Positions 1-64,000 of a stretch of 64,000 bases of DNA are shown one piece after another; within the stretch, counting starts at the first letter, position 1; every line of letters begins with the position of its first letter. A program made the translations under genes and the position numbers. This stretch comes from Claveliimonas bilis (GTDB lineage Bacteria; Bacillota; Clostridia; Lachnospirales; Lachnospiraceae): contig NZ_AP027742.1 of NCBI RefSeq assembly GCF_030296775.1, positions 2,418,001 through 2,482,000 of the forward strand. Reading direction: 5' to 3'. The notes beneath the pieces are model-generated. The model did no database searches, was not told the DNA's origin, and was given only the letters and a program-made list of their open reading frames with translations.

Positions 1-130
1 CCTTTTTAACACTCTGCTTCTCTCAAAATCCTCCGTAATTTTCCCACATAATATTTCAAAACCATATCTTTATCCATACGGGAAAGTATACAAAAGATAT
101 AGTATGGATTTTCATACAAAGACTTCTTCT

Positions 131-1003
131 TTACTTCGACATCGCTGCCCCTTCAGCAAGCCATTGCTGAATCTGGTCCATGCTTTCCTTTACTGCCTGT
201 GAAATCTTATCGATAGACATTCCCATTGAGGCAAGTGTCATGGCTGCTTCTTTTTTGGCCTTTTGCTCTCCTCGCTTTTCTCCAATCTCCATTCCTTCAT
301 TATAAATCTCATCCATCTCACGACACATATCCTCTACTCCTTTCAGCGTTTCCTTTAACTCCCGGACACGCTCTGCCAGAATCTCGCTAAACATCTCATC
401 TGCAGTTCTGCATTGCAGATCGTGCATTAAACGGCCCAATGCAGTCTCTTTATCCTTGATTTTTGCATTCACATAGATAAGGTGAGCACCGTCCTGAAAA
501 TCTTCCCTTGCCTCTTCAATTTTTTTATTAATGTGATAAATAGGAAGTCCATAGCCAAGCACATCATCTCTTGTAATGAAAATTACATAGCTTTCTGGCA
601 GTTCATCAAAATCCTGTCCGGCTTCCAGAGTATTCATATCCAAAAGTCCACTGTGATATCTGGCTCGTTTGGCAGAAGCCCCTTCCTCTTCCTGCTGGAG
701 TTCCACATCGTACCGTTTCGACTGAGTGTCACGGGCAACGCAGTCCAAAACAGCCGATCGTCCCTGCAGATTCTTATAATCCTTCTGCAGGACCTGCTCC
801 TTCACTTCCAAATCTTCTTTGTCCATAATGATCCGTAAAATATACTCTGTGCATTCCCGCTTTTTCAAGACATTTCGCATGAAGATATCGCTCATGATCG
901 TAAGTCCTGCAAGAATCCGCTTGTATTTTTCATATCGATCCTCAAGCTCATGCTCTTCCACCGGTACGTCAAAGTTTCTGGCATCTTGTGCCTCTTTCCC
1001 CAT
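131..1003 (-). CDS. PD-(D/E)XK nuclease family transposase (Rpn-like)
   Basis: About 290 aa. It resembles the PD-(D/E)XK (Rpn/YhgA-like) family, often annotated as a transposase although its members are recombination-promoting nucleases rather than DDE transposases. The probable nuclease core is the GRSAVLDCVARD ... YDVELQ stretch, where an Asp and the E-x-Q pair match the D...ExQ/K catalytic pattern. The C-terminus is charged and helical (repeated E, K and M residues), as is usual in the family. The start is set at 1003 because a strong AAGGAGG lies 6 nt upstream; a longer reading to 1087 has no good ribosome site. No terminal repeats were seen around it. Such genes occur in many near-identical chromosomal copies in gut Clostridia. 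The family call is fairly sure; the activity is inferred. Confidence 0.8.
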   Translation of the reverse strand: MGKEAQDARNFDVPVEEHELEDRYEKYKRILAGLTIMSDIFMRNVLKKRECTEYILRIIMDKEDLEVKEQVLQKDYKNLQGRSAVLDCVARDTQSKRYDVELQQEEEGASAKRARYHSGLLDMNTLEAGQDFDELPESYVIFITRDDVLGYGLPIYHINKKIEEAREDFQDGAHLIYVNAKIKDKETALGRLMHDLQCRTADEMFSEILAERVRELKETLKGVEDMCREMDEIYNEGMEIGEKRGEQKAKKEAAMTLASMGMSIDKISQAVKESMDQIQQWLAEGAAMSK

Positions 1004-1466
1004 AGGCAGCCTCCTTTTCTTGATTGTATAAAGAGGCTCTTTCTCCCTCTGGTTCCGTTGATTGTCCTGCCTTATTTTATTTTCCATACCATCCAGGAAA
1101 GAACCTCTTTACTGTATATAAATCAGTTGTAAAAGCATTGAGATATCTTTCCTGATGTGTATTTAGAAAATAAGATACAGGAAACAAAACTAAGACGCTT
1201 GCCGCTTCCTGTGAAAGACACAAAAGATTGTGAAGATATAATGCTTTAGATATATGTTAACATATGTAGAATGGTTTGTCTAGTAGTTTGACATAATCGT
1301 CACATTTCTACTTTCTCGCTAAATGCAAAAAACTCGCTTTCCTTACATTATTATATATAAGAACAGCGAGTTTCTACTAACATTAATATTTTTACCTATC
1401 TTTTTACTATTGCAAAGTAAAGTATTACTATAACTTATTAATTTTAAAAAATCCTTTTATATACTT
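1004..1466. other. Gene-poor spacer between the Rpn-like gene and wecB
   Basis: An AT-rich stretch with no convincing coding sequence on either strand. It holds the 3' terminator of the polysaccharide operon (1324-1373) and the leader of the Rpn-like gene, which has short AAAGAGG/CTCTTT repeats near 1020-1110. Nothing else was recognised. Confidence 0.6.
1324..1373 (-). terminator. Rho-independent terminator of the polysaccharide operon
   Basis: On the minus strand AAACTCGCT (1365-1373) pairs with AGCGAGTTT (1330-1338), and the stem continues inward through mostly paired AT-rich sequence. A run of Ts follows on the transcribed strand. It lies about 95 nt after the wecB stop and closes the minus-strand operon. 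Confidence 0.75.
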
Positions 1467-2579
1467 TTAACTGAACGGCCTCGGTGTTTTTCCTTCCAAA
1501 ATGTCAGCAATTCTTTCACTGGCGAATCCGTCTCCATAAGGATTAGAAGCTTTACTCATGGTAGTGTATACCTCATCATTTATTAACAAATTAGAAAAAT
1601 TCTGATAAATTGTCTCTTCATCAGTTCCTACCAATTTAAGAGTTCCTGCCGCAATTCCCTCTGGTCTCTCTGTTGTATCTCGCATAACTAAAACTGGTTT
1701 TCCTAATGAAGGAGCTTCCTCTTGGATCCCCCCAGAATCTGTAAGAATCAAATAACTTCTATTCAAAAAATTGTGGAAATCCAAAACATCTAACGGCTCA
1801 ATTATTCTTATACGATCACAACCTGAAAGTTCCTGCTCAGCCTTTTCTCTTACAGCCGGATTCATATGAATAGGATAAATAGCTTTAACATCTGGATGTT
1901 CTTCCATCACACGCCGAATAGCTCTAAACATATGTCGCATAGGTTCGCCTAAATTTTCTCTTCTATGAGCAGTAATCATAATCAGTCTGCTTCCCTCTGC
2001 CCAATCAAGATGCTCATTCTTATAATCTACCTTTACGGTCGTTTTTAATGCGTCAATCGCCGTATTACCTGTAATATAAATACTGTCAGGATTTTTCCCT
2101 TCTTTTATAAGATTATCTCTCGATAAGGTAGTTGGTGCAAAATTGAAAGATGAAATAATAGATACAGCCTGTCGATTAAACTCCTCTGGATAAGGACTGT
2201 AAATATTATACGTACGGAGTCCAGCCTCTACATGGCCTACAGGTATCTGCAAATAGAAACAAGCCAATGCAGTTACAAATGTTGTGGAGGTATCTCCATG
2301 AACTAAAACTACATCTGGCTTGACTTCGTCCAATACAGACTTGATTCTATTTAATATATTCGTTGTTACATCAAATAGTGTTTGCCTATCTTTCATAATC
2401 GAAAGATCATAATCCGGCACCACCTTAAAAGCATCTAAAACTTGATCTAACATCTGTCTATGTTGTCCTGTAACACAAACTACTGTATTAATATTTTTGC
2501 GCTTTTTTAACTCATTAACCAAAGGGCACATCTTAATTGCCTCAGGTCTCGTTCCAAAAACTATCATTATTGTTTTCAT
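1467..2579 (-). CDS. wecB: UDP-N-acetylglucosamine 2-epimerase (non-hydrolysing)
   Basis: 370 aa, full length for the family. It interconverts UDP-GlcNAc and UDP-ManNAc in the cytoplasm and so supplies ManNAc-type precursors for surface polysaccharide. Visible signatures are FGTRPEAIK (8-16), HGDT (94-97), HVEAGLR (116-122), AHRREN (204-209) and DSGGIQEE (281-288), the GT-B-like substrate-binding motifs of WecB/MnaA. It is the last gene of the polysaccharide operon, 42 nt after the flippase, and a terminator follows. Its position suggests that ManNAc or a derivative is one unit of the polymer, or that it serves teichoic acid synthesis. Function is assigned with high confidence; the polymer is inferred. 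Confidence 0.95.
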   Translation of the reverse strand: MKTIMIVFGTRPEAIKMCPLVNELKKRKNINTVVCVTGQHRQMLDQVLDAFKVVPDYDLSIMKDRQTLFDVTTNILNRIKSVLDEVKPDVVLVHGDTSTTFVTALACFYLQIPVGHVEAGLRTYNIYSPYPEEFNRQAVSIISSFNFAPTTLSRDNLIKEGKNPDSIYITGNTAIDALKTTVKVDYKNEHLDWAEGSRLIMITAHRRENLGEPMRHMFRAIRRVMEEHPDVKAIYPIHMNPAVREKAEQELSGCDRIRIIEPLDVLDFHNFLNRSYLILTDSGGIQEEAPSLGKPVLVMRDTTERPEGIAAGTLKLVGTDEETIYQNFSNLLINDEVYTTMSKASNPYGDGFASERIADILEGKTPRPFS

Positions 2580-2621
2580 CTATAGTCCCTCACCTAACCG
2601 CTTATCTTTTTTGAAATATCT

Positions 2622-4148
2622 CTAACACCGTATTTCTTTTATAAATCTTTTTATCACTTTAATAGATTGTTTCAATTCATTTTTATAGAATGCTACTGCT
2701 GTTATTCCTATTATTCCTATAGATATTATCGAAACAATTAGGGCTTTTATAATCCAAGATGTAATGTCCACGACTGCTACCTTTACAAACAAAAAGCCTA
2801 CTGAGATAATAATAATATACCCCATCAATGATAGACATACATTTTTAAATGTATACGTTGATTTCACATTTAATATATTGTGTGGTACATAATATATTAA
2901 ATCAATACATCTATATATGTTTGACAGACATGAAGCTATCATGATTCCCGTAAGCTTATATAAAGGAGTTAATATCAAACCACCAATAATAATTATCAAT
3001 ACCTGTATTGTGCATTGCACTCTTGTTTCTTTATAATGCCCTGCCGAACCTATTAGCATTCCTTGTGGGGTTTTCATATTATACAAATATCCATTTAGCG
3101 CCATCAGCACTCCTAAAACTGGAAAAATATAGTTCTGATCGTGAATATCTGATGTGTATATTTTTACAAAATCTACAATTAAAACCGTAGTCACTGAATA
3201 TACAAAAGTATTTATGCATGAGTATACAAATACAAAAAGGTTATAGCTACGTTCTAAAGTATTTTGTTCCTTTTTTGCTAATACATCACCAAAAGATGCT
3301 CCCAAACCAGATATAAAAATACTCATAATTCCGTTTATTCCAGACATAACCATGTTATATATCGTATAAACACTAACTAATGACAGAGAGCAAAAAAAAG
3401 TGGCTAGTACAACAGGTACACTGCTTTGAGTCGCCCCAAGCATCTGTTGATATAGCGCATCCCATCTTTTATCTAAAGCACTTTTATCTGGTTCAAGATC
3501 ATATCTTATTTCTGAATATTTTCTGCAAACATAAGTTTTTAAAATAACTGTCCTTGAATAAACAGCAATTATAGCGAACAAATATACGAGCACAATACTA
3601 ACCCGAAAAAAAGCCAATATTGAAATGATTAAGATATAAATAATCTGGTATACGATAGAGGCCGCCGAAATGATATAAACTTTTTGGTCAGCTGTTAATA
3701 AAACTCTGTATTTAGCCAATGTAAAAAAATCAAAAAATGATTTTGCTCCCAATGCAATTACTAATATGAATATTTGAATATATGACAGCTGTTTCGTATT
3801 GTTGAAAAGCGGATAAGTCGCGGCCAATATAATTACTAGAAAAGTAAATATATATCCACATTGATAATAATATTTTTTTGCTGCACTTAAAATTCTGTTT
3901 ATCTTATCCAAATTTCTTGTAGCCAGTGGCTCATATAGCGAATAAACAATAGCGGCAGCCAAGCCCGCCTCTACCAAACTAAAATATGAAATAAACTGAT
4001 TAATAGATGAAACAAGTCCATTTAATTCCGACCCGTATGCAACTAACATTACTCGCGGGACAATAAAGCCACTAATCATTATAATAAACTGATATATTGC
4101 AGTTACTATTGTACTATAAAAAAATTGTGTAGTTCTGCCTTTTTTCAT
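2622..4148 (-). CDS. Polysaccharide flippase (Wzx / MATE-like)
   Basis: 508 aa, strongly hydrophobic, with about 12-14 predicted membrane helices spread along the whole length. The N-terminal stretch (residues about 10-50, with VPRVMLVAYGSELNGLV) matches the Wzx/polysaccharide biosynthesis export family. It should flip undecaprenyl-diphosphate-linked repeat units across the membrane. It sits between the Fe-S partner of the pyruvyltransferase and wecB in a Wzx/Wzy-type locus, which fits the polymerase at 6465-7760. The sequence is very AT-rich, like its neighbours up to about 10.5 kb. Substrate specificity cannot be read from sequence. Confidence 0.88.
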   Translation of the reverse strand: MKKGRTTQFFYSTIVTAIYQFIIMISGFIVPRVMLVAYGSELNGLVSSINQFISYFSLVEAGLAAAIVYSLYEPLATRNLDKINRILSAAKKYYYQCGYIFTFLVIILAATYPLFNNTKQLSYIQIFILVIALGAKSFFDFFTLAKYRVLLTADQKVYIISAASIVYQIIYILIISILAFFRVSIVLVYLFAIIAVYSRTVILKTYVCRKYSEIRYDLEPDKSALDKRWDALYQQMLGATQSSVPVVLATFFCSLSLVSVYTIYNMVMSGINGIMSIFISGLGASFGDVLAKKEQNTLERSYNLFVFVYSCINTFVYSVTTVLIVDFVKIYTSDIHDQNYIFPVLGVLMALNGYLYNMKTPQGMLIGSAGHYKETRVQCTIQVLIIIIGGLILTPLYKLTGIMIASCLSNIYRCIDLIYYVPHNILNVKSTYTFKNVCLSLMGYIIIISVGFLFVKVAVVDITSWIIKALIVSIISIGIIGITAVAFYKNELKQSIKVIKRFIKEIRC

Positions 4149-4173
4149 AAAGTCCCCTTAAAACCCCTTAAAA

Positions 4174-5352
4174 TTAATGTTTTATTTTAGAATAAAATTT
4201 ATATAATTTAATATATAAAGGTTGTGGTAATTTTGAGATGACTCTTTCTTTTCTACTCATAGTCATTTGAGCTGCTGAACAAAGACCCTCTTTTATAAAT
4301 TTTTCTTCTATTTCTCTACGATTTTTGTTGAATTCTATTGATTTATTAATATATGGATTATTTTTTATAGCCACATCCAAATCAAATACTTCTAACGATA
4401 TGTTATCCATTCTATTAATAAACGCCTCGCCTTTTTTTGTGTTTACAAGAACAAGAGAAACTCCGTTTGGATTATATTTTTTTTTCGTAGCATTTATTCC
4501 CCAACAGTCGCCAATTGTCAAATCTGCCACCCTTTGTTCCCCCTTAAATTTACAATTATGGCATGACATTCTTGCCATATTATTAAATAATTTTCCATAT
4601 TCAGAAAGAACAAAATCTTTATAAAATTGGTTACCATTTTTTAATTTTATATAGATCATTTGATTCATCCATGTTGCATTGTGGCGTTTCTTCTTATCTT
4701 TATATCTCATCGAAAAGAACTCTATAGATGATCTATATTTTTTTTCAATCCTATTAATATACTCTTCTAGCACTTTCTGTGAGGTATTTCCATGACACAC
4801 TAATTCACAAGTAAGTAAACTCTCATTGTTACCAACCATAGATTTTACCGCTGCCACCTCACATGGACATCCAATAAATAGCACCTTTTTCCCTGTTTTT
4901 AATTCTTCACTTACATCTTTATATAATTTGTCATGGCTTGCCTGTGCATACTTTGACCCTTGTAATAAGTACAAATTTTCCTTTTTATTAACTTTTAGAT
5001 ATTTTACAGATTTATAATTTTCTGCATAGCATACTCCAAAACAACTTCCATTCTCTTCAATAACTTTCTCATATAGTGCCATCGCTACACCACCTGAACT
5101 ACTCTGCATAAGAACTCGCATATTTTTATGTGTAGCTGCATATATTTTAATATTGTGCGAAGGAATTGCTATTTCATTATTATTCAAAGGGCACTTTTTT
5201 ATACATATACCACATTTGATACACATATCATCTCTTATACAAGGATATTCAAATCCTTCTTCATCCTTTTTCATTACAATCGCGCTGTGAGGGCATACAT
5301 TATTACACAGTCCACAGCCATTACATAATTCTTTTGGTAATTCAATTTTCAT
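4174..5352 (-). CDS. Two-[4Fe-4S] ferredoxin / F420 dehydrogenase beta-like protein
   Basis: About 392 aa. The N-terminus carries two CxxCxxCxxxCP clusters (Cys 10/13/16/20 and 44/47/50/54), so two [4Fe-4S] centres are expected. The remainder matches the coenzyme F420 hydrogenase/dehydrogenase beta-subunit family (FrhB), with a further Cys-rich segment MSCHNCKFKG near residue 260. The start at 5352 is chosen because AAGGA lies 8 nt upstream; it overlaps the pyruvyltransferase stop by 11 nt, so the two are translationally coupled. Genes of this pair recur together in polysaccharide loci, but the redox reaction is not established and F420 itself is not expected in this organism. It may reduce a sugar or flavin cofactor. 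Confidence 0.8.
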   Translation of the reverse strand: MKIELPKELCNGCGLCNNVCPHSAIVMKKDEEGFEYPCIRDDMCIKCGICIKKCPLNNNEIAIPSHNIKIYAATHKNMRVLMQSSSGGVAMALYEKVIEENGSCFGVCYAENYKSVKYLKVNKKENLYLLQGSKYAQASHDKLYKDVSEELKTGKKVLFIGCPCEVAAVKSMVGNNESLLTCELVCHGNTSQKVLEEYINRIEKKYRSSIEFFSMRYKDKKKRHNATWMNQMIYIKLKNGNQFYKDFVLSEYGKLFNNMARMSCHNCKFKGEQRVADLTIGDCWGINATKKKYNPNGVSLVLVNTKKGEAFINRMDNISLEVFDLDVAIKNNPYINKSIEFNKNRREIEEKFIKEGLCSAAQMTMSRKERVISKLPQPLYIKLYKFYSKIKH

Positions 5353-6442
5353 AAATAGCATCCTTTTCTATAATCATTTTAAGATATTTCATACTCTCTT
5401 TTCGTAACTCAATTAATTTTTGATTTATTTTATTATAATTTACAGGTATAGTTTCATTTGCGTATTGCAAATCTCTTTTTTCCACAGATAATAATTCTAA
5501 GAAACATTTGATTCTAGAATTAACAGATACGGCCTGCCCTTGAGAAGTTTCCACAAAGAACTCTTTTTTAAAATTGATAGAGAATGCTGTTCCATGAAAA
5601 GAATTAGTTATAATAAAGTCTGCATAATAGAATAAATTTAAAAATTCAAGAGGTCCACATCCTTTAAATTTAGTAATATTCTTATAATATCTTAACGAAT
5701 TTGAAATCATAATAATTTTCAAATTTCTCTCTTTTGCTATTTTTTTTGCTGTGCTATATATAGAATCAGTCATACCAAAAGAATAAATCAATAAGTATTT
5801 TTCTTTTATTATTCGATTTGTAATTGAAGCTTTCTCTTTCCATTCATTTTTACTGAGCAATAATGTTGGATCTAATACTAATTTGCAATCCTTTCCCAAT
5901 AAATTATTTATAATATTAACTCCTTGTTTCTCTCTTACTGAAATATCATTAAATTCATTTAGAAGCCTAATGTATTCTTTCTCATATTTTGGAGGAATCC
6001 CGGATATGCCGAAGCTGGCAGCATATGATTTTTTTTTCATATTTTGTTTAACGAAATCTAAAAAATATGTTTTGTCAAAATTACTCCCCTGATAATTCCA
6101 AACCTGATCACTACCAACAATATAAACTTCATATGAATCTGCAACTTTTTCTATGTTATCTCTATTAAAATTATCATTACTTAAATTTAATTTATCATTT
6201 CGAAATTTAATAAACTTCTTTTTTGTTTGATTTATCCTATGGCCAGAAAGTATAAATTTTATTATATTTTTTATTGATTTTTCACTACCTATGTTTTCAA
6301 TATAATCACAACGATAATCAATTATCTCAACATTATAATCTAATTTCTGTATAGCAGATTGTAGAGCGTAAGTTTGTAAAACAGCACCATAATTATACGC
6401 TCTATGATATGTAAGAATCCCAATTTTCTTCGCTTTACTCAT
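5342..6442 (-). CDS. Polysaccharide pyruvyl transferase family protein
   Basis: 366 aa. It matches the polysaccharide pyruvyl transferase family (CsaB/WcaK type), which adds pyruvate ketals from PEP to sugars. The N-terminal GILTYHRAYNYGAVLQ (8-23) and a central VGSDQVWN motif are typical of the family; NSFHG near residue 280 is a further conserved patch. The start is set at 6442 because GGGAGG lies 7 nt upstream; the longer reading to 6475 would overlap the polymerase gene. It overlaps the following Fe-S gene. Pyruvylation would give the polymer negative charge. Specificity is unknown. Confidence 0.85.
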   Translation of the reverse strand: MSKAKKIGILTYHRAYNYGAVLQTYALQSAIQKLDYNVEIIDYRCDYIENIGSEKSIKNIIKFILSGHRINQTKKKFIKFRNDKLNLSNDNFNRDNIEKVADSYEVYIVGSDQVWNYQGSNFDKTYFLDFVKQNMKKKSYAASFGISGIPPKYEKEYIRLLNEFNDISVREKQGVNIINNLLGKDCKLVLDPTLLLSKNEWKEKASITNRIIKEKYLLIYSFGMTDSIYSTAKKIAKERNLKIIMISNSLRYYKNITKFKGCGPLEFLNLFYYADFIITNSFHGTAFSINFKKEFFVETSQGQAVSVNSRIKCFLELLSVEKRDLQYANETIPVNYNKINQKLIELRKESMKYLKMIIEKDAIYEN

Positions 6443-6464
6443 ATTTTTTCCTCCCAAAAACTGG

Positions 6465-7760
6465 TTAGACTTCATTATTACCCTTTGAAATACTTAGCCG
6501 CATATAGCTTAAAACAAAAAGAATATAAATATATGTGTTCGCATAATTAAAAGAGCCTTCCGTAAGTGTTGCTACGAAATATATACTTGCTGGCAAGAGC
6601 AAAAAAACATTTTTTTTCACTTGTTTTATTACAAAATTATTTCTTACCATATATAAAATTATAATGAGGAGACAGGAAAATCCAATAATCCCCCAAGACA
6701 TTAATGCATCAAGATAAATGTTATGTGCCATAGCACTAAACCTATATCCATTTTGTTGTCCTATAACAGTATAGCCAATGCTTCCCTCACCAATTAGTAA
6801 AGCTTTTATATTAGATAATAAATAGTTTATGCACTCTTTATATATTTCTAACCTAGCACTTTCACCACCACCAATCCGGACAGTAAATTTCAAGATAAGA
6901 TTTAGAATTAAATCTTGAAATTTAAAATATAATATGAAAATTGCCACAATCCCCAATAGTTGTATTCCCAATACTTTTAAAGTTTTTAACTGAAGATTTT
7001 CAATAACGACAAATAGAATAATGACTCCTAAAATCAACAAAAAATTTCTTGAAACTGTCATAATTCCTAACAAAAGGCAAAAACTTATCAGCACAATATT
7101 TATCCATTGATTTCCATATTGTTTAAATATTCTTTCTAAAGCAATAGCAATTATGAGTCCCGTATATATAGGAATTCCCATTGCTCCACCTAAAGAAGTT
7201 GCTTCCTGTCCAAATCGGTAATAATCTATAGTATTATTATATGCTTGTATACCCCCACCAGCTATTAAAGAATAGGTTAGAGCTATCAGACATGAAATAA
7301 TAAATTTGTTACATAACTTGTATATATCAATTTCACTGTATATTTTATAAAGAATAAAAACGGAAAAATAGAGAATTGCACTTACATTGTTAAATATTGA
7401 AAATACATCGGCATAATAAAAATCATTTATTACTTCAATACCAAGTAAAATATACATGGAACATAGCAGAATCCCAACTGCCTTTTTTTTCGTAAAAGCT
7501 ATTATTTTTATTGCTGCTATGAAATAAAAAATTCCCCTAATAGAAATCCCCGCTAAAATCAACGTGTTATTAAAGGGAATAAGCATTACCAATAACCCAA
7601 AGTTATCCTTATAATTTCCTCCTAGTAGAAATACTAACAGAAAAATGACTGCCAGTGGTTGCATTGCCATCAAACGACCGTTAATTGCATACGAGCCTAA
7701 AACAATAAATATTAAAATAATAATTACATCTAATATAAATTCTTTTTTTATCTTAATCAT
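6465..7760 (-). CDS. O-antigen ligase/polymerase-like membrane protein (probable Wzy)
   Basis: 431 aa, about 12 hydrophobic segments with a larger loop near residues 280-330 (GGGESARLEIYKE ... GEGSIGYTV), the layout of Wzy/WaaL O-antigen polymerases. The SARLEIYKE loop followed by a histidine-containing AHNIYLDALMSWG is the recurring signature of this family in Bacillota. It would join flipped repeat units on the outer face of the membrane. Its start overlaps the end of the upstream glycosyltransferase by 8 nt. Sequence conservation in the family is low, so the call rests on topology, loop motif and context. Confidence 0.82.
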   Translation of the reverse strand: MIKIKKEFILDVIIILIFIVLGSYAINGRLMAMQPLAVIFLLVFLLGGNYKDNFGLLVMLIPFNNTLILAGISIRGIFYFIAAIKIIAFTKKKAVGILLCSMYILLGIEVINDFYYADVFSIFNNVSAILYFSVFILYKIYSEIDIYKLCNKFIISCLIALTYSLIAGGGIQAYNNTIDYYRFGQEATSLGGAMGIPIYTGLIIAIALERIFKQYGNQWINIVLISFCLLLGIMTVSRNFLLILGVIILFVVIENLQLKTLKVLGIQLLGIVAIFILYFKFQDLILNLILKFTVRIGGGESARLEIYKECINYLLSNIKALLIGEGSIGYTVIGQQNGYRFSAMAHNIYLDALMSWGIIGFSCLLIIILYMVRNNFVIKQVKKNVFLLLPASIYFVATLTEGSFNYANTYIYILFVLSYMRLSISKGNNEV

Positions 7761-8640
7761 AACTATTTATTCGTCTCTTTTTTTTATATGCTTCGATTAC
7801 TCCTAGTGGAAATGTAATCACCAAAATAAGCCTTTCTCTTAATTTAAATTTTCTAATATCCTTCCTTCTTGCAATTTTTTTATACATATTATATCTTATG
7901 CCTGCTTTTAATTTATTGAAAATTCCTTTTTTTAATTTCATATTCTGGGCTTCATGATACATTCTGCCAACAGGATTTCTGTATGAAATTTTGTCCATAT
8001 TTTTCGAATACCCATCAGTCAAATATTCACAGATGGTAATAATTTTAGGACATAAAATATAATCATACTTTTGATCTATCTGATCATAAATATATGTTTC
8101 AGATAGGAATTTTTCATCTTCTATAACCGGAAATAAATACTGTTTTATTACTTTGGAACTGAAACACATTGTTGTATCTCCGAAGTATGTTTTATTCATC
8201 ATATTTTGCAGATTACATACTTTTTGGTCTGGAAAATAACCTCTTCCCAACTCTTTTTCCATATCAAACCCTTTTTTTGCAATTATCCCCGCTATATTAA
8301 TATGATCATTTTCTTTCCATTGCTTTATCAATATGTCCACAGCCCTATCAATTAAATAATCATCAGAATCGACACATAAAAATAATTCCGTTCTACACTT
8401 TTCTACTCCCACATTATGTGCTTGCATTTTTCCCTTATTTTTTTGGTAGTAATATTCAATTCTAATTTTTTTTTCATTAATATATTGTTCAACCAATTCC
8501 TTTGTATTATCTGTAGATCCATCGTCAACTATTAACCATATAAAAGCATGGTTTGTCTGTTTTATCAAACTTAAGTATAAGCGTTCTAGTAAATGCCCCC
8601 TATTATAAGTTGGTGTAAAAATTGTAATCATCTCATTCAT
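7753..8640 (-). CDS. Glycosyltransferase family 2
   Basis: 295 aa, GT-A fold. It opens with ITIFTPTYNRG (5-15), followed by VDDGSTDN (38-45) and DSDD (91-94), the nucleotide- and metal-binding positions of GT2 enzymes. The C-terminus is basic and lacks membrane helices, so it probably acts at the inner membrane face on a lipid-linked acceptor. Its ends overlap both neighbours by 8 nt, showing tight coupling within the operon. Donor and linkage are unknown. Confidence 0.9.
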   Translation of the reverse strand: MNEMITIFTPTYNRGHLLERLYLSLIKQTNHAFIWLIVDDGSTDNTKELVEQYINEKKIRIEYYYQKNKGKMQAHNVGVEKCRTELFLCVDSDDYLIDRAVDILIKQWKENDHINIAGIIAKKGFDMEKELGRGYFPDQKVCNLQNMMNKTYFGDTTMCFSSKVIKQYLFPVIEDEKFLSETYIYDQIDQKYDYILCPKIITICEYLTDGYSKNMDKISYRNPVGRMYHEAQNMKLKKGIFNKLKAGIRYNMYKKIARRKDIRKFKLRERLILVITFPLGVIEAYKKKRRINSYD

Positions 8641-9385
8641 TAGTTAGATTCCTCATCTCCCTCAGTACTCTTTTTGCCCTATCTTCTCCCAAGATTTTAC
8701 AGCACATTCTAAACAAAGCTTTATGCCTCAATGCTTTCCGTGGAACCCAACTTCCAGCAAAGTGATGTATTGTATATGTATTATTAGTAACTGTTATTTT
8801 TCCCGTTGATGGTGATTTTGCACAAAAATAGTCCATAGGATATATCGCCATTCCATATTTTAGTACTTGATAACTGTTATTAAGTACTAGTCCATGCTTC
8901 TCCACACTAATGTGAGTTATGATATCAACATTAGTAATATGCTTCTCTTCAACTTCATTTAAAGAGAATTTTCTATCTTTATAGAAGTCTAACTGTTCTT
9001 TATACCATTGATTTTTAGGTTCAGAAGCCATAATTCCAGTAGGAATTTGATCAGGCATCTGAAATCCCGAAAATGCATGTTCATGTAATAAATTATCTAG
9101 TGGCTTTAATACTTCTACGTCTGTATCCATATATATACCTCCGTAATGATACAAAACATGAAGTCTAACAACATCTGATACATAAGCATACTTTTTTTCT
9201 TTATATGCCCCTTTTGTAAATTCATATAAATTTAAATCAAAATTATCTTCATTCCACTCAATAATTTCATACTCAGGCAAGTATTTACGCCAACTTTCAA
9301 TACATTTTTCTATTTGACCATTCTTTTTTCCACGCCCAAACCATACATAATGAATTATTTTAGGAATTCTCTTTTCCTCACTCAC
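8633..9385 (-). CDS. Glycosyltransferase with DXD motif (GT32 / OCH1-like)
   Basis: 250 aa. IPKIIHYVWFG (7-17) at the N-terminus and YMDTDVEVL (85-93) containing the DXD metal site identify the GT32/capsular sugar-transfer family (Gly_transf_sug). A late HHFAGSW segment (about 210) is also typical. Cytoplasmic; it would add one sugar to the repeat unit. It overlaps the upstream GT4 gene by 8 nt and the downstream GT2 by 8 nt. Confidence 0.9.
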   Translation of the reverse strand: MSEEKRIPKIIHYVWFGRGKKNGQIEKCIESWRKYLPEYEIIEWNEDNFDLNLYEFTKGAYKEKKYAYVSDVVRLHVLYHYGGIYMDTDVEVLKPLDNLLHEHAFSGFQMPDQIPTGIMASEPKNQWYKEQLDFYKDRKFSLNEVEEKHITNVDIITHISVEKHGLVLNNSYQVLKYGMAIYPMDYFCAKSPSTGKITVTNNTYTIHHFAGSWVPRKALRHKALFRMCCKILGEDRAKRVLREMRNLTNE

Positions 9386-10484
9386 TTACATCCACCTGTT
9401 CATTTATTATTTTCTTATAATTATTTATAGTTTCTTTAGCAATTGAATCCCAAAAAAACAACTTTGCACATTTAAACGCATTTTCCTCATATTTTTTCTG
9501 ATCTTTCTTGGAATCAATTGCCTTTATTATGGCCTTTGATATATCCACAGAATTATTTCCTACCCAGCCACATTCATTATTTAATACTAATTCCGCCATA
9601 CCGGTCCCTTCACTAACAATAACGGGAATTCCATAAGATAGGGCTTCTAAGATTCCCATCGGCATTCCTTCAAATCGTGACGTTTGAATAAAGTAATCCG
9701 TACTATTTAGTATTTTTCTCTTTTCTTCTTCATATATTGGATCACAGACTTTAACGATGTCACTTATTTCGAATTTCCTTATCATATCAATTAATTTTTC
9801 TTTATCACCGCAAACATCCGAACCGTATAAATAAATTTTTACAGTATATTTTCTTAAATAGTCATCTATTTCTTTACATGCCTCTAATAGGATATCCAAT
9901 CCTTTATGATAAATATCTAACCTCCCTATATACACGAGATCAATACTACTTTTCTTGCAAGATTGATATTCATTTTTCTCTGCCGGATATATTCCATTTC
10001 CAACAATAAAATATCGCTCCTTCCATCTTTTCTTTGTTTCCTTCATCTCTTGATAGGATAAAAAATGAATTGCCTGAGAATTCTTCATATATGAATTTAC
10101 ACATACTATGTTCGCTAATCTCTTTTTTAACTTACTTTTCCTTTGTGCAAAATTTGTTGATGATCCATGAGGTACGACTACATAAGGAATATTTTTCTTC
10201 ATAACAAAATAGCGCCATATTTTCCATAAATTAGGCAAATACATTCCATGGAATATGACTAGATCTATTTTTCCAATATTTTTTAATATATATTTAATTT
10301 TATTTCTACTAAATCCATCTAAGGCATAATATTTCACATTGTCACACAATTTGAAATGTGTAGAACAAAAATTAATACATATAACTTGCTCTATCCGACT
10401 TTGAACATTTAAATGCTGTGGAATAACTACTGACATACCTGAATCTTTGCGATTTGATATATTACATATATGCAAAATCTTCAT
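9378..10484 (-). CDS. Glycosyltransferase family 4
   Basis: 368 aa, GT-B fold. The C-terminal half has DLVYIGRLDIYHKGLD (about 180-195) and EGMPMGILEALSYGIPVI, which contains the E-x7-E nucleotide-sugar binding pattern. The N-terminal half resembles acceptor-binding domains of capsule GT4 enzymes. The ribosome site is GAGAGG, 8 nt before the ATG. Substrate unknown. Strongly AT-rich, like the genes downstream. Confidence 0.9.
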   Translation of the reverse strand: MKILHICNISNRKDSGMSVVIPQHLNVQSRIEQVICINFCSTHFKLCDNVKYYALDGFSRNKIKYILKNIGKIDLVIFHGMYLPNLWKIWRYFVMKKNIPYVVVPHGSSTNFAQRKSKLKKRLANIVCVNSYMKNSQAIHFLSYQEMKETKKRWKERYFIVGNGIYPAEKNEYQSCKKSSIDLVYIGRLDIYHKGLDILLEACKEIDDYLRKYTVKIYLYGSDVCGDKEKLIDMIRKFEISDIVKVCDPIYEEEKRKILNSTDYFIQTSRFEGMPMGILEALSYGIPVIVSEGTGMAELVLNNECGWVGNNSVDISKAIIKAIDSKKDQKKYEENAFKCAKLFFWDSIAKETINNYKKIINEQVDVSE

Positions 10485-10521
10485 ATAATGTTTCCTCTCA
10501 TCATCTTATATTTTAAAAGGA

Positions 10522-11718
10522 TCAAACTACTGACGTTATAATTTTTGCCAGTTTTGTATATGTATACTTTCTGTCAAATCTTTCTTGTGCACAACGCCTT
10601 GCGTTTTTCCCCATCTCCAGGCGTAATTTTTCATCATAAATCAGTCTTTCCATCTTTTCTGCCATATCTTTTGGTTCTCCATTTCTACAGTTGAATCCCA
10701 TGCTATAATCGTCTATAAGCTGACGAAATTCTTTACTTTCCTGCGTACTAATTATTGGAAGTCCAGCAGCCACATAATCTGCATGCTTATTAATAATGCT
10801 TTGAGCTGCCCCGTGCATAATTGGATTCAGTGCTATATCACATTCGCACAATCGCCGAACCATATCGGGATAATTAAGCGTTCCTGTAAACTCCGCATTA
10901 ATGCCTTTTTTTCTTGCATATTCTACAAATCGGTTTTTCAGAGGGCCATCTCCCATAATAACAAAACGATATTTTATTCCCTTTTCTTGCAGAATACTCA
11001 AAGCATCGAATGTACTCGTCAAATCATAACTATGCCCCAGTGTCCCACAATAAGCAAAAAGTATTTCATCTTTTCTATTCTTTCTCACAAAACCTTTGTA
11101 TAAATCGAAGGTTTCTAATTCCGTCCCCAGAAAAATCACTTCTGGTTTTGGACATACCATATTAACTCTTTTCCCCCTATCAGCGTATGTTTTGGACACT
11201 GCAACAATTCTATCTGCTGCTTTGTATATTCTATCTGCCTGTTTCTTCATAGGAGCAAAAATAATATTACTTATAATTGGTATGTTAAATACCACTCTAA
11301 ATGCTTCCGGCCATAAGTCCTGGATATCTATTACAAATTTTACATTGTTCCGTTTACAATAGGAGGCACATACATCTGCCACATCTAAAGACGGAACTGC
11401 GGTATAAACCAAGTCAGGAGTTATCCTTTCATTAAGATATAATCTTATATTCTTTGCCAATTCTTTATGACTTCCAAAACGCTTCAAACATACGTTTTTA
11501 GGATATCCTGATTCGTGACATGTTGTAATCTTAATTCTTTTTAATTCACCTACACTTTTAAAATGTTGCTTCTTTCCATGACTAAAATCAGACGTAATAA
11601 TTTCGACACTATCTATTCCTTCCTTTATTAATTCTTTTGCAATATAAATAAAGCGACTATTATTTCCTTCAAAGTCCTCTATATTTCTTAAATACTGTGC
11701 AACAATTACAATATCCAC
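10522..11718 (-). CDS. Glycosyltransferase family 4 (WbuB-like)
   Basis: 398 aa, GT-B fold. It has an N-terminal Rossmann-like domain with DIQDLWPEAFR near residue 131 and a C-terminal domain with AYCGTLGHSYDL (about 223-234) and MGDGPLKNRF. The usual E-x7-E is replaced by a HADYVAAGLPII segment, as in WbuB-type GT4 enzymes. The start is a GTG with AAAGGAA upstream. It lies after an internal terminator (11826-11850), so its expression probably depends on antitermination. From here toward wecB the genes become markedly AT-rich. Confidence 0.88.
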   Translation of the reverse strand: MDIVIVAQYLRNIEDFEGNNSRFIYIAKELIKEGIDSVEIITSDFSHGKKQHFKSVGELKRIKITTCHESGYPKNVCLKRFGSHKELAKNIRLYLNERITPDLVYTAVPSLDVADVCASYCKRNNVKFVIDIQDLWPEAFRVVFNIPIISNIIFAPMKKQADRIYKAADRIVAVSKTYADRGKRVNMVCPKPEVIFLGTELETFDLYKGFVRKNRKDEILFAYCGTLGHSYDLTSTFDALSILQEKGIKYRFVIMGDGPLKNRFVEYARKKGINAEFTGTLNYPDMVRRLCECDIALNPIMHGAAQSIINKHADYVAAGLPIISTQESKEFRQLIDDYSMGFNCRNGEPKDMAEKMERLIYDEKLRLEMGKNARRCAQERFDRKYTYTKLAKIITSVV

Positions 11719-11825
11719 CGCAAAAAATTCCTTTCCCGTGTACTCAGATTCACCCGAACCCTATCTATGACCTTATAATTTTCTAACTTTTCGATATAGA
11801 TAGATCTTCCCATCCATAAAGTAAT

Positions 11826-11850
11826 AAAAAAAGACATCTTTACAATGTCT
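11826..11850 (-). terminator. Internal terminator within the polysaccharide operon
   Basis: On the minus strand AGACAT pairs with ATGTCT across a 7-nt loop and is followed directly by seven Ts. It lies between the ATP-grasp gene and the next glycosyltransferase although both belong to the same run. This is the kind of site a LoaP-type processive antiterminator would have to bypass. Confidence 0.65.
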
Positions 11851-11876
11851 ATATCCATTCCTTATAACTACACTAT

Positions 11877-12971
11877 TTACAATTTTGTCTTTAAATCATC
11901 AAAGATTTTTTCGCTCTCCAAAATAATTGGCTCTACATCGACATCACGAAGAAAAATATATGGTTTCTCATAATGATAAAACTGATCACGTACCACATTA
12001 TTAGCATTCCCCTCTTCCATAATACGAATCGTATCTTCTATCAAATCAAAACCTACATGTGCCATAACACCTGTGTACGCCATGTGACGGATGTTAATCT
12101 CTGTAACTTTCATGTTGCCTTCCGTATCCTCTTTTAAATCAAAAGACAGAATACCGTGAGCCGGAACGTTAAGTTTCTTTTCTAGGTATTTGATGCAATC
12201 ATCGCAGAACTTGTTAATTTTATCCTCGTTAAGAAATCGACCAAAGTGTGTATTTCCTGTTACGTGTGATGGAGCTGTGTTTGCCATGACATATTCAACG
12301 CACTCCAACGCTGCACCTTTCACATACTCTCCATTGTAGTAAAGCATCTGATTTGCCAGATGACGACCTGAGAGAAACTCAGATACTGTAAATTCTGGAA
12401 TTCTTCCATTAATGAGGAGCCAAGAACGATAAGAACTTATATCATTCAGTTTTAGGCTTCCGAGACCTCCTGTTCCTTCTGTAGCTCTAATCCAGCAAGG
12501 AAACTTGATTTCCTTCTCTACCTCTTCAAATCTAGGATTTCTCTGCGTAACCTTGAGCGTCTTTGGAATGAATTCCGTGCCTTCAAGAAGTTCAGCCATT
12601 ATCGCTTTATCTTTAAGACTCTCCGAGAATAATCTACATCCCATAAAAGTCGGACAAGGATATTTTTTGTGAATCTCATAGTATCGTCCCCATTCAATAA
12701 TTTCGCTTTCTGGCTCTACGAAGGCATAATCTATTTTCTTCTCAATCACAAGTCTTTCAATCCAAGCAAAATATTGGGGACTGTCACATCTTGGAGCTAT
12801 GAAATACTCGTCTATAAGTTTTTTGTTATCTTTAGTTTTCATAAAAAAACCTATTGCTTTTTTATCTACATCGCAACCAATAAGCTTGTAATCGGGATGT
12901 TTTTCTTTAATCATTATTGCAATAGAGCGTGGCGTAAGACCACCAATACCTGTAATCAAAATTGTCTTCAT
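11877..12971 (-). CDS. ATP-grasp carboxylate ligase
   Basis: 364 aa. The N-terminus ILITGIGGLTPRSIA is a nucleotide-binding pre-ATP-grasp domain. The centre has RATEGTGGLGSLKL (about 163-176, the glycine-rich ATP loop), and the C-terminal region ends the fold with FDLKEDTEG ... VTEINIR, where the acidic E-x-N pair binds Mg-ATP. The family resembles CarB-like/PylC-like ligases that join a carboxylate to an amine. It sits in a cassette with another ATP-grasp enzyme, a PLP enzyme and an opine-dehydrogenase-like protein. Substrates are unknown; amide formation on a sugar or amino acid is inferred. Confidence 0.82.
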   Translation of the reverse strand: MKTILITGIGGLTPRSIAIMIKEKHPDYKLIGCDVDKKAIGFFMKTKDNKKLIDEYFIAPRCDSPQYFAWIERLVIEKKIDYAFVEPESEIIEWGRYYEIHKKYPCPTFMGCRLFSESLKDKAIMAELLEGTEFIPKTLKVTQRNPRFEEVEKEIKFPCWIRATEGTGGLGSLKLNDISSYRSWLLINGRIPEFTVSEFLSGRHLANQMLYYNGEYVKGAALECVEYVMANTAPSHVTGNTHFGRFLNEDKINKFCDDCIKYLEKKLNVPAHGILSFDLKEDTEGNMKVTEINIRHMAYTGVMAHVGFDLIEDTIRIMEEGNANNVVRDQFYHYEKPYIFLRDVDVEPIILESEKIFDDLKTKL

Positions 12972-13013
12972 TGTTGTTCCCCTTTGTTTCTATTTATTTT
13001 AATGTAGAATAAT

Positions 13014-14012
13014 CTATAGTAATGTTTTTAGAACGGACACAAGCCGCTCCATATCTTCTTCATTATATCGTTGATCACAAATGAGAGATAATTCCTGATC
13101 ATATAGATTTGAATCGCAACCATCCGGCCTTGGCCAGTGAATTGGACAGTAAATCTGTTTGAGAGAGAGTTCTCTTTTTATCTCTTTCTGATTATGGAGC
13201 AGTATAGGCACAAACAAAGGGCAATCCATATCTTCTATCGAAAAAAGGAACTGCACTTTCTCTTCCAGCCCTTCATACAACACCTTTGCGTTTCTTCTTC
13301 TTATCCTCCTTTGCTCTCCAACATCCACAGTGGAAAGATAGTCTTTTGAACACAAGTCTATAGATAGTCCTGAATAATTCTCTGCAAGCCAGTGATTACT
13401 TTCTTCGAACATAGAGAGGAATCGAGGCTTTTTTTCTTTATCAAAATCTAGCAGATACTCTCTCTTTAATTCCATGGCTTCCTTCTTTAATCTCATATAT
13501 TCCACAGGCGGAGATATTGTCGGCTCATAGTGAATCTTCCCATTTACACTCGAACAGTATCCTCCGCAATTAATTGGCTCCCACTTGCGCAATGAAGCAA
13601 CCAAGTAATGTGATTGCGGATGGCAAGGGTTTTCTGAAAATAAGCTATGGGTAACATCCTCGATAATTACGCCTTGAAACTTTGACAAGTCTGGCATTGA
13701 CATCATAAATCCAAAGTAATTGCACCAGAGGATAATATCCGTATTCTCCGGTATATCAACCTCAATCTTTAATCCATTCTCAAAATACACAGGATAAAAT
13801 TCAACCTCTATCCCTGCATCCTTAAAGGGTTGAATCATTGAGTAACAACAGTAAGACGGGAGGGCCGCTTTTCTTGCTCCTATAATCTCTTTAAGTACAG
13901 TCTCTATTGCCGTCCTGCCAGAGAAAACCAATGAACCTAGAATTGGATAGCGCAAACCATGACCTCTATCAGGTAATACTCTATGAAATTCACTACCAAT
14001 TTCCCATGCCAT
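13014..14012 (-). CDS. DegT/DnrJ/StrS-like PLP-dependent protein
   Basis: 332 aa, shorter than typical DegT aminotransferases (about 370-400). SGRTAIETVLK (31-41) matches the family's SGTxA substrate/PLP region, IIEDVTHS (116-123) the Asp that contacts the PLP ring, and SLRKWEPINCGG (140-151) carries the candidate Schiff-base Lys143. The sequence is divergent, so it may be an aminotransferase or another PLP reaction. It is 42 nt upstream of the ATP-grasp gene. GAGGTG precedes the ATG. Fold is fairly sure, reaction is not. Confidence 0.7.
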   Translation of the reverse strand: MAWEIGSEFHRVLPDRGHGLRYPILGSLVFSGRTAIETVLKEIIGARKAALPSYCCYSMIQPFKDAGIEVEFYPVYFENGLKIEVDIPENTDIILWCNYFGFMMSMPDLSKFQGVIIEDVTHSLFSENPCHPQSHYLVASLRKWEPINCGGYCSSVNGKIHYEPTISPPVEYMRLKKEAMELKREYLLDFDKEKKPRFLSMFEESNHWLAENYSGLSIDLCSKDYLSTVDVGEQRRIRRRNAKVLYEGLEEKVQFLFSIEDMDCPLFVPILLHNQKEIKRELSLKQIYCPIHWPRPDGCDSNLYDQELSLICDQRYNEEDMERLVSVLKTLL

Positions 14013-14223
14013 AGTTTCACCTCTTTCAACTATCTGCTATAACATCCTTAGTTTCGATTTATTCTCGTATATTTTCCCACGCCTTTCTCAAAACCTTAAT
14101 CATTACTATTGTACTAATGAGCAAAGCTTTGCAATTCCCTATGATGGTTAAGTTAAGATTCCATATCTTTATCTATTATGAGACGTATTTTGAATATTAG
14201 TCACATCAAACAACCACAAAAGA

Positions 14224-15276
14224 TTAAATGTAATCCTTTACTTCTTCAATCGAGTACCCCTGTGCTCGATAATCCGTATTCTTCAGAGCAGATGCGATAG
14301 TAATTAATGCAGAAGCAATAGGTGTATGAAGCCCCTTATATTCTGAAAGCCTTTCAAGCATACACAATTCCATGGGTACATCCTCATATATATATCGAGT
14401 ATTCAGATCTTCTGGCCCTTTGGGACCTCCTGTTGCAGCATAGTTCCTAAAAACTTCTAAACTATCAACATAGAGATTCTCTTCATTTCTCCACTTACAT
14501 GCATCAAGATAGCTAATAACATGTTCACCACCATATGCTTTGATGACTTGTTTTTTTTCTTCATCCAACTTCTCAATAAGCCCCCAAACGGAAGGTGAGA
14601 AGGCTTCCCTATACATCCAAAACTGACCTTTTGCATATTCTATACGACTCGCTGACATAATTGATCCAACTGTATGTACAATCATATTGGGATTATGCAT
14701 CGTTGTCTCTATTATATTTGTCCTCAAATATTTATGAGTACCGAACAATGATGTTACAACAGGCAGATATTGTTCATCCTTCTTATTCAAAAAAGAGACA
14801 GCATTTCTCACGTTTTTGAATAAGATTTCAACCTTCCCTGGAGCAATAATACGTGCATCATAGGGGGTTGATTCCCCCTCTACATAAACTACGTGTTTCC
14901 CAACAGAGTGCTTTGCAAACTGCGTAGAACCCATATTACCTGGAATAATGAATACAATTTGTCCTTCCTTAAGTAAGGGACCAATTTTTTTAGCTAAGTC
15001 TCGATGCTGTAGACTTTGCGTTAAAACCATAACAACCTCAGCATCTTCAAGGCCTTCTTCTAAATCTCTCGTAATCATCGAAGGCTTAAGTGTGAACTCA
15101 CGATTTCCATCTGTTGTATCGAGACAACTAATTTCTCCTGTTTTTAACAGATATTCGAAATTGTCATCATGCAAACTATGGGAAGTTTTAATCAAATTGA
15201 CCTGATGACCATTTTGTATCAATTTGATTGATTGAGCACACCCGGAGTTCCCTGCTCCAATAACCGCTACTCTCAT
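14224..15276 (-). CDS. NAD/NADP octopine/nopaline dehydrogenase family protein
   Basis: 350 aa. It opens with a Rossmann motif AVIGAGNSG (4-12, GxGxxG) and matches opine dehydrogenases (an NAD-binding domain followed by an all-helical octopine dehydrogenase domain). A His near residue 194 (TTMHNPNMIVH) lies where the catalytic His is found in the family. Opine dehydrogenases reductively join an amino acid's amine to a keto acid. Its presence in a polysaccharide locus is unusual and suggests an N-(carboxyalkyl) amino-acid substituent. That role is inference. Confidence 0.8.
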   Translation of the reverse strand: MRVAVIGAGNSGCAQSIKLIQNGHQVNLIKTSHSLHDDNFEYLLKTGEISCLDTTDGNREFTLKPSMITRDLEEGLEDAEVVMVLTQSLQHRDLAKKIGPLLKEGQIVFIIPGNMGSTQFAKHSVGKHVVYVEGESTPYDARIIAPGKVEILFKNVRNAVSFLNKKDEQYLPVVTSLFGTHKYLRTNIIETTMHNPNMIVHTVGSIMSASRIEYAKGQFWMYREAFSPSVWGLIEKLDEEKKQVIKAYGGEHVISYLDACKWRNEENLYVDSLEVFRNYAATGGPKGPEDLNTRYIYEDVPMELCMLERLSEYKGLHTPIASALITIASALKNTDYRAQGYSIEEVKDYI

Positions 15277-15335
15277 TTTAAAAAACTCCTTTCGTTGTAA
15301 ATAATATTATTTGTTTAGCTTCATGATGTAAAAAA

Positions 15336-16430
15336 TCAGAATATGATGGTATTACATCCACCATATCTAATTCGCCATTTGCTCTGGTCTAATATTCCCT
15401 CTTGATTAAGTCCTCCTGGTTTGATTGACATCTGATAGCTCCCATGCCTTATAAATCCAATCTTTTCCATACCCTTATTATCAGATATATCTGATAATAC
15501 TGTAGTAATATTATCAACTTGCGAACCAAAGGAATCGATTGCCAATAAATTTAAATCAATCTCACTCAATTCTTCTTCGTTATAGCTACCCCATTCTACA
15601 ATTGTCCCCCGTGTTATATTTTTATATTTCCCCTGTCTACTTTCAAATCTTTCTTTTGTCATAAAAAATCCTTTTGGATTGCCCTGTCTATCACATACTG
15701 TGTAAAAGGACTGTTTGTCATTTAGTTTCTCAGTAAATTTATTATCTAAGCACCATTGAAACCATTTGTGATCATGCACTTCCATAAATTCATGTCCATC
15801 ATGAAGGGTTAGCTCATCTATCCAATCCGGTATAACACATTCTTTCTTGATTTGATAAAATGCCTTTATCTTTTTTAATCTGAAGGTATTTGGAATATTT
15901 ATAAGTTTTAAAACTGCATTGACAATAATTGTTCCTAACTTAAGAGGAAAGCCCCGAAATCCGTTTGCCTCCAAAACTGAACGGCTATTACACAGCTTAT
16001 AATAAGACGGAAGTTCAAAAATCGTCAGTCCAAGTTTTCGGACAATTGCTGCTGCTGTTGTAGAGTAGAATTGTCCTATGTAAGATTCATACTCTGAATT
16101 CATAATACTATCTCTGAATACTATTGTTCCCAAACCACGACCACGAAGCTGCTCCGCAATTTCATAACTACCTCCAGTTTGGGCCATAATTATCTCATCA
16201 TTTATTTTAAGTTTTGTGGGCATCAACATATTCCTGCCTGCAATAATTCCATCACAAATAGCAATGTTTATAGCTGATTTACACTCATCATCAAGATTTG
16301 GATTTGCCAAAAGCGTACTTCGAACTGACGATGTAAGATATTCAGAAACCATACCATAGTTATCATCAACAGAAATCCCCGTTTGATCTCTCAGGTCTTT
16401 ATATGTTATTCTTTGCAAAACAACATCCAT
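15336..16430 (-). CDS. GNAT-like acyltransferase family protein
   Basis: 364 aa, no close family recognised. Residues about 65-140 contain GSYEIAEQLRGRGLGTIVFRDS, which looks like the acyl-CoA pyrophosphate loop (Q/RxxGxG/A) of a GNAT fold, followed by an LGLTIFELPSYY strand-turn. The C-terminal half (after about 205) resembles a second, degenerate GNAT-like domain. It lies between the opine-dehydrogenase-like gene and an ATP-grasp gene, so it may acylate the same small molecule or sugar. No signal peptide. Treat as hypothetical with GNAT-like features. Confidence 0.55.
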   Translation of the reverse strand: MDVVLQRITYKDLRDQTGISVDDNYGMVSEYLTSSVRSTLLANPNLDDECKSAINIAICDGIIAGRNMLMPTKLKINDEIIMAQTGGSYEIAEQLRGRGLGTIVFRDSIMNSEYESYIGQFYSTTAAAIVRKLGLTIFELPSYYKLCNSRSVLEANGFRGFPLKLGTIIVNAVLKLINIPNTFRLKKIKAFYQIKKECVIPDWIDELTLHDGHEFMEVHDHKWFQWCLDNKFTEKLNDKQSFYTVCDRQGNPKGFFMTKERFESRQGKYKNITRGTIVEWGSYNEEELSEIDLNLLAIDSFGSQVDNITTVLSDISDNKGMEKIGFIRHGSYQMSIKPGGLNQEGILDQSKWRIRYGGCNTIIF

Positions 16431-16533
16431 GAACTCTCACCTCTCTATAAAGTTTTCTAAAAACAAATCTTATCATGCCAATCATCCACATCTGACATTT
16501 TCTTCTTTCAAAATAAATATAGCTGTCTATATC

Positions 16534-17817
16534 TCATTGAAACAAAATCTCAGGATCCAACTTCTCCATTAATAAAGATTCACCATATTCGTTAAATACA
16601 TCAAATTCTCTATTGATATAATTGACAATTCTCTTAACCTCTTCTTTGTTATCAGCTACCACTTCGGCAACCATAATGGGTCTGTCCACTGTTCTATCTT
16701 TGCCATAGTGATACCCGACATCCCGGTATTTTTGTATCTCAATACATTCTGGCATTGCTTCAACTTCTTCCATGCCAACAATCAATGCTACCGTTTCATC
16801 TGTTCCCTTTAACAGATAGTTACAATCAAGAGCATATTTTTTATATTTAGCAGCTTCTTCGCTAATCGTATTGATATCATCAACCATCTGTCCTGTCAAA
16901 GCAAAGCGGATTATCATATCCATTGCATTATATCCCAAACATGCCTGCTCATGATTAAAGTAAGAGCCACCAAGTCTGCATCCCATCTCATAAAATGTTA
17001 CTCTCTTTCCATCATAGTAACCTTGCATAAATAAGACACCGTCTGTAAAACCTTCTCTTTTGAACATACTGACAACTCGATCATTAACATTATCCAAATA
17101 ATAATCAACCATCTTAGAAGGCGACATACTAATTGTCGAGTAATTGATGGCGCTTCCTCGATCTGACGCCATAAATCGATCAAAAATAGACAAAAGTCTA
17201 AACTCTCCATTAACAGCAATGTAATCGAGTAAAAACTCTCTTCCGGTAATATAGTCTTCGATTATTGCCTCACCTCTAGTGGAATAATCTACTGCTTCCT
17301 GGAATTTTGCACAGAGTTCCTCTTCATTATTGCATACTCCAGCCCCTCTCGATCCGCTGCCATCTAAGGGCTTTACAAACACTGGGTAATTAATCCTCTT
17401 AAAAGTATCTTCATCTATACTTTTACCCATAAAATATGTATGTGGAACCGGCACTCCGTATTTGTCACACGTTTCCTTAAAAACCACTTTGTTAGTAGAC
17501 ATACTCAGCATTTTGTCTGTAATATAGCACGGAAGATTAAGTCTCTTGCAAACCTCCATATAAGGACTTAAAAGGATATCCACAAATCCAGTAATAACGC
17601 CATCAACTTTTTCCTGCTTACAATAATCCACCAATGCATCAACGTCTTTTCCACTGATCAAGGCAGCCTTATCTGCAATTTTCATACCAGGGGCTTCAGA
17701 ATCATAATCGGCTACTATCGTATATGCTCCTTTAGCCTTTGCATAATGTACAATATCACATTCTGTTTTTGTTCCTCCTATTATCAGTAATTTCCTTCCC
17801 TCAAATTCTTTATTCAT
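16534..17817 (-). CDS. ATP-grasp domain protein (carboxylate-amine ligase)
   Basis: 427 aa. It has an N-terminal Rossmann-like LLIIGGTKTECD domain, a central ATP-grasp fold with the loop KPLDGSGSRGAGV (about 148-160), and the acidic Mg-binding region YEMGCRLGGSYFNHE (about 272-286). It resembles PurK/BacD/CarB-like ligases that activate a carboxylate as acyl phosphate and couple it to an amine. The gene follows the initiating sugar transferase by about 115 nt and heads the cassette of unusual enzymes. Substrate is not identifiable by eye. Confidence 0.82.
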   Translation of the reverse strand: MNKEFEGRKLLIIGGTKTECDIVHYAKAKGAYTIVADYDSEAPGMKIADKAALISGKDVDALVDYCKQEKVDGVITGFVDILLSPYMEVCKRLNLPCYITDKMLSMSTNKVVFKETCDKYGVPVPHTYFMGKSIDEDTFKRINYPVFVKPLDGSGSRGAGVCNNEEELCAKFQEAVDYSTRGEAIIEDYITGREFLLDYIAVNGEFRLLSIFDRFMASDRGSAINYSTISMSPSKMVDYYLDNVNDRVVSMFKREGFTDGVLFMQGYYDGKRVTFYEMGCRLGGSYFNHEQACLGYNAMDMIIRFALTGQMVDDINTISEEAAKYKKYALDCNYLLKGTDETVALIVGMEEVEAMPECIEIQKYRDVGYHYGKDRTVDRPIMVAEVVADNKEEVKRIVNYINREFDVFNEYGESLLMEKLDPEILFQ

Positions 17818-17931
17818 ACCATAAACCTTTCGTTTCCACTGTTTATTTAGAATAGCATCTCATTTGCTTATCACTCTCAAATACACAAATTTCTTATAGA
17901 CTCATTGGTATAGTCCTTTCCTCTTTTATAC

Positions 17932-18600
17932 TCAACACTTTTCTCTATGTTCTTCTCTCTGCTTAATGCGATACTTATCAAAGTCTCCTTGACTGCCCGC
18001 TTCAACAATATTTGACCGCTTTATGACCTTTTTCACAGTCTCAATTATTATTTTGACATCAAACAGAAAAGAAACCCTTTCCACATACTCTATGTCATAT
18101 TTAAAGCGTTTCTCCCAATTTGCTGCTGTTCTTCCATTCACTTGTGCCCAGCCACTCAATCCAGGTCGAACTGCATGCCGTTTACGTTCTTCATCTGTGT
18201 AATACGGAAGATACTGTACTGCCAAAGGACGCGGCCCTATAATACTCATATCCCCCTTCAAGATATTCCATACCTCCGGTAACTCATCTAGGCTAGTCGC
18301 CCTAAGAATACGACCGAATTTCGTCAATCTCTGAGCATCTGGAAGTAATTCTCCATTTTCATCCTTCACATTGCTCATAGAGCGAAATTTATACAGACTA
18401 AATATTTTTTCTTTCCCAGTCTTCTTATCAATTCTACCAGGGCGATCTTGCCTAAATATCACTGGACTTCCAAGTTTTATATAGACCAAAAACGCAATAA
18501 TAGCATATAGCCAGCAAAAAAACATCATAGCCAACAACGAACAAATGATATCTAAAATCCGTTTAACAAAGCGGTTATAAATCCCATTAATGCCTTTCAC
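17932..18600 (-). CDS. Initiating sugar-1-phosphate transferase (WcaJ/PglC type)
   Basis: 222 aa. One N-terminal membrane segment or re-entrant helix (about 16-38) is followed by the bacterial sugar transferase domain: FRQDRPGRI (48-56), SLYKFRSM (67-74), LDELPEVWN (about 98-106), GDMSIIGPRPL (109-119) and RPGLSGWAQVNGR. It moves a sugar-1-phosphate from a nucleotide sugar to undecaprenyl phosphate and so starts each repeat unit. The start is GTG with AAGGAG 9 nt upstream. The gene-poor stretch before it (18601-19023) is unusual within this run. Confidence 0.93.
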   Translation of the reverse strand: MKGINGIYNRFVKRILDIICSLLAMMFFCWLYAIIAFLVYIKLGSPVIFRQDRPGRIDKKTGKEKIFSLYKFRSMSNVKDENGELLPDAQRLTKFGRILRATSLDELPEVWNILKGDMSIIGPRPLAVQYLPYYTDEERKRHAVRPGLSGWAQVNGRTAANWEKRFKYDIEYVERVSFLFDVKIIIETVKKVIKRSNIVEAGSQGDFDKYRIKQREEHREKC

Positions 18601-19023
18601 ATTACAACTCTCCTTTTTCCTCTAAATGTGTTCCTCTCACTTTCCACTAGGCGACTTTCCAATAATGAAAACCCTCAGCGTAGACTTATTGAATTCAAAC
18701 CAAGTATCCCAAAGTGAATCTTTATTGTGTTCTCCTAAGATGCATAATATGACAAGAATAGTAGTCAAAACCTCATCTGTACGCTCTTACTTATTCCTTT
18801 ATCTACCATATTAATAACCACTATCCAAAACTGTAATTCTGTAGTTCGATTTTTTACGCTAATACTCCAACATCACAGTTCCAATAATAATTCGAAACAT
18901 GTTATAACTCATGTCATCAAATTCATGGAAGGTTCTATCTATAGCTAACTCAATCGGATAGCCCTAAGTTAGCATATCAACATAAGGTAATATGTAATTA
19001 ATAGTTATATTTTCCTGTACTGA
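18601..19023. other. Gene-poor gap inside the polysaccharide operon
   Basis: About 420 nt of AT-rich sequence without a recognisable gene. A weak dyad, GCTAACT (18944-18950) with AGTTAGC (18967-18973), lies near its upstream end on the minus strand. A short reading frame at 18626-18814 on the plus strand has no ribosome site or similarity that I recognise. It may be a leader RNA or gene remnant. Confidence 0.5.
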
Positions 19024-20298
19024 TTACTCAAAACATCCCTTCACAATCTCAATCACTCTATCCTGCTCCCCAGCCGTCATCTTATTATCACTCGGCAGAC
19101 ACAGTCCTCTCTGGAACAGATCCATTCCTACATCCAGCGCTCTTCCATCTTTTCCAACTGCTCCGACCGCAAGATAAGCATTGGTCTTTGCCCTTCCGTT
19201 ACCTTCCCGCGTCACAAATGAATTCATCCGGTAGATAGGCTGCATATGCATGGGTTTCCATATGGGCCTTCCTTCCGCATTATAGCTCGCCAGTGTTTCC
19301 AGGATTTCTGTGGGGCAGCTCTTCCCATGTTCTGGAAGATACAATGCCTCCTGTTCTCCCCGCATCTGCCTGCACATTCCTTCCGGCTTGATCAGAAGAC
19401 AGCTTAGCCAGAAGTTCGGCTCGCTGTTTTTTTCGTCATAAGGATTCATTTCTACCGGAAGACCTGCTCGTTTAAAAGCTTCCTTATAACGCATGTAGAT
19501 TGCTTTCTTCTGTGCGATATGCTCTTCCAAATAAGGAAGTTGTCCCCGTACCACTCCAGCGATCACATTACTCATGCGGTAGTTGTATCCCAGCTCTTCA
19601 TGCTGATACCAGGGAGCATTTTCTCTGGCCTGAGTAGACCATTTCCGCACCTTTTCCGCTGCTTCTTTGTCATCGGTCAGGAGCATCCCTCCGGAAGATC
19701 CTGTAATGATCTTGTTCCCATTAAAAGAAATACAGTTATATGTACCAAAGGTTCCTGTCTGTATGCCCTTATAAGTTGCGCCGAAAGATTCTGCGGCATC
19801 TTCGATGATGGTTGCCCCGTGTCGGTCGCACACTTCTTTGATCTCATCGACTTTTCCCGGCGTTCCATACAGATGAGCCACAACGACTGTTTTCACTTCG
19901 GGATACAGACGAAAGGCCTGCTCCAAAGCAACGGGATCCATGTTCCAGGTAGCATATTCGGTATCAATAAATACAGGTATGCCTCCCTCATAGACAACAG
20001 GGTTTACCGTTGCATCAAAAGTCATATCCGAACAGAATACCTTTTCTCCAGGCTGAACTCCTGCCAGCTTGACTGCCATATGCAGCGCCGCCGTTCCTGC
20101 TGAAAGTGCCACTGCATAATGACACCCTGTCTTTTCACAGGCAATACGTTCCACCTCATTGATATTTTGTCCCACTGTAGACATCCAGTTTGTCTCATAG
20201 GCTTCTTTCACATATTCAATTTCCGGGCCGTGCATGGTTGGACTGCTCAGCCAGACTTTTGATTCAAAAGCCTTAAACTCTTTTCCTTGCTTAAACAT
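19024..20298 (-). CDS. DegT/DnrJ/EryC1/StrS aminotransferase
   Basis: 424 aa, PLP enzyme of the sugar-aminotransferase family. SAGTAALHMA (66-75), EDAAESFGA (166-174, PLP-ring Asp) and SFNGNKIITGSSGG (191-204, Schiff-base Lys196) are all intact. Such enzymes aminate 4-keto or 3-keto nucleotide sugars; PglE-like enzymes make UDP-diNAcBac precursors. A roughly 30-residue insert (about 315-345) precedes PIWKPMHMQP. It is the first structural gene after the loaP pair, separated from them by a terminator (20362-20386). Confidence 0.92.
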   Translation of the reverse strand: MFKQGKEFKAFESKVWLSSPTMHGPEIEYVKEAYETNWMSTVGQNINEVERIACEKTGCHYAVALSAGTAALHMAVKLAGVQPGEKVFCSDMTFDATVNPVVYEGGIPVFIDTEYATWNMDPVALEQAFRLYPEVKTVVVAHLYGTPGKVDEIKEVCDRHGATIIEDAAESFGATYKGIQTGTFGTYNCISFNGNKIITGSSGGMLLTDDKEAAEKVRKWSTQARENAPWYQHEELGYNYRMSNVIAGVVRGQLPYLEEHIAQKKAIYMRYKEAFKRAGLPVEMNPYDEKNSEPNFWLSCLLIKPEGMCRQMRGEQEALYLPEHGKSCPTEILETLASYNAEGRPIWKPMHMQPIYRMNSFVTREGNGRAKTNAYLAVGAVGKDGRALDVGMDLFQRGLCLPSDNKMTAGEQDRVIEIVKGCFE

Positions 20299-20361
20299 CT
20301 TTTCCTCTCATCCTCTGCAGCCTCATTTTTAAACTCTTGATGCTGCTCTTATTTTTCTCCA

Positions 20362-20386
20362 CAAAAATAGGAAGGCCTTGCCTTCC
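20362..20386 (-). terminator. Terminator directly after the second loaP-like gene
   Basis: On the minus strand GGAAGGC pairs with GCCTTCC across a 3-nt loop (20370-20386) and is followed by TATTTTTG. It lies between the antiterminator genes and all the polysaccharide enzymes. The arrangement fits LoaP-dependent readthrough: without the antiterminator only the regulators would be made. Confidence 0.75.
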
Positions 20387-20420
20387 TCTCTGGTTCTTCT
20401 ATATTTCTTTTACTTCTCTT

Positions 20421-20945
20421 CTACCTTTTTCCTTCCGGATCATCCTCAAGCCGGATGCCAAGGATAATCTCCCGATCTTTTCCCAGAAACTGCTGTCTGA
20501 TCAGCACGTAGCGCTTCCGGATCCGTTGTTTGATGATATACTCAAAATATTTTCCTACTGCTCCCTCTGCTGCCACGATCTGCTTTTCTTCATCCAGCTT
20601 TACCAGTGAGCGCCGGACAAGATGTCCTTCGCTCTGGATGTTTTCCAGAAATCTCTCTTCCTCTTCTTCTACCTTAAGAAAAACTTCCTCTTCATTTTTC
20701 AAAAGCTTTGTAAGCTTCGGTACATTCTTTAATTCATAATATAATTCTTTGGGGAATTCTGTGTCTATAAAGACATAGCCGGGAAACAATGCCTTTTGGC
20801 AGATCTCCCAGCTACTTTTTTGTTTTATGGCACATTCCCTTTTTATATAGAAGCAGTCCCTGTAAAGTTCTTTTGTGAGGATTTTCCTCATCATCTCTAC
20901 CAGGATTTCTTCCTGTCCTGTTGTTGTCTGAATCACATACCACAT
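20421..20945 (-). CDS. LoaP-like NusG paralogue (second of a tandem pair)
   Basis: 174 aa. The N-terminal NGN domain starts MWYVIQTTTGQEE (1-13), with LFPGYVFID near 57-65. The C-terminal KOW region (about 130-165) is degenerate (GAVGKYFEY rather than the usual GPLxGxE). NGN-KOW proteins of the LoaP subgroup bind RNA polymerase and a leader RNA hairpin and let it pass terminators in long polysaccharide or antibiotic operons. The start is set at 20945 because AGGAG lies 7 nt upstream. A terminator follows immediately. It lies downstream of a second, different paralogue. Confidence 0.82.
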   Translation of the reverse strand: MWYVIQTTTGQEEILVEMMRKILTKELYRDCFYIKRECAIKQKSSWEICQKALFPGYVFIDTEFPKELYYELKNVPKLTKLLKNEEEVFLKVEEEEERFLENIQSEGHLVRRSLVKLDEEKQIVAAEGAVGKYFEYIIKQRIRKRYVLIRQQFLGKDREIILGIRLEDDPEGKR

Positions 20946-20983
20946 ATGTATGCTCCTTTTTGGGTATGCTTCGCCATATCCGC

Positions 20984-21001
20984 AGTATGAAGCGTCATAC
21001 T
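20984..21001 (-). promoter_or_regulatory. Hairpin in the leader of the second loaP-like gene
   Basis: AGTATGA and TCATACT form a 7-bp stem with a 4-nt loop about 40 nt before the start codon. LoaP acts through an RNA hairpin element in the nascent leader, so this is a candidate recognition site. No T-run follows, so it is not a terminator. Assignment is speculative. Confidence 0.3.
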
Positions 21002-21100
21002 CCGAACTTTTTACACGCAAATTTATGACCACAATCCACGATTTCCATAGCACACACTACAGAAAAAGATCCTGACTCTGGTTTTTATCCGATCACCTGC

Positions 21101-21607
21101 TTAACTTTTTGAAGTGATCTCTAAACCTGCCTGAAGAAAGGTTCCTAATCCTCCGGCAGGCATTTCCACATTTGCCGTACGTTTATGGCGGTCTATTTTT
21201 CGGATTCGTCGTTCCATTCCCACCAGCGGGCCATGGATAACATGGGTGATTCCATCACGGATATATCCCTGGGACATACAGAGATGATGCTCGTTTCCGC
21301 ACAGTTTTTTCAAAAACTCTTCCGCATCTGCAGGCACAGCCCAAAGCAGTCCGCCCTCCTCGGAAGTCTGAAGAAACTTACGGCAGGGTTCCAATTGTTC
21401 CGACAAAGCGGCAGGATCCGTTGTCTCAACAAAGATACAATCTGGGAAAAGCTGCCTTTTTTCCATATGCCAGCTTCCTTCATACCGCTTCATTCTGTCA
21501 GAAGTGAACACAAAAATATCACGCAAAATTTGATGTGAAATCTGCCTTCTGCATGACTTTATGACCTCTTCTGTTTTTCCGGGGTGACATTTCAGTATAC
21601 ACCACAT
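21101..21607 (-). CDS. loaP: LoaP-like NusG paralogue (first of a tandem pair)
   Basis: 168 aa. The NGN domain begins MWCILKCHPGKTEEV, with LFPDCIFVET near 53-62. The KOW motif is well kept (GPLVGMERRIRKIDRHKR, about 128-145) and close to the LoaP consensus. It should associate with RNA polymerase and prevent termination along the polysaccharide operon. The start at 21607 has GAGGAG 7 nt upstream. One arm of the 26-bp inverted repeat ends only 16 nt before that start codon, so the gene is the first to be read from the candidate invertible promoter. Confidence 0.85.
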   Translation of the reverse strand: MWCILKCHPGKTEEVIKSCRRQISHQILRDIFVFTSDRMKRYEGSWHMEKRQLFPDCIFVETTDPAALSEQLEPCRKFLQTSEEGGLLWAVPADAEEFLKKLCGNEHHLCMSQGYIRDGITHVIHGPLVGMERRIRKIDRHKRTANVEMPAGGLGTFLQAGLEITSKS

Positions 21608-21623
21608 AGAATCACTCCTCATT

Positions 21624-21649
21624 TTCGCAGAGTTACATACTCTGCGAAA
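21624..21649. repeat. Inverted repeat arm 1 of a candidate invertible element
   Basis: A 26-bp sequence that is the exact reverse complement of 21857-21882. It is itself a near-palindrome: arms of TTCGCAGAGT and ACTCTGCGAA flank a 5-bp asymmetric centre (TACAT here, ATGTA in the other copy). Two binding arms around a short directional core is the layout of a tyrosine-recombinase crossover site. No T-run follows on the minus strand, so transcription toward loaP is not terminated here. Confidence 0.8.
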
Positions 21650-21856
21650 GTGAAAAAGGCGAAAAGGCTTTAATTGCGGCTGATACACGGAAATTATTTT
21701 TACTATATATTATAGAAGAAACAGGAAACTTCAAATGTCGAAAAAAGCCTGCTTTCTACACATTTCTACGCGAAAACAGGCGAAAACCTATGGAAATCAT
21801 GGCAATTCTGATCTTTTTGTTGAATAACAAATACAGATGAGGTATAATATTTACGA
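21650..21856. promoter_or_regulatory. Candidate invertible promoter segment upstream of the polysaccharide locus
   Basis: A 207-bp segment between the two inverted arms with no coding content. The best promoter reads on the plus strand, away from loaP: TTGAAT (21820-21825), a 17-nt spacer, TATAAT (21843-21848). A weaker one faces loaP on the minus strand: TTGAAG (21729-21734) with TAATAT at 16 nt (21707-21712). A minus-strand hairpin with six Ts (stem 21747-21756 with 21772-21781) lies behind it as an insulator. Flipping would aim the stronger promoter at loaP. The present state is therefore inferred to be off or low. Confidence 0.7.
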
Positions 21857-21882
21857 TTTCGCAGAGTATGTAACTCTGCGAA
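21857..21882. repeat. Inverted repeat arm 2, also a terminator on the plus strand
   Basis: The reverse complement of 21624-21649. On the plus strand its 10-bp stem is followed by seven Ts (21883-21889), making a Rho-independent terminator about 10 nt after the expected start of the plus-strand promoter at 21843-21848. In the present orientation that promoter would be shut down before reaching cbiK. Confidence 0.75.
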
Positions 21883-21898
21883 TTTTTTTCTGACCTAA

Positions 21899-21927
21899 TT
21901 GATTAATTTTCAAACCTCCGTTATACT
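21899..21927 (+). promoter_or_regulatory. Promoter of cbiK
   Basis: TTGATT (21899-21904), a 17-nt spacer and TATACT (21922-21927). It lies after the terminator formed by the inverted repeat, so cbiK has a promoter of its own outside the invertible segment. Confidence 0.65.
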
Positions 21928-21965
21928 ACTGACAGTTCCTATTTACCCACATGGAGGAAAAATCT

Positions 21966-22748
21966 ATGACAAACAAAGCTCTGCTGGTGGTAAGCTTTGG
22001 CACCAGCTATAAAGAAACAAGAGAAAAAAACATTGAACATATTGAGAAAATTCTTGCCCGGAAGTTTCCGGACAGAAAGTTTTTCCATGCCTATACAAGC
22101 GGCATGATCTTGAAAAAATTAAGAGAGCGGGACCACATTATCATCCCCAACGTAAAGGAAGCTATGGAGGATATTGTAAAGGAAGGTTTTACGGATCTTC
22201 TTGTGCAGCCCACCCACATTATGAATGGTGTAGAAAATGATCTCATGAAGGCGGACGTACTCTCCTTCCGGGAGCATTTTTCCAGTCTTTCTTTCGGCTC
22301 CCCTCTCCTTACGGATACTTCGGATCTTTTTTATGTGATCGACGCTTTAACAAAAGAGCTCCCTGCCTTGTCGGAGCAGGAAGCTCTTGTATTCATGGGC
22401 CACGGAAGCGCCCACTATGCCAATATGCTCTACGGGGCGCTGGATTATGCCTTTAAACAGACGGGCCATCCCCATGTCTATGTAGGCACAGTGGAGGCTT
22501 ATCCGGATCTTGATGCTGTTCTTAGCCTGATGGAAGGCAAAGGTTACCGCCATATCTACCTTACGCCGCTTATGCTGGTGGCGGGAGATCACGCCTCCAA
22601 CGACCTTGCCGGTGAGGAGCCTGATTCCTGGAAATCCATCTTCCAGTCCCGCGGCTATGAGACTACCTGCATTTTAAAAGGTCTTGGCGAATATGAGTCC
22701 ATCTGTGAACTCTATGTGCGCCACGCCCTCCAGGCACAGCCTGTTTAA
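21966..22748 (+). CDS. cbiK: Sirohydrochlorin cobaltochelatase CbiK
   Basis: 260 aa, full length for class II chelatase CbiK. It inserts Co2+ into sirohydrochlorin, the committed step of the cobalt-early B12 route. LLVVSFGTSY at the N-terminus and FMGHGSAHYAN with its His (about 143-153) match the family; the C-terminal half repeats the ferrochelatase-like fold with a second conserved His (VAGDHASND). The ATG at 21966 is preferred because GGAGG lies 8 nt upstream; an earlier ATG at 21951 overlaps that site. It is on the opposite strand from, and downstream of, the main cob run. Confidence 0.95.
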   Translation: MTNKALLVVSFGTSYKETREKNIEHIEKILARKFPDRKFFHAYTSGMILKKLRERDHIIIPNVKEAMEDIVKEGFTDLLVQPTHIMNGVENDLMKADVLSFREHFSSLSFGSPLLTDTSDLFYVIDALTKELPALSEQEALVFMGHGSAHYANMLYGALDYAFKQTGHPHVYVGTVEAYPDLDAVLSLMEGKGYRHIYLTPLMLVAGDHASNDLAGEEPDSWKSIFQSRGYETTCILKGLGEYESICELYVRHALQAQPV

Positions 22749-22785
22749 TATCCAGTACATGCTGACACCTGGCAGGACATTAAAA

Positions 22786-23727
22786 TTAAATCGCGTTTTT
22801 CTGCTCTCCTGCAAGCCAGGAATAAAGATTGTCAAATACGATCTGGGCCCTTTGTTCCATAGACTCTTTCGACGCAAAAGCAATGTGAGGGGTCACAATG
22901 ATGTTGGGGCAATGAAGCAGCGGATGGTCAGCCGGAAGGGGCGGCTCCATCTCAAAGACATCGCTTGCCGCTCCTGCAATCTGCCCTTCTTCCAGAGCCT
23001 TTGCCAGTGCTTTGGAATCTACTACGGCTCCTCTTGCAGTGTTAATAAGGAGAGCGGTTTTCTTCATCATTTTCAGCTGCTCTTCGCCGATCATTCCTTT
23101 TGTGTCCTCGGTCAGCGGGCAGTGAAGGGAAACGATATCCGACTGTTTTAACAGTTCTTCCAGACTCACCTGTTCATCGATAACCGGATCTGTAATTTTA
23201 CTTCTGTTAAATCCAATGACACGGCAGCCAAATGCTTTGCAGAGGGCTGCTGTTTTCTTTCCAATGGCTCCTGCGCCTACGATTCCTACTGTCTTTCCAC
23301 ACAGAAGATTGCCGATGAGACCATCCTTCGTCCCGCCTTCCCGGCACCGCTCTTCTGTTTTTCCTACGTTGCGGAGCAGCTGGATCATGAAACTGATGCA
23401 CAGTTCTGCCACTGCCTGTGTCGCATAGCCGGAAGCGTTGCTGATGGCAATACTTTTCGCCTTTGCCTCTTTCACCGGAATGTGATCCACTCCGGTAAAC
23501 GCTACGTCAATAAATTTCAGGGAAGAAGCCTTCTCAATAACAGATGCATCAAGGGGCATATTTGCCAGCATCAGAACATCTGCATCTTTGCTTCTTTCCA
23601 CCTGGACTTTGGGATCTGTGTCCTTTGGATACGCCACAAAACTGTGTCCCATTTCTTCCAGCTTCGCTGCATAACCTTCCATAACAGAATCTGACACGCC
23701 CAGACTCTCCAACAATACGATTTTCAT
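22786..23727 (-). CDS. D-isomer specific 2-hydroxyacid dehydrogenase
   Basis: 313 aa. The NAD-binding Rossmann motif GIVGAGAIGKKTA (about 142-154) is followed by HCPLTEDTKG, NTARGAVVD and the catalytic His in TPHIAF near the end. The family includes phosphoglycerate, lactate and hydroxypyruvate dehydrogenases; it reduces a 2-keto acid with NADH. The start at 23727 has GGAGG 8 nt upstream; longer readings run into the Fic gene's end without a ribosome site. It converges on cbiK. The substrate cannot be told from sequence. Confidence 0.88.
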   Translation of the reverse strand: MKIVLLESLGVSDSVMEGYAAKLEEMGHSFVAYPKDTDPKVQVERSKDADVLMLANMPLDASVIEKASSLKFIDVAFTGVDHIPVKEAKAKSIAISNASGYATQAVAELCISFMIQLLRNVGKTEERCREGGTKDGLIGNLLCGKTVGIVGAGAIGKKTAALCKAFGCRVIGFNRSKITDPVIDEQVSLEELLKQSDIVSLHCPLTEDTKGMIGEEQLKMMKKTALLINTARGAVVDSKALAKALEEGQIAGAASDVFEMEPPLPADHPLLHCPNIIVTPHIAFASKESMEQRAQIVFDNLYSWLAGEQKNAI

Positions 23728-23813
23728 TTTGCCTTCCTCCTCTTTTTTGAATAAATCTATCTGCATGACATTTGTACTTCCGGTATACAAAAACCTCATA
23801 ATAGGATTTGAAA

Positions 23814-24875
23814 TCAACAACCGTATTCATTCGCTTTAATATATCTTGTTGCCCTTGATGAGCCGATTCGCTTCACCGCACCGCTTTTTACCATAGCGCC
23901 GAGAACAGCTTCAACAGTAGTGGGGCTCACATCGGGAAGAATTTTACATATTTCTGCTTTGGAAATCGGTGTAAGACTATTTAATACCGTGGCCTCTACA
24001 CGGGCTTTCTTTGTGATCTTTTTTCCATGAACAACAGCAAAACGCTTATCAAGTTCTTTATAGCACATATAAAGGGTGGACAGAAAGTTTTCGACAAATG
24101 GGAAATAACTGTTTTCGTTTGTTTCCCAGCCTTCCGAAGATTGCCGGAGGGCTTCATAATAGTAGGCTTTGTAATGATTGATCTGTTCCTCAAAAGACAC
24201 ATACTTTCCTGCATCAAAGCCATTTTTGTACAAAAGCAGTAGGGAAAGCAATCTTGACATTCTGCCGTTACCGTCACGGAAAGGGTGTATGCAGAGAAAA
24301 TCCAAAATCACGCAAGGGATTAACAATAGTTGATTGATATTAGCGTCACTGCGTGCCTCCATATAAGCAAGCTCTAATTGTTCCATTGCCTTTGGGGTTT
24401 CTTCTGCCGGTATAGGGCGGAAACGAACCCGTCTGTTGCCCTCCGCATCCACCTCTAAAATCACATTATCTTCAGTTTTGTATTGACCGCCATACTCATA
24501 ACCGGTCAGGGACATCATCATTTCGTGTAAGCGCAAAATATCATTCTCTCTGAAATCTATGTGTTCAAAACCTAAGTGGATTTCGTTTAATGCATCTCTG
24601 TAACCGGCAATCTCTGCCTCATTATGGTTCAGAGGGGCGCTGTTTTGATTAACAATAGCTGCGATACGCTCATCGCTTGTAACAATACCCTCAATCGCAT
24701 TTGAACTTTTGATAGATTGTACTTTTGCAACCGCCTCCAATTCGGTAAAGACTTGTGCATATTCCTCTTTGCGGATTCCCGCCATAGTTTTCAAGGCGGA
24801 AATGTTAGAAGTAAGGTTTACCAGATTTGCAGGCAAAAGACCATTGTTCAAAAATGAATAATCAAATTTCCTCAT
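23814..24875 (-). CDS. Fic family protein with C-terminal winged helix
   Basis: 353 aa. It carries the complete Fic motif HPFRDGNGRMSR (about 199-210), so AMP or similar nucleotidyl transfer is possible. An upstream SSNAIEG (about 57-63) matches the inhibitory S/TxxxE(G/N) helix of class II Fic proteins. An N-terminal Fic_N-like domain precedes it, and the C-terminus (about 288-350, SKAEICKILPDVS...) reads as a winged-helix DNA-binding domain. It interrupts the B12 region and has two matching palindromes in its promoter region (24888-24979), suggesting self-regulation. Targets are unknown. Confidence 0.88.
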   Translation of the reverse strand: MRKFDYSFLNNGLLPANLVNLTSNISALKTMAGIRKEEYAQVFTELEAVAKVQSIKSSNAIEGIVTSDERIAAIVNQNSAPLNHNEAEIAGYRDALNEIHLGFEHIDFRENDILRLHEMMMSLTGYEYGGQYKTEDNVILEVDAEGNRRVRFRPIPAEETPKAMEQLELAYMEARSDANINQLLLIPCVILDFLCIHPFRDGNGRMSRLLSLLLLYKNGFDAGKYVSFEEQINHYKAYYYEALRQSSEGWETNENSYFPFVENFLSTLYMCYKELDKRFAVVHGKKITKKARVEATVLNSLTPISKAEICKILPDVSPTTVEAVLGAMVKSGAVKRIGSSRATRYIKANEYGC

Positions 24876-24887
24876 ATAATCCCCCTA

Positions 24888-24928
24888 TTTCTGCATATAA
24901 GAATACTATATTATATGCAGAAAATCAA
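24888..24928 (-). promoter_or_regulatory. Fic gene promoter with overlapping palindromic operator
   Basis: On the minus strand TTGATT (24923-24928), a 17-nt spacer and TATTCT (24900-24905) form the promoter. A dyad of TTTCTGCATATAA (24888-24900) and TTATATGCAGAAA (24911-24923) covers the spacer and the start region. A bound protein would block RNA polymerase. The same half-site occurs in the next palindrome. Confidence 0.6.
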
Positions 24929-24940
24929 TTCACCATTCGA

Positions 24941-24979
24941 TTTTACTGCATATAAAATTCAAAATTATATGCAGTAAAA
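24941..24979. repeat. Second palindrome with the same half-site
   Basis: TTTTACTGCATATAA (24941-24955) and TTATATGCAGTAAAA (24965-24979) form a 15-bp perfect dyad with a 9-nt centre. It shares the CTGCATATAA core with the operator 17 nt away. It also lies just after the cbiC stop and may form an RNA hairpin, but no T-run follows. Confidence 0.6.
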
Positions 24980-24998
24980 ATCCTTATCTGTTTTCCGA

Positions 24999-25712
24999 CT
25001 ACACTTTTGTCTTATTGAAAGACATATAGATCAATGCATTACAGATGGCTGCCGCAATATTGCTTCCGCCCTTTCGTCCCCTCGCCACAATACAGGGAAC
25101 TCCCGCCTGCATGATCCGTTCTTTTGCGGGGATCACATTGACAAATCCAACCGGCACGCCGATCACAAGATCCGGTGCAAACCTGCCTTTTTGAATGAGC
25201 TCATAGGCTTCGATCAGAGCCGTTGGCGCATTTCCCACTGCCAGGATAAGAGGGCGGTCATCTGCCTGCCTCCTTTTTCCCAGCTCCTCCTTGGGCTTTC
25301 CTGTAGCCTCTGCAGTCTCTGCAGCTTTCAGAGCAGCGGCCTTTTTTACACTGGCTACTGCCCGGGTGGTTCCCTCTCTTTTTGCCGCCTCTGCCACATC
25401 TTCATCTGCCATAAAGCACAGCACTTCCCCGCCAAATTTGCCAAGGGCTGTCTTGTTGACTCCAGCTTTTCCCATATTGGTATCCGTCACGATCCGGGCT
25501 CCTTTTTTTATAGCTTCTATTCCAATCTTTACCGCGCCGGGTGAGAAGTAAAGCTGATCCGCATAGTCGAAATCCGCACTGGTATGAATGCACCGCTTGA
25601 TAATGGGTTCTTCCAGAGGATCAAAAGTTCTTTCCCCCAATTCCTCTGTAATGATCTCAAAACTTCTCTTTTCTATGTCGCCAGGCAGTACCTGTTCTAA
25701 TTCTTCCAGCAT
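24999..25712 (-). CDS. cbiC: Cobalt-precorrin-8 methylmutase CbiC
   Basis: 237 aa, about 25 longer than usual. It moves the C11 methyl group to C12 to give cobyrinate. RCIHTSADFDYA (about 40-51) holds the catalytic His. VTDTNMGKAGVNK and AVGNAPTALIE are family signatures. An Ala/Lys/Glu-rich insert (about 121-152), likely a surface loop, explains the extra length. It is the last gene of the cob run, 10 nt after cbiP. Confidence 0.95.
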   Translation of the reverse strand: MLEELEQVLPGDIEKRSFEIITEELGERTFDPLEEPIIKRCIHTSADFDYADQLYFSPGAVKIGIEAIKKGARIVTDTNMGKAGVNKTALGKFGGEVLCFMADEDVAEAAKREGTTRAVASVKKAAALKAAETAEATGKPKEELGKRRQADDRPLILAVGNAPTALIEAYELIQKGRFAPDLVIGVPVGFVNVIPAKERIMQAGVPCIVARGRKGGSNIAAAICNALIYMSFNKTKV

Positions 25713-25722
25713 GATTTCCCTC

Positions 25723-27237
25723 CTAACATTTTACTTCCCTTAGCATCCGGTAAATCGCCTCCATATCCAGAGACTCACGAAGCCCTTTCGCCAAAGCCTG
25801 GTATTGCTTTTCCTTGTATTCCCGAAAATCTGTCCCCTTCAGGGCGGCGCCATCCAGGCCTTTTTTCTCTGCCAGCATTTGAAGAAGACCGTCGGCTGTC
25901 CCGCTGCTGTCAAAAATCCCATGAATATAAGTTCCTGCTGCCTGCCCCCGGCACACACCTAAGATTTCTTCTTTTTTTGCCAGAACCTGCGCTTCTCCTG
26001 TAAGCATTGTCCTGCCCATATGGATCTCATATCCCTCATATGCAGCGCCTGACAGTTTTTCATACATCCCGCTTAAAGCTTCCAGTTTCCCCTGTATGCG
26101 TGTTCTTGTTTTCTGCTTATGAAAAATGGTCTCCACCGGGAGGAGTCCCATTCCTCTCATGGTTCCTCCCCCTTCTGTTCCTTCCGGATCCGCAAGGCTT
26201 TCCCCCATCATCTGGTAGCCGCCGCATATGCCGAAGATCATGGTGCCTTTTTTCAAACATTTAAAAATAGAAGCTTCCATGCCGGAGGTCCGCATCCATT
26301 TCAGATCTCCCATTGTATTTTTACTTCCGGGAAGCAAAATGAGATCGGGATGTCCCAGATCCTGTGGTGCGGAAACATAACGAACCGCAACCCCCTCCAC
26401 AGATTCCAGAGGCGCAAGATCCGTATAATTGGAAATCTTTGGAAATCGGATCACTGCAATTTCAATGGCTGCCTTCTGTGCGCCTTTTTGGCCCGCCTTG
26501 TTTCCTTCCCTTTCCAGACGTTCCGATATGCTGTCTTCCTCCTCAATATCTACGGAAAGCATAGGAACAGTTCCCACCACAGGAATCTTTGTCCGCTCCT
26601 CCAGCATGACAATTCCCGGATCAAGGATGGATTTATCTCCACGGAACTTATTGATAATGAGCCCCTTGATCCGCTCCCTCTCCTTCTTTTCAAGAAGGGC
26701 CACTGTCCCGTAAAGCTGTGCAAATACGCCGCCCCGGTCAATGTCTCCGGCAAGAAGTACTGGAACATCCAGCATTTCGGCAAGACCCATGTTGACAATA
26801 TCATTTTCTTTCAGATTGATCTCTGCCGGACTCCCCGCCCCTTCTATGACAAGAATATCATACTCTTCTGCCAGATGGCGGCAGGCGTTTAAGATATCCG
26901 GGACAAACTTTTTTTTGCAGGCAAAATATTCACGGGCGCTCATATTTCCTATGACTTCCCCATTTACTATGACCTGAGATCCGGTGTCCGTAGTAGGTTT
27001 GAGCAAAATAGGATTCATATAGACAGAGGGCTCTGTCATAGCCGCCTCTGCCTGCACCACCTGGGCGCGTCCCATTTCCAGTCCATCCTCTGTAATATAG
27101 GAATTTAAAGCCATATTCTGGGATTTAAAGGGAGCGGTCCGAAAGCCGTCCTCCGTAAAAATCCGACAAAGTCCGGCTGCCAAAAGGCTCTTTCCTGCTC
27201 CGGACATGGTTCCCTGTATCATGATCGCTTTTGCCAT
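25723..27237 (-). CDS. cbiP: Cobyric acid synthase CbiP
   Basis: 504 aa, full length (CobQ/CbiP). It amidates carboxylates b, d, e and g of adenosylcobyrinate a,c-diamide with glutamine and ATP. The N-terminal dethiobiotin-synthetase-like domain has the P-loop GTMSGAGKS (9-17). The C-terminal class I amidotransferase has its nucleophile in FGICGGYQMMG (Cys about 330) and a late His in AGTYIHGIFDS. It overlaps the end of cobD by 19 nt. Confidence 0.97.
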   Translation of the reverse strand: MAKAIMIQGTMSGAGKSLLAAGLCRIFTEDGFRTAPFKSQNMALNSYITEDGLEMGRAQVVQAEAAMTEPSVYMNPILLKPTTDTGSQVIVNGEVIGNMSAREYFACKKKFVPDILNACRHLAEEYDILVIEGAGSPAEINLKENDIVNMGLAEMLDVPVLLAGDIDRGGVFAQLYGTVALLEKKERERIKGLIINKFRGDKSILDPGIVMLEERTKIPVVGTVPMLSVDIEEEDSISERLEREGNKAGQKGAQKAAIEIAVIRFPKISNYTDLAPLESVEGVAVRYVSAPQDLGHPDLILLPGSKNTMGDLKWMRTSGMEASIFKCLKKGTMIFGICGGYQMMGESLADPEGTEGGGTMRGMGLLPVETIFHKQKTRTRIQGKLEALSGMYEKLSGAAYEGYEIHMGRTMLTGEAQVLAKKEEILGVCRGQAAGTYIHGIFDSSGTADGLLQMLAEKKGLDGAALKGTDFREYKEKQYQALAKGLRESLDMEAIYRMLREVKC

Positions 27238-28295
27238 TGTTCTCTCCTTTTTCCGATATCACCGCACGTTTTCAAAACTTCCAGAAGCTGCACATTGTCC
27301 TCATGCCGCCTGATCCCGATCCGGTAAGTTCCCTTTCTGATCCCCGGAAAACTGGCTGCATCCCGAATATAGATTCCCTGTTTCAAACAGGCTTCCTGCA
27401 GGTCTTCTTCCCCCTCAAACATACAGAAGATGGTATCTGAAGGCCATACGAAAAACCCCAGTTCCGTCAGCTTTTCTTCCATCCACTTTTCTTCTTTTAA
27501 CAGAAATTCCCGGCTCTCTCTGACAAAGGCCTCCTCTTCCAGAGCGGCGCACCCTGCCATCTGTGCAGGAGCGGACACGTTCCAGGGAGGCAGTATATCT
27601 TCCAGTCTCTTTGCTGTTTCTTCATCGGCTGTCAGTGCATAGCCGAGCCGAAGTCCCGGCATGGCATAAATTTTTGTAAATGCCCGTAAAATAAGGATCT
27701 CCGGATATTGTTCCTGCAGATACTGAATGGATTTTCCCTCTCCCTGCACTGTCAGTTCCAGAAAACATTCATCCACTACAAGAAGCATCTGTTTCCTGTG
27801 GCACAGATCAGCCAGCTTTTCCAAAAATCCTCCATCTGCCAGCATTCCGGTAGGATTGTTGGGATTGCAGAGAAAAACGGCGCTAAGTCCTTCTTCTTTT
27901 TCAAGCCATTCCAGCGCTTTTTCTGTAAAGCGGTATCCCTCTTCCCGGCGGGCCAGATAATGCATCACCTGCCATCCATGGATGCGAAGGGCTTTTTCGT
28001 ATTCCCCAAAGGTCGGCCCCAGCACGGCAGCCTTCCCCGGTTCAAAGGCAGCCGCTATGGCATAGATCAGTTCCGCCGCCCCATTTCCTGTCACGATCCG
28101 CCCGGGGGATATTTGAAGTTTTCTTCCCAGAGCTTTTCTAAGTTCTCTTTTTTCTATATCCGGATACCGGTAAGCAAGAGAGACCCCTTTATGGGCCGCC
28201 TTTTTCACCGATTCGGGCATGCCAAAAGGATTGATATTGACAGAGAAGTCCAATCTGATGTTTTTATCGAAAATATTTCCGCCGTGTTCTTCCAT
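27219..28295 (-). CDS. cobD: L-threonine-O-3-phosphate decarboxylase CobD
   Basis: 358 aa, class I/II aminotransferase fold. It makes (R)-1-amino-2-propanol O-phosphate for the nucleotide loop. LDFSVNINPFGMP (15-27) is the CobD-type N-terminus, NPNNPTG (about 143-149) binds PLP, and RAFTKIYAMPGLRLGY (about 206-221) carries the Schiff-base Lys. It could be mistaken for histidinol-phosphate aminotransferase, but the position between cbiB and cbiP supports CobD. Confidence 0.93.
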   Translation of the reverse strand: MEEHGGNIFDKNIRLDFSVNINPFGMPESVKKAAHKGVSLAYRYPDIEKRELRKALGRKLQISPGRIVTGNGAAELIYAIAAAFEPGKAAVLGPTFGEYEKALRIHGWQVMHYLARREEGYRFTEKALEWLEKEEGLSAVFLCNPNNPTGMLADGGFLEKLADLCHRKQMLLVVDECFLELTVQGEGKSIQYLQEQYPEILILRAFTKIYAMPGLRLGYALTADEETAKRLEDILPPWNVSAPAQMAGCAALEEEAFVRESREFLLKEEKWMEEKLTELGFFVWPSDTIFCMFEGEEDLQEACLKQGIYIRDAASFPGIRKGTYRIGIRRHEDNVQLLEVLKTCGDIGKRREQWQKRS

Positions 28296-28346
28296 TTCTA
28301 TCCTCTTTTTCTATCCTTTTTCTCTGAATCTCTGCTGCCGTTTTCT

Positions 28347-29315
28347 CTAAATCAGAAAGATCAAAGCTGCTTTTACCGCCACCATCACCAAAAACTGCAG
28401 GATGACTGCTCCGTACTCCAGACGGCAGGCTGCCCGAATATCCTCCCGCCTCACCGAGCGGATGGGATCCCCGATGGTGGGCTTTTTATAAAGTTCTCCA
28501 AAATACCAGGCGTCCCCGGCAAGCTGCACCTGAAGAGCCCCCGCCATCACCGCTTCCGTCTGCGCCGCATTAGGACTTTTATGATTATGGCGGTCACGCC
28601 GGTAGATTTTCCATGCACTTTTTCCGTCAAATCCCAGCACAAAGGCTGCTGCTGTCATAAAAAGCGCACTGATCCTTGCAGGAATGAAATTGGCAATGTC
28701 ATCCAGACGGGCCGCGCAGGTTCCCAGCCACCGGTATTTCTCATTGCGGTAGCCGATCATGGAATCCATGGTATTGATGGCCTTATAAAAAACACCTCCT
28801 AAGGGTCCCGCCAGCATCATGTAAAATAAAGGAGCTGTCACACCGTCTGATGTATTTTCCGCCACGGTTTCCACTGCCGCTTTAATGACGCCCTCTTCGG
28901 AAAGGGACTTTGTATCCCGTCCCACGATCATGGAAACTGCTCTTCTTCCCGCTTCCAGCCCTTCTTTTTCCAGAGCGGTATACACTTTCATACTTTCTGT
29001 TTTCAGGGATTTTGCTGCCAGCATCTGCCAGCACAAAATGCAGGAAAGTCCAAAACCAAGAGCCGGATGGATCCTTTCTGCTATCCACAGAAGCAGCCCT
29101 GCAAACAGTACGGAGACAGACACCACAAAGATCACCAGAAGGAGACCTGCTATCTGTAAAGACCTCTTTTTATCGGGAAATACCTTTCGCAGCACCTTTT
29201 CCGTCCCGGTGATCAAAGAGCCGATCCCCTGCACCGGATGCCAGAGGCTGTGGGGATCTCCCAAAATAAAATCAAGTATAAATCCGATGCAAAGTGCCGC
29301 CAGTGACTGTGCCAT
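28347..29315 (-). CDS. cbiB: Adenosylcobinamide-phosphate synthase CbiB
   Basis: 322 aa, integral membrane protein with several hydrophobic segments. It joins aminopropanol phosphate to adenosylcobyric acid. The N-terminus has GFILDFILGDPHSLWHPV, the family signature. SMIVGRDT (about 126-133) and AVETVAENTSDGVTAPLFY (about 146-164) are conserved, the latter with the acidic substrate site. The start overlaps the end of the upstream phosphatase gene by 44 nt. Confidence 0.96.
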   Translation of the reverse strand: MAQSLAALCIGFILDFILGDPHSLWHPVQGIGSLITGTEKVLRKVFPDKKRSLQIAGLLLVIFVVSVSVLFAGLLLWIAERIHPALGFGLSCILCWQMLAAKSLKTESMKVYTALEKEGLEAGRRAVSMIVGRDTKSLSEEGVIKAAVETVAENTSDGVTAPLFYMMLAGPLGGVFYKAINTMDSMIGYRNEKYRWLGTCAARLDDIANFIPARISALFMTAAAFVLGFDGKSAWKIYRRDRHNHKSPNAAQTEAVMAGALQVQLAGDAWYFGELYKKPTIGDPIRSVRREDIRAACRLEYGAVILQFLVMVAVKAALIFLI

Positions 29316-29877
29316 CCAGATGTCCTTCCTTCCATTTTTCTTCGTCTATTTCCACAATATAGCCTTCTCCGTTTTCTACGTTCCAGGCATAGTAATCGCT
29401 GCCTTTCACCATCTGCGACATCACTGCCATGATCACCCCGCCGTGAACGGTACAGCCTATACTCTGATATCCTCTTTCCCCGGCAATTTCCACTGCTTTT
29501 TGAAGAGCCTTCACGCACCGGGCGTTAAAATCAGGAATCGCCTCCCCTTCCGGGAAAGGCAGCTCGCCGCCGCTTTCTACAAAAGTGTCATACAGGGGAT
29601 CTTCCATAAGTTCCTCATGGGTTTTGCCCTCCAATATTCCGAAATCACATTCTCTAAACTCCTCTATGATCTCCGGATCTTCTTCCCCAAAGACCACCTT
29701 CGCTGTCTGTATGCACCTCTTCATCGGACTGGAAAATACATGCTCCACCTTAGGATATATTCGTTTTTCCAGTGTAAGGATTCCTTCTTTCGTCACAGGT
29801 TCATCGCTTCTTCCTCCGATGAAACGATGCTCCCGGTTGCCTTCTGTTTGTCCGTGACGGACCAATATGATTTTCAT
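29272..29877 (-). CDS. cobC: Histidine phosphatase family protein, probable CobC
   Basis: 201 aa. VRHGQTEGNREHRF (6-19) carries the RHG catalytic His, and TVHGGVIMAVM the second His. In this position the likely role is dephosphorylation of alpha-ribazole 5'-phosphate or adenosylcobalamin 5'-phosphate (CobC). The family is broad, so the call rests on the neighbours cobS and cbiB. It is separated from cobS by 4 nt. Confidence 0.85.
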   Translation of the reverse strand: MKIILVRHGQTEGNREHRFIGGRSDEPVTKEGILTLEKRIYPKVEHVFSSPMKRCIQTAKVVFGEEDPEIIEEFRECDFGILEGKTHEELMEDPLYDTFVESGGELPFPEGEAIPDFNARCVKALQKAVEIAGERGYQSIGCTVHGGVIMAVMSQMVKGSDYYAWNVENGEGYIVEIDEEKWKEGHLDGTVTGGTLHRIYT

Positions 29878-29881
29878 TGTA

Positions 29882-30640
29882 CTATCCTGTCACCGCTGCC
29901 GCAAGAAGAAAGACCAACTCTAAAAGCTGGACAAAATATCCTGCCAGATCTCCGGTGATTCCTCCAAATTGTTTTTTACTTATGTAATAATACCAGATAT
30001 AAACCGCTGCCGCCGTCAAAAGGCAGATCCATCCGCATCGTCCCCCGAACACAAGGAGCAAAGCCGACGCAGCAAAAAGCAGCAGACCAAGGATGACTGC
30101 TCCCTTTTTCTTCTGTGCCTTCCCTGCAAACATAGTCACATAGGAGCCTGTCTTTTTTGCCTTGGGAAAGAAAATAACAGAAAGTCCGCTTAAGGCCCGG
30201 CTTATCACAAAGCCCACACCGACACAGAAAAGCCCCTGCCCGGGTCGGATACAGTTCCATGCTCCGTAAGAGAGCAGAAGATAAATCCCAAGTCCCATCA
30301 CGGCAAAAGCTCCCACACGGCTGTCCTTCAGGATTTCCAGCTTCTTTTGGGAATCTCCCCAGGAAGCCAGCGCATCTTTTGTGTCCATATAGCCATCCAT
30401 GTGGATCCCCCCGGAAATCCAGAGAGGAAGCGCAGTCAGAACGGCCGCCGACAGCTGCCGGGGAATAGCAAAAAAATCCGCCGCCCAGGCAGCCCCATAC
30501 AGGATACCCCCGATGACAGCTCCCACCAGCGGGAAAAAGCACATGACATATTCCATAGAAGATTTCTCCCAGTCTGCCTGTGGAACCGGAATCTTGGAAT
30601 ACATACTGAAAGCGATCAGAAAGCTGCTTACATATTTCAT
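29882..30640 (-). CDS. cobS: Adenosylcobinamide-GDP ribazoletransferase CobS
   Basis: 252 aa with about six membrane segments. It joins adenosylcobinamide-GDP to alpha-ribazole phosphate at the membrane. FSMYSKIPVP (10-19) and GGIHMDGYMDTKDALAS (about 76-92), with its Asp-rich metal site, are the family signatures; FGGITGDLAGYFVQ near the C-terminus is also typical. The start overlaps the cobU stop (ATGA). Confidence 0.96.
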   Translation of the reverse strand: MKYVSSFLIAFSMYSKIPVPQADWEKSSMEYVMCFFPLVGAVIGGILYGAAWAADFFAIPRQLSAAVLTALPLWISGGIHMDGYMDTKDALASWGDSQKKLEILKDSRVGAFAVMGLGIYLLLSYGAWNCIRPGQGLFCVGVGFVISRALSGLSVIFFPKAKKTGSYVTMFAGKAQKKKGAVILGLLLFAASALLLVFGGRCGWICLLTAAAVYIWYYYISKKQFGGITGDLAGYFVQLLELVFLLAAAVTG

Positions 30641-31188
30641 ACTGTCCCGTCCCCTTTCAGCTCCAAAGGCAGCTCTCCTTTCAGCATAAGGGGAAGGCCG
30701 AATTTGACTTCAATGACCACATCCGCCTCTTTTGCCAGTTTCTGATTGACCCGCCCGGACTCCCGGACATATCGGCGCATTTCCGGGTCCATGGGAACCT
30801 CGGAAAAAGAATCCTGGGCGATCACGATCAGGTCCTCCACCTGGCCTTTGATATGCCGGATCCCTCTCATAATGTAATCCGCCACCGGCTCTTCCTTCTG
30901 TGCCTTTGGGGAATACATCTCATTTGCCAGAAGATTGGTCATGCATTCTAACAGTACCAGTTTCTGTCCGCTTACATCCAGCGTTTCCAGGGCAAGCCCC
31001 TGCTCAACAGTTGTAAAATGCTTTCCTTTCCGCATGGTTCTGTGATCTTCAATTCGTTTTTCCATTTCTTCATCAATATCCTGCAGAGTGGCAAGATAAA
31101 TTTTTTCTTCCGGACAAAGTTTCACCGCAAGATCTTCCGCATACTCGGACTTGCCGCTTCCGCTTCCTCCAAATATCATGTAAAGCAT
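30637..31188 (-). CDS. cobU: Adenosylcobinamide kinase / guanylyltransferase CobU
   Basis: 183 aa, full length. It phosphorylates adenosylcobinamide and adds GMP. The P-loop GGSGSGKS (7-14) is at the N-terminus; RIEDHRTMRKG (about 46-56) contains the guanylylated His, and a late RESGRVNQKLA is conserved. It overlaps cobS by 4 nt and follows cobT by 21 nt. Confidence 0.96.
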   Translation of the reverse strand: MLYMIFGGSGSGKSEYAEDLAVKLCPEEKIYLATLQDIDEEMEKRIEDHRTMRKGKHFTTVEQGLALETLDVSGQKLVLLECMTNLLANEMYSPKAQKEEPVADYIMRGIRHIKGQVEDLIVIAQDSFSEVPMDPEMRRYVRESGRVNQKLAKEADVVIEVKFGLPLMLKGELPLELKGDGTV

Positions 31189-31209
31189 TGCTTCCTCCTT
31201 TAAAGAGCG

Positions 31210-32262
31210 TTAAAGAGGCTGATAGGCCTCAATCTGAATCCCGTCAAAATCAGGCATATGACGATACACTTCCAGCGCCATATCCAAAAGGGGCATAAGA
31301 GCGACTGCGGCGGTCCCTTCTCCCAGCTTCATGCCGCAGTGCAGGAAGGGTTCCTTTCCAAGTTCTTTTAAAACCAGGCTCATTCCCCCTTCTCCGGATA
31401 AATGGGAAGGAAGAATATAATCGGAAACCTTTGGCTCGATCCGGCAGGCAACAAGAGCCGCCGCCGCGGAAATGAATCCGTCCATCACTACAGGGATCCG
31501 GTACATGGCTCCTCCAAGGAACACTCCGGCAAGGCCTCCGATATCCAGTCCTCCCACTTTGGCAAGCACATCCAGCGGATCTTGGGGATCCGGCCGGTTC
31601 CTTTGGATAGCTGTCCGTATCACCTGCTGCTTCCGAAGAAGCCCCTCGTCGGAAAGTCCTGCCCCTTTTCCTGTCACTTCCTTCGGATCCTTGCCAAGGA
31701 GCACTGAAACCACGGCGCTGCTTGTGGTAGTGTTGCCGATTCCCATTTCACCGGTCAGAAGGATCTGATACCCCAGTTCCCGGCAGCGCCAGGCTGCGCG
31801 GATTCCTGCATGGATGGCTTCCTGGGCTTCCTTCTTTGACATGGCAGGGCCTTTGGCCATATTCCGGGTTCCCCAGGCTACTTTATCTTCATAGACTTTT
31901 GTCTTTGTCTGTACGCCGATATCAATGGGGAAAACGTCCACACCGGCCCGCCTGCTCATCAGGCAGGCGGAAGTCTTTCCTTCTGCAAAATTGTCTGTCA
32001 CCACTGCCGTTACGCTGCTGTCTGTCTGGGAGACCCCCTCTTCCACTACTCCGTTGTCAGCGCACATGACGATCAATGCTTTTTTGTCTATAGAAACTTT
32101 TTCATTTCCCATAATACCTGCAATCTGTATGATGGCATCTTCCAGCCTTCCAAGTCCGTACAAAGGTTTTGCAATCTGCATCCAGCGCCTTTGGCACCGC
32201 TCCATGGAAGTTTGATCTAATCCTGTCACTTTAAAGCTGTTGTTTTCTTCTGTTTTTTCCAT
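31210..32262 (-). CDS. cobT: Nicotinate-nucleotide-dimethylbenzimidazole phosphoribosyltransferase CobT
   Basis: 350 aa. It activates the lower-ligand base as alpha-ribazole phosphate. VMCADNGVVEEGVSQTD (65-81), TGEMGIGNTTTSSA (about 170-183) and KLGEGTAAVALMPL with the catalytic Glu near the C-terminus are all present. Which base is used (DMB, adenine or a phenol) cannot be read from the sequence; no DMB synthesis genes are in the window. It overlaps the end of cbiA. Confidence 0.96.
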   Translation of the reverse strand: MEKTEENNSFKVTGLDQTSMERCQRRWMQIAKPLYGLGRLEDAIIQIAGIMGNEKVSIDKKALIVMCADNGVVEEGVSQTDSSVTAVVTDNFAEGKTSACLMSRRAGVDVFPIDIGVQTKTKVYEDKVAWGTRNMAKGPAMSKKEAQEAIHAGIRAAWRCRELGYQILLTGEMGIGNTTTSSAVVSVLLGKDPKEVTGKGAGLSDEGLLRKQQVIRTAIQRNRPDPQDPLDVLAKVGGLDIGGLAGVFLGGAMYRIPVVMDGFISAAAALVACRIEPKVSDYILPSHLSGEGGMSLVLKELGKEPFLHCGMKLGEGTAAVALMPLLDMALEVYRHMPDFDGIQIEAYQPL

Positions 32263-33649
32263 ATTCTTCTGCCTTTCTTACAAATCGTCCGGCAAAATCC
32301 GGCATCGAATAGAGATAGAGATGAGGAAATCCGGCATAAAATGCCTCTCCTGTCACGCCGCATTCCCAATTCCGGCCGGTAATGGGTTTGCAGGCCTGGA
32401 ATGCGTCCCCATTTGCATCTGTATCCATATAGTGAAACTCATGTCCCCGGATAATCTCTTTTTCTTTTGCAAACGCTCCGTCTTTTTGGGCTGTCAGTGA
32501 CACATAGCCAAATCTGGACAGTCTCCCTTTATAAAAGCTTTTCCCCGGCAGGAATCCTGCCATTTTGCAATGTCTTCCTTCGGGATCTTCCATCTCCTCC
32601 TGAAGATAGAGGAAGCCTCCGCACTCTGCCATACACGGCATTCCAGAGGAAAGCGCCTGCTTCACTGACTGGCGCATGGGAAGATTTGCCTCCAGATGAG
32701 CGCCGTAAAGCTCAGGATAGCCGCCTCCAAGGAGAAGGGCATCCGCCTCCCTGGGAATTTCCCTGTCATTTAAGGGGGAAAATTCCAAAAGCTGTGCCCC
32801 AAGCTTTTCAAGAAGCCTTAGGTTATCTTTATAATAGAAGGAAAAGGCCGCATCTTTTGCCACAGCGACCACAGGCGGCTTTTGGGAATCCTTTTGGAGC
32901 AACTTTTGAGAAATCTCCTTTACAGGGATATCTAATTCCCCTTCCTCCATATCCGGAGCCGTGGAAGCAATCTTTTCCAGAAGGGGAAGATCAAGAGAAA
33001 TCCGGCACTGCTTTTCCAGTTTTTGCAGTTTCTCCTTCCACTTCTTGATCTCACCCGGCATAACAAGCCCCAAATGGCGGCTTTCCAGGTCCATATCTTC
33101 CATTTTAGGCAGATAGCCGCAGACCGGAATGTCAAGCTCTTCTTCTGTCAATTGTTTCATCCCTTCATAGCGGGACGGAGACAATTGATTAAAGATCACA
33201 CCCCGGATCAGGCTGTCCCGCCGAAATTCCCGGAATCCTTTCAAAAGCGCCATAACGGAAACGCTTGTCTTTGCAGCATCAACTACCAGTATAACGGGCG
33301 CTTCCAGCGTCCTTGCCACATCGTAGGTACTGGCTGAAAGGGAAGTGCCTGCCAGGCCGTCATAATATCCCATCACGCCCTCGATCACAGAAAGATCCGC
33401 CTGTTTTGCCTCCTCCAGGAAAAGCTGTCTTACCAGTTCTTCTCCGGCAAAGAAAGTATCCAGATTTTTGGAAGCTGTTCCGATCACGGTTTCATGGAAC
33501 ATGGGATCAATATAATCCGGACCGCATTTAAAGGCTGCCGGCTTTTTTCCTGCTGCCAGAAGGGAAGTTAAAATTCCACAGACAGCAAGTGTCTTTCCGC
33601 TTCCGCTCCCCGGCGCCGCTATGACAAGTCTGGGTGCCTGCCGTTTCAT
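32231..33649 (-). CDS. cbiA: Cobyrinate a,c-diamide synthase CbiA
   Basis: 472 aa, full length. It amidates the a and c carboxylates of cobyrinate. P-loop APGSGSGKT (11-19), the CGPDYIDPMFH substrate motif (about 41-51), and a C-terminal amidotransferase domain with MAECGGFLYL (Cys about 340). The start overlaps the stop of the CbiJ-E-T fusion gene (ATGA). Confidence 0.96.
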   Translation of the reverse strand: MKRQAPRLVIAAPGSGSGKTLAVCGILTSLLAAGKKPAAFKCGPDYIDPMFHETVIGTASKNLDTFFAGEELVRQLFLEEAKQADLSVIEGVMGYYDGLAGTSLSASTYDVARTLEAPVILVVDAAKTSVSVMALLKGFREFRRDSLIRGVIFNQLSPSRYEGMKQLTEEELDIPVCGYLPKMEDMDLESRHLGLVMPGEIKKWKEKLQKLEKQCRISLDLPLLEKIASTAPDMEEGELDIPVKEISQKLLQKDSQKPPVVAVAKDAAFSFYYKDNLRLLEKLGAQLLEFSPLNDREIPREADALLLGGGYPELYGAHLEANLPMRQSVKQALSSGMPCMAECGGFLYLQEEMEDPEGRHCKMAGFLPGKSFYKGRLSRFGYVSLTAQKDGAFAKEKEIIRGHEFHYMDTDANGDAFQACKPITGRNWECGVTGEAFYAGFPHLYLYSMPDFAGRFVRKAEEYGKNRRKQQL

Positions 33650-35655
33650 TCTTTCTTCTCTCCTTCCCTGCCCTGCTCTTTTTTCTCTTTCCGTCTTTCA
33701 AACGTAACGATATAGATGGGGTTCTGTCCGGTCATCATCTGATATCTTCCTACTTTTTTTCCCTGGGATACCTGGATCTGCATTATATCCGCTCCAAGCT
33801 TTGGATGCCGCTTTATATATTCGGTGCATTCCGCAAGGGTATTCAGTGTGATAGCGGAAACTACGATTTTTGCCTCTGGATTTTTGCTCCATATTGCTTC
33901 CAGAATGGACGTCAGATTTCCGCTGCTTCCTCCCACAAAAGCAAGATCCGGCGCCGGCAGCTGCTCCAATGCTTCAGGAGCCTCTCCGTGAACGGCCTGA
34001 ATATTGGATACATGAAAATGCCTCTTGTTCTTGTGTATAAGAGCAATTCCTTCAATCTTCTTCTCGATGGCAAAAACCATGCCGTCTATGGATTTCTTTG
34101 CAAGGGCAATGGACACGGATCCGGTTCCTGCGCCTACATCGTAAATAACTGCGTCCTTTTGGGGATTCATTTTTGCAAGGACTACGCTTCGGATCCCGCT
34201 TTTTGTCATAGGAATCTTTCCCCGGATAAAATCGCCATCCTCCGTCTCCTGCGGTGCCTCTTCCACAAGGATTTCCGGGATCTCCACATACATCACACTG
34301 AGCCCGTCCCAGATTTTTTCTTTTTCAGACAAGCGTTTGGCTGTACCTGATATGAGATTTTCCTTGGGGTAGGACAGTCTGCTTCCCACATAGACAGACG
34401 CAGATCCATAGCCATACCGGCAAAGTCTTCTTAACACGGTTTCAATCTCTTTCCCGCTGCTTACCAGAAGAAAGATTCGTCCGTATTCTCTTAAATAATC
34501 CACATAATTACAGTTCCGACCGTGAATGCTGAGCAAAGGAGTATGTTCCACTCCCTTTCCAATCCGGGCCGCCATACAGGAAATAGATGAAATTCCCGGA
34601 ATGACTGACATCTCATATTCCTTCAATGTCTCTTTCAGCTTCGCCGCTCCGCTGTAAAAGCTGACATCGCCGGAAAGCAGAATGACAATCTGCCGGTATC
34701 TGGAATTGATCCTTAAAAATTCTTCTATCTTGTCTGCACGGTACTCTTCATATCTTTCTGCCGCGATTCCTTCTGCCGCCTGCAGCATACGCTTGGCTCC
34801 GATCAGCACATCCGCCGATTTCATTGCCCGCTGTGCTGCTTTTGTCAGCAAACTCTCATCCCCCGGCCCCACTCCTACAAGGGTAATATGACGCGGACGG
34901 CGGAAACCGTATTTTTCTGCAAGGATCTGAAACGCTTCATCCAGAGTGACTCCCTTTTCCAGGGGTCTTCCAATGACAACTGCCACTGCTCCCGCTTTTT
35001 TGGCGGCGCGAAGCTTTTCTTCATATCCGCCGCTTCGGCCTGATTCCTTTGTCACCATATATTTTGCCTGCACATGGCGAAGAAGCTGTTCGTTCATTTC
35101 CTGGGAAAAAGGTCCCTGCATCGCAATGAGATGTTTCCCTTCAAATCCGTTTTCCACTGCTTTTTGCACTGCTTCTTTTGTGGAAAGCACACGAAGAAAG
35201 CACCGGCTCTGATAATCGGGTATTTCCGTGTAAGGCGCAAGTTCCTTGCTTCCGGTGGTGATGAGGACATTTCCTTCCTTATCTTTCAGATAGTCCGCCG
35301 CCTCCCGAATATTCTTTACCCACACTGCATTTCCGTCCTTTACGGATCCTTCCCGCAGCACCCGCATATAAGAAATGCTCTCTTCCCGACACATTTTCTG
35401 TATATTTTTTGTCACTTCCATGGCAAAAGGATGGGTGGCGTCAATGACAAGCTCTGCCTGGCACCCGTAAGCCAGTTCCCGCATTCCCTCCACATCCAGT
35501 CTGCCGGCGAGAACGTGGATATTTTCCCCGTCCTCCACTTGCTCTTTTCCATACTCTGTCGCCGTAAGGACATATACTTTCGGTGCATGTCCCCGAAGAA
35601 ATTCCGCTATTTTCCGCCCCTCTGTCGTTCCTGCAAAAATCATAATACTAGCCAT
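33646..35655 (-). CDS. CbiJ-CbiE-CbiT trifunctional fusion
   Basis: About 669 aa made of three enzymes in one chain. Residues about 1-250 are precorrin-6A reductase CbiJ (IFAGTTEGR at the start, IDATHPFA near 75). Residues about 255-463 are the C5-methyltransferase CbiE (LVGVGPGDESLLT, then LLSGDVSFYS). Residues about 473-669 are CbiT, the C15-methyltransferase/decarboxylase (YDVGAGTGSVS SAM site). CbiE-CbiT fusions (CobL type) are common; adding CbiJ gives three steps in a row on one protein. The ATG at 35655 is favoured by AAGGGG 8 nt upstream; another in-frame ATG lies 6 nt before it. Confidence 0.94.
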   Translation of the reverse strand: MASIMIFAGTTEGRKIAEFLRGHAPKVYVLTATEYGKEQVEDGENIHVLAGRLDVEGMRELAYGCQAELVIDATHPFAMEVTKNIQKMCREESISYMRVLREGSVKDGNAVWVKNIREAADYLKDKEGNVLITTGSKELAPYTEIPDYQSRCFLRVLSTKEAVQKAVENGFEGKHLIAMQGPFSQEMNEQLLRHVQAKYMVTKESGRSGGYEEKLRAAKKAGAVAVVIGRPLEKGVTLDEAFQILAEKYGFRRPRHITLVGVGPGDESLLTKAAQRAMKSADVLIGAKRMLQAAEGIAAERYEEYRADKIEEFLRINSRYRQIVILLSGDVSFYSGAAKLKETLKEYEMSVIPGISSISCMAARIGKGVEHTPLLSIHGRNCNYVDYLREYGRIFLLVSSGKEIETVLRRLCRYGYGSASVYVGSRLSYPKENLISGTAKRLSEKEKIWDGLSVMYVEIPEILVEEAPQETEDGDFIRGKIPMTKSGIRSVVLAKMNPQKDAVIYDVGAGTGSVSIALAKKSIDGMVFAIEKKIEGIALIHKNKRHFHVSNIQAVHGEAPEALEQLPAPDLAFVGGSSGNLTSILEAIWSKNPEAKIVVSAITLNTLAECTEYIKRHPKLGADIMQIQVSQGKKVGRYQMMTGQNPIYIVTFERRKEKKEQGREGEKKE

Positions 35656-36379
35656 TTTCATATCCCCTTGGTGTTATCATAGCTTCCTTTTTTCTGATGG
35701 TCTGTGAGTTTCCAATAAATACTGTTGTAAACATATCTGTCTGCGCTTCCATAAGCCGGGCAAGCGTGCATATCCTGTATGCCTCTCCTTCCCGCCCTAT
35801 GTTGGACACATAGCCGCATACGGTATCGGAGCTCTGGTATTCTCCAATGATGCGGCACGCTCTTTTCAGATAGTCCTTCCTTTTGCGGCTGGAAGGATTA
35901 TAGATACAGATTGCAAAGTCCGCCTCTGCCGCCGACCGCAGCCTTTTTTCAATCTTTTCCCACGGCGTGAGAAGATCGCTTAGGCTTATGACGGCAAAAT
36001 CGTGGATAAGGGGCGCGCCCAGTACAGCCGCCCCTGAAGAAGCCGCCGTCACTCCCGGAACCACTTCCACCTGGACGTCCGGATACTCTTCTTTCATGGA
36101 AAGGATCAGTCCTGCCATACCGTAGATCCCTGCATCTCCGCTGCAGATCATGGCTGTGGTCTGCCCCTGCTGTGCCTTTTCAAGCGCCATGCGGCATCTC
36201 TGGATTTCTTTTGTCATAGGGGTTGTCAGAAATTCCTTTCCGGGAAAATGCTCCTTTACCAGATCTACATAGACCGTATAACCTGCGATCACCTGGCTTG
36301 CTTCCAGCGCCTTTGCCGCCCGTATCGTCATATCTTCATAGTTTCCCGGCCCGATGCCCACTACATATAATTTCGTCAA
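35648..36379 (-). CDS. cbiH: Cobalt-precorrin-3 C17-methyltransferase CbiH
   Basis: 243 aa, SAM-dependent tetrapyrrole methylase. LYVVGIGPGNYEDMT (3-17) and ICSGDAGIYGMA (about 78-89) are the SAM-site motifs; IYNPSSRKRKDYL (about 158-170) is typical of CbiH/CobJ. It overlaps the next gene's start by a few nt and the end of cbiG by 44 nt. Confidence 0.95.
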   Translation of the reverse strand: MTKLYVVGIGPGNYEDMTIRAAKALEASQVIAGYTVYVDLVKEHFPGKEFLTTPMTKEIQRCRMALEKAQQGQTTAMICSGDAGIYGMAGLILSMKEEYPDVQVEVVPGVTAASSGAAVLGAPLIHDFAVISLSDLLTPWEKIEKRLRSAAEADFAICIYNPSSRKRKDYLKRACRIIGEYQSSDTVCGYVSNIGREGEAYRICTLARLMEAQTDMFTTVFIGNSQTIRKKEAMITPRGYENG

Positions 36380-37430
36380 ATGCTACACTCCAATCTTTGG
36401 CCGCCACCGCAAGGGTCATGCCGTTTTCTGCTGTTTTTTCAAGAAGCAGCCTTCCGTTTTTGCTGCCCTGTATCGCTGCCCGCTCGCAGACATTTCCAAT
36501 TCCTGTCACCTGGCGGACAAATCCGGATTCCCTGCTTACGTTTTCTATCTGCTTAAGCACTTCCTCCGGCCAGGTCTCAAATGGAATGTTCCACTGATCA
36601 GCCAGCTCAAGGAATCCCTCTTCTTCTGCTTTTCTGTCAATACTTCCGATCTTTTCCACCTGTTCTTTTCTAAGGCCGAGAGATTTAAGGCTCCTGCAGA
36701 AGAAATCTTCCAGCTCTTTTGCCGGCTTTCCTTTTTTACACCCGGCTCCCAAAGTGAGATTAGCCGGGTAAAGATAAAGGATCTTCGCTCCGGACGACCC
36801 GCTTGTTTCCAGGTCCTTTCGCCCTTCGCCGTCCGGGCTTTGTACAACGGCAATTCCCAGGGGAAATTCTTTCAGCATCTCTTCCCTGGGACAGGACTCC
36901 AGTTCTTCCGGAAGTTCCCCTTCCACCGGGCACTCTGCATAAAATCCGATTTTCTCCCCTCTTAGTATAGCAGCAGAAATTTTTTTTGCCAGCATCCGGT
37001 TGGAAAAAAGGAGAGACTGTTTCTTTGCAAACATATCTACCGCAAATTTCCCCTGTACATCTGTCGCCGTTGTCAGCACCGGCAGGGAGCCCATCTCCTC
37101 CGCCAGAAGAAGGGCAAGTTCATTTGCCCCACCCACATGGCCGGACAGGATCGGAATGGCAAAGGTTCCTTTCTCATCCATGACAACCACTGCCGGATCC
37201 TTCATTTTATCCTGAAGACAGGGGGCAATGAGACGGACCGCAATCCCGGCTGCTCCAATGAAAAGGATCTCTCCGGCTTTGTCCCAATAATGAGATACCC
37301 AATCCTTTCCGGAAGGTCTCTCAAGACAAACGGTGTCTCTTCCCCGGCGGGTAAGGATCTCTTCTATTGCCTGCATTTTTTCTTTCCCTCTGTCTGTATA
37401 GCAGACAATAAGTGTTAAGGACTTTTTCAA
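36336..37430 (-). CDS. cbiG: Cobalt-precorrin-5A hydrolase CbiG
   Basis: 364 aa. It opens the delta-lactone ring and releases acetaldehyde. GDTVCLERPSGKDW is followed by ILFIGAAGIAVRLIAP (about 53-68) and VVVMDEKGTFAIPILSGHVGGANELA (split in CbiG_N/mid), and the C-terminal domain LGAGCKKGKPA (about 228-238) is CbiG_C. Its start overlaps the cbiF stop (ATGA). Confidence 0.95.
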   Translation of the reverse strand: MKKSLTLIVCYTDRGKEKMQAIEEILTRRGRDTVCLERPSGKDWVSHYWDKAGEILFIGAAGIAVRLIAPCLQDKMKDPAVVVMDEKGTFAIPILSGHVGGANELALLLAEEMGSLPVLTTATDVQGKFAVDMFAKKQSLLFSNRMLAKKISAAILRGEKIGFYAECPVEGELPEELESCPREEMLKEFPLGIAVVQSPDGEGRKDLETSGSSGAKILYLYPANLTLGAGCKKGKPAKELEDFFCRSLKSLGLRKEQVEKIGSIDRKAEEEGFLELADQWNIPFETWPEEVLKQIENVSRESGFVRQVTGIGNVCERAAIQGSKNGRLLLEKTAENGMTLAVAAKDWSVAFDEIICSGHRAGKL

Positions 37431-38212
37431 TGTTCTTTCCTCATTTCTTTCTGCCCGTCTTTGCTCTTCCGATATTCGGTGTCGAAGGATGGATCATATA
37501 GTTTGGATCTTTCATAATTCTTTTTTTCCAATATACGTCCCACAATAATAAGGGCAGTCTTTTTGATCCCCTCTCTTGCCGCTGCCTCTTCCAAAGAATC
37601 CACGGTGCAGATCACTTTCTTTTCCTCTTCCCAGGTAGCTTTGTATACAATGACTGCCGGTGTGTCCGGAGGATACCCTCCTGCCTGCAGCTCTAAAGAC
37701 AGCTGCCCCAAAAGCCCGGCGCTTAAAAACAATACCATGGTCGTCTGATGCTGTGCAAAAGAACGGATACTTTCCCTCTCCGGCACAGGGGTACGTCCCG
37801 CCATCCTTGTGATAACAACACTCTGGGCTATGGACGGCAGTGTGTATTCCAGCTGAAGGGCAGCTGCGGCTCCACAAAATGAACTGACTCCGGGACATAC
37901 TTCATAAGAAATGCCAAGCGCATCCAGCGCATCCATCTGTTCCTGAATGGCTCCGTACAGGCAGGGATCCCCGGTATGCAGCCGCACCGTCGTCTTCCCT
38001 TCTTCTTCCGCTTTTTTCATAACATCCAGTACTTCTTCCAGTGTCATATAAGCACTGTTGAAAACCTGGCACTCTTTTTTTCTGTCTGCCATCACCTGGG
38101 GATTTACCAAAGACCCGGCATAAATAATGACATCCGCCTCATCTACTTTCCGTTTCCCCTTTACTGTAATAAGATCCGGATCCCCAGGGCCTGCGCCCAC
38201 AAAATAAACCAT
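37427..38212 (-). CDS. cbiF: Cobalt-precorrin-4 C11-methyltransferase CbiF
   Basis: 261 aa. VYFVGAGPGDPDLITVKG (2-19) and LHTGDPCLYGAI (about 78-89) form the SAM site of class III methylases; YAGSLVNPQV (31-40) is characteristic of CbiF/CobM. The C-terminal tail is basic. It directly follows cbiL with no gap. Confidence 0.96.
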   Translation of the reverse strand: MVYFVGAGPGDPDLITVKGKRKVDEADVIIYAGSLVNPQVMADRKKECQVFNSAYMTLEEVLDVMKKAEEEGKTTVRLHTGDPCLYGAIQEQMDALDALGISYEVCPGVSSFCGAAAALQLEYTLPSIAQSVVITRMAGRTPVPERESIRSFAQHQTTMVLFLSAGLLGQLSLELQAGGYPPDTPAVIVYKATWEEEKKVICTVDSLEEAAAREGIKKTALIIVGRILEKKNYERSKLYDPSFDTEYRKSKDGQKEMRKEH

Positions 38213-38905
38213 CTATTGTCCTCCTGCATCTTTTACTACCATAATAGAATAATAACTTAAATCATCTGGAATTTCATCCAAAGAACGGTAAATTTTCTCT
38301 CCGTCCATTTTGCATCGCTCCACAGCCTGCCCTTTCTGCCCATTCTCCTTCAGGTAGTCTCTTACCCTGGCCGCTTCTTTTCCCGCTTTCATTAATACCT
38401 TGGTACCTGAAAGAGCGATTCCTTCTGCAATCGGATAGGAGGCGGGAATGAGATGAAGCATCTGATCCTTTTCCACAAGCCCCTCATCCAAAGCTGCCGA
38501 TACTGCCAGAAAAGAAGGAATCCCATTGATCAGTTTTGCCGGATATCCTGCTGCCTCTACCTTTTTATGGACATAGAGATAAGTGGAATAAATACAGGGA
38601 TCTCCCAGCGTGAGATAAGCCGCTGTCTTTCCCTGTTCCAAAACTGCAAGGATCCTCTTTGCCGCATCTTCATGGGCCTTCTCCCTTGCTTCCTCATCTT
38701 TTGTCATCGGCATATAAAGCCCTTCCGTCTCCTTTGAGGCAAGTTCCGGTACCGCTCCTGCCGCGATCTGATAGGCAGTTGTCTCTTCCGGCACTTTTCC
38801 GGGTGCAAAGATCACATCGCTCTCCCTTATGATACGGACAGCTTGAAGGGTCAAAAGTTCCGGATCCCCAGGGCCGACGCCTACTCCATACAACGTTCCT
38901 TTCAT
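38213..38905 (-). CDS. cbiL: Cobalt-precorrin-2 C20-methyltransferase CbiL
   Basis: 230 aa. GVGVGPGDPELLTLQA (7-22) and YLTLGDPCIYSTY (about 95-107) are the SAM-site motifs of CbiL/CobI, and VINGIPSF-type sequence (LINGIPSFLA) follows. It is the first ring methylation after cobalt insertion. Separated from cbiD by about 75 nt of AT-rich sequence. Confidence 0.95.
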   Translation of the reverse strand: MKGTLYGVGVGPGDPELLTLQAVRIIRESDVIFAPGKVPEETTAYQIAAGAVPELASKETEGLYMPMTKDEEAREKAHEDAAKRILAVLEQGKTAAYLTLGDPCIYSTYLYVHKKVEAAGYPAKLINGIPSFLAVSAALDEGLVEKDQMLHLIPASYPIAEGIALSGTKVLMKAGKEAARVRDYLKENGQKGQAVERCKMDGEKIYRSLDEIPDDLSYYSIMVVKDAGGQ

Positions 38906-38980
38906 ATGATTCCCTTTCTTTTTATATATTTTTTTATTTCTATAGAGCTTTTATTATTTATCCTATTGATATATGCAATA

Positions 38981-40132
38981 TCAATTCCGCTGCTGGCAAT
39001 GGAACTTATATTCCTCGATCAGCTCCAAAGCGTCCTCCGTCATTCCAAGCATCCCGAAGGTATTGGAAAATACGATTGCTCCGGTCTTTATCTCTCCGCC
39101 GGACCTCATGTTAAGATACGTATGGATCTTCTGCATCAAAACCTCTATTATCTTCTCCCTTTTTTCTCCATCCAGCATCTGCAGTGCATCCTCTGTTGTG
39201 TTGCAGCCAAGAAGCGACAGGGCAGCCGCTTCTCCCAGACCTGCCCGAAGAGCTGCAGCACTTAAAATTTCCATCCGGCAGTCTGCATATCTGGAATGCG
39301 TATTCATAATGCCTCCGGCAACCTTTACAAATTTACCGATATGAGAAATAAAAAGCAGCCCCTTTGCGCCATGTTTTACTGCAAGATCTATGGTATCTCC
39401 CACATAATTGCTGCACTTGACAGCCTCCTCTTTCTGGATCTGCCATTTCTCTTCCAGGAAATCCAGCCCATAATTGCCGGGCGCTGCCAAAATAATCTCT
39501 CTTTTTGCGGCAAGCTTTACTTTTATCTCTACCTCAATGGTGTCAATAAGGGCCTGCTCACTCATAGGTTCCACAATGCCGCTTGTTCCAAGCACAGACA
39601 GCCCTCCTTCTATCCCAATACGGGGGTTAAAGGTCTTTTCTGCCAGCTCCTGGCCTCCCGGTATCTCAATGATTACCTTCAGGCCTCCGGTATAACCTGA
39701 GATGTCCCGCACTTCCCGGACTTCTTTTTCTATCATTTTTCTTGGGACCGTGTTGATGGCCGCACTGCCTACCGGCTGATCCAGACCGGGCTTTGTCACT
39801 CTTCCCACTCCTTCTCCGCCGTCTATGATGATATGATCTCCTTCTTCCATAGAGACTGTACTGTAAATCACAACTCCGTTCGTAATATCCGGGTCGTCTC
39901 CGCTGTACTTTCTGATACCGCACCTGACAGAGTTCACATTTCCCCGGTCATCATATCTTACCGGCCCGCATTCTTCCACAGGAAGTTCCAGGCTCCATCC
40001 GGCAGGAATCCATACTTTGATCTGTTCCCTCTTTCTGCCTGTAAGCAAATATTCTGCCGCTGCCCTTGAAGCTGCCTGTGCGCAGGTTCCTGTAGTCCAG
40101 CCTTTTTTTAACTCCTTTTTCTGCCTGCTCAT
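38981..40132 (-). CDS. cbiD: Cobalt-precorrin-5B C1-methyltransferase CbiD
   Basis: 383 aa, full length. LKKGWTTGTCAQAASRAA (8-25) is the unmistakable CbiD N-terminus; GVGRVTKPGLDQPVG (about 105-119) and GTSGIVEPMSEQA (about 183-195) are further signatures. CbiD is specific to the anaerobic route and methylates C1. It overlaps the cobA/hemD stop (ATGA). Confidence 0.97.
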   Translation of the reverse strand: MSRQKKELKKGWTTGTCAQAASRAAAEYLLTGRKREQIKVWIPAGWSLELPVEECGPVRYDDRGNVNSVRCGIRKYSGDDPDITNGVVIYSTVSMEEGDHIIIDGGEGVGRVTKPGLDQPVGSAAINTVPRKMIEKEVREVRDISGYTGGLKVIIEIPGGQELAEKTFNPRIGIEGGLSVLGTSGIVEPMSEQALIDTIEVEIKVKLAAKREIILAAPGNYGLDFLEEKWQIQKEEAVKCSNYVGDTIDLAVKHGAKGLLFISHIGKFVKVAGGIMNTHSRYADCRMEILSAAALRAGLGEAAALSLLGCNTTEDALQMLDGEKREKIIEVLMQKIHTYLNMRSGGEIKTGAIVFSNTFGMLGMTEDALELIEEYKFHCQQRN

Positions 40133-41643
40133 TGCTTCTCCATTTCTTCTGCCAGTAAAACAAGGGACTCTACGTCCGCCCTCCTAGCTGTATAGGTAAC
40201 CATCCCGGCTTTCCTTGCTTCTTCTTCTGTCTTTTCTCCGATACAAAGCGCCGTCACCCTGCCAAAATCCAGCTCCGGCGCGGCATGGACAAATCCGCGG
40301 ACAGTAGAAGCACTGGTAAAAACAGCATAATCACTGATCCCTTCTCCAAACTCTTTTTCCAGATCAACAAAGGGCCGGGACTCATAACAGGTATCATACA
40401 GCGGTATGTCCGCCGTCTGTATGCCTGCTCTCTCCAGGATTTCCGTAAGTTCCCGGCTTCCCATCCTGGCTCTGGGAAGAAGAATTTTTTCCTTCTTTCC
40501 CACTTGCAGCGCCAATTCCTCCGCCAGATGTCTGCTGTCGTATACTTCGGGCATCAAATCCGGGGAAAATCCCCACTCCCGCATTTTCTCCGCTGTTCCC
40601 TGCCCTATCACTGCAAATTTAAGATGAGACAGCTTTCGGTTGTCTATCGAATGCTTTTTCAGATAGTCTCTGAAAATCTGTACCCCTGTAGGGCTGGTAA
40701 ATACCAGCCAGCTATAATCTACAATCTTCTCCAGCGCTTCATCCAAAGCAGGATTTTCTTCTATGGGGACAATGCGGATTGTAGGAGCTTCCAAGACTTC
40801 CGCCCCCTTTTCCCTAAGGAGGGCTGACAGCTTGTCCTTTTGCTCTCTTGGCCTTGTCACCACAAATTTCTTTCCTGCCAGCGGGCGTTTGTCATACCAC
40901 TCCATTTGGTCTTCTCCGGCAGCCTGCCCTACAAGAATGATGGCTGGGGACTGTACCTTCTCTTCCAATGCTTTCCGGGCAATGTCTGCAATGGTTCCTT
41001 TGATTTTCCGCTGCCTTGCCGTTGTCCCTCTCTCCAGGACAGCAGCCGGTGTCTCTGGAGGCATACTGCTCTTTAACAAACCTTCTGCCACATCCTTTAC
41101 CGTGTGCACCCCCATCAGGAATACCAGAGTTCCGCCTCCTTTTACCAGGGCGTCGTAAGAAATATCCGGAAAACTTCCGTCCTTTTTGTGGGCAGTGACA
41201 ACGTGAAAGGATGACGCCATATCCCGGTGGGTCACAGGGATACCAAGATAGGCCGGCACAGAAACAGCAGAAGTGATTCCGGGGACAATCTCAAATGCGA
41301 TCCCCTGAGCGTTTAAATATTCCGCCTCCTCTGCACCTCTCCCGAATACAAGGGGATCCCCTCCTTTAAGGCGCACGATCCTCCCTCCTTTTTCTGCCTC
41401 TGCAGCAAGAATTTTATTGATCTCTTCCTGGGGGATCGGATGAAATCCCGACCGTTTTCCCACATCTATATATTCCGCTTCATTATTTCCATATGAAAGG
41501 ACACTGCTTCCCACAAGCCGGTCATAGACAATAACATCCGCCTCTTCCAGCAGGCGTTTTCCTTTTACAGTGATCAGCTCGGCGTCAGAGGGGCCGGCCC
41601 CTACCAGATAGACAACTCCTTTTCCTTGTCTTCTCTGCTTCAT
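40129..41643 (-). CDS. Uroporphyrinogen-III methyltransferase / synthase fusion (CobA-HemD)
   Basis: 504 aa, two enzymes. Residues about 1-250 are SUMT (VYLVGAGPSDAELITVKG at 10-27, RLKGGDPLVFGRGAEE near 98-113), which makes precorrin-2. Residues about 255-504 are uroporphyrinogen-III synthase HemD (KKFVVTRPREQ, VFTSPTGVQIF, FTSASTVRGF). The chain converts preuroporphyrinogen to precorrin-2. It is tightly coupled to hemC upstream. Confidence 0.95.
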   Translation of the reverse strand: MKQRRQGKGVVYLVGAGPSDAELITVKGKRLLEEADVIVYDRLVGSSVLSYGNNEAEYIDVGKRSGFHPIPQEEINKILAAEAEKGGRIVRLKGGDPLVFGRGAEEAEYLNAQGIAFEIVPGITSAVSVPAYLGIPVTHRDMASSFHVVTAHKKDGSFPDISYDALVKGGGTLVFLMGVHTVKDVAEGLLKSSMPPETPAAVLERGTTARQRKIKGTIADIARKALEEKVQSPAIILVGQAAGEDQMEWYDKRPLAGKKFVVTRPREQKDKLSALLREKGAEVLEAPTIRIVPIEENPALDEALEKIVDYSWLVFTSPTGVQIFRDYLKKHSIDNRKLSHLKFAVIGQGTAEKMREWGFSPDLMPEVYDSRHLAEELALQVGKKEKILLPRARMGSRELTEILERAGIQTADIPLYDTCYESRPFVDLEKEFGEGISDYAVFTSASTVRGFVHAAPELDFGRVTALCIGEKTEEEARKAGMVTYTARRADVESLVLLAEEMEKQ

Positions 41644-42539
41644 TTTTCTGTCTCCTCATTTTTTAACTTTTCCGCAAGATCCATCCCTATCCGGACAGCG
41701 TTTTGAACATCAGCCATTTCTTCCTTCGGCAGCGACTGCTGGCCCACTTTGAAAAATCCTGTTCCTTCATTATAATAAAGACCCCTCAAAGTACAGATGC
41801 CGTTCCTGATCTCTCCATAAGCCGCCACGGGCGAAGAACAGCCTCCATTCAACCGCCGCACAAAGGACCGCTCCGCCACAGAAATCCACCGGGATTCCTT
41901 GTGATCGATTCCATCTGTAATGGATTTCAGGGACTTTTTCCCCTGCACGGCCAAAACTCCCTGTCCTGCAGAAGGAAGGATCTCCGTCACCTCAAAGTAA
42001 CGGCTGATCCGGTTTTCCAGGCCTAATCTTTTCAGCCCGGCTGCCGCCAGCACCAAAGCGCCAAACTCCCCTTTATCCAACTTTTCCAACCGGGTCAATA
42101 CGTTCCCTCGTATACTGGTTATTTCCAGTTCCGGATACATAGCATGCAATTGAATTTTCCTTCGCAAACTGGAACATCCAACCGGTTTTTTAACATCCCA
42201 TTTTTCCACTCCCTTTGGGAGCACTAACACATCTCTTGGATCTTCACGCTCAGAAAATGCCAGAATGGGATACTCTTTTGTCTCCTCCATCGGCATATCT
42301 TTCAGACTATGTACTGCAAGATCGATCTTCCCTTCCTGAAGAGCTGCCTCCAGCTCTTTCATAAAAAGACCTTTCCCTCCGATTTTATCCAGCGTCTTAT
42401 TAAGAATGCGATCCCCTGTTGTCTTCATCGTAACCAGTTCACATTCCAGCGCCGGATTGACTGTCTGTAATTCTTCTATTATAAGTTCTGCCTGCCGGAT
42501 TGCCAGCCGGCTCATTCTGCTTCCTACCTTAAGTTTCAT
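41640..42539 (-). CDS. hemC: Hydroxymethylbilane synthase (porphobilinogen deaminase)
   Basis: 299 aa. KVGSRMSRLAIRQA (4-17), HSLKDMP (about 77-83), SLRRKIQL and the cofactor Cys in RRLNGGCSSPVAAYG (about 228-242) are all present. It polymerises four porphobilinogens. The ATG at 42539 is preferred over a GTG 6 nt upstream because GGGAG has better spacing. hemA, hemB and hemL, needed to make porphobilinogen, are not in this window. Confidence 0.96.
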   Translation of the reverse strand: MKLKVGSRMSRLAIRQAELIIEELQTVNPALECELVTMKTTGDRILNKTLDKIGGKGLFMKELEAALQEGKIDLAVHSLKDMPMEETKEYPILAFSEREDPRDVLVLPKGVEKWDVKKPVGCSSLRRKIQLHAMYPELEITSIRGNVLTRLEKLDKGEFGALVLAAAGLKRLGLENRISRYFEVTEILPSAGQGVLAVQGKKSLKSITDGIDHKESRWISVAERSFVRRLNGGCSSPVAAYGEIRNGICTLRGLYYNEGTGFFKVGQQSLPKEEMADVQNAVRIGMDLAEKLKNEETEK

Positions 42540-42583
42540 TCTCACACTCCCAGCTGTCTTCTGATACTGTGCGTCCCAGGACG

Positions 42584-43045
42584 CTATAATTCTCTGCGAA
42601 CTTTCGCTGCAAGGTCAGCCACTGCCCGATGATCCGATCCGTCTCCTGCAATTCCAACCACAATGTTGTCCTTTGCTGCAATGGCCGGAAAATAAAAATC
42701 ACAGTCCTCCCGGCACGACGCCGAATTTACCAAAATTCCTTTCTCCCTGCCAAGAGCTACGATGTTACGATTAAGGTCATTGTCATCCGAAGCAGCGATT
42801 ATCATAAAATAGTCTGTAAGAATATCAGCAGGACGAAATTCCCGCTCCATCAGGTTTATTTTCCCCTCTCTGTGCAGACATTCGATTCTTTCTTTCTGAT
42901 CACCCGGGACGCTTTTGGCAATGACTGTGATATCGGCTCCAAAATCCTGAAGGACTGATATTCTGCGAAGAGCCACTTTCCCTGCCCCGATAACCAGTAC
43001 CTTTTTCTTCTCTACAGATATAAATAGCGGAAAATGTTTTTTCAT
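42584..43045 (-). CDS. Precorrin-2 dehydrogenase (SirC / CysG N-domain type)
   Basis: 153 aa. FPLFISVEKKKVLVIGAGKVALRRI (an NAD Rossmann unit, seen as VIGAGKVALRR about 18-28) followed by NRNIVALGREKGILVNSAS, the CysG/Met8 signature. It oxidises precorrin-2 to sirohydrochlorin, which CbiK then loads with cobalt. It is short and lacks the ferrochelatase half, consistent with a separate CbiK. GGAGG lies 4 nt before the ATG at 43045; a longer reading has no ribosome site. Confidence 0.92.
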   Translation of the reverse strand: MKKHFPLFISVEKKKVLVIGAGKVALRRISVLQDFGADITVIAKSVPGDQKERIECLHREGKINLMEREFRPADILTDYFMIIAASDDNDLNRNIVALGREKGILVNSASCREDCDFYFPAIAAKDNIVVGIAGDGSDHRAVADLAAKVRREL

Positions 43046-43088
43046 TTTTCCTCCTTCATAAAGAAATCTTAAAGGGAATTTCCCAGAT

Positions 43089-43301
43089 TTACTCTTCCAT
43101 TTCCACAATAAGATAAAAGCCTTTTTCTGTCTCCTCGATTTTTCGGATGACGCCCTTTCGCGCTTTGATTCTTTCATTTGTCCGATAAATTCCGGACATG
43201 GCTACAGACGGTTCAACCAGATAGGTATACCGCCCTGTACTGGGACTTCTCTCGCTGATGACGACCTCCTGACCTTCTTCTACAAGGCCCTGCCTCTCCA
43301 T
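43089..43301 (-). CDS. Small conserved-looking protein, unknown function
   Basis: 70 aa, mostly beta by inspection (alternating hydrophobics in QEVVISER ... KGVIRKIEETEKGFYLIVEMEE), reminiscent of a small SH3/KOW-like barrel. Family not recognised. It sits at the head of the cob run, 43 nt before the precorrin-2 dehydrogenase, and its start is 1 nt after the stop of the 53-aa frame. The ATG at 43301 has AGGA upstream inside that frame; a GTG start at 43322 is possible. No membrane segments. Confidence 0.6.
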   Translation of the reverse strand: MERQGLVEEGQEVVISERSPSTGRYTYLVEPSVAMSGIYRTNERIKARKGVIRKIEETEKGFYLIVEMEE

Positions 43302-43302
43302 T

Positions 43303-43464
43303 TTAAATCTTTCCTGCCTCACCTTTATCTGTCCTTTCTAATTTTCCTGTCCGTTCTGGTTTGTCTGTCTGCTCTACATTTTCTTCATACTCCGCTTTCC
43401 TCATCCTTTCAGGTGCAGACATTTTGAAAAGGCTAAATGAGAATACAGCCGTTCTGCCTCTCAT
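43303..43464 (-). CDS. Possible 53-aa leader protein of the cob run
   Basis: A 53-codon frame with GAGGGAGG about 4 nt before the ATG and a stop 1 nt ahead of the next gene, so the two look translationally coupled. The product starts MRGRTAVFSFSLFK and ends in a charged, Glu/Lys/Arg-rich tail; no family recognised. It is the first candidate gene of the B12 run. It might be a true small protein or only a leader frame. Confidence 0.4.
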   Translation of the reverse strand: MRGRTAVFSFSLFKMSAPERMRKAEYEENVEQTDKPERTGKLERTDKGEAGKI

Positions 43465-43527
43465 CCAGCCTCCCTCTCTTCAATATTAACCTGGGACATC
43501 ATGCCTGCTTGCCAACAGGCGGCGCTT

Positions 43528-44943
43528 TTACATTTCTTCTATAAATGCCATGTATCCTTTGTATGCCTCATACACATCCGCCTTGCTTGTAATCTCCCAT
43601 GGTGCATGCATACAGAGAACCGCCACTCCGCTGTCGATCACTTCCATACCGTAATTTGCCATGATATAAGCAATTGTTCCACCGCCGCCGGCGTCAACCT
43701 TTCCAAGCTCCGCAAACTGGTATGCTACATTTCTTTTATCCATAGCCTGCCGGATCTGTGCCAGATATTCTGCGTTTGCATCATTTGACCCGCTCTTTCC
43801 GCGGCTTCCGGTAAACTTGTTGAACACCAGACCCTTAGCAAAAAATGCAGAACTTCTCTTTTCAAACACTTCCGCAAACATAGGATCATAGGCTGCACTG
43901 ACATCCGATGAGAGCATTTTTGAATTTTGCAGGGCACGGCGTACTTTCAACTCCGACTCGCCTTCCGTAAGAGCCACAATCTCTGCCACCGTATTTTCAA
44001 AGAACCGGGAATGCATTCCAGTTGCGCCTACACTTCCAATTTCCTCTTTGTCCACAAGAATACAGCATGCCGTTTTTTCAAGGTTCTCCACATCCAACAT
44101 TGCAAAAAGTGAAGTAAAGGCACAAACTCTGTCATCCTGTCCATAGGCCATGATCATGCTGCGATCCAGGCCGCAGTCTCTTGCTCTGCCAGCCGGAACG
44201 ATCTCAAGCTCTGCGGAGAAAAAGTCCTCTTCTTCTATATTATAGCTTTCTTTGAGAAGCTTCATGATCTGGCTTTTTACTGCATCCTTTGCAGCTGCTT
44301 TTTCTTCCTTATCTGCATCTTCTGTCTCATCTGCCTTCTCCGGACGGCTTCCGATCAAAAGATCCAGCTTTTCTCCTTCGATCACGATGTTAGCTTTCTT
44401 TTCCAACTGTTTTCCCGCCAGATGGACCAGAAGATCTGTGATGGCAAACACCGGATCATCGTCCTTTTCCCCGATGCGGATAGGAATCGTCGTTCCATCC
44501 TTTTTTACCACAACCCCGTGGAGAGCCAGCGGAAGAGTTACCCACTGGTATTTTTTAATACCGCCGTAATAATGAGTATCCAGGTAGGCAAGTTCTTCAT
44601 TTTCATATAATGGATTCTGCTTCACATCGATTCGCGGAGAGTCAATGTGTGCACCCAGAATATTCATACCCTCCTGAAGGGGCTTTCTTCCTATATGAAA
44701 TAAAAGAATGCTCTTATCCATGCATACCGCATACACTTTGTCCCCGGCTTTCAACGGTTCCCCACTGCGGATCACATCCTTCAGATCTTTAAATCCCTTT
44801 TCCTGTGCCATACGGTGCGCTACTGCCACACATTCCCGCTCGGTCTTTCCCTCGTCGAGACAAGCTTTATACGAAGAATTGATTCTTTCAAGCCCCTCCA
44901 TATCCTGAGCGGAATAGGTGAGCCATGCGTTATTTCTTTCCAT
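43528..44943 (-). CDS. M18 family aminopeptidase
   Basis: 471 aa, full length for M18. It removes N-terminal residues (aspartyl-aminopeptidase type), cytoplasmic, with two Zn. ILGAHIDSPRIDV (about 95-107) carries the first metal His and Asp; VDKEEIGSVGATGM (about 300-313) the catalytic Glu pair and CMHAPWEITSK (about 445-455) the last His. The start at 44943 follows AAGGAG by 8 nt; an in-frame GTG lies 9 nt before it. Own promoter upstream. Confidence 0.94.
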   Translation of the reverse strand: MERNNAWLTYSAQDMEGLERINSSYKACLDEGKTERECVAVAHRMAQEKGFKDLKDVIRSGEPLKAGDKVYAVCMDKSILLFHIGRKPLQEGMNILGAHIDSPRIDVKQNPLYENEELAYLDTHYYGGIKKYQWVTLPLALHGVVVKKDGTTIPIRIGEKDDDPVFAITDLLVHLAGKQLEKKANIVIEGEKLDLLIGSRPEKADETEDADKEEKAAAKDAVKSQIMKLLKESYNIEEEDFFSAELEIVPAGRARDCGLDRSMIMAYGQDDRVCAFTSLFAMLDVENLEKTACCILVDKEEIGSVGATGMHSRFFENTVAEIVALTEGESELKVRRALQNSKMLSSDVSAAYDPMFAEVFEKRSSAFFAKGLVFNKFTGSRGKSGSNDANAEYLAQIRQAMDKRNVAYQFAELGKVDAGGGGTIAYIMANYGMEVIDSGVAVLCMHAPWEITSKADVYEAYKGYMAFIEEM

Positions 44944-44978
44944 AGATGTCACTCCTTCACTCTAAAATCAATACGTAT

Positions 44979-45007
44979 ATCATAACACATACCGGTTTTT
45001 TTGTACA
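44979..45007 (-). promoter_or_regulatory. Promoter of the M18 aminopeptidase gene
   Basis: On the minus strand TGTACA (45002-45007), a 17-nt spacer and TATGAT (44979-44984). A direct repeat TTGTACAYGTAA (45001-45012 and 45018-45029, period 17) covers the -35 region and reaches into the REP-like palindrome. Confidence 0.5.
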
Positions 45008-45024
45008 TGTAAGTTAATTGTACA

Positions 45025-45093
45025 CGTAACATTTTTAAAAAGTGTTACGTCCCCATTTAATGTAAGTGGTGTGTATTTTTGCAAAATACCCTG
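45025..45093. repeat. Left inverted flank of the RAYT element (REP-like)
   Basis: An imperfect palindrome CGTAAC ... GTTACG (45025-45049) ending TCCCC, then a 30-bp stretch (45064-45093) that is the reverse complement of 45890-45919 with one mismatch. Together they mirror the right flank of the transposase gene. Confidence 0.75.
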
Positions 45094-45103
45094 CGTTTTT
45101 TTG

Positions 45104-45865
45104 TCATTTGCTCTTCATCTTTTTTCTTATTTTTGAATATATCTCCTGGGATTTACGACACGATACATCTAGTGTCTGCTGAATTTTTTTAAGATATTCT
45201 TCTCGAACCGCTTTTTCTTCAAAGACTTGAATACAGAAATCAAATTTGTTCTTTTCACACAATTCATGTGCCATCATTTCAGCTATGTCAATTCTCTGCT
45301 GTTCTATTTCTTCCTTAACATCCTCAAACACTTCATATTTTCTTCCTTGATGGAAAGCTTCAAAGATATGAAATTCTCCGAACCGGTTTCTTATAAACCT
45401 TACCGCCTCTTCATGTATCAGCATTTTCTCCTCTGCAAAATATTCTTTTATACTGCTGTATTTATAATCTGCGGCCTTTTTTGCCATACCTGCTTTTACC
45501 GGATTCATATGAATATATCTGAGACAATTCCAGAAATAATTCTCGTCCTCAATACACTCACTGGTAAATCTGTTTTGAAACACATGTCCGTTTCTGTCAT
45601 GTTTGTAATTGTAATAATTTGCGTATTCAGCCAAGACCCTGGCCATAAAAAATGACAATTCCTGAATTTCCGCCCATATCATAATATGAGCATGATTAGA
45701 CATAATACAATATGCATAGATCTTTACATCATAATTTTTCAGATGCTTTCTAATAATTGATCTAAAATACTTCTTTTCCCGCGTTTGACTAAAATTTCTT
45801 TCCCGTGCAATCCCTTTTACAACAACGTGATAGAAACCGGTACTACTCTCTTTTCTTCTTCGCAA
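45104..45865 (-). CDS. REP-associated tyrosine transposase (RAYT, Y1_Tnp)
   Basis: 253 aa. STGFYHVVVKG at the N-terminus, the HUH motif in CIMSNHAHIMIW (about 55-66) and the candidate catalytic Tyr in the following EYANYYNYKHDRNGHVFQNRF region are those of IS200-like Y1 transposases of the RAYT subgroup; RYIHMNPVKAGM follows. It cuts and rejoins single-stranded DNA at palindromes. The start is a TTG at 45865 with GGAAGGG 5 nt upstream; a longer TTG-started reading runs into the flanking repeat. The gene is intact and may be active. Confidence 0.88.
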   Translation of the reverse strand: MRRRKESSTGFYHVVVKGIARERNFSQTREKKYFRSIIRKHLKNYDVKIYAYCIMSNHAHIMIWAEIQELSFFMARVLAEYANYYNYKHDRNGHVFQNRFTSECIEDENYFWNCLRYIHMNPVKAGMAKKAADYKYSSIKEYFAEEKMLIHEEAVRFIRNRFGEFHIFEAFHQGRKYEVFEDVKEEIEQQRIDIAEMMAHELCEKNKFDFCIQVFEEKAVREEYLKKIQQTLDVSCRKSQEIYSKIRKKMKSK

Positions 45866-45889
45866 AATATCCCTTCCTTCATTTTTGCA

Positions 45890-45967
45890 CAGGGTATTTT
45901 GCAAAAATGCACACCACTTTTTCTAATTTGGGACGTAACACTTTTGAAAAGTGTTACGTCCCAAATT
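45890..45967. repeat. Right inverted flank of the RAYT element (REP-like)
   Basis: A nearly perfect 43-nt palindrome (45925-45967, 21-bp arms around one base) with core GGGACGTAACACTTTT, followed toward the gene by the 30-bp segment 45890-45919 shared with the left flank. It lies right at the kbl stop codon and may also act as an mRNA 3' hairpin. Confidence 0.8.
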
Positions 45968-45968
45968 A

Positions 45969-47168
45969 TTATTTCAATCCCATTTCCTCTCTTACTTCTT
46001 TGAAGCATTTTACGATGAAATCGATATCTTCTTTTGTGTGGCTTGCGCATACCTGGGTACGGATTCTTGCTTTTCCCTTCGGTACTACCGGATAGGAGAA
46101 TGCCACAACATAAACTCCCTTGTCCATCATGCGTTTTGCGAATTCTGCCGCTGTTTTCTCATCATACAGCATTACCGGTACGCAAGGATGAGTTCCCGGA
46201 ATAATATCAAATCCGTTCTCTACAAGAAGATTTCTGTAATATGCTGTTACTTCTTCCAGATGATCTCTAAGCTCTGTGCTCTCATCAAGCATATCAAACA
46301 GCTCAATACTTGCTCCAGCAATCGCCGGTGCCAGTGAGTTGGAGAACAGATACGGGCGGCTTCTCTGACGAAGCAGATCAATAATCTCTTTGCGTCCGGA
46401 TGTGTATCCGCCGGATGCTCCTCCAAGTGCTTTTCCAAGTGTTCCTGTGATGATGTCTACACGTCCCTGTACACCACAGTATTCCGGAGTTCCGCGTCCT
46501 GTCTTTCCGACAAATCCTACTGCATGGCTGTCATCAACCATAACAAGTGCATTGTATTTATCTGCCAGATCACATACTCCCTGCAGGTTACAGATAATAC
46601 CGTCCATGGAAAATACTCCGTCTGTTGCGATCAGCTTAATTCTTGCGCCAGCTTCGTCTGCTTCCTTAAGTTTTGCTTCCAGATCTTCCATATCATTGTT
46701 TTTATAACGGAATCTTTTTGCCTTACACAGGCGAACACCGTCGATAATGGATGCATGGTTCAATTCGTCGCTGATAACTGCGTCATCTGCTGTAAGGATT
46801 GTCTCAAAAAGTCCTCCGTTTGCATCAAAACAGGAAGAATAAAGAATCGTATCATCTGTTCCCAGGAAATCTGAAATTTTCTTCTCCAGTTTTTTGTGAA
46901 TATCCTGGGTTCCGCAGATAAAACGAACAGAGGCAACCCCGTATCCTTTTTCATCGTATGTTCTCTTTGCAGCCTCGATCAGTCTCGGATTATCTCCCAG
47001 TCCAAGATAGTTGTTGGCACACATACACAAAAGTTCTCTTCCGTCTTCCATTTTTACTTTTGCGCCCTGCGGAGAAACAAAGGGAGCCTCACCTTTAAAG
47101 AGCCCTGCCTCTTTGATTCCTTCCACTTCTTTTGCATAAATACTTAAAATATCGTCTTTACGTGCCAT
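45969..47168 (-). CDS. kbl: Glycine C-acetyltransferase (2-amino-3-ketobutyrate CoA ligase)
   Basis: 399 aa, alpha-oxoamine synthase family, PLP. It cleaves 2-amino-3-oxobutyrate with CoA into glycine and acetyl-CoA. [11 protein letters not shown] (51-61), [16 protein letters not shown] (about 208-217) and the Schiff-base Lys in [14 protein letters not shown] (about 239-252) are intact. It lies 101 nt after tdh on the same strand, and the product of Tdh is its substrate. AAGGAG precedes the ATG. Confidence 0.95.
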
Positions 47169-47216
47169 TTTGTTTTTTCCGCTCCTTTTCTTTTTCTGTT
47201 TTCATCACATATTTTG

Positions 47217-47259
47217 TATAGTGCTTTACTCCGCACTATATTCTGTCAGACGATCTGAC
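47217..47259 (-). promoter_or_regulatory. Two tandem hairpins between tdh and kbl
   Basis: TATAGTGC with GCACTATA (47217-47240) and GTCAGA with TCTGAC (47245-47259, 3-nt loop). Neither is followed by a T-run on the minus strand, so they look like mRNA processing or stability structures rather than terminators. Confidence 0.4.
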
Positions 47260-47269
47260 TGTTTTCCCT

Positions 47270-48334
47270 CTAGTCATTAATGTGTGACCAATCCAGGATA
47301 ACCTTTCCTGACTCTCCGGAAATCATTGCCTCAAATCCTTTTGCAAAGTCCTTGATGTCAAAGTGATGTGTGATAATGCCGGAAATATCCAGTCCTGCCT
47401 GCAGCATAGTGGACATCTTGTACCATGTATCCCACACTTTTCTTCCATAAATACCGCGCAGATTCAGTCCGTTGAAGATTACTGTCTCCAGATCCACCTT
47501 GGCGTCTGTTCTCTGCAGTCCGAGAAGCGCGATCTTTCCTCCGTGCTTCATATTGTGGATCATATCGTGAAGTGCAGCCTGTGATCCGGACATTTCAAGA
47601 CCGACGTCAAATCCCTCTGTCATACCGATCTCTTTCATCACATCCGGAAGTTTCTCTTTTCCAAGATTTACTACTCTTGTAGCGCCCAGCTTCTTAGCCA
47701 GATCAAGACGATACTCATTAAAGTCTGTCACTACAACATGTCTTGCGCCTGAGAATTTCACGATAGCTGCTGCCATAATACCGATGGGGCCTGCTCCTGC
47801 CACCAGGACATCCTCTCCCAATACATCGTAGGAAAGAGCTGTATGGGTTGCGTTTCCAAAAGGATCAAAAATCGCATACATTTCTTCCGGGATATTAGGA
47901 TTACATGGCCATACATTAGAGGACGGGATTACCAGATACTCTGCAAAAGCACCGTTCCTGTTTACACCCACACCTTTGGCATCTTTACAGTTCTCTTTAT
48001 GGCCTTCCAGACAGTTACGGCATTTTCCACAGGTAATGTGTCCTTCTCCGGATACAAGATCTCCTATTTTAAAGCCCTGTACACCTGCTCCTACTTCCAC
48101 GATCTCTCCTACGTATTCATGACCTGCTGTAAGTCCAATAGGAATCGTGTGCTGTGCCCAGTCATTCCACTGCCAGATATGTACGTCTGTTCCACAGATT
48201 GCTGTTTTGTGAATCTTAATCTTAACATCATTCGGTCCTACCTCGGGAATCGGAACACGCTTCATCCACAGCCCTTCTTCCGGCTTCTCTTTTACGAGAG
48301 CCCACATCATTCCATCATTCATTTTTTCTCCCAT
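47270..48334 (-). CDS. tdh: L-threonine 3-dehydrogenase
   Basis: 354 aa, zinc-dependent medium-chain dehydrogenase. It oxidises threonine to 2-amino-3-oxobutyrate with NAD+. Catalytic zinc ligands in [10 protein letters not shown] (Cys about 47) and [10 protein letters not shown] (about 72-81), the structural zinc cysteines in [15 protein letters not shown] (about 102-116), and the Rossmann [10 protein letters not shown] (about 180-189) are present. It is first in the tdh-kbl pair and divergent from sstT. GGAGG precedes the ATG. Confidence 0.95.
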
Positions 48335-48381
48335 GATATACCTACCTCCAATTTCCTGTCTCTTGACAGATTTCTTTTTTT

Positions 48382-48410
48382 ATTATATCACTCGCTTGTT
48401 TTTCCCACAA
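48382..48410 (-). promoter_or_regulatory. Promoter of tdh-kbl
   Basis: On the minus strand TTGTGG (48405-48410), a 17-nt spacer and an extended TG-A-TATAAT (48382-48387). It lies about 50 nt upstream of the tdh start and is divergent from the sstT promoter. Confidence 0.6.
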
Positions 48411-48517
48411 TTGGCTTTTTACACTTTTTACAGAATTTATCCTACTTTTTTTAATATTTTACTCTTTTTCACAAAAATACTTTGTTAAATTATTATTTAT
48501 CTAAATTTTCTATGGCA

Positions 48518-48625
48518 TTATTACCAAATTTGTGCGATAATATAATTTATCAGGAAACGGAACCTAACAACAAAATCAATGAGAGAAAGAGAGGAATTGC
48601 AGATATAAAATCCGTATATATCTGC
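48518..48625 (+). promoter_or_regulatory. Promoter and leader hairpin of sstT
   Basis: TTATTA (48518-48523), 17-nt spacer, TATAAT (48541-48546). In the leader GCAGATATA (48599-48607) pairs with TATATCTGC (48617-48625), ending 10 nt before the ATG. The Shine-Dalgarno sequence is weak and lies just beyond this stem, so the hairpin could affect translation. Confidence 0.5.
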
Positions 48626-48635
48626 AGAAGAAAGT

Positions 48636-49904
48636 ATGAAAAATGCAATCAAAAAATGGAACAGCATCAGTCTTGTAAAACGAATTATTGTAGGACTGAT
48701 CATTGGTATCATTCTCGGACTTACTATTCCACAGGCATCCGGAATTTCCATCCTCGGTGATCTGTTCGTTGGGGCGCTTCGTGGTGTTGCACCAATCTTG
48801 GTATTTTTCCTTGTTATGAGTGCATTATGCCATATGGGCGAAGGACAGAAAACCAACATGAAGGCTATCGTAGTTCTGTATATGCTCGGTAACCTTCTCG
48901 CTGCTCTTGTAGCTGTAGTTGCACATTATATCTTCCCGGTTACTCTGACATTTGCAGAGAATACAAATACCGGTGATGTTACACCTCCAAGCGGTGTAGT
49001 AGAGGTTCTTACAAATCTTTTAATGAACCTGGTAGACAATCCGGTAAATGCTATCGTAAATGCGAACTACATTGGTATTCTTGCATGGGCAATCATTTTC
49101 GGTGTGGCTTTAAAGAAAGCCGGTCCGGGTACTAAAAAAGCTTTAGAAGATATTTCCGATGCCGTATCTGTAGCTGTTCAGTGGGTTATCAGCTGTGCTC
49201 CATTCGGTATCATGGGCTTGATCTTCACAACAATTTCCGAGCAGGGTCTGGGCGCTCTTGTAGAGTACGGACGTCTGATCGTTATCCTGGTAGGCAGCAT
49301 GGCAGTTGTTGCATTTGTTGTTAATCCGCTTGTTACCTTTGTATGTACAAGAAGAAATCCATATCCGCTTGTATTTACATGCTTAAAAGAAAGCTTTATC
49401 ACTGCATTCTTCACAAGAAGTTCCGCTGCAAATATTCCTGTTAACATGGAACTGTGTAAAAAGCTTAACCTTGACGAGGATACATATTCTATTTCCATTC
49501 CTCTGGGAGCAACAGTCAATATGGCGGGAGCAGCTATTACAATCTCCACAATGGCCCTTGCAGCAGCTACAACACTGGATATCCAAGTTTCCTTTGGATC
49601 AGCCCTTATTATGTGTGTTCTCGCGGCTGCCAGTGCAGCAGGTGCATCCGGTGTTGCCGGAGGATCATTGCTTCTGATTCCTCTTGCCTGCAGCCTGTTC
49701 GGTATTCCGAATGATATTGCAATGCAGGTTGTTGGTGTCGGCTTTATTATCGGCGTTATCCAGGATTCCTGTGAGACAGGTATCAACTCTTCCACAGACG
49801 TTCTTTATACAGCGTGTGCAGAGTTCCGCGACAGACGGCTTCATCCTGAAGACTATACAGGAAAACCGGAAGCACGTTTCACAGTGCCAAAAAATAACGC
49901 TTAA
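48636..49904 (+). CDS. sstT: Serine/threonine:Na+ symporter SstT
   Basis: 422 aa, DAACS (glutamate-transporter fold) family. About eight membrane helices plus the re-entrant serine-rich hairpin and the [12 protein letters not shown] motif (about 262-273); [14 protein letters not shown] (about 288-301) and [13 protein letters not shown] near the C-terminus are SstT signatures. It imports serine or threonine with sodium. Being divergent from tdh-kbl, it would feed threonine to that pathway. A clear terminator follows. Confidence 0.93.
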
Positions 49905-49930
49905 TCTTAAAACTGAATATGAATCATCTG

Positions 49931-49961
49931 AACCGCGCATAGAGATGCGCGGTTCTTTTTT
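49931..49961 (+). terminator. Terminator of sstT
   Basis: AACCGCGCAT pairs with ATGCGCGGTT over an AGAG loop (49931-49954), followed by CTTTTTT. A classical Rho-independent terminator about 30 nt after the stop. Confidence 0.9.
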
Positions 49962-49986
49962 GTCAGATTTCAAATCACGGATGCGC

Positions 49987-50018
49987 AAAAACAGCCGGAT
50001 CCTTTCCTGAACCCGGCT
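49987..50018 (-). terminator. Probable terminator of glyQS
   Basis: On the minus strand AGCCGG pairs with CCGGCT across a 14-nt loop and is followed by GTTTTTG. It lies 25 nt after the glycyl-tRNA synthetase stop. Confidence 0.6.
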
Positions 50019-50043
50019 TGTTTGTACCTGTATATTTTTTATT

Positions 50044-51435
50044 TTACCATTCAAACTTTTCAGCAAAGTAAGCGTCCAGATCTTCGATCTTGATTCTTTC
50101 CTGCTCCATGGTGTCTCTGTCACGCACTGTTACTGCTCCGTCTTCTTCAGAATCAAAATCATAAGTAACACAGAAAGGCGTACCGATCTCGTCCTGACGA
50201 CGATAGCGTTTTCCGATATTTCCACGCTCATCAAATTCACAGTTATATTTCTTGCTAAGCTGTGTATAAACCTTCTCTGCACCCTCGCTTAACTTCTTTG
50301 AAAGAGGAAGTACACCGATCTTGATCGGCGCCAGAGCAGGATGGAAGCGAAGGACTGTTCTTGTATCTCCGCCTTCCAGCTCTTCCTCATCATAAGCGCT
50401 GCACAGGAAAGCCAGTACCATACGGTCAGCGCCGAGTGACGGTTCAATGACATATGGAATATATTTTTCCTTTGTTTCGTCATCAAAATACGCCATATCC
50501 TGTCCGGAAACATTCTGATGCTGTGTCAGGTCAAAGTTTGTTCTGTCTGCGATTCCCCACAGCTCTCCCCATCCGAAGGGGAAAAGGAACTCTACATCAG
50601 TTGTCGCTTTACTGTAATGAGACAACTCTTCTTTCTCGTGATCGCGATATCTGACTTCCTCATCCTTTAAGCCGAGAGAATACAGCCAGTCCAGACAATA
50701 TTTCTTCCAATATGCAAACCACTCCAGATCTGTATCCGGCTTACAGAAAAATTCCAGTTCCATCTGTTCAAATTCTCTTGTACGGAAGGTAAAGTTTCCC
50801 GGTGTGATCTCATTTCGGAAGGATTTTCCGATCTGACAAATTCCAAAAGGAATCTTCTTTCTGGATGTACGCTGTACATTTTTAAAGTTTACGAAAATTC
50901 CCTGGGCTGTCTCCGGCCTTAAGTACACCGTGCTCTTTGCATCCTCAGTTACACCCTGAAATGTTTTAAACATCAGGTTAAACTCTCTGATCTCTGTAAA
51001 ATTATGCTTTCCACAGGACGGACAGGGAACATTGTGCTCTTTGATAAACGTTTCCATTTTCTCATGACTCCATCCGTCAATGCTGTCCCCGATTTCCAGA
51101 TTATTTTCATGTGCATAATCCTCGATCATCTTATCTGCACGGAAACGTTCGTGACATTCCCTGCAGTCCATCAAAGGATCGCTGAAACCTCCCAGATGTC
51201 CGGATGCTACCCATGTCTGCGGATTCATCAGGATCGCACAGTCAACGCCTACATTGTAGGGATTTTCCTGCACGAATTTTTTCCACCAGGCCCTCTTTAC
51301 GTTATTTTTCAGCTCTACGCCCAGGTTCCCGTAATCCCATGTGTTTGCAAGTCCTCCATATATTTCAGACCCCGGATATACAAAACCTCTTGATTTAGCC
51401 AACGCTACGATTTTGTCCATTGTCTTTTCAACCAT
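50044..51435 (-). CDS. glyQS: Glycyl-tRNA synthetase, single-chain class IIa
   Basis: 463 aa, homodimer type. It charges tRNA-Gly. [19 protein letters not shown] (18-36) is the family N-terminus; [10 protein letters not shown] (about 173-182) is motif 2 context, and [10 protein letters not shown] (about 330-339) is motif 3. The C-terminal anticodon-binding domain is shorter than in eukaryotes but complete. AGAGG precedes the ATG. It has its own promoter downstream of recO. No T-box leader was seen. Confidence 0.96.
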
Positions 51436-51473
51436 TTTCCTCTACCTTCCCTTCTATACTGGATAATGTCAAT

Positions 51474-51502
51474 ATTATAACGTTATATGGGGCAGTTTTC
51501 AA
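51474..51502 (-). promoter_or_regulatory. Promoter of glyQS
   Basis: On the minus strand TTGAAA (51497-51502), a 17-nt spacer and TATAAT (51474-51479), close to consensus, in the 86-nt gap after recO. It is too close to the start codon to leave room for a T-box. Confidence 0.75.
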
Positions 51503-51521
51503 GCCTAATCCCCCGTTTTTC

Positions 51522-52280
51522 CTAGCTTTCGCCCGTAATCTGCTTCAGAATATCCAGAGATTTGAAGTGCCTGTCCACATAGATATCCATATAGCGTTCC
51601 ATCACCATTCCCAGTTCCTTTAAAACCTCATCCGACACCGTAAATGTATACAGCTTTTCTATACTGGAACTAATAATATACTGGAGCGTATATACAGTAG
51701 ACGGATTCAGCCGGATACCGTCCGGCACACTTCCCCGGCAGGACTCGCACACAAGTCCTCCTTTCAGTGCACTGAACACCGCCGGCTGATCATTCCTCTG
51801 GCACATCACACACTGAAAGACCTGAGGCGCCTCCCCATTGACAGCGATAGCCTTTAATTCAAATATGTACCGGATCAGACGGTCAGGCAGCGTCTTTTTC
51901 ACAAGTGCCCGGAACGTCTGATACAAAAGCTTCAAAAGCATTGTCTCATCATTGGCCTCGCGGCCGTAATAATTAGCAATGTCCAAAAAATAAAAACCGT
52001 AATAGGCCGCTTCTATATCCGCCCTAAGTTCTGCAAAGTAGTTGGAAATATCAGCTGCCACAAGCGTATAAGATGTCCTGCCCTCATATACAGTAAACGT
52101 TCCGAAAGAGAAAGGATTCACCGCGCCGGTCAGCGGACTTCCCGGCTTCCTTGCCCCTCTGGCAAAGGCTGAGATCTTTCCTCTCTCTTTCGTCAATATC
52201 ACAACTCTTTTATCATACTCACCGATAGGAGCTGCCGACAGAATCATCCCCATTACGGTTATCTGATTTGACTGACTCAT
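51522..52280 (-). CDS. recO: DNA repair protein RecO
   Basis: 252 aa. An N-terminal OB fold (TVMGMILSAAPIGEYDKRVVILT) with the basic GKISAFARGARKPGS (about 33-47), then a helical domain and a zinc site: CVMCQRND and GGLVCESCRG (about 157-185). It loads RecA on SSB-coated DNA with RecR. It overlaps the small upstream yqzL-like gene by 62 nt; the ATG has AGGA 7 nt before it. Confidence 0.95.
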   Translation of the reverse strand: MSQSNQITVMGMILSAAPIGEYDKRVVILTKERGKISAFARGARKPGSPLTGAVNPFSFGTFTVYEGRTSYTLVAADISNYFAELRADIEAAYYGFYFLDIANYYGREANDETMLLKLLYQTFRALVKKTLPDRLIRYIFELKAIAVNGEAPQVFQCVMCQRNDQPAVFSALKGGLVCESCRGSVPDGIRLNPSTVYTLQYIISSSIEKLYTFTVSDEVLKELGMVMERYMDIYVDRHFKSLDILKQITGES

Positions 52281-52407
52281 TTTCCATTCCTGCCGTTTCT
52301 CTGGAATACTTGTTTATTGTCTGCCTGCACATTTCCATCCCTTTATAGGTAAGATAATCTTCCACCGTTCCCGATGCCATAAATTTGTTCCAGTAGCTTT
52401 CTTCCAT
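52219..52407 (-). CDS. YqzL-like small protein
   Basis: 62 aa. YWNKFMASGTVEDYLTYKG (5-23) matches the short W/F-x3-F-x2-TG-x2-YL pattern of YqzL, whose gene also lies between era and recO in Bacillus. The function is unknown. The tail after residue 40 is charged and overlaps recO. GAGGTGAT precedes the ATG. Confidence 0.7.
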   Translation of the reverse strand: MEESYWNKFMASGTVEDYLTYKGMEMCRQTINKYSRETAGMENESVKSDNRNGDDSVGSSYR

Positions 52408-52461
52408 TCTATCACCTCATCCTGTGTTGATAAGGTTAGAATCTCCCATGCCGGCTGTCTT

Positions 52462-53358
52462 TTATTCATCTTCACGGTATCCAAAATTTTTCATCAGAAA
52501 TTCACTGTCTCTCCAGTCCTTTTTCACCTTTACCCAAAGCTGCAGATTCACCTGACAATCCAGCATTTTTTCAATCTCATACCGGGCTGTACTGCCGATC
52601 TTTTTCAACATTTTTCCTTGTTTTCCAATAATTATCCCCTTGTGAGAATCCCTCTCACATATAATAGTCGCATCTATGTGCGTCAGCTTCCGAGTCTTCT
52701 GCATTCTCTCAATCGTCACTGCAATTCCATGAGGAATCTCTTCATTGAGACAGTGCAGCGCCTTTTCCCGAATCAATTCCGCAACAATCTGTCTCTCCGG
52801 CTGGTCTGTCACCGTGTCTTCATCGTAAAACTGCGGCCCATAAGGAAGATATTTGAAAATCTCTTTCAAAAGTTCCCTCGTATTTTCTCCGCTTCTTGCA
52901 GAAACCGGCACGATCTCCGCAAAATCATAGAGATCCTTGTAAGCGGCAATTGAGGCAAATACCTCTTCTCTTTTCACTGAATCCACCTTATTGATGACCA
53001 GGATCACAGGAGTTTTTACTCTTTCCAGCTGCTGTGCAATATGCTTTTCGCCGGCGCCGATAAATGTGCTGGGTTCCACAAGCCACAGCACCACATCCAC
53101 CTCATTCAGCGTACGCTCCGCAATATTGACCATGTATTCTCCCAGCTTGTTTTTGGCCTTGTGGATACCCGGAGTGTCCACGAAAATGATCTGCCCTTCT
53201 TCTGTTGTAAGCACTGTCTGGATACGATTTCTCGTTGTCTGCGGTTTATTGGAAGTTATGGCGATCTTCTGGCCGATCAGATAGTTCATCAGCGTGGATT
53301 TCCCCACGTTGGGACGGCCGATCAGAGTCGCAAAACCTGATTTAAAATTCTCTGTCAT
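52462..53358 (-). CDS. era: GTPase Era
   Basis: 298 aa, full length. Essential GTPase for 16S rRNA processing and 30S assembly. G1 GRPNVGKS (13-20), G3 DTPGIH (about 61-66), G4 NKVD (about 123-126), G5 SARSG, and a C-terminal KH domain with IIGKQGKMLKKIG (about 244-256) that binds the 3' end of 16S rRNA. AAGGAG precedes the ATG. A REP-like palindrome lies upstream. Confidence 0.97.
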   Translation of the reverse strand: MTENFKSGFATLIGRPNVGKSTLMNYLIGQKIAITSNKPQTTRNRIQTVLTTEEGQIIFVDTPGIHKAKNKLGEYMVNIAERTLNEVDVVLWLVEPSTFIGAGEKHIAQQLERVKTPVILVINKVDSVKREEVFASIAAYKDLYDFAEIVPVSARSGENTRELLKEIFKYLPYGPQFYDEDTVTDQPERQIVAELIREKALHCLNEEIPHGIAVTIERMQKTRKLTHIDATIICERDSHKGIIIGKQGKMLKKIGSTARYEIEKMLDCQVNLQLWVKVKKDWRDSEFLMKNFGYREDE

Positions 53359-53377
53359 AGATTCTCCTTTGCAATTT

Positions 53378-53410
53378 GGGACGTAGTAAAGTTTAAAAGT
53401 GTTACGTCCC
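53378..53410. repeat. Solitary REP-like palindrome
   Basis: GGGACGTA ... TACGTCCC with an AT-rich, partly mismatched middle. It matches the palindrome beside the RAYT gene about 7.4 kb away. It sits in the 55-nt gap between the M16 peptidase stop and the era start, a typical place for a REP element. Confidence 0.75.
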
Positions 53411-53413
53411 CCG

Positions 53414-56335
53414 TTAAAATCTTGTCACACAGTCAAACATCTCTTTGTTTTCTTCTATCTTATCTTCTCCGCCGATAACACAGATCTGCTCTGCTGACAG
53501 CATAGCCTTCACAACCGCTGCCAGTGCGCGGATATCCTCCTGTTTCGCATCCAGAACTTCTGCCCTTTCTTTTCGGATCATCTCCTCGCTGACATGGTTC
53601 ATGTACAGATTCATGGAGCGGTCTCCTTTTGCAGCAGGCGTCATAGGCTGATCCAGGTTGCTGATGGTTCCAATGATATATTTATTCATATCCCGGTCGC
53701 TGACTGTAAAGTTCTCCAGGTATTCCACCACGCCTTCATAGACATCCATGGTACGGCGAAGATTCGGATCCCGATAAGATACCATATACCCTTCTCCAAT
53801 GCGGTTAAAATTGCTCATACAGCCGTAAGCTCCGCCTTTTACACGGATATTCTGCCACAGATAATCATAGCTTAATATCACCTTCAGGATCTGCAGCGCT
53901 CCGGTGTAAGACGCGCCATGATCGATGAAATTCCCTGTACGGGCCACGTACTGAACCTTGGACGCTGTCTTGAAACCTTCATTCCTCTTCTGACAGTGGA
54001 TCACGCAGGCTGTCTCTTCTTTTTCTCCTTCCGGCAGTTTTGCCGCCAGCTCTTCCGTCAGCTTTGCAAGGCCTTCCAGACCTTCTCTTTCAGCCGTGTA
54101 ACTTATCATCATATTATCTGCCCTGAAAATCTGTCCTGCCAGATTTTGAAGTTCCTGGGAAAGAGCTTCCTTTTTCTCTTCAAAATGTTCTTCGATCTCC
54201 GCCACTGTCTGATAAAATTCTATTCCGTTTGTCATATCCTTGAGCTTTGCTGACGGGGATGCGTAGGACAGCGCACGAAGAGCCGCCGTTGTATGCCCGG
54301 AGGACTGGAACTTCATCATAAGCCGGGATTTCAGCATAGCCAAAATCTCCCGGATCCTTGCCGTATCGTTCAACTTGGACGCCGTCAGGATCTCTCCCAT
54401 CATGGAAAATGCCACAGGCATCTGACTGTAAAGAGCTTTCGCCTTTATCTCAAATGTAGCCTTAAATTCTTTTTCCCGGATGTGAGTCACATCATTATAG
54501 AGTTCCAGAGAAGTTCCGATTCCGCCTGTATGCATGTTGATCTCGTTAAACAGTTCTCCGTACTCATAATTCTCTGTGTCAATAATGCCAAGCACGGACT
54601 GCAGGATTCCCACATAAGGCAGCTTCTCTTCAGGTATTCCGGATAGATCAAACATCACCTCTACATAACCAATACCGTTTGTGTCAATATCATGGAACAC
54701 AGCCGGAATGTTCCCAAGTTTCATTTCCTCATTTCTGATAGGTTCGATTTCCCTGGAAATATCGCTGACTTTAAGAACCGGTATTTTTTGAATATCTTCT
54801 TCTTTATCCGGGGCAGACTGATATTCTTCCAGATCCTTTGTGCGCTTTACAAGCGCCTCTTTTTCTTCCTCAGACAGGCTGTCTTTGTAAGCCTGGAGCT
54901 TCTGATCCAGTTCCCGGTCCATGCGGGCTGTCCGTCCTTTCTCCGGCTTTACTACCACAACAGCGCCGTGGGTATTGTTAAGAAGATAAGTCTGGATCAG
55001 CTCTTCAAAATAGCGGCCTCCCACCTGATTTTTCAAAAATTCAAAAGTGTCCAGAGCTTCAATATGCATAAACGGCTCATTCCCATCATAGAGCCAGCTG
55101 TCCATCATCTGAAGACCGTACATAAGCCCTTTCGGGTAACCGCCGAAATCTGCTTCTCTGTACCGGAACTCATGATAGTTGATCCCGGCTTCCAGCGCCT
55201 TTTTGTCCATACCGTTTTTCACAATATTCTTCAGCACCGTTTCAATGGTATCTACAAATGCCGTCTTCTGCTCCGGATCCGCGTTCTTTGCGATGACGGA
55301 AAAAACAGGCTGGTAAATGCCATTATCATAGGACCCGATAATATCCTTTCCAATGCCTGCATCTGTCAGCGCTTTTTTCAAAGGAGCTCCCGGTGCGGAC
55401 AAAAGCGCATAATCCAAAATCTGAAACGCCAGATAAAGCTCTTTATCCAGGCTTGTTCCGATGACTTTGTTATAAGAAAGATAGGTATTTTCCTCCTCCG
55501 GCTCTTCGCTTGCAATAGAGTAAGGAATTTCCTTTTCCACCATCTCCTCAAAAGGCTTCTGCAGACGGATTTCCGAATCTACATCCGCTGCATCATACCG
55601 GCTCAAATACTCCTGATCCAGCCAGTTCAATTTCTCTTCCATATCCATGTCGCCATACAGGTAAATATAGCTGTTGGAAGGATGATAGTAAGTTCTGTGG
55701 AAATCAAGGAACTGCTCGTAGGTCAGATCCGGAATAAATTCCGGATCACCGCCGGATTCATTAGCATAAGAGGTATCCGGGAACAGCGTATTTAATACCA
55801 CCCGGTCCAGCACACCCTCCGGAGAGGAAAAAGCTCCTTTCATCTCATTGTAAACCACACCATTGTAAGAAAGCTTATCCTCTTTGGAATCCAGTTTATA
55901 GCTCCATCCTTCCTGGCGGAAAATTTCCTCATGCTGGTATATATTAGGGTACAGTACCGCATCCATGTAGACATGCATTAAATTCTGGAAATCCTTCTCA
56001 TTGCAGCTTGCCACCGGATATACGGTCTTGTCAGGATAGGTCATTGCATTCAAAAACGTATTCAGAGATCCCTTCACCAGTTCCACAAAGGGATCCTTGG
56101 CCGGGAAATTTCTTGATCCGCACAAAACAGAATGTTCCATGATATGGGGCACTCCTGTACTGTCAGAGGGCGGAGTCCTGAAACCGATACTGAATACCTT
56201 GTTGTTATCATCATTTTCTACAAGAAGAACTCTTGCTCCGCTCTTTTTATGTTTCAGAAGATATCCTGTGGATTTGATCCCTTTCAGTTCTTCTTTCCGG
56301 AGCAGTTCATAAGCTTTGCAATTTTCTGTTTTCAT
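53414..56335 (-). CDS. M16 family metallopeptidase (PreP-like)
   Basis: About 973 aa, four homologous domains as in presequence protease/HypA. The inverted zinc motif HIMEH (His64, Glu67, His68) is near the N-terminus, and the distal Glu should lie in VVYNEMKGAFSSPE (about 136-149). The C-terminal half ends with the VKGGAYGCM substrate-loop motif (about 856-864). No signal peptide, so it is probably cytoplasmic and degrades short peptides. The ATG at 56335 has GGAG 8 nt upstream. Single gene, ends 4 nt from the REP-like palindrome. Confidence 0.93.
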   Translation of the reverse strand: MKTENCKAYELLRKEELKGIKSTGYLLKHKKSGARVLLVENDDNNKVFSIGFRTPPSDSTGVPHIMEHSVLCGSRNFPAKDPFVELVKGSLNTFLNAMTYPDKTVYPVASCNEKDFQNLMHVYMDAVLYPNIYQHEEIFRQEGWSYKLDSKEDKLSYNGVVYNEMKGAFSSPEGVLDRVVLNTLFPDTSYANESGGDPEFIPDLTYEQFLDFHRTYYHPSNSYIYLYGDMDMEEKLNWLDQEYLSRYDAADVDSEIRLQKPFEEMVEKEIPYSIASEEPEEENTYLSYNKVIGTSLDKELYLAFQILDYALLSAPGAPLKKALTDAGIGKDIIGSYDNGIYQPVFSVIAKNADPEQKTAFVDTIETVLKNIVKNGMDKKALEAGINYHEFRYREADFGGYPKGLMYGLQMMDSWLYDGNEPFMHIEALDTFEFLKNQVGGRYFEELIQTYLLNNTHGAVVVVKPEKGRTARMDRELDQKLQAYKDSLSEEEKEALVKRTKDLEEYQSAPDKEEDIQKIPVLKVSDISREIEPIRNEEMKLGNIPAVFHDIDTNGIGYVEVMFDLSGIPEEKLPYVGILQSVLGIIDTENYEYGELFNEINMHTGGIGTSLELYNDVTHIREKEFKATFEIKAKALYSQMPVAFSMMGEILTASKLNDTARIREILAMLKSRLMMKFQSSGHTTAALRALSYASPSAKLKDMTNGIEFYQTVAEIEEHFEEKKEALSQELQNLAGQIFRADNMMISYTAEREGLEGLAKLTEELAAKLPEGEKEETACVIHCQKRNEGFKTASKVQYVARTGNFIDHGASYTGALQILKVILSYDYLWQNIRVKGGAYGCMSNFNRIGEGYMVSYRDPNLRRTMDVYEGVVEYLENFTVSDRDMNKYIIGTISNLDQPMTPAAKGDRSMNLYMNHVSEEMIRKERAEVLDAKQEDIRALAAVVKAMLSAEQICVIGGEDKIEENKEMFDCVTRF

Positions 56336-56459
56336 ATCCAACTCTCCATTCTTCTATCGTTACTGCCGCCGGTGCCGATGCATGCCGACGCTTCTGTTCA
56401 GCATTATATTATAACAGTTTTCCCGTAAATAAGGAAGATAATCTCGTTCAATTTACTCT

Positions 56460-56489
56460 TTCCCAAAGTTCCTGTTCATATGTTATACT
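56460..56489 (+). promoter_or_regulatory. Promoter of the GNAT gene
   Basis: An extended -10 (TG-T-TATACT, 56481-56489) with a weak TTCCCA -35 at 18 nt. AAGGGG follows before the ATG at 56523. Confidence 0.5.
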
Positions 56490-56522
56490 AAATTATAATC
56501 ATTTTACAAAAGGGGAATTAGT

Positions 56523-57050
56523 ATGATCACATTCAGACATTCTGCAACCGCCGATGTAGATGCAATGGACAAAATAATAAAGGACGCTGTCCGGGGACTT
56601 GGAGCCCAAGGTATTCCGCAGTGGCAAAAAGGATATCCCAACCGGGAACTTCTCGTTTCTGATATTGGAAACGGGATCGGATATGTTCTGACAGACCATG
56701 ACAGAGTAGTGGCTCTGTGCGCCGTCACCTTTGCAGAAGAGCCGGCCTATCTTCATATTTCCAACGGAAGCTGGCTGACAGGAGATAACGCATCTTACGC
56801 CACCATTCACCGTATGGCTGTCGATGCCGATCTTCGCGGAAAAGGATACGCTTCCCTGCTGTTTTCTTCTGTAGAAGATCTGGCTGTCCAAAAGGGTATG
56901 GAGAGTATCCGCATTGATACCCACGAGCAGAACCTGTCCATGCAAAAGGCGCTGGAAAAATCCGGCTTTATCCGCTGCGGCAATATTACGCTCTGCGGCG
57001 GACCGGAAGACGGCGATCCCCGGATCGCCTATGAAAAATTGTGCAGATAG
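56523..57050 (+). CDS. GNAT family N-acetyltransferase
   Basis: 175 aa. The acetyl-CoA loop is MAVDADLRGKGYASLLFS (about 99-116, R/QxxGxG/A), and a C-terminal FIRCGNITLCGG strand closes the fold. IRIDTHEQNLSMQKALEKSGF (around 137-157) is the usual GNAT motif B. The family acetylates amines of small molecules or proteins; the substrate is unknown. Stand-alone gene with its own promoter, sharing a bidirectional hairpin with the convergent chorismate mutase gene. Confidence 0.9.
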   Translation: MITFRHSATADVDAMDKIIKDAVRGLGAQGIPQWQKGYPNRELLVSDIGNGIGYVLTDHDRVVALCAVTFAEEPAYLHISNGSWLTGDNASYATIHRMAVDADLRGKGYASLLFSSVEDLAVQKGMESIRIDTHEQNLSMQKALEKSGFIRCGNITLCGGPEDGDPRIAYEKLCR

Positions 57051-57080
57051 CCACTCTGGAACAGAGTTTCCTGTCTAAAC

Positions 57081-57143
57081 AAAAAAGGAAGGACTTTTAG
57101 CTTTCGCCTGGCAAATCCCGGCTGCAGCAAGAAAGTCCTTCCT
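57081..57143 (-). terminator. Terminator of the chorismate mutase gene (shared hairpin)
   Basis: AGGAAGGACTTT (57086-57097) pairs with AAAGTCCTTCCT (57132-57143). On the minus strand the stem is followed by TTTTTTG, a good terminator. On the plus strand only a weak T-rich tract follows, so it may also slow transcription from the GNAT gene. Confidence 0.75.
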
Positions 57144-57153
57144 CATTTTCATC

Positions 57154-57714
57154 TTATTTTATTCCCACGAGATGGAAGTTTTCCGCTTCCTTTCCAATCT
57201 GACAGAGAAGCCTTCTCATCTTCTCCTCTCTTAAATTTCCATCCAGCACTATGCGAATGTTCTGCACACCGTCCGCTGTTTCCAGGGACATAGCGTCAAT
57301 CTCCACCCCGTTTAATTTTGTCATATTGATATACAGGTTCAGATCACTTGTATCTTTCGGACAGGTAAATGCAATCTCTACCTGGCTGTGAGACGCCGCT
57401 TCATCTATGCCTGCCTCCTTCTCGGCACTGCTTAAAACTTTATCCTGCATCCCGGTAAGGATCCCATACTGGTATCTTCTGCTGACGCTCATCAGATGGC
57501 GAAGGAACGCCACATACTCATCATAAACCTCTTTATCCACATCTCCTGCCCGCTTCTCAATGATGGACAGCTCTCTTTCCAGCACGAAAACGTCGCCGCC
57601 GGTTTTTGCCTTTGCTTCTGCTACTTGTTTTGCGCATTCCATTCTTTTTAAAAACAAAGGCTTCATCTGTGTATCTACTGCATCGATTTCCACGCGAATC
57701 TCATCTAATGTCAT
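57154..57714 (-). CDS. Chorismate mutase (AroQ type) with ACT-like C-terminus
   Basis: 186 aa. Residues 1-95 are the AroQ helical mutase (MTLDEIRVEIDAVDTQM ... LFLKRMECAKQVAEAK), converting chorismate to prephenate. Residues about 108-185 (EIAFTCPKDTSDLNLYI ... NIRIVLDGNL) look like an ACT-type or degenerate prephenate-dehydratase regulatory domain. Such fusions allow amino-acid feedback. AGGAG precedes the ATG. It follows the FAD oxidoreductase gene by about 55 nt and may be read with it. Confidence 0.85.
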   Translation of the reverse strand: MTLDEIRVEIDAVDTQMKPLFLKRMECAKQVAEAKAKTGGDVFVLERELSIIEKRAGDVDKEVYDEYVAFLRHLMSVSRRYQYGILTGMQDKVLSSAEKEAGIDEAASHSQVEIAFTCPKDTSDLNLYINMTKLNGVEIDAMSLETADGVQNIRIVLDGNLREEKMRRLLCQIGKEAENFHLVGIK

Positions 57715-57769
57715 TTGATCACTCCTATTCTCTTATTGTCTTGTGTTTTCCGTCCTTATCTGCCGGGTT

Positions 57770-59032
57770 CTAAATGAGAGCTCCCTGTTTTACCAGCTCT
57801 TCCCTTATTTTCCTGATGTCCGCTTCTCCCTGCAAAGCCTGCACTGCCGCTACCACGCCGGCACCGTGCCCGGTTGCAAAGCAGGTTCCCATCACACGGA
57901 CCGCCGCAAAGGCAGCCTCGTCCGCCGAGATCATTCTTCCCGCCCCATAGAGGTTTTCCACAGACTCACACTGAAGCGCGCCAAGAGGAATGTCAAACCA
58001 GCTTCCTTCTTTTACATCTATATAGGTTGCCATTTTGTCGGCGCTTTTATGGATTTCCGGCTTCCATCCGCCTCTTGCCACGCCGTCTTCACATTTCTTT
58101 CTGGAAAGCACATCGTCTGCTGTCAGCACTTTACGCCCTTTGATCCTGCGGGTCTCCCGAAATCCGATAGAAGGCCCGATCACAGACAATTCACTGTTTT
58201 CCATTCCCGGAAGATATTTTTTCAACGCTTTCACATAGGAAAGTACCTGCTTTCTTGTCTCCTGCTCCATAGCGGTCATTTCCCGGCAGTCTAATGACTT
58301 TGGCATTACGCTTGGCAGGAGAACTGCCACCTGATCTGATCCCTCCCTTTTCAGGATAAATCCTTTTTCTTTGGAAAGATTCGGAATCCCTTCTTCTTTT
58401 GCCTTGATCACTGCTTTTTCCACGGCAGCCGGAGACAGATCACAGGAGGTGTCCACGCCGCTTAACCGGAACGGCAATGTCGCCGCCTGGACGGTGCCAT
58501 CCTCTCCTCCCCAGATGGTCTCAGCTCCTGCCAGATGAGCCAGCGCCGCATCTCCCGTGGCATCCACAAATGTTTTTGCCTGAATGGAAAATGTCCCTTC
58601 ATCATCCGTACATTCCAGCGCAGTCATCTGTCCGTTCTGCATCTTCACTCCAGTTACTCTTGTGTGAAGAAGACAGGTTACTCCTGCCTTTTCCAGTACA
58701 TTATCCATTGCACATTTCAGATATTCAGGATGAAAATTAATATTTTTGTTTCCTGTTGCCGAAACAATATAGTTGATCGAAGAGGGATCCAGTTCTTCCA
58801 TTTCTTTTAAGATCATCTCTCCAACTCCTGCTACCGCCTTAACCGGATCTCCCCCGCAGGTATAAAATCCGCAGAAAGCCGCCACGCCAGAGTGAGTAGC
58901 CTCCCCACCCGGATAGGGACTGCGCTCAATAAGAACTGTCTTTGCCCCTGCCAAAGCCGCACCTACCGCTGCTGCAGTTCCGGCTGTTCCGGCCCCTGCC
59001 ACAGCTACATCAAACTGATACTCTCGTTTCAC
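57770..59032 (-). CDS. FAD-dependent oxidoreductase
   Basis: 420 aa, FAD_oxidored family. The dinucleotide site GAGTAGTAAAVGAALAG (13-29) and ERSPYPGGEATHSG (36-49) bind FAD, and a C-terminal GTCFATGHGAG segment completes the site. Such proteins lie near 3-ketosteroid, fumarate and heterodisulfide-type reductases, but no iron-sulphur motif is present here. The gene pairs with an SLC13 transporter, hinting at an imported organic acid as substrate. The start is a GTG with AAGGAG upstream. Reaction unknown. Confidence 0.82.
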   Translation of the reverse strand: MKREYQFDVAVAGAGTAGTAAAVGAALAGAKTVLIERSPYPGGEATHSGVAAFCGFYTCGGDPVKAVAGVGEMILKEMEELDPSSINYIVSATGNKNINFHPEYLKCAMDNVLEKAGVTCLLHTRVTGVKMQNGQMTALECTDDEGTFSIQAKTFVDATGDAALAHLAGAETIWGGEDGTVQAATLPFRLSGVDTSCDLSPAAVEKAVIKAKEEGIPNLSKEKGFILKREGSDQVAVLLPSVMPKSLDCREMTAMEQETRKQVLSYVKALKKYLPGMENSELSVIGPSIGFRETRRIKGRKVLTADDVLSRKKCEDGVARGGWKPEIHKSADKMATYIDVKEGSWFDIPLGALQCESVENLYGAGRMISADEAAFAAVRVMGTCFATGHGAGVVAAVQALQGEADIRKIREELVKQGALI

Positions 59033-59140
59033 TGATCTGTTCTCCTTTTCTTCTTAATTTACAGATATTTTATTTCCTGTTCAAAACAGCGGCAAAGCGG
59101 ATTTTCACCCCTTATGCCGCTGTCAGATACATTCAGCTTA

Positions 59141-60604
59141 TTATGAAATAAACAGTGATCCCAGAGGATATGCGATAAAGCTTAATACAAGAATGCCTGC
59201 TATCGCAAACAGTCCTCCCCAGATAAACATGGATTTTGTATCGGTCCATCCTGAACCGATGGCAACTGTATTTACTGTACTTTGTCCTGCCGGAGTCATA
59301 TTGCAGATTGCTGCCGCAAATCCTACCATGCATACTACAACTCCCACATTGACACTTCCTTCCGGAAGAGCTGTAAGAACAGATAAAGCCACTGCGCTTA
59401 CCACTGTTGTCGTAACAATGTTGGATGAGAAGTTTGTCTCAACAACCGCCCATGTCATGAAGAACAGGATCAGTCCGATCACCGGGAGATTTCCTGTCAG
59501 CGGTTCCAGCGCTCCTGTCAGCCATGCGCTGATTCCCACATCTTCGTTTGTCAGGCAGGAACCAAGCTGTGTCGCTGCCGCTGTCATCAGCACGCTTCCC
59601 CAGAGTACGCCTTTGCTTGCAGTTTCTCTGAAGTTCATAATGCTCTCGCCGTCTACGCGGATGACAAACAGAAGGATACATCCAAGAAGCGGAGGCATTG
59701 CGGTAGACCAGCCGTTTACTGTTTCATAGAACTGGGGCCATACGCCTTTTACAAGACTTGGAGCAACCCACAGAAGCACGGTAAGAAGCATAACACCAAG
59801 GATTACCTTCTCCTTGAAATCTGCTGCAGGCACCGTTCCTCTAAGGCTCATTGCCTTGTCCGGCTTGATGGTGTCTGCGTCATCCGGACGGTAAATAAAT
59901 TTAAAGATTAAAATTAAAATAACAATCAGGATAATTCCTGTTGGGATTCCCATTGCCATATACTGGAACTGATTCACGTCATTTCCAGTGGCTGATGTGT
60001 AATATCCGATCGCCATAGTCGGCCATACATGTCCGATTGCAGTCATACCGGAAGAAAGGCTGATACAGAATGCAGTTCCCATCATGAGCACATTCGCAAC
60101 CTTGCTTCCCTTTTTCAGTTCAAGCACCTGGAAAATATCTTCCAGGAACGGCATAAATGCTACAAACAATACAGATGGAGAAATGAACAGCCCCATAAAA
60201 GTAACTGCTGCAAGCAGGAAGCAGATAAAATACCATGGTCCCTTTCTTGCAATTCTGTTAGTAATAAAGTAAATAGTACAGCGTCGTACAAAATTGGTCT
60301 TAGAAAGCGGATATACCAGCATAAAGGTAAATAAAAGAAAGGCAACTGTCGTATTTCCGAATGCCCCTGCAAAAGTTCCTGAAAATCCGAAAATCGGAAT
60401 CAAACCTAAAGCCAGAAGCGTGATCATACTCGGCCAGTCAATGGAAATGCCGATCCACATGATCAGTGATCCAAAAAATACGCCAAGCACCGCCCATGCG
60501 TCGCTGGACAACCCGGCCATCTTTGGCATAAACCGTGAACCTATGATGACAACAAGCGCCAGGACTAAGAAAATGTTTGCTTTTGTGTTCTTTTTTGTCT
60601 GCAT
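59141..60604 (-). CDS. SLC13/DASS family anion transporter
   Basis: 487 aa with about 12 membrane segments arranged as two repeats, each with a re-entrant hairpin. SSGMTAIGHVWP (about 189-200) and NMTPAGQSTVNT (about 430-441) sit where the SNT-type substrate motifs of DASS proteins (VcINDY, CitT) occur. It should import a di- or tricarboxylate or sulphonate. GAGGAG precedes the ATG. Divergent from a LysR regulator and upstream of the FAD oxidoreductase. Confidence 0.85.
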   Translation of the reverse strand: MQTKKNTKANIFLVLALVVIIGSRFMPKMAGLSSDAWAVLGVFFGSLIMWIGISIDWPSMITLLALGLIPIFGFSGTFAGAFGNTTVAFLLFTFMLVYPLSKTNFVRRCTIYFITNRIARKGPWYFICFLLAAVTFMGLFISPSVLFVAFMPFLEDIFQVLELKKGSKVANVLMMGTAFCISLSSGMTAIGHVWPTMAIGYYTSATGNDVNQFQYMAMGIPTGIILIVILILIFKFIYRPDDADTIKPDKAMSLRGTVPAADFKEKVILGVMLLTVLLWVAPSLVKGVWPQFYETVNGWSTAMPPLLGCILLFVIRVDGESIMNFRETASKGVLWGSVLMTAAATQLGSCLTNEDVGISAWLTGALEPLTGNLPVIGLILFFMTWAVVETNFSSNIVTTTVVSAVALSVLTALPEGSVNVGVVVCMVGFAAAICNMTPAGQSTVNTVAIGSGWTDTKSMFIWGGLFAIAGILVLSFIAYPLGSLFIS

Positions 60605-60667
60605 ATCAATTCTCCTCTCATTCCTTTTACGCTTTATTTCTTTGAAGCGTTAAAACATTACATTATT

Positions 60668-60722
60668 AATATAGTACCGTTATTGCCATTTGTAAACTAT
60701 TGATATATTATAGTATCGATAG
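60668..60722 (-). promoter_or_regulatory. Promoter of the SLC13 gene with LysR-type operator
   Basis: On the minus strand TTTACA (60691-60696), a 17-nt spacer and TATATT (60668-60673). Directly upstream of the -35 lies a 26-bp dyad, CTATTGATA ... TATCGATAG (60697-60722), placed as expected for the activating site of a LysR-type regulator in a divergent promoter region. Confidence 0.6.
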
Positions 60723-60759
60723 GATTTTCCTATATCATATATGAAAGGAGAACTGCCTT

Positions 60760-61677
60760 ATGCAGCTTCAGCAAATGCGTTATGTTCTTGCAGCAGCAGA
60801 GAAAAACAGCTTTTCTGCCGCTGCCAAAAGCCTTTTTATCTCCCAGCCCTCCCTCTCCCAGCAGATCGGCAATCTGGAAAAGGAACTTGGGATTCCGCTT
60901 TTTATCCGCCATTCCAAATCTGTTACTTTGACAGATGCCGGCGAACAATTTGTCATTCAGGCACAGCGTATCCTTAATCGGGTAGATCAGCTGTCTGATA
61001 CCATGAAAAAATACAGTCTGCAGCAAAGTGGCACTCTTCGCATCGGCATGCTTTGGATCGCCGGATATCTGGGTCTATCCAGCGTGATTACAGACTATCA
61101 TAAACGCTACCCCCATATCACCTATCACCTTAAAGTAGAAGGAAGCAATACGCTTCTGAAAATGCTCTCATCCAGAGAAATTGATGCGGCTTTTGTCATT
61201 AGCACAGACAATATCCTGGCAGAAGAAGATTTATACTACCAACAATTGATGGATGACCGATACATGGTCATTTTATCTGCCCAAAATCCTCTCTCTTCCA
61301 AATCCTCCCTGACAATACAGGATCTGAAGGAGGAAAAGATCATTATGCCCGCCAAAGCTTCCGCATTCCGCCAAAATATGGAACAGCTTTTTGCGCAAAA
61401 TAATATATCGCCCAATGTTTTATGCGAGACAAGCCAGTCTGATCTTGTCATGCAGCTTGCTTCACAGGGACTTGCCGTAGGATTTGCTTCCCGCTCCATT
61501 GCCCGGAAACTGCAAAATCCTGCATGCCGCATCCTGCCGCTTAAGCCCCGCATTTCCCGCCCCATTTACTATGTAACATTAAAGGAGCTTCTGGACTATC
61601 CGCCCATCCGCTCCTTTACCTCGTTTGTAGAAAGCTATCCTCTTTTTACAAATGCACATACTGCCGATAAAAAATAA
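60760..61677 (+). CDS. LysR family transcriptional regulator
   Basis: 305 aa. The N-terminal winged helix (MQLQQMRYVLAAAEKNSFSAAAKSL ..., DNA-contact helix near SQPSLSQQIGNLE at 27-39) is followed by a type 2 periplasmic-binding-like effector domain from about residue 90 (LRIGMLWIAGYL). It most likely activates the divergent SLC13 gene in response to its substrate. The end converges on the NhaC-family gene with only 4 nt between stops. Confidence 0.94.
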   Translation: MQLQQMRYVLAAAEKNSFSAAAKSLFISQPSLSQQIGNLEKELGIPLFIRHSKSVTLTDAGEQFVIQAQRILNRVDQLSDTMKKYSLQQSGTLRIGMLWIAGYLGLSSVITDYHKRYPHITYHLKVEGSNTLLKMLSSREIDAAFVISTDNILAEEDLYYQQLMDDRYMVILSAQNPLSSKSSLTIQDLKEEKIIMPAKASAFRQNMEQLFAQNNISPNVLCETSQSDLVMQLASQGLAVGFASRSIARKLQNPACRILPLKPRISRPIYYVTLKELLDYPPIRSFTSFVESYPLFTNAHTADKK

Positions 61678-61681
61678 AGCA

Positions 61682-63301
61682 TTATTCTGCCTCTTTTCCG
61701 TATATTTTCCTGATCACCAGAAGTACTGCAACCATCAGCACGATTCCTGCCGGAAGCGCGATCCATGCTGTCTGCACGAACCCTGCGATAATATATACGA
61801 CAAAAGAAACCGCTGCAACTGTAATTGCATAAGGAAGCTGTGTCGTTACATGGTTCACATGGTTGCACTGTGCGCCTGCCGATGACATGATCGTTGTATC
61901 CGAAATCGGAGAACAATGATCACCGCACACTGCTCCAGCCATACATGCAGAAATGGAAATGATCATCATTGTCTCATTCTGCCCCTGGAATACAGAAACA
62001 ACGATCGGAATCAGGATACCGAATGTTCCCCAGGATGTACCTGTGGCAAAAGCAAGTCCGCACCCTACCAGGAAGATGATAGCCGGAAGGAAATTCATAA
62101 ATCCGGAAGCGCTGGATTTCACAAGCTCAGATACGAACACATCCGCTCCCAGACTGTCTGTCATTGCCTTCAGAGTCCATGCAAAAGTTAAGATCAGAAT
62201 AGCCGGCACCATTGCTTTGAATCCTTCCGGAATACACGCCATACACTCATTAAATTTGATGAGCCTTCTCGCTACATAAAAGATAATTGTAATAACAAAG
62301 GCAAAAAAGCTTCCAAGTACCAGTCCGACAGAAGCGTCACTCTGTGAGAAAGACGTAACAAAATCTGTTCCGGAAAAGAATCCGCCTGTGTATATCATAC
62401 CGATAATACAGAATACGATCAGCAAAATGATAGGAAGTACCAGATCAATAACCTTCCCTTTTCCCTCCACGATCTCTTTCTCTGCATCTGCATAAGGCCT
62501 GTCAGGCGTTGTATAAATATCTCCTCTGATAGCATTATCCTCATGCAAACGCATTGGGCCGTAATCCAGCTTCAGAAGAACAAGGCTAAACATCATAACA
62601 ATGGTAAGCAGAGCATAAAAGTTATAGGGAATCGCACGAATAAAAATAGAAAATCCGTCTTCCCCCTCTACAAATCCTGTTACCGCTGCCGCCCAGGAAG
62701 AAATCGGCGCGATAATACACACCGGAGCTGCAGTAGCATCAATCAGATAAGACAGTTTTGCTCTTGATATTTTATGCTTATCTGTCACGGGACGCATCAC
62801 ACTTCCCACTGTCAGACAATTAAAATAGTCATCAATAAAAATCAAAATTCCCAGAAGAATTGTTGCACACTGTGCTCCCGCTCTGGATTTAATGTGCTTT
62901 TGAGCCCACTGTCCAAAGGCTGCCGAACCGCCAACTTTATTCATCATACATACCATAATTCCCAGGATAACCAGGAACACAATAATTCCCACATTATAAC
63001 TGTCTGACAGAACAGATATAATGCCTCCCTGGAATACATGAGTTACAGTTCCTTCAAACGCAAACCCGGAGTAAAATACTCCTCCGATCAAAATACCAAT
63101 AAACAGGGAACTGTAAACCTCCTTTGTGATCAACGCCAGTACAATTGCCACAAGGGGCGGGATCAGCGACCAGAAAGTCGCGTACATAGCCGGCACATAT
63201 TCCTCTGCTTCCTCCGCTGCAAATGCCAGCATAGGGCAACATGCCACAAGCAGCATTACTGTGGAGATCAGCCACAGGATTTTTCTCTTTGTCTCTCTCA
63301 T
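61682..63301 (-). CDS. NhaC-family Na+/H+ antiporter-like transporter, candidate lysine transporter LysW
   Basis: 539 aa. An N-terminal hydrophobic segment (LWLISTVMLLVACCPMLAFAA, about 9-29) is followed by about 11-12 membrane helices. Conserved NhaC patches are GDHCSPISDTTIMSSAGA (about 466-483), GTSWGTFGILIP (about 418-429) and LVPIILLIVF-type helices. A lysine riboswitch with a terminator precedes it; NhaC-type proteins behind lysine riboswitches (LysW) are proposed lysine importers. The start at 63301 has AGAGG 8 nt upstream; a longer reading would include the terminator hairpin. Substrate is inferred from the riboswitch. Confidence 0.88.
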   Translation of the reverse strand: MRETKRKILWLISTVMLLVACCPMLAFAAEEAEEYVPAMYATFWSLIPPLVAIVLALITKEVYSSLFIGILIGGVFYSGFAFEGTVTHVFQGGIISVLSDSYNVGIIVFLVILGIMVCMMNKVGGSAAFGQWAQKHIKSRAGAQCATILLGILIFIDDYFNCLTVGSVMRPVTDKHKISRAKLSYLIDATAAPVCIIAPISSWAAAVTGFVEGEDGFSIFIRAIPYNFYALLTIVMMFSLVLLKLDYGPMRLHEDNAIRGDIYTTPDRPYADAEKEIVEGKGKVIDLVLPIILLIVFCIIGMIYTGGFFSGTDFVTSFSQSDASVGLVLGSFFAFVITIIFYVARRLIKFNECMACIPEGFKAMVPAILILTFAWTLKAMTDSLGADVFVSELVKSSASGFMNFLPAIIFLVGCGLAFATGTSWGTFGILIPIVVSVFQGQNETMMIISISACMAGAVCGDHCSPISDTTIMSSAGAQCNHVNHVTTQLPYAITVAAVSFVVYIIAGFVQTAWIALPAGIVLMVAVLLVIRKIYGKEAE

Positions 63302-63404
63302 AAAAATTTCCTCTCTCTCTTTTTGTAAAACAGATTTCCACTTCACGTGTATGCCTATTCCGCGAAGCGTTTTATCTAACAGGGAACAAAGTTTCCTATT
63401 AAAT

Positions 63405-63444
63405 GAAAAAGCTATGAATAACGCTGTCTTGAGCGCATCCATAG
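63405..63444 (-). terminator. Riboswitch-controlled terminator of the NhaC-like gene
   Basis: On the minus strand a 13-bp stem with one bulge (CTATGGATG-CGCT with AGCG-T-TATTCATAG, 63412-63444), then CTTTTTC. It lies between the lysine aptamer and the start codon, so ligand binding should favour termination. Confidence 0.75.
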
Positions 63445-63495
63445 CATAAACTGCCCTTCTTCGGACTTCTTATGTATATCAATTTCATTCAATAA

Positions 63496-63657
63496 TGATA
63501 GCGCTCCACAGGTTGTGACAGTCCGCAGCATATTCTGCATACGGCCCAGGAAATCTGTCCGGGAAAACAAGATCTCCTTCGGCAATGTTCCCTTTCCACA
63601 CAGTATGCATACCCGTGCTTCTATTCTGTGGTACTATTGAACACTGCACCTCTATCA
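63496..63657 (-). promoter_or_regulatory. Lysine riboswitch (L-box) aptamer
   Basis: On the minus strand P1 is TGATAG (63652-63657) with CTATCA (63496-63501). Conserved L-box blocks are present in order: AGAGGTGCAG, TAGTACCACAGAA, GGGAACATTGCCGAAGG, CTGGGCCGTATGCAG, CTGCGGACTGTCAC and GTGGAGCGCTATC. It lies upstream of the NhaC-like gene with a terminator after it, so the transporter should be shut off when lysine is plentiful. Confidence 0.9.
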
Positions 63658-63712
63658 GGTCTGATTATTCATACAATAAAGTTGTATCACCTTTGCCGGA
63701 TAAAGTCAATAG

Positions 63713-63750
63713 AAAAAAGCGAACGCCGCATAAAATGCAGCGTCCGCTTT
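63713..63750 (-). terminator. Terminator of nifJ
   Basis: On the minus strand AGCGGACGCTGCA pairs with TGCGGCGTTCGCT (13 bp with wobble pairs), followed by a run of Ts. It lies just after the nifJ stop. Confidence 0.85.
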
Positions 63751-63761
63751 GCGTTTTTCTT

Positions 63762-64000
63762 TTATTCTTCTGTTCCGTACAGAGTAACAAGCTTTTTCAG
63801 ATATGCATATCTTTCTTTTGCTTCTTCCTCGTTCTTTGCAAACATTACTTTTGCCTTCTCCGGATTGGATCTTACAAGTGAATTGTAACGAACTTCTCCG
63901 TTCAGGAAGTCCTGATATCCTTCCAGTTTTGGCTCTTTGCTGTCCAGAGTGAATTTCGCTCCCTCTGCAGCCGGGTTGAAGCGGAAGTTGTTCCAGTATC
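63762..64000 (-). CDS. nifJ: Pyruvate:ferredoxin oxidoreductase, C-terminal end (partial)
   Basis: Only the last 79 codons lie inside the window; the 5' part runs off the right edge. The readable end, WNNFRFNPAAEG, FTLDSKEP, YQDFLNGEVRYNSLVRSNP and KERYAYLKKL, is the conserved C-terminus of single-chain pyruvate:ferredoxin (flavodoxin) oxidoreductases, which convert pyruvate and CoA to acetyl-CoA, CO2 and reduced ferredoxin in anaerobes. A strong terminator follows. Confidence 0.9.
   Translation of the reverse strand, partial: YWNNFRFNPAAEGAKFTLDSKEPKLEGYQDFLNGEVRYNSLVRSNPEKAKVMFAKNEEEAKERYAYLKKLVTLYGTEE

Follow-up and report, generated by a model that had tools for sequence, protein, structure and literature searches.

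Invertible promoters at capsule and surface loci, and a probable one in Claveliimonas bilis

Capsule promoters of Bacteroides are flipped by Mpi, which acts in trans, and phase-variable capsules shape the phage sensitivity of these bacteria. In Akkermansia, phase-variable capsules have been found to shape colonisation (PMC13343947). Genes for UpxY are enriched near invertons, and one inverton group (139), with its invertase group (35), is found mostly in Clostridia with tyrosine recombinases nearby (PMC11892184); LoaP is not mentioned in the main text of that article. At cwpV of C. difficile, a 195-bp inversion is carried out by a site-specific recombinase, and intrinsic termination has been proposed for the OFF state (PMC2784873). 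Megabase inversions of capsule clusters have been described in a preprint on Eggerthella lenta (PMC13174815). Among the literature matches listed, which are mainly open-access, no description of an invertible promoter before loaP in Lachnospiraceae was found.

The element considered here lies in a 64-kb stretch of the Claveliimonas bilis genome, termed the window. The interval 21624-21882 is interpreted, with a probability of roughly 0.86, as an invertible promoter element (inverton) that would be flipped by a tyrosine recombinase and that is in the OFF orientation in this assembly. The first-pass annotation had proposed an invertible promoter at this place, and the proposal is supported as a whole, the comparative tests being mostly in its favour.

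By analogy, the element would be a counterpart of the capsule invertons of Bacteroides in which a LoaP-like protein replaces UpxY. As in the UpxY switch, a putative invertible promoter stands before a NusG-paralogue antiterminator that heads a polysaccharide operon, several such loci are present per genome, and the invertase would act in trans. It differs in having a LoaP-like protein, a sigma-70-type promoter and TCGCAGA arms, and in that the site doubles as a predicted terminator. With cwpV, as described in the accessible text, it shares a (here putative) inversion of about 200 bp upstream of a surface-related gene in the Bacillota, the intrinsic termination proposed for the OFF state and the involvement of a site-specific recombinase. 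The cwpV promoter, however, is not part of the segment that inverts, and it is the OFF transcript that makes the terminator there; in the window, the promoter would be inverted together with the segment, and the predicted terminator is the site. In E. lenta, according to the part of the preprint at hand, inversion also changes the relation of capsule genes to loaP, and no recombinase was found beside the repeats either, but the repeats are 16 bp long and of other sequence, the segments are of megabase size and no promoter is flipped. Should the interpretation hold, the role that UpxY has downstream of a flippable promoter would be taken in the Bacillota by LoaP-like proteins; the recombinase, the sites and both target loci are specified closely enough for testing.

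The element and its neighbouring genes

The first-pass annotation described two exact 26-bp inverted copies around 207 bp, each consisting of two binding arms of roughly 10 bp about a 5-bp asymmetric centre. The coordinates, length and interval all proved exact, and the centre and the 10-bp arms, which are palindromic, are as it described. The element thus has exact inverted repeats that flank a short segment upstream of a gene, as invertons do, and its inverted binding arms with an identical asymmetric centre display the geometry of tyrosine-recombinase sites (Table 1). Between the near site and the start codon of loaP lie 16 bp. No other exact inverted 16-mers more than 60 bp and less than 600 bp apart are present in the 64-kb window. 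The 207-bp segment is 94.2% identical to that of C. bilis strain c-25 (NZ_AP024845.1) and is oriented alike.

Table 1. Coordinates of the element and of adjacent features in the window
Feature	Position	Strand	Remarks
Near (loaP-side) candidate recombination site	21624-21649		Core TACAT on +; exact inverted copy of 21857-21882
Far (cbiK-side) candidate recombination site	21857-21882		Core ATGTA on +
Putative invertible segment	21650-21856		207 bp, interval between the sites
Promoter TTGAAT-17-TATAAT	21820-21848	+	Consensus match; points away from loaP (OFF); 10 bp from the 23-bp site
Predicted intrinsic terminator	21858-21889 (stem 21858-21882)	+	Far site plus seven T
loaP-like gene	21101-21607	-	168 aa; first gene behind the putative switch; NF033641, 106.5 bits, E 1.5e-30
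Second NusG/LoaP-like gene	20421-20945	-	174 aa; NF033641, 115.9 bits
Polysaccharide genes	6465-20298, reaching at least 6465	-	Pfam
cbiK (cobalt chelatase family)	21951-22748	+	Divergent neighbour; PF06180, E 4e-83

Both NusG/LoaP-like genes have NF033641 (LoaP) as their best family, yet their scores fall below its curated cut-off of 125 bits, and the name loaP-like is therefore used. Against the UpxY family NF033644, the first protein gave no match at E 0.001 and the second scored 19.6 bits, under the cut-off of 100. Pfam was run on nine minus-strand open reading frames between 2622 and 20298, and six matched; the polysaccharide-gene matches comprise a DegT aminotransferase, a sugar transferase, ATP-grasp, glycosyltransferases and Wzy_C. 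The LoaP-like protein presumably drives this polysaccharide operon. LoaP of B. velezensis, in the accessible text of the report, uses a UNCG RNA hairpin in the leader of its target operon (PMC12691694). Hairpins of the UNCG type, defined narrowly by a TNCG loop on an unbroken stem of at least five pairs, were found neither on the minus strand of 18700-21620 nor, at the second loaP-like gene of the genome, in the approximately 2 kb behind its start.

A second pair of sites in the genome

The whole 3.11-Mb contig was searched for TTCGCAGAGT-N5-ACTCTGCGAA with up to three mismatches. Only four sites are present, the window pair (locus 1, core TACAT) and a pair at 1550355/1550604 (locus 2, core AAACT). 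The latter flanks 224 bp (1550380-1550603) and lies immediately before the second loaP-like gene of the genome. This gene shares 52% identity with that of the window and is followed by a second NusG-like gene and then by polysaccharide-type genes (the latter read by eye). According to the first-pass annotation, finding the repeat scattered as an ordinary terminator would speak against inversion; since the only sites of the genome form two pairs, each before a loaP-like gene, the repeat is not a scattered terminator. Judged by position, the two pairs have the same job. At locus 2, one site carries an arm mismatch and both copies are off the consensus at one base.

Promoter and terminator

Promoters and terminators were called as consensus matches. 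The best promoter match within the segment is, as had been proposed, TTGAAT-17-TATAAT pointing away from loaP. A consensus scan of 21500-22050 yielded three promoter-like sites, this one among them, where 1.9 are expected; one at 21584-21612 has as many consensus matches. A weaker promoter facing loaP, which the first-pass annotation had placed at about 21707-21734, turned out to be marginal, as no match on that strand passed the 9-of-12 threshold.

The terminator that had been suggested for the far arm and its seven Ts is the only terminator-like match in 21500-22050 (one found, 0.3 expected), and its RNA fold has a predicted energy of -15.1 kcal/mol (z -5.45). Because the far site and the seven Ts form this predicted terminator, the OFF transcript should end after about 35 nt. 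The tail is a recurrent feature. Past the far site, reading outward, T occupies 7-9 of the first 10 bases in all nine elements tabulated (seven of them distinct), and only 0-4 on the gene side; in the G353 element the tail Ts form no long run.

At locus 2, a promoter TTGAAC-17-TATAAT lies 10 bp from the 23-bp site and points toward loaP. Locus 1 is accordingly assigned OFF and locus 2 ON, as the promoter faces away from loaP in the one and toward it in the other. Two elements of another genome of the genus, G398 (L045 and L046), have TTGAAG-17-TATAAT 9-10 bp from the site, both pointing away from loaP, and G397 has TTGAAT-17-TATAAT 10 bp from the far site, also pointing away. A promoter of this type at 9-10 bp is found genus-wide in the loaP elements whose relevant segment end is covered; the window segment contains, as expected of an inverton, a promoter that is recognised by consensus and whose location is conserved within the genus. 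The spacing does not hold as a rule outside the genus, where L032, L033, L007 and further loci have distances of 16-278 bp. There, the best promoter match lies at a distance of 33 bp in G353, where it points away from loaP, and of 26 bp in L007, where it also points away; it faces loaP in G350, G012, G013, G262 and G184, and G126 was assigned neither orientation.

The site family in related genomes

The arm sequence that is constant between the loci of relatives is mostly TCGCAGA, surrounding a 9-bp centre. Of 397 genomes sampled from the family, 28 contain exact TCGCAGA-N9-TCTGCGA, including two of C. bilis, and a reversed control pattern matched six genomes of the same sample. The site family may be included in the inverton group 139 mentioned above, to which it is likened by the description in the available text and not by repeat sequence.

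Strand exchange by tyrosine recombinases demands matching asymmetric centres; operators or terminators need none. The comparison of centres comprised 38 exact sites, 31 of the 49 from the family scan and seven from an earlier set. Eighteen family-scan sites that stood alone in the list of their genome were left out of the pair count, and the scan covered five of the six sites of G029 and all 15 of G281. Exact sites less than 2 kb apart form 15 pairs, in which the window element is counted twice, once for each C. bilis strain (G000 and G296). All 15 are inverted, with centres that match at nine of nine positions in 13 pairs and at eight in the other two. Between loci of the same genome, none of 35 comparisons gave identical centres; two loci of G029 account for all four comparisons that agree at eight of the nine positions. 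In G281, every one of nine pairs matches internally, and one of the 36 comparisons between pairs gave identical centres. Centres that match in inverted register within pairs and mostly differ between loci are the signature of recombination sites. That each element has a private centre was also considered; this is weakened by two G029 pairs with centres one base apart and by two G281 pairs (C27/C42) with a common centre. A single site in G281 (C21) has a centre in common with the pair on C2.

Of 24 annotated site loci, 13 have a matching partner with up to three mismatches and 11 have a tyrosine recombinase of this kind. At 11 of the 24, no partner within three mismatches is present in the sequence covered, and one of these (L147) has a more degenerate partner instead (L094). 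The exact sites of G191 and G269 have no partner, recombinase or loaP-like gene within the sequence covered. One-sided arm mismatches are common in the pairs of relatives.

G281 has nine TCGCAGA-type pairs in one genome (contigs C2, C9, C16, C20, C27, C36, C42, C62 and C73). The nine, seven of them with their sites 355-426 bp apart, represent a large set of candidate promoter switches. The site family, with 28 of 397 genomes and nine pairs in one of them, would be a handle for finding more switches.

Association with loaP-like genes

The genus has 13 loaP-like genes, in 6 of 11 genomes. All seven that are at least 48% identical to the gene of the window have a site directly upstream, and none of the six at 32-34% identity has a matching pair in the upstream sequence covered. 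In a sample of the family, loaP-like matches were found in 16 of 299 genomes, at 30 loci; up to 1.5 kb upstream was viewed, and several loci end at contig ends. An inverted repeat, in some cases with other arms, is found upstream of seven of the seven genes with at least 45% identity, four of which are from C. bilis. Among the remaining 23 family loci, an inverted repeat was detected upstream of one gene with 40% identity (L108) and of a tandem pair of such genes in G184.

Orientation in strains and species

The first-pass annotation suggested that strains of the species be compared for inverted assemblies. This gave nothing within C. bilis, as the two assemblies (window strain and c-25) agree at both loci, with locus 1 OFF and locus 2 ON, and was positive between congeneric genomes. 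G402 and G404 have a common element that encloses a recombinase gene and has the core ATTTT. The 60 bp beside one flank in G402 are 82% identical to the opposite inner end of G404 when reversed and 49% identical in the same orientation, where shuffled sequences have a mean of 50 and a maximum of 57. The one imperfect arm travels with the inner segment. The second junction of G402 could not be aligned, its 52% being about shuffle level.

G397 and G405 are alike in flank and site and differ in the interior, and a 25-bp stretch with 22 identical positions is in opposite orientation; this score was reached by one shuffle in 1000, and the match is the best of 15 interior comparisons. Five other interior comparisons lie above the 95% shuffle mark, none of them above its own highest shuffle; four agree with the orientation assigned from the promoter and one, in which the window and G405 appear alike, disagrees. 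In both G402 and G397, the assembly breaks into contigs at the element. These differences between species, at one junction each, show a site family that by sequence comparison inverts in evolution; flipping probably takes place in the window strain as well.

Tyrosine recombinase

No recombinase gene had been noted in the window, and indeed the tyrosine-recombinase matches listed for the genome all lie outside it, a statement that concerns the tyrosine type only. It had also been suggested that the genome be searched for a tyrosine recombinase with the same site elsewhere. A second site pair and a related enzyme at 543 kb were found, but the enzyme has no site beside it. This candidate is encoded by an orphan 317-aa gene at 543273-544226; taking the contig as a circle, 1.2 Mb separate it from locus 1. 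It is adjacent to neither site pair, and no site-like palindrome was found near it. It is 44% identical to the recombinase of L007 (E 3e-67, with 2e-12 for the next best in the genome), is intact and is 99% identical between the two C. bilis strains.

PF00589 and PF14659 are present in all five recombinase proteins tested. Residues R152, K199, H262, R265, H288 and Y298, presumably the catalytic ones, do not vary among the 11 recombinases compared. A tree of 34 recombinases takes in five other tyrosine recombinases of this genome. The candidate groups with the enzymes of G353, G397 and G405 (support 100/99), and the other five fall elsewhere, some on long, unsure branches.

In relatives, a recombinase gene adjoins the site pair in L007, G353 and G350. 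In G353 and G350, the recombinase gene is followed by the element, the loaP-like gene, a second NusG-like gene and polysaccharide-type genes (read by eye). The G397 recombinase, 64% identical to the candidate, adjoins a site close to where contig C23 ends, and the contig with the loaP gene (C38) ends at a partner site that matches the one on C23; the assembly therefore seems to be broken inside the element. In G398, where both elements have changed inner arm bases, there is no close ortholog of the candidate (best 34%). Two recombinase clades differ in the arm type of their sites, the GT type being present in 0 of 9 and 9 of 11 (Fisher 0.0003, uncorrected for relatedness). The orphan 317-aa recombinase is likely the enzyme for both pairs, acting in trans.

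At 13 loci, the recombinase gene is situated between the two sites, so that the gene itself would flip. These are L129, L130, L131, L132, L134, L136, L140, L144, L145, L030, L049, L050 and L052, with pairs 1.0-1.5 kb apart.

Proposed mechanism and alternative explanations

It is proposed that the recombinase cuts and rejoins the two palindromic sites inside their asymmetric centres, whereby the 207 bp, which would carry one strong sigma-70 promoter, are flipped. In the OFF orientation the promoter would face cbiK, and its transcript would pass the far site into the seven Ts and terminate. After inversion to ON, the promoter would direct transcription across the near site, which lacks a T-run, to the ribosome-binding site of loaP, and the transcript would carry the same hairpin at its 5' end. 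LoaP would then assist RNA polymerase in traversing the long polysaccharide operon. The orphan recombinase would serve the window pair and that at 1550355/1550604 in trans. The promoter and terminator activity, the effects on transcription and the target of LoaP are predicted from DNA sequence.

Several other explanations have to be weighed against an invertible promoter. Each site is a near-perfect palindrome of a kind common among operators, both sites are close to promoter-like sites, and 11 of the 24 exact sites in relatives are without a nearby partner. The palindromes might on these grounds be operators of a dimeric regulator of loaP (perhaps cbiK), with looping and without inversion. 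Such an arrangement is hardly credible, as it leaves unaccounted for the matching of centres within pairs and their difference between most loci, the tyrosine recombinases beside or inside pairs and the opposite orientations in relatives. Another arrangement, very unlikely, is a toggle with two targets, loaP in one orientation and cbiK in the other. The promoter does point at cbiK at present, with the gene start 102 bp beyond. However, a strong predicted terminator lies between the two, the T-rich tail past the far site is present in nine of nine elements whatever the neighbouring gene, and a separate promoter-like site for cbiK is present at 21899-21927.

An inverton that no longer inverts would be a fossil, frozen OFF at locus 1 and ON at locus 2, with its recombinase moved away or its specificity lost. 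The agreement of both assemblies at both loci, the lack of a site near the candidate enzyme and, at locus 2, the arm mismatch and the base at which both copies depart from the consensus are in keeping with this. Nevertheless, loss of function is improbable. In both strains the locus 1 sites remain without a mismatch over 26 bp, against a difference of 5.8% in the segment that they enclose. The enzyme is intact as well, with 99% identity between the two strains and with the presumed catalytic residues present, and one-sided arm mismatches are common in the pairs of relatives.

A more elaborate form of the inverton interpretation is offered tentatively, its parts being judged jointly at somewhat less than even odds. 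One orphan recombinase would serve two capsule switches that share their arms and are kept apart by the centre, which would act as an address code. The cell would shuffle its polysaccharides by way of two LoaP-like proteins, one ON and one OFF. Each site would be a recombination site, a terminator in the OFF state and a hairpin at the 5' end of the loaP mRNA in the ON state. As the differing centres would let each site pair only with its partner, the 0.9 Mb between the loci would stay uninverted. Such a code is not universal, as the two G281 pairs with one centre show.

Additional features of the sequences

A third loaP-like gene of the C. bilis genome (C1:509679, 32% identical) has no element in the 1.5 kb upstream. 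The locus (L127:5596-12638, corresponding to 509.6-516.6 kb of C1 in G000) is loaP-like and polysaccharide-like and is without an inverton. Transposase-like open reading frames, recognised by eye, separate this locus from the orphan recombinase (543 kb).

In G402, a related recombinase (L082:1302-2532) is found with a matched pair, TTCTTATAGT-AGAAT-ACTATAAGA, that has quite different arms, which suggests the same geometry with another specificity. In an uncultured Lachnospiraceae (L007:1697-8000), the same element with the core TACAT has the recombinase on one side and, on the other, a very long open frame of at least 1764 aa that is surface-protein-like by eye, with no loaP-like gene there. 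Elsewhere in the window, a lysine riboswitch is present on the minus strand at 63491-63662 (96 bits).
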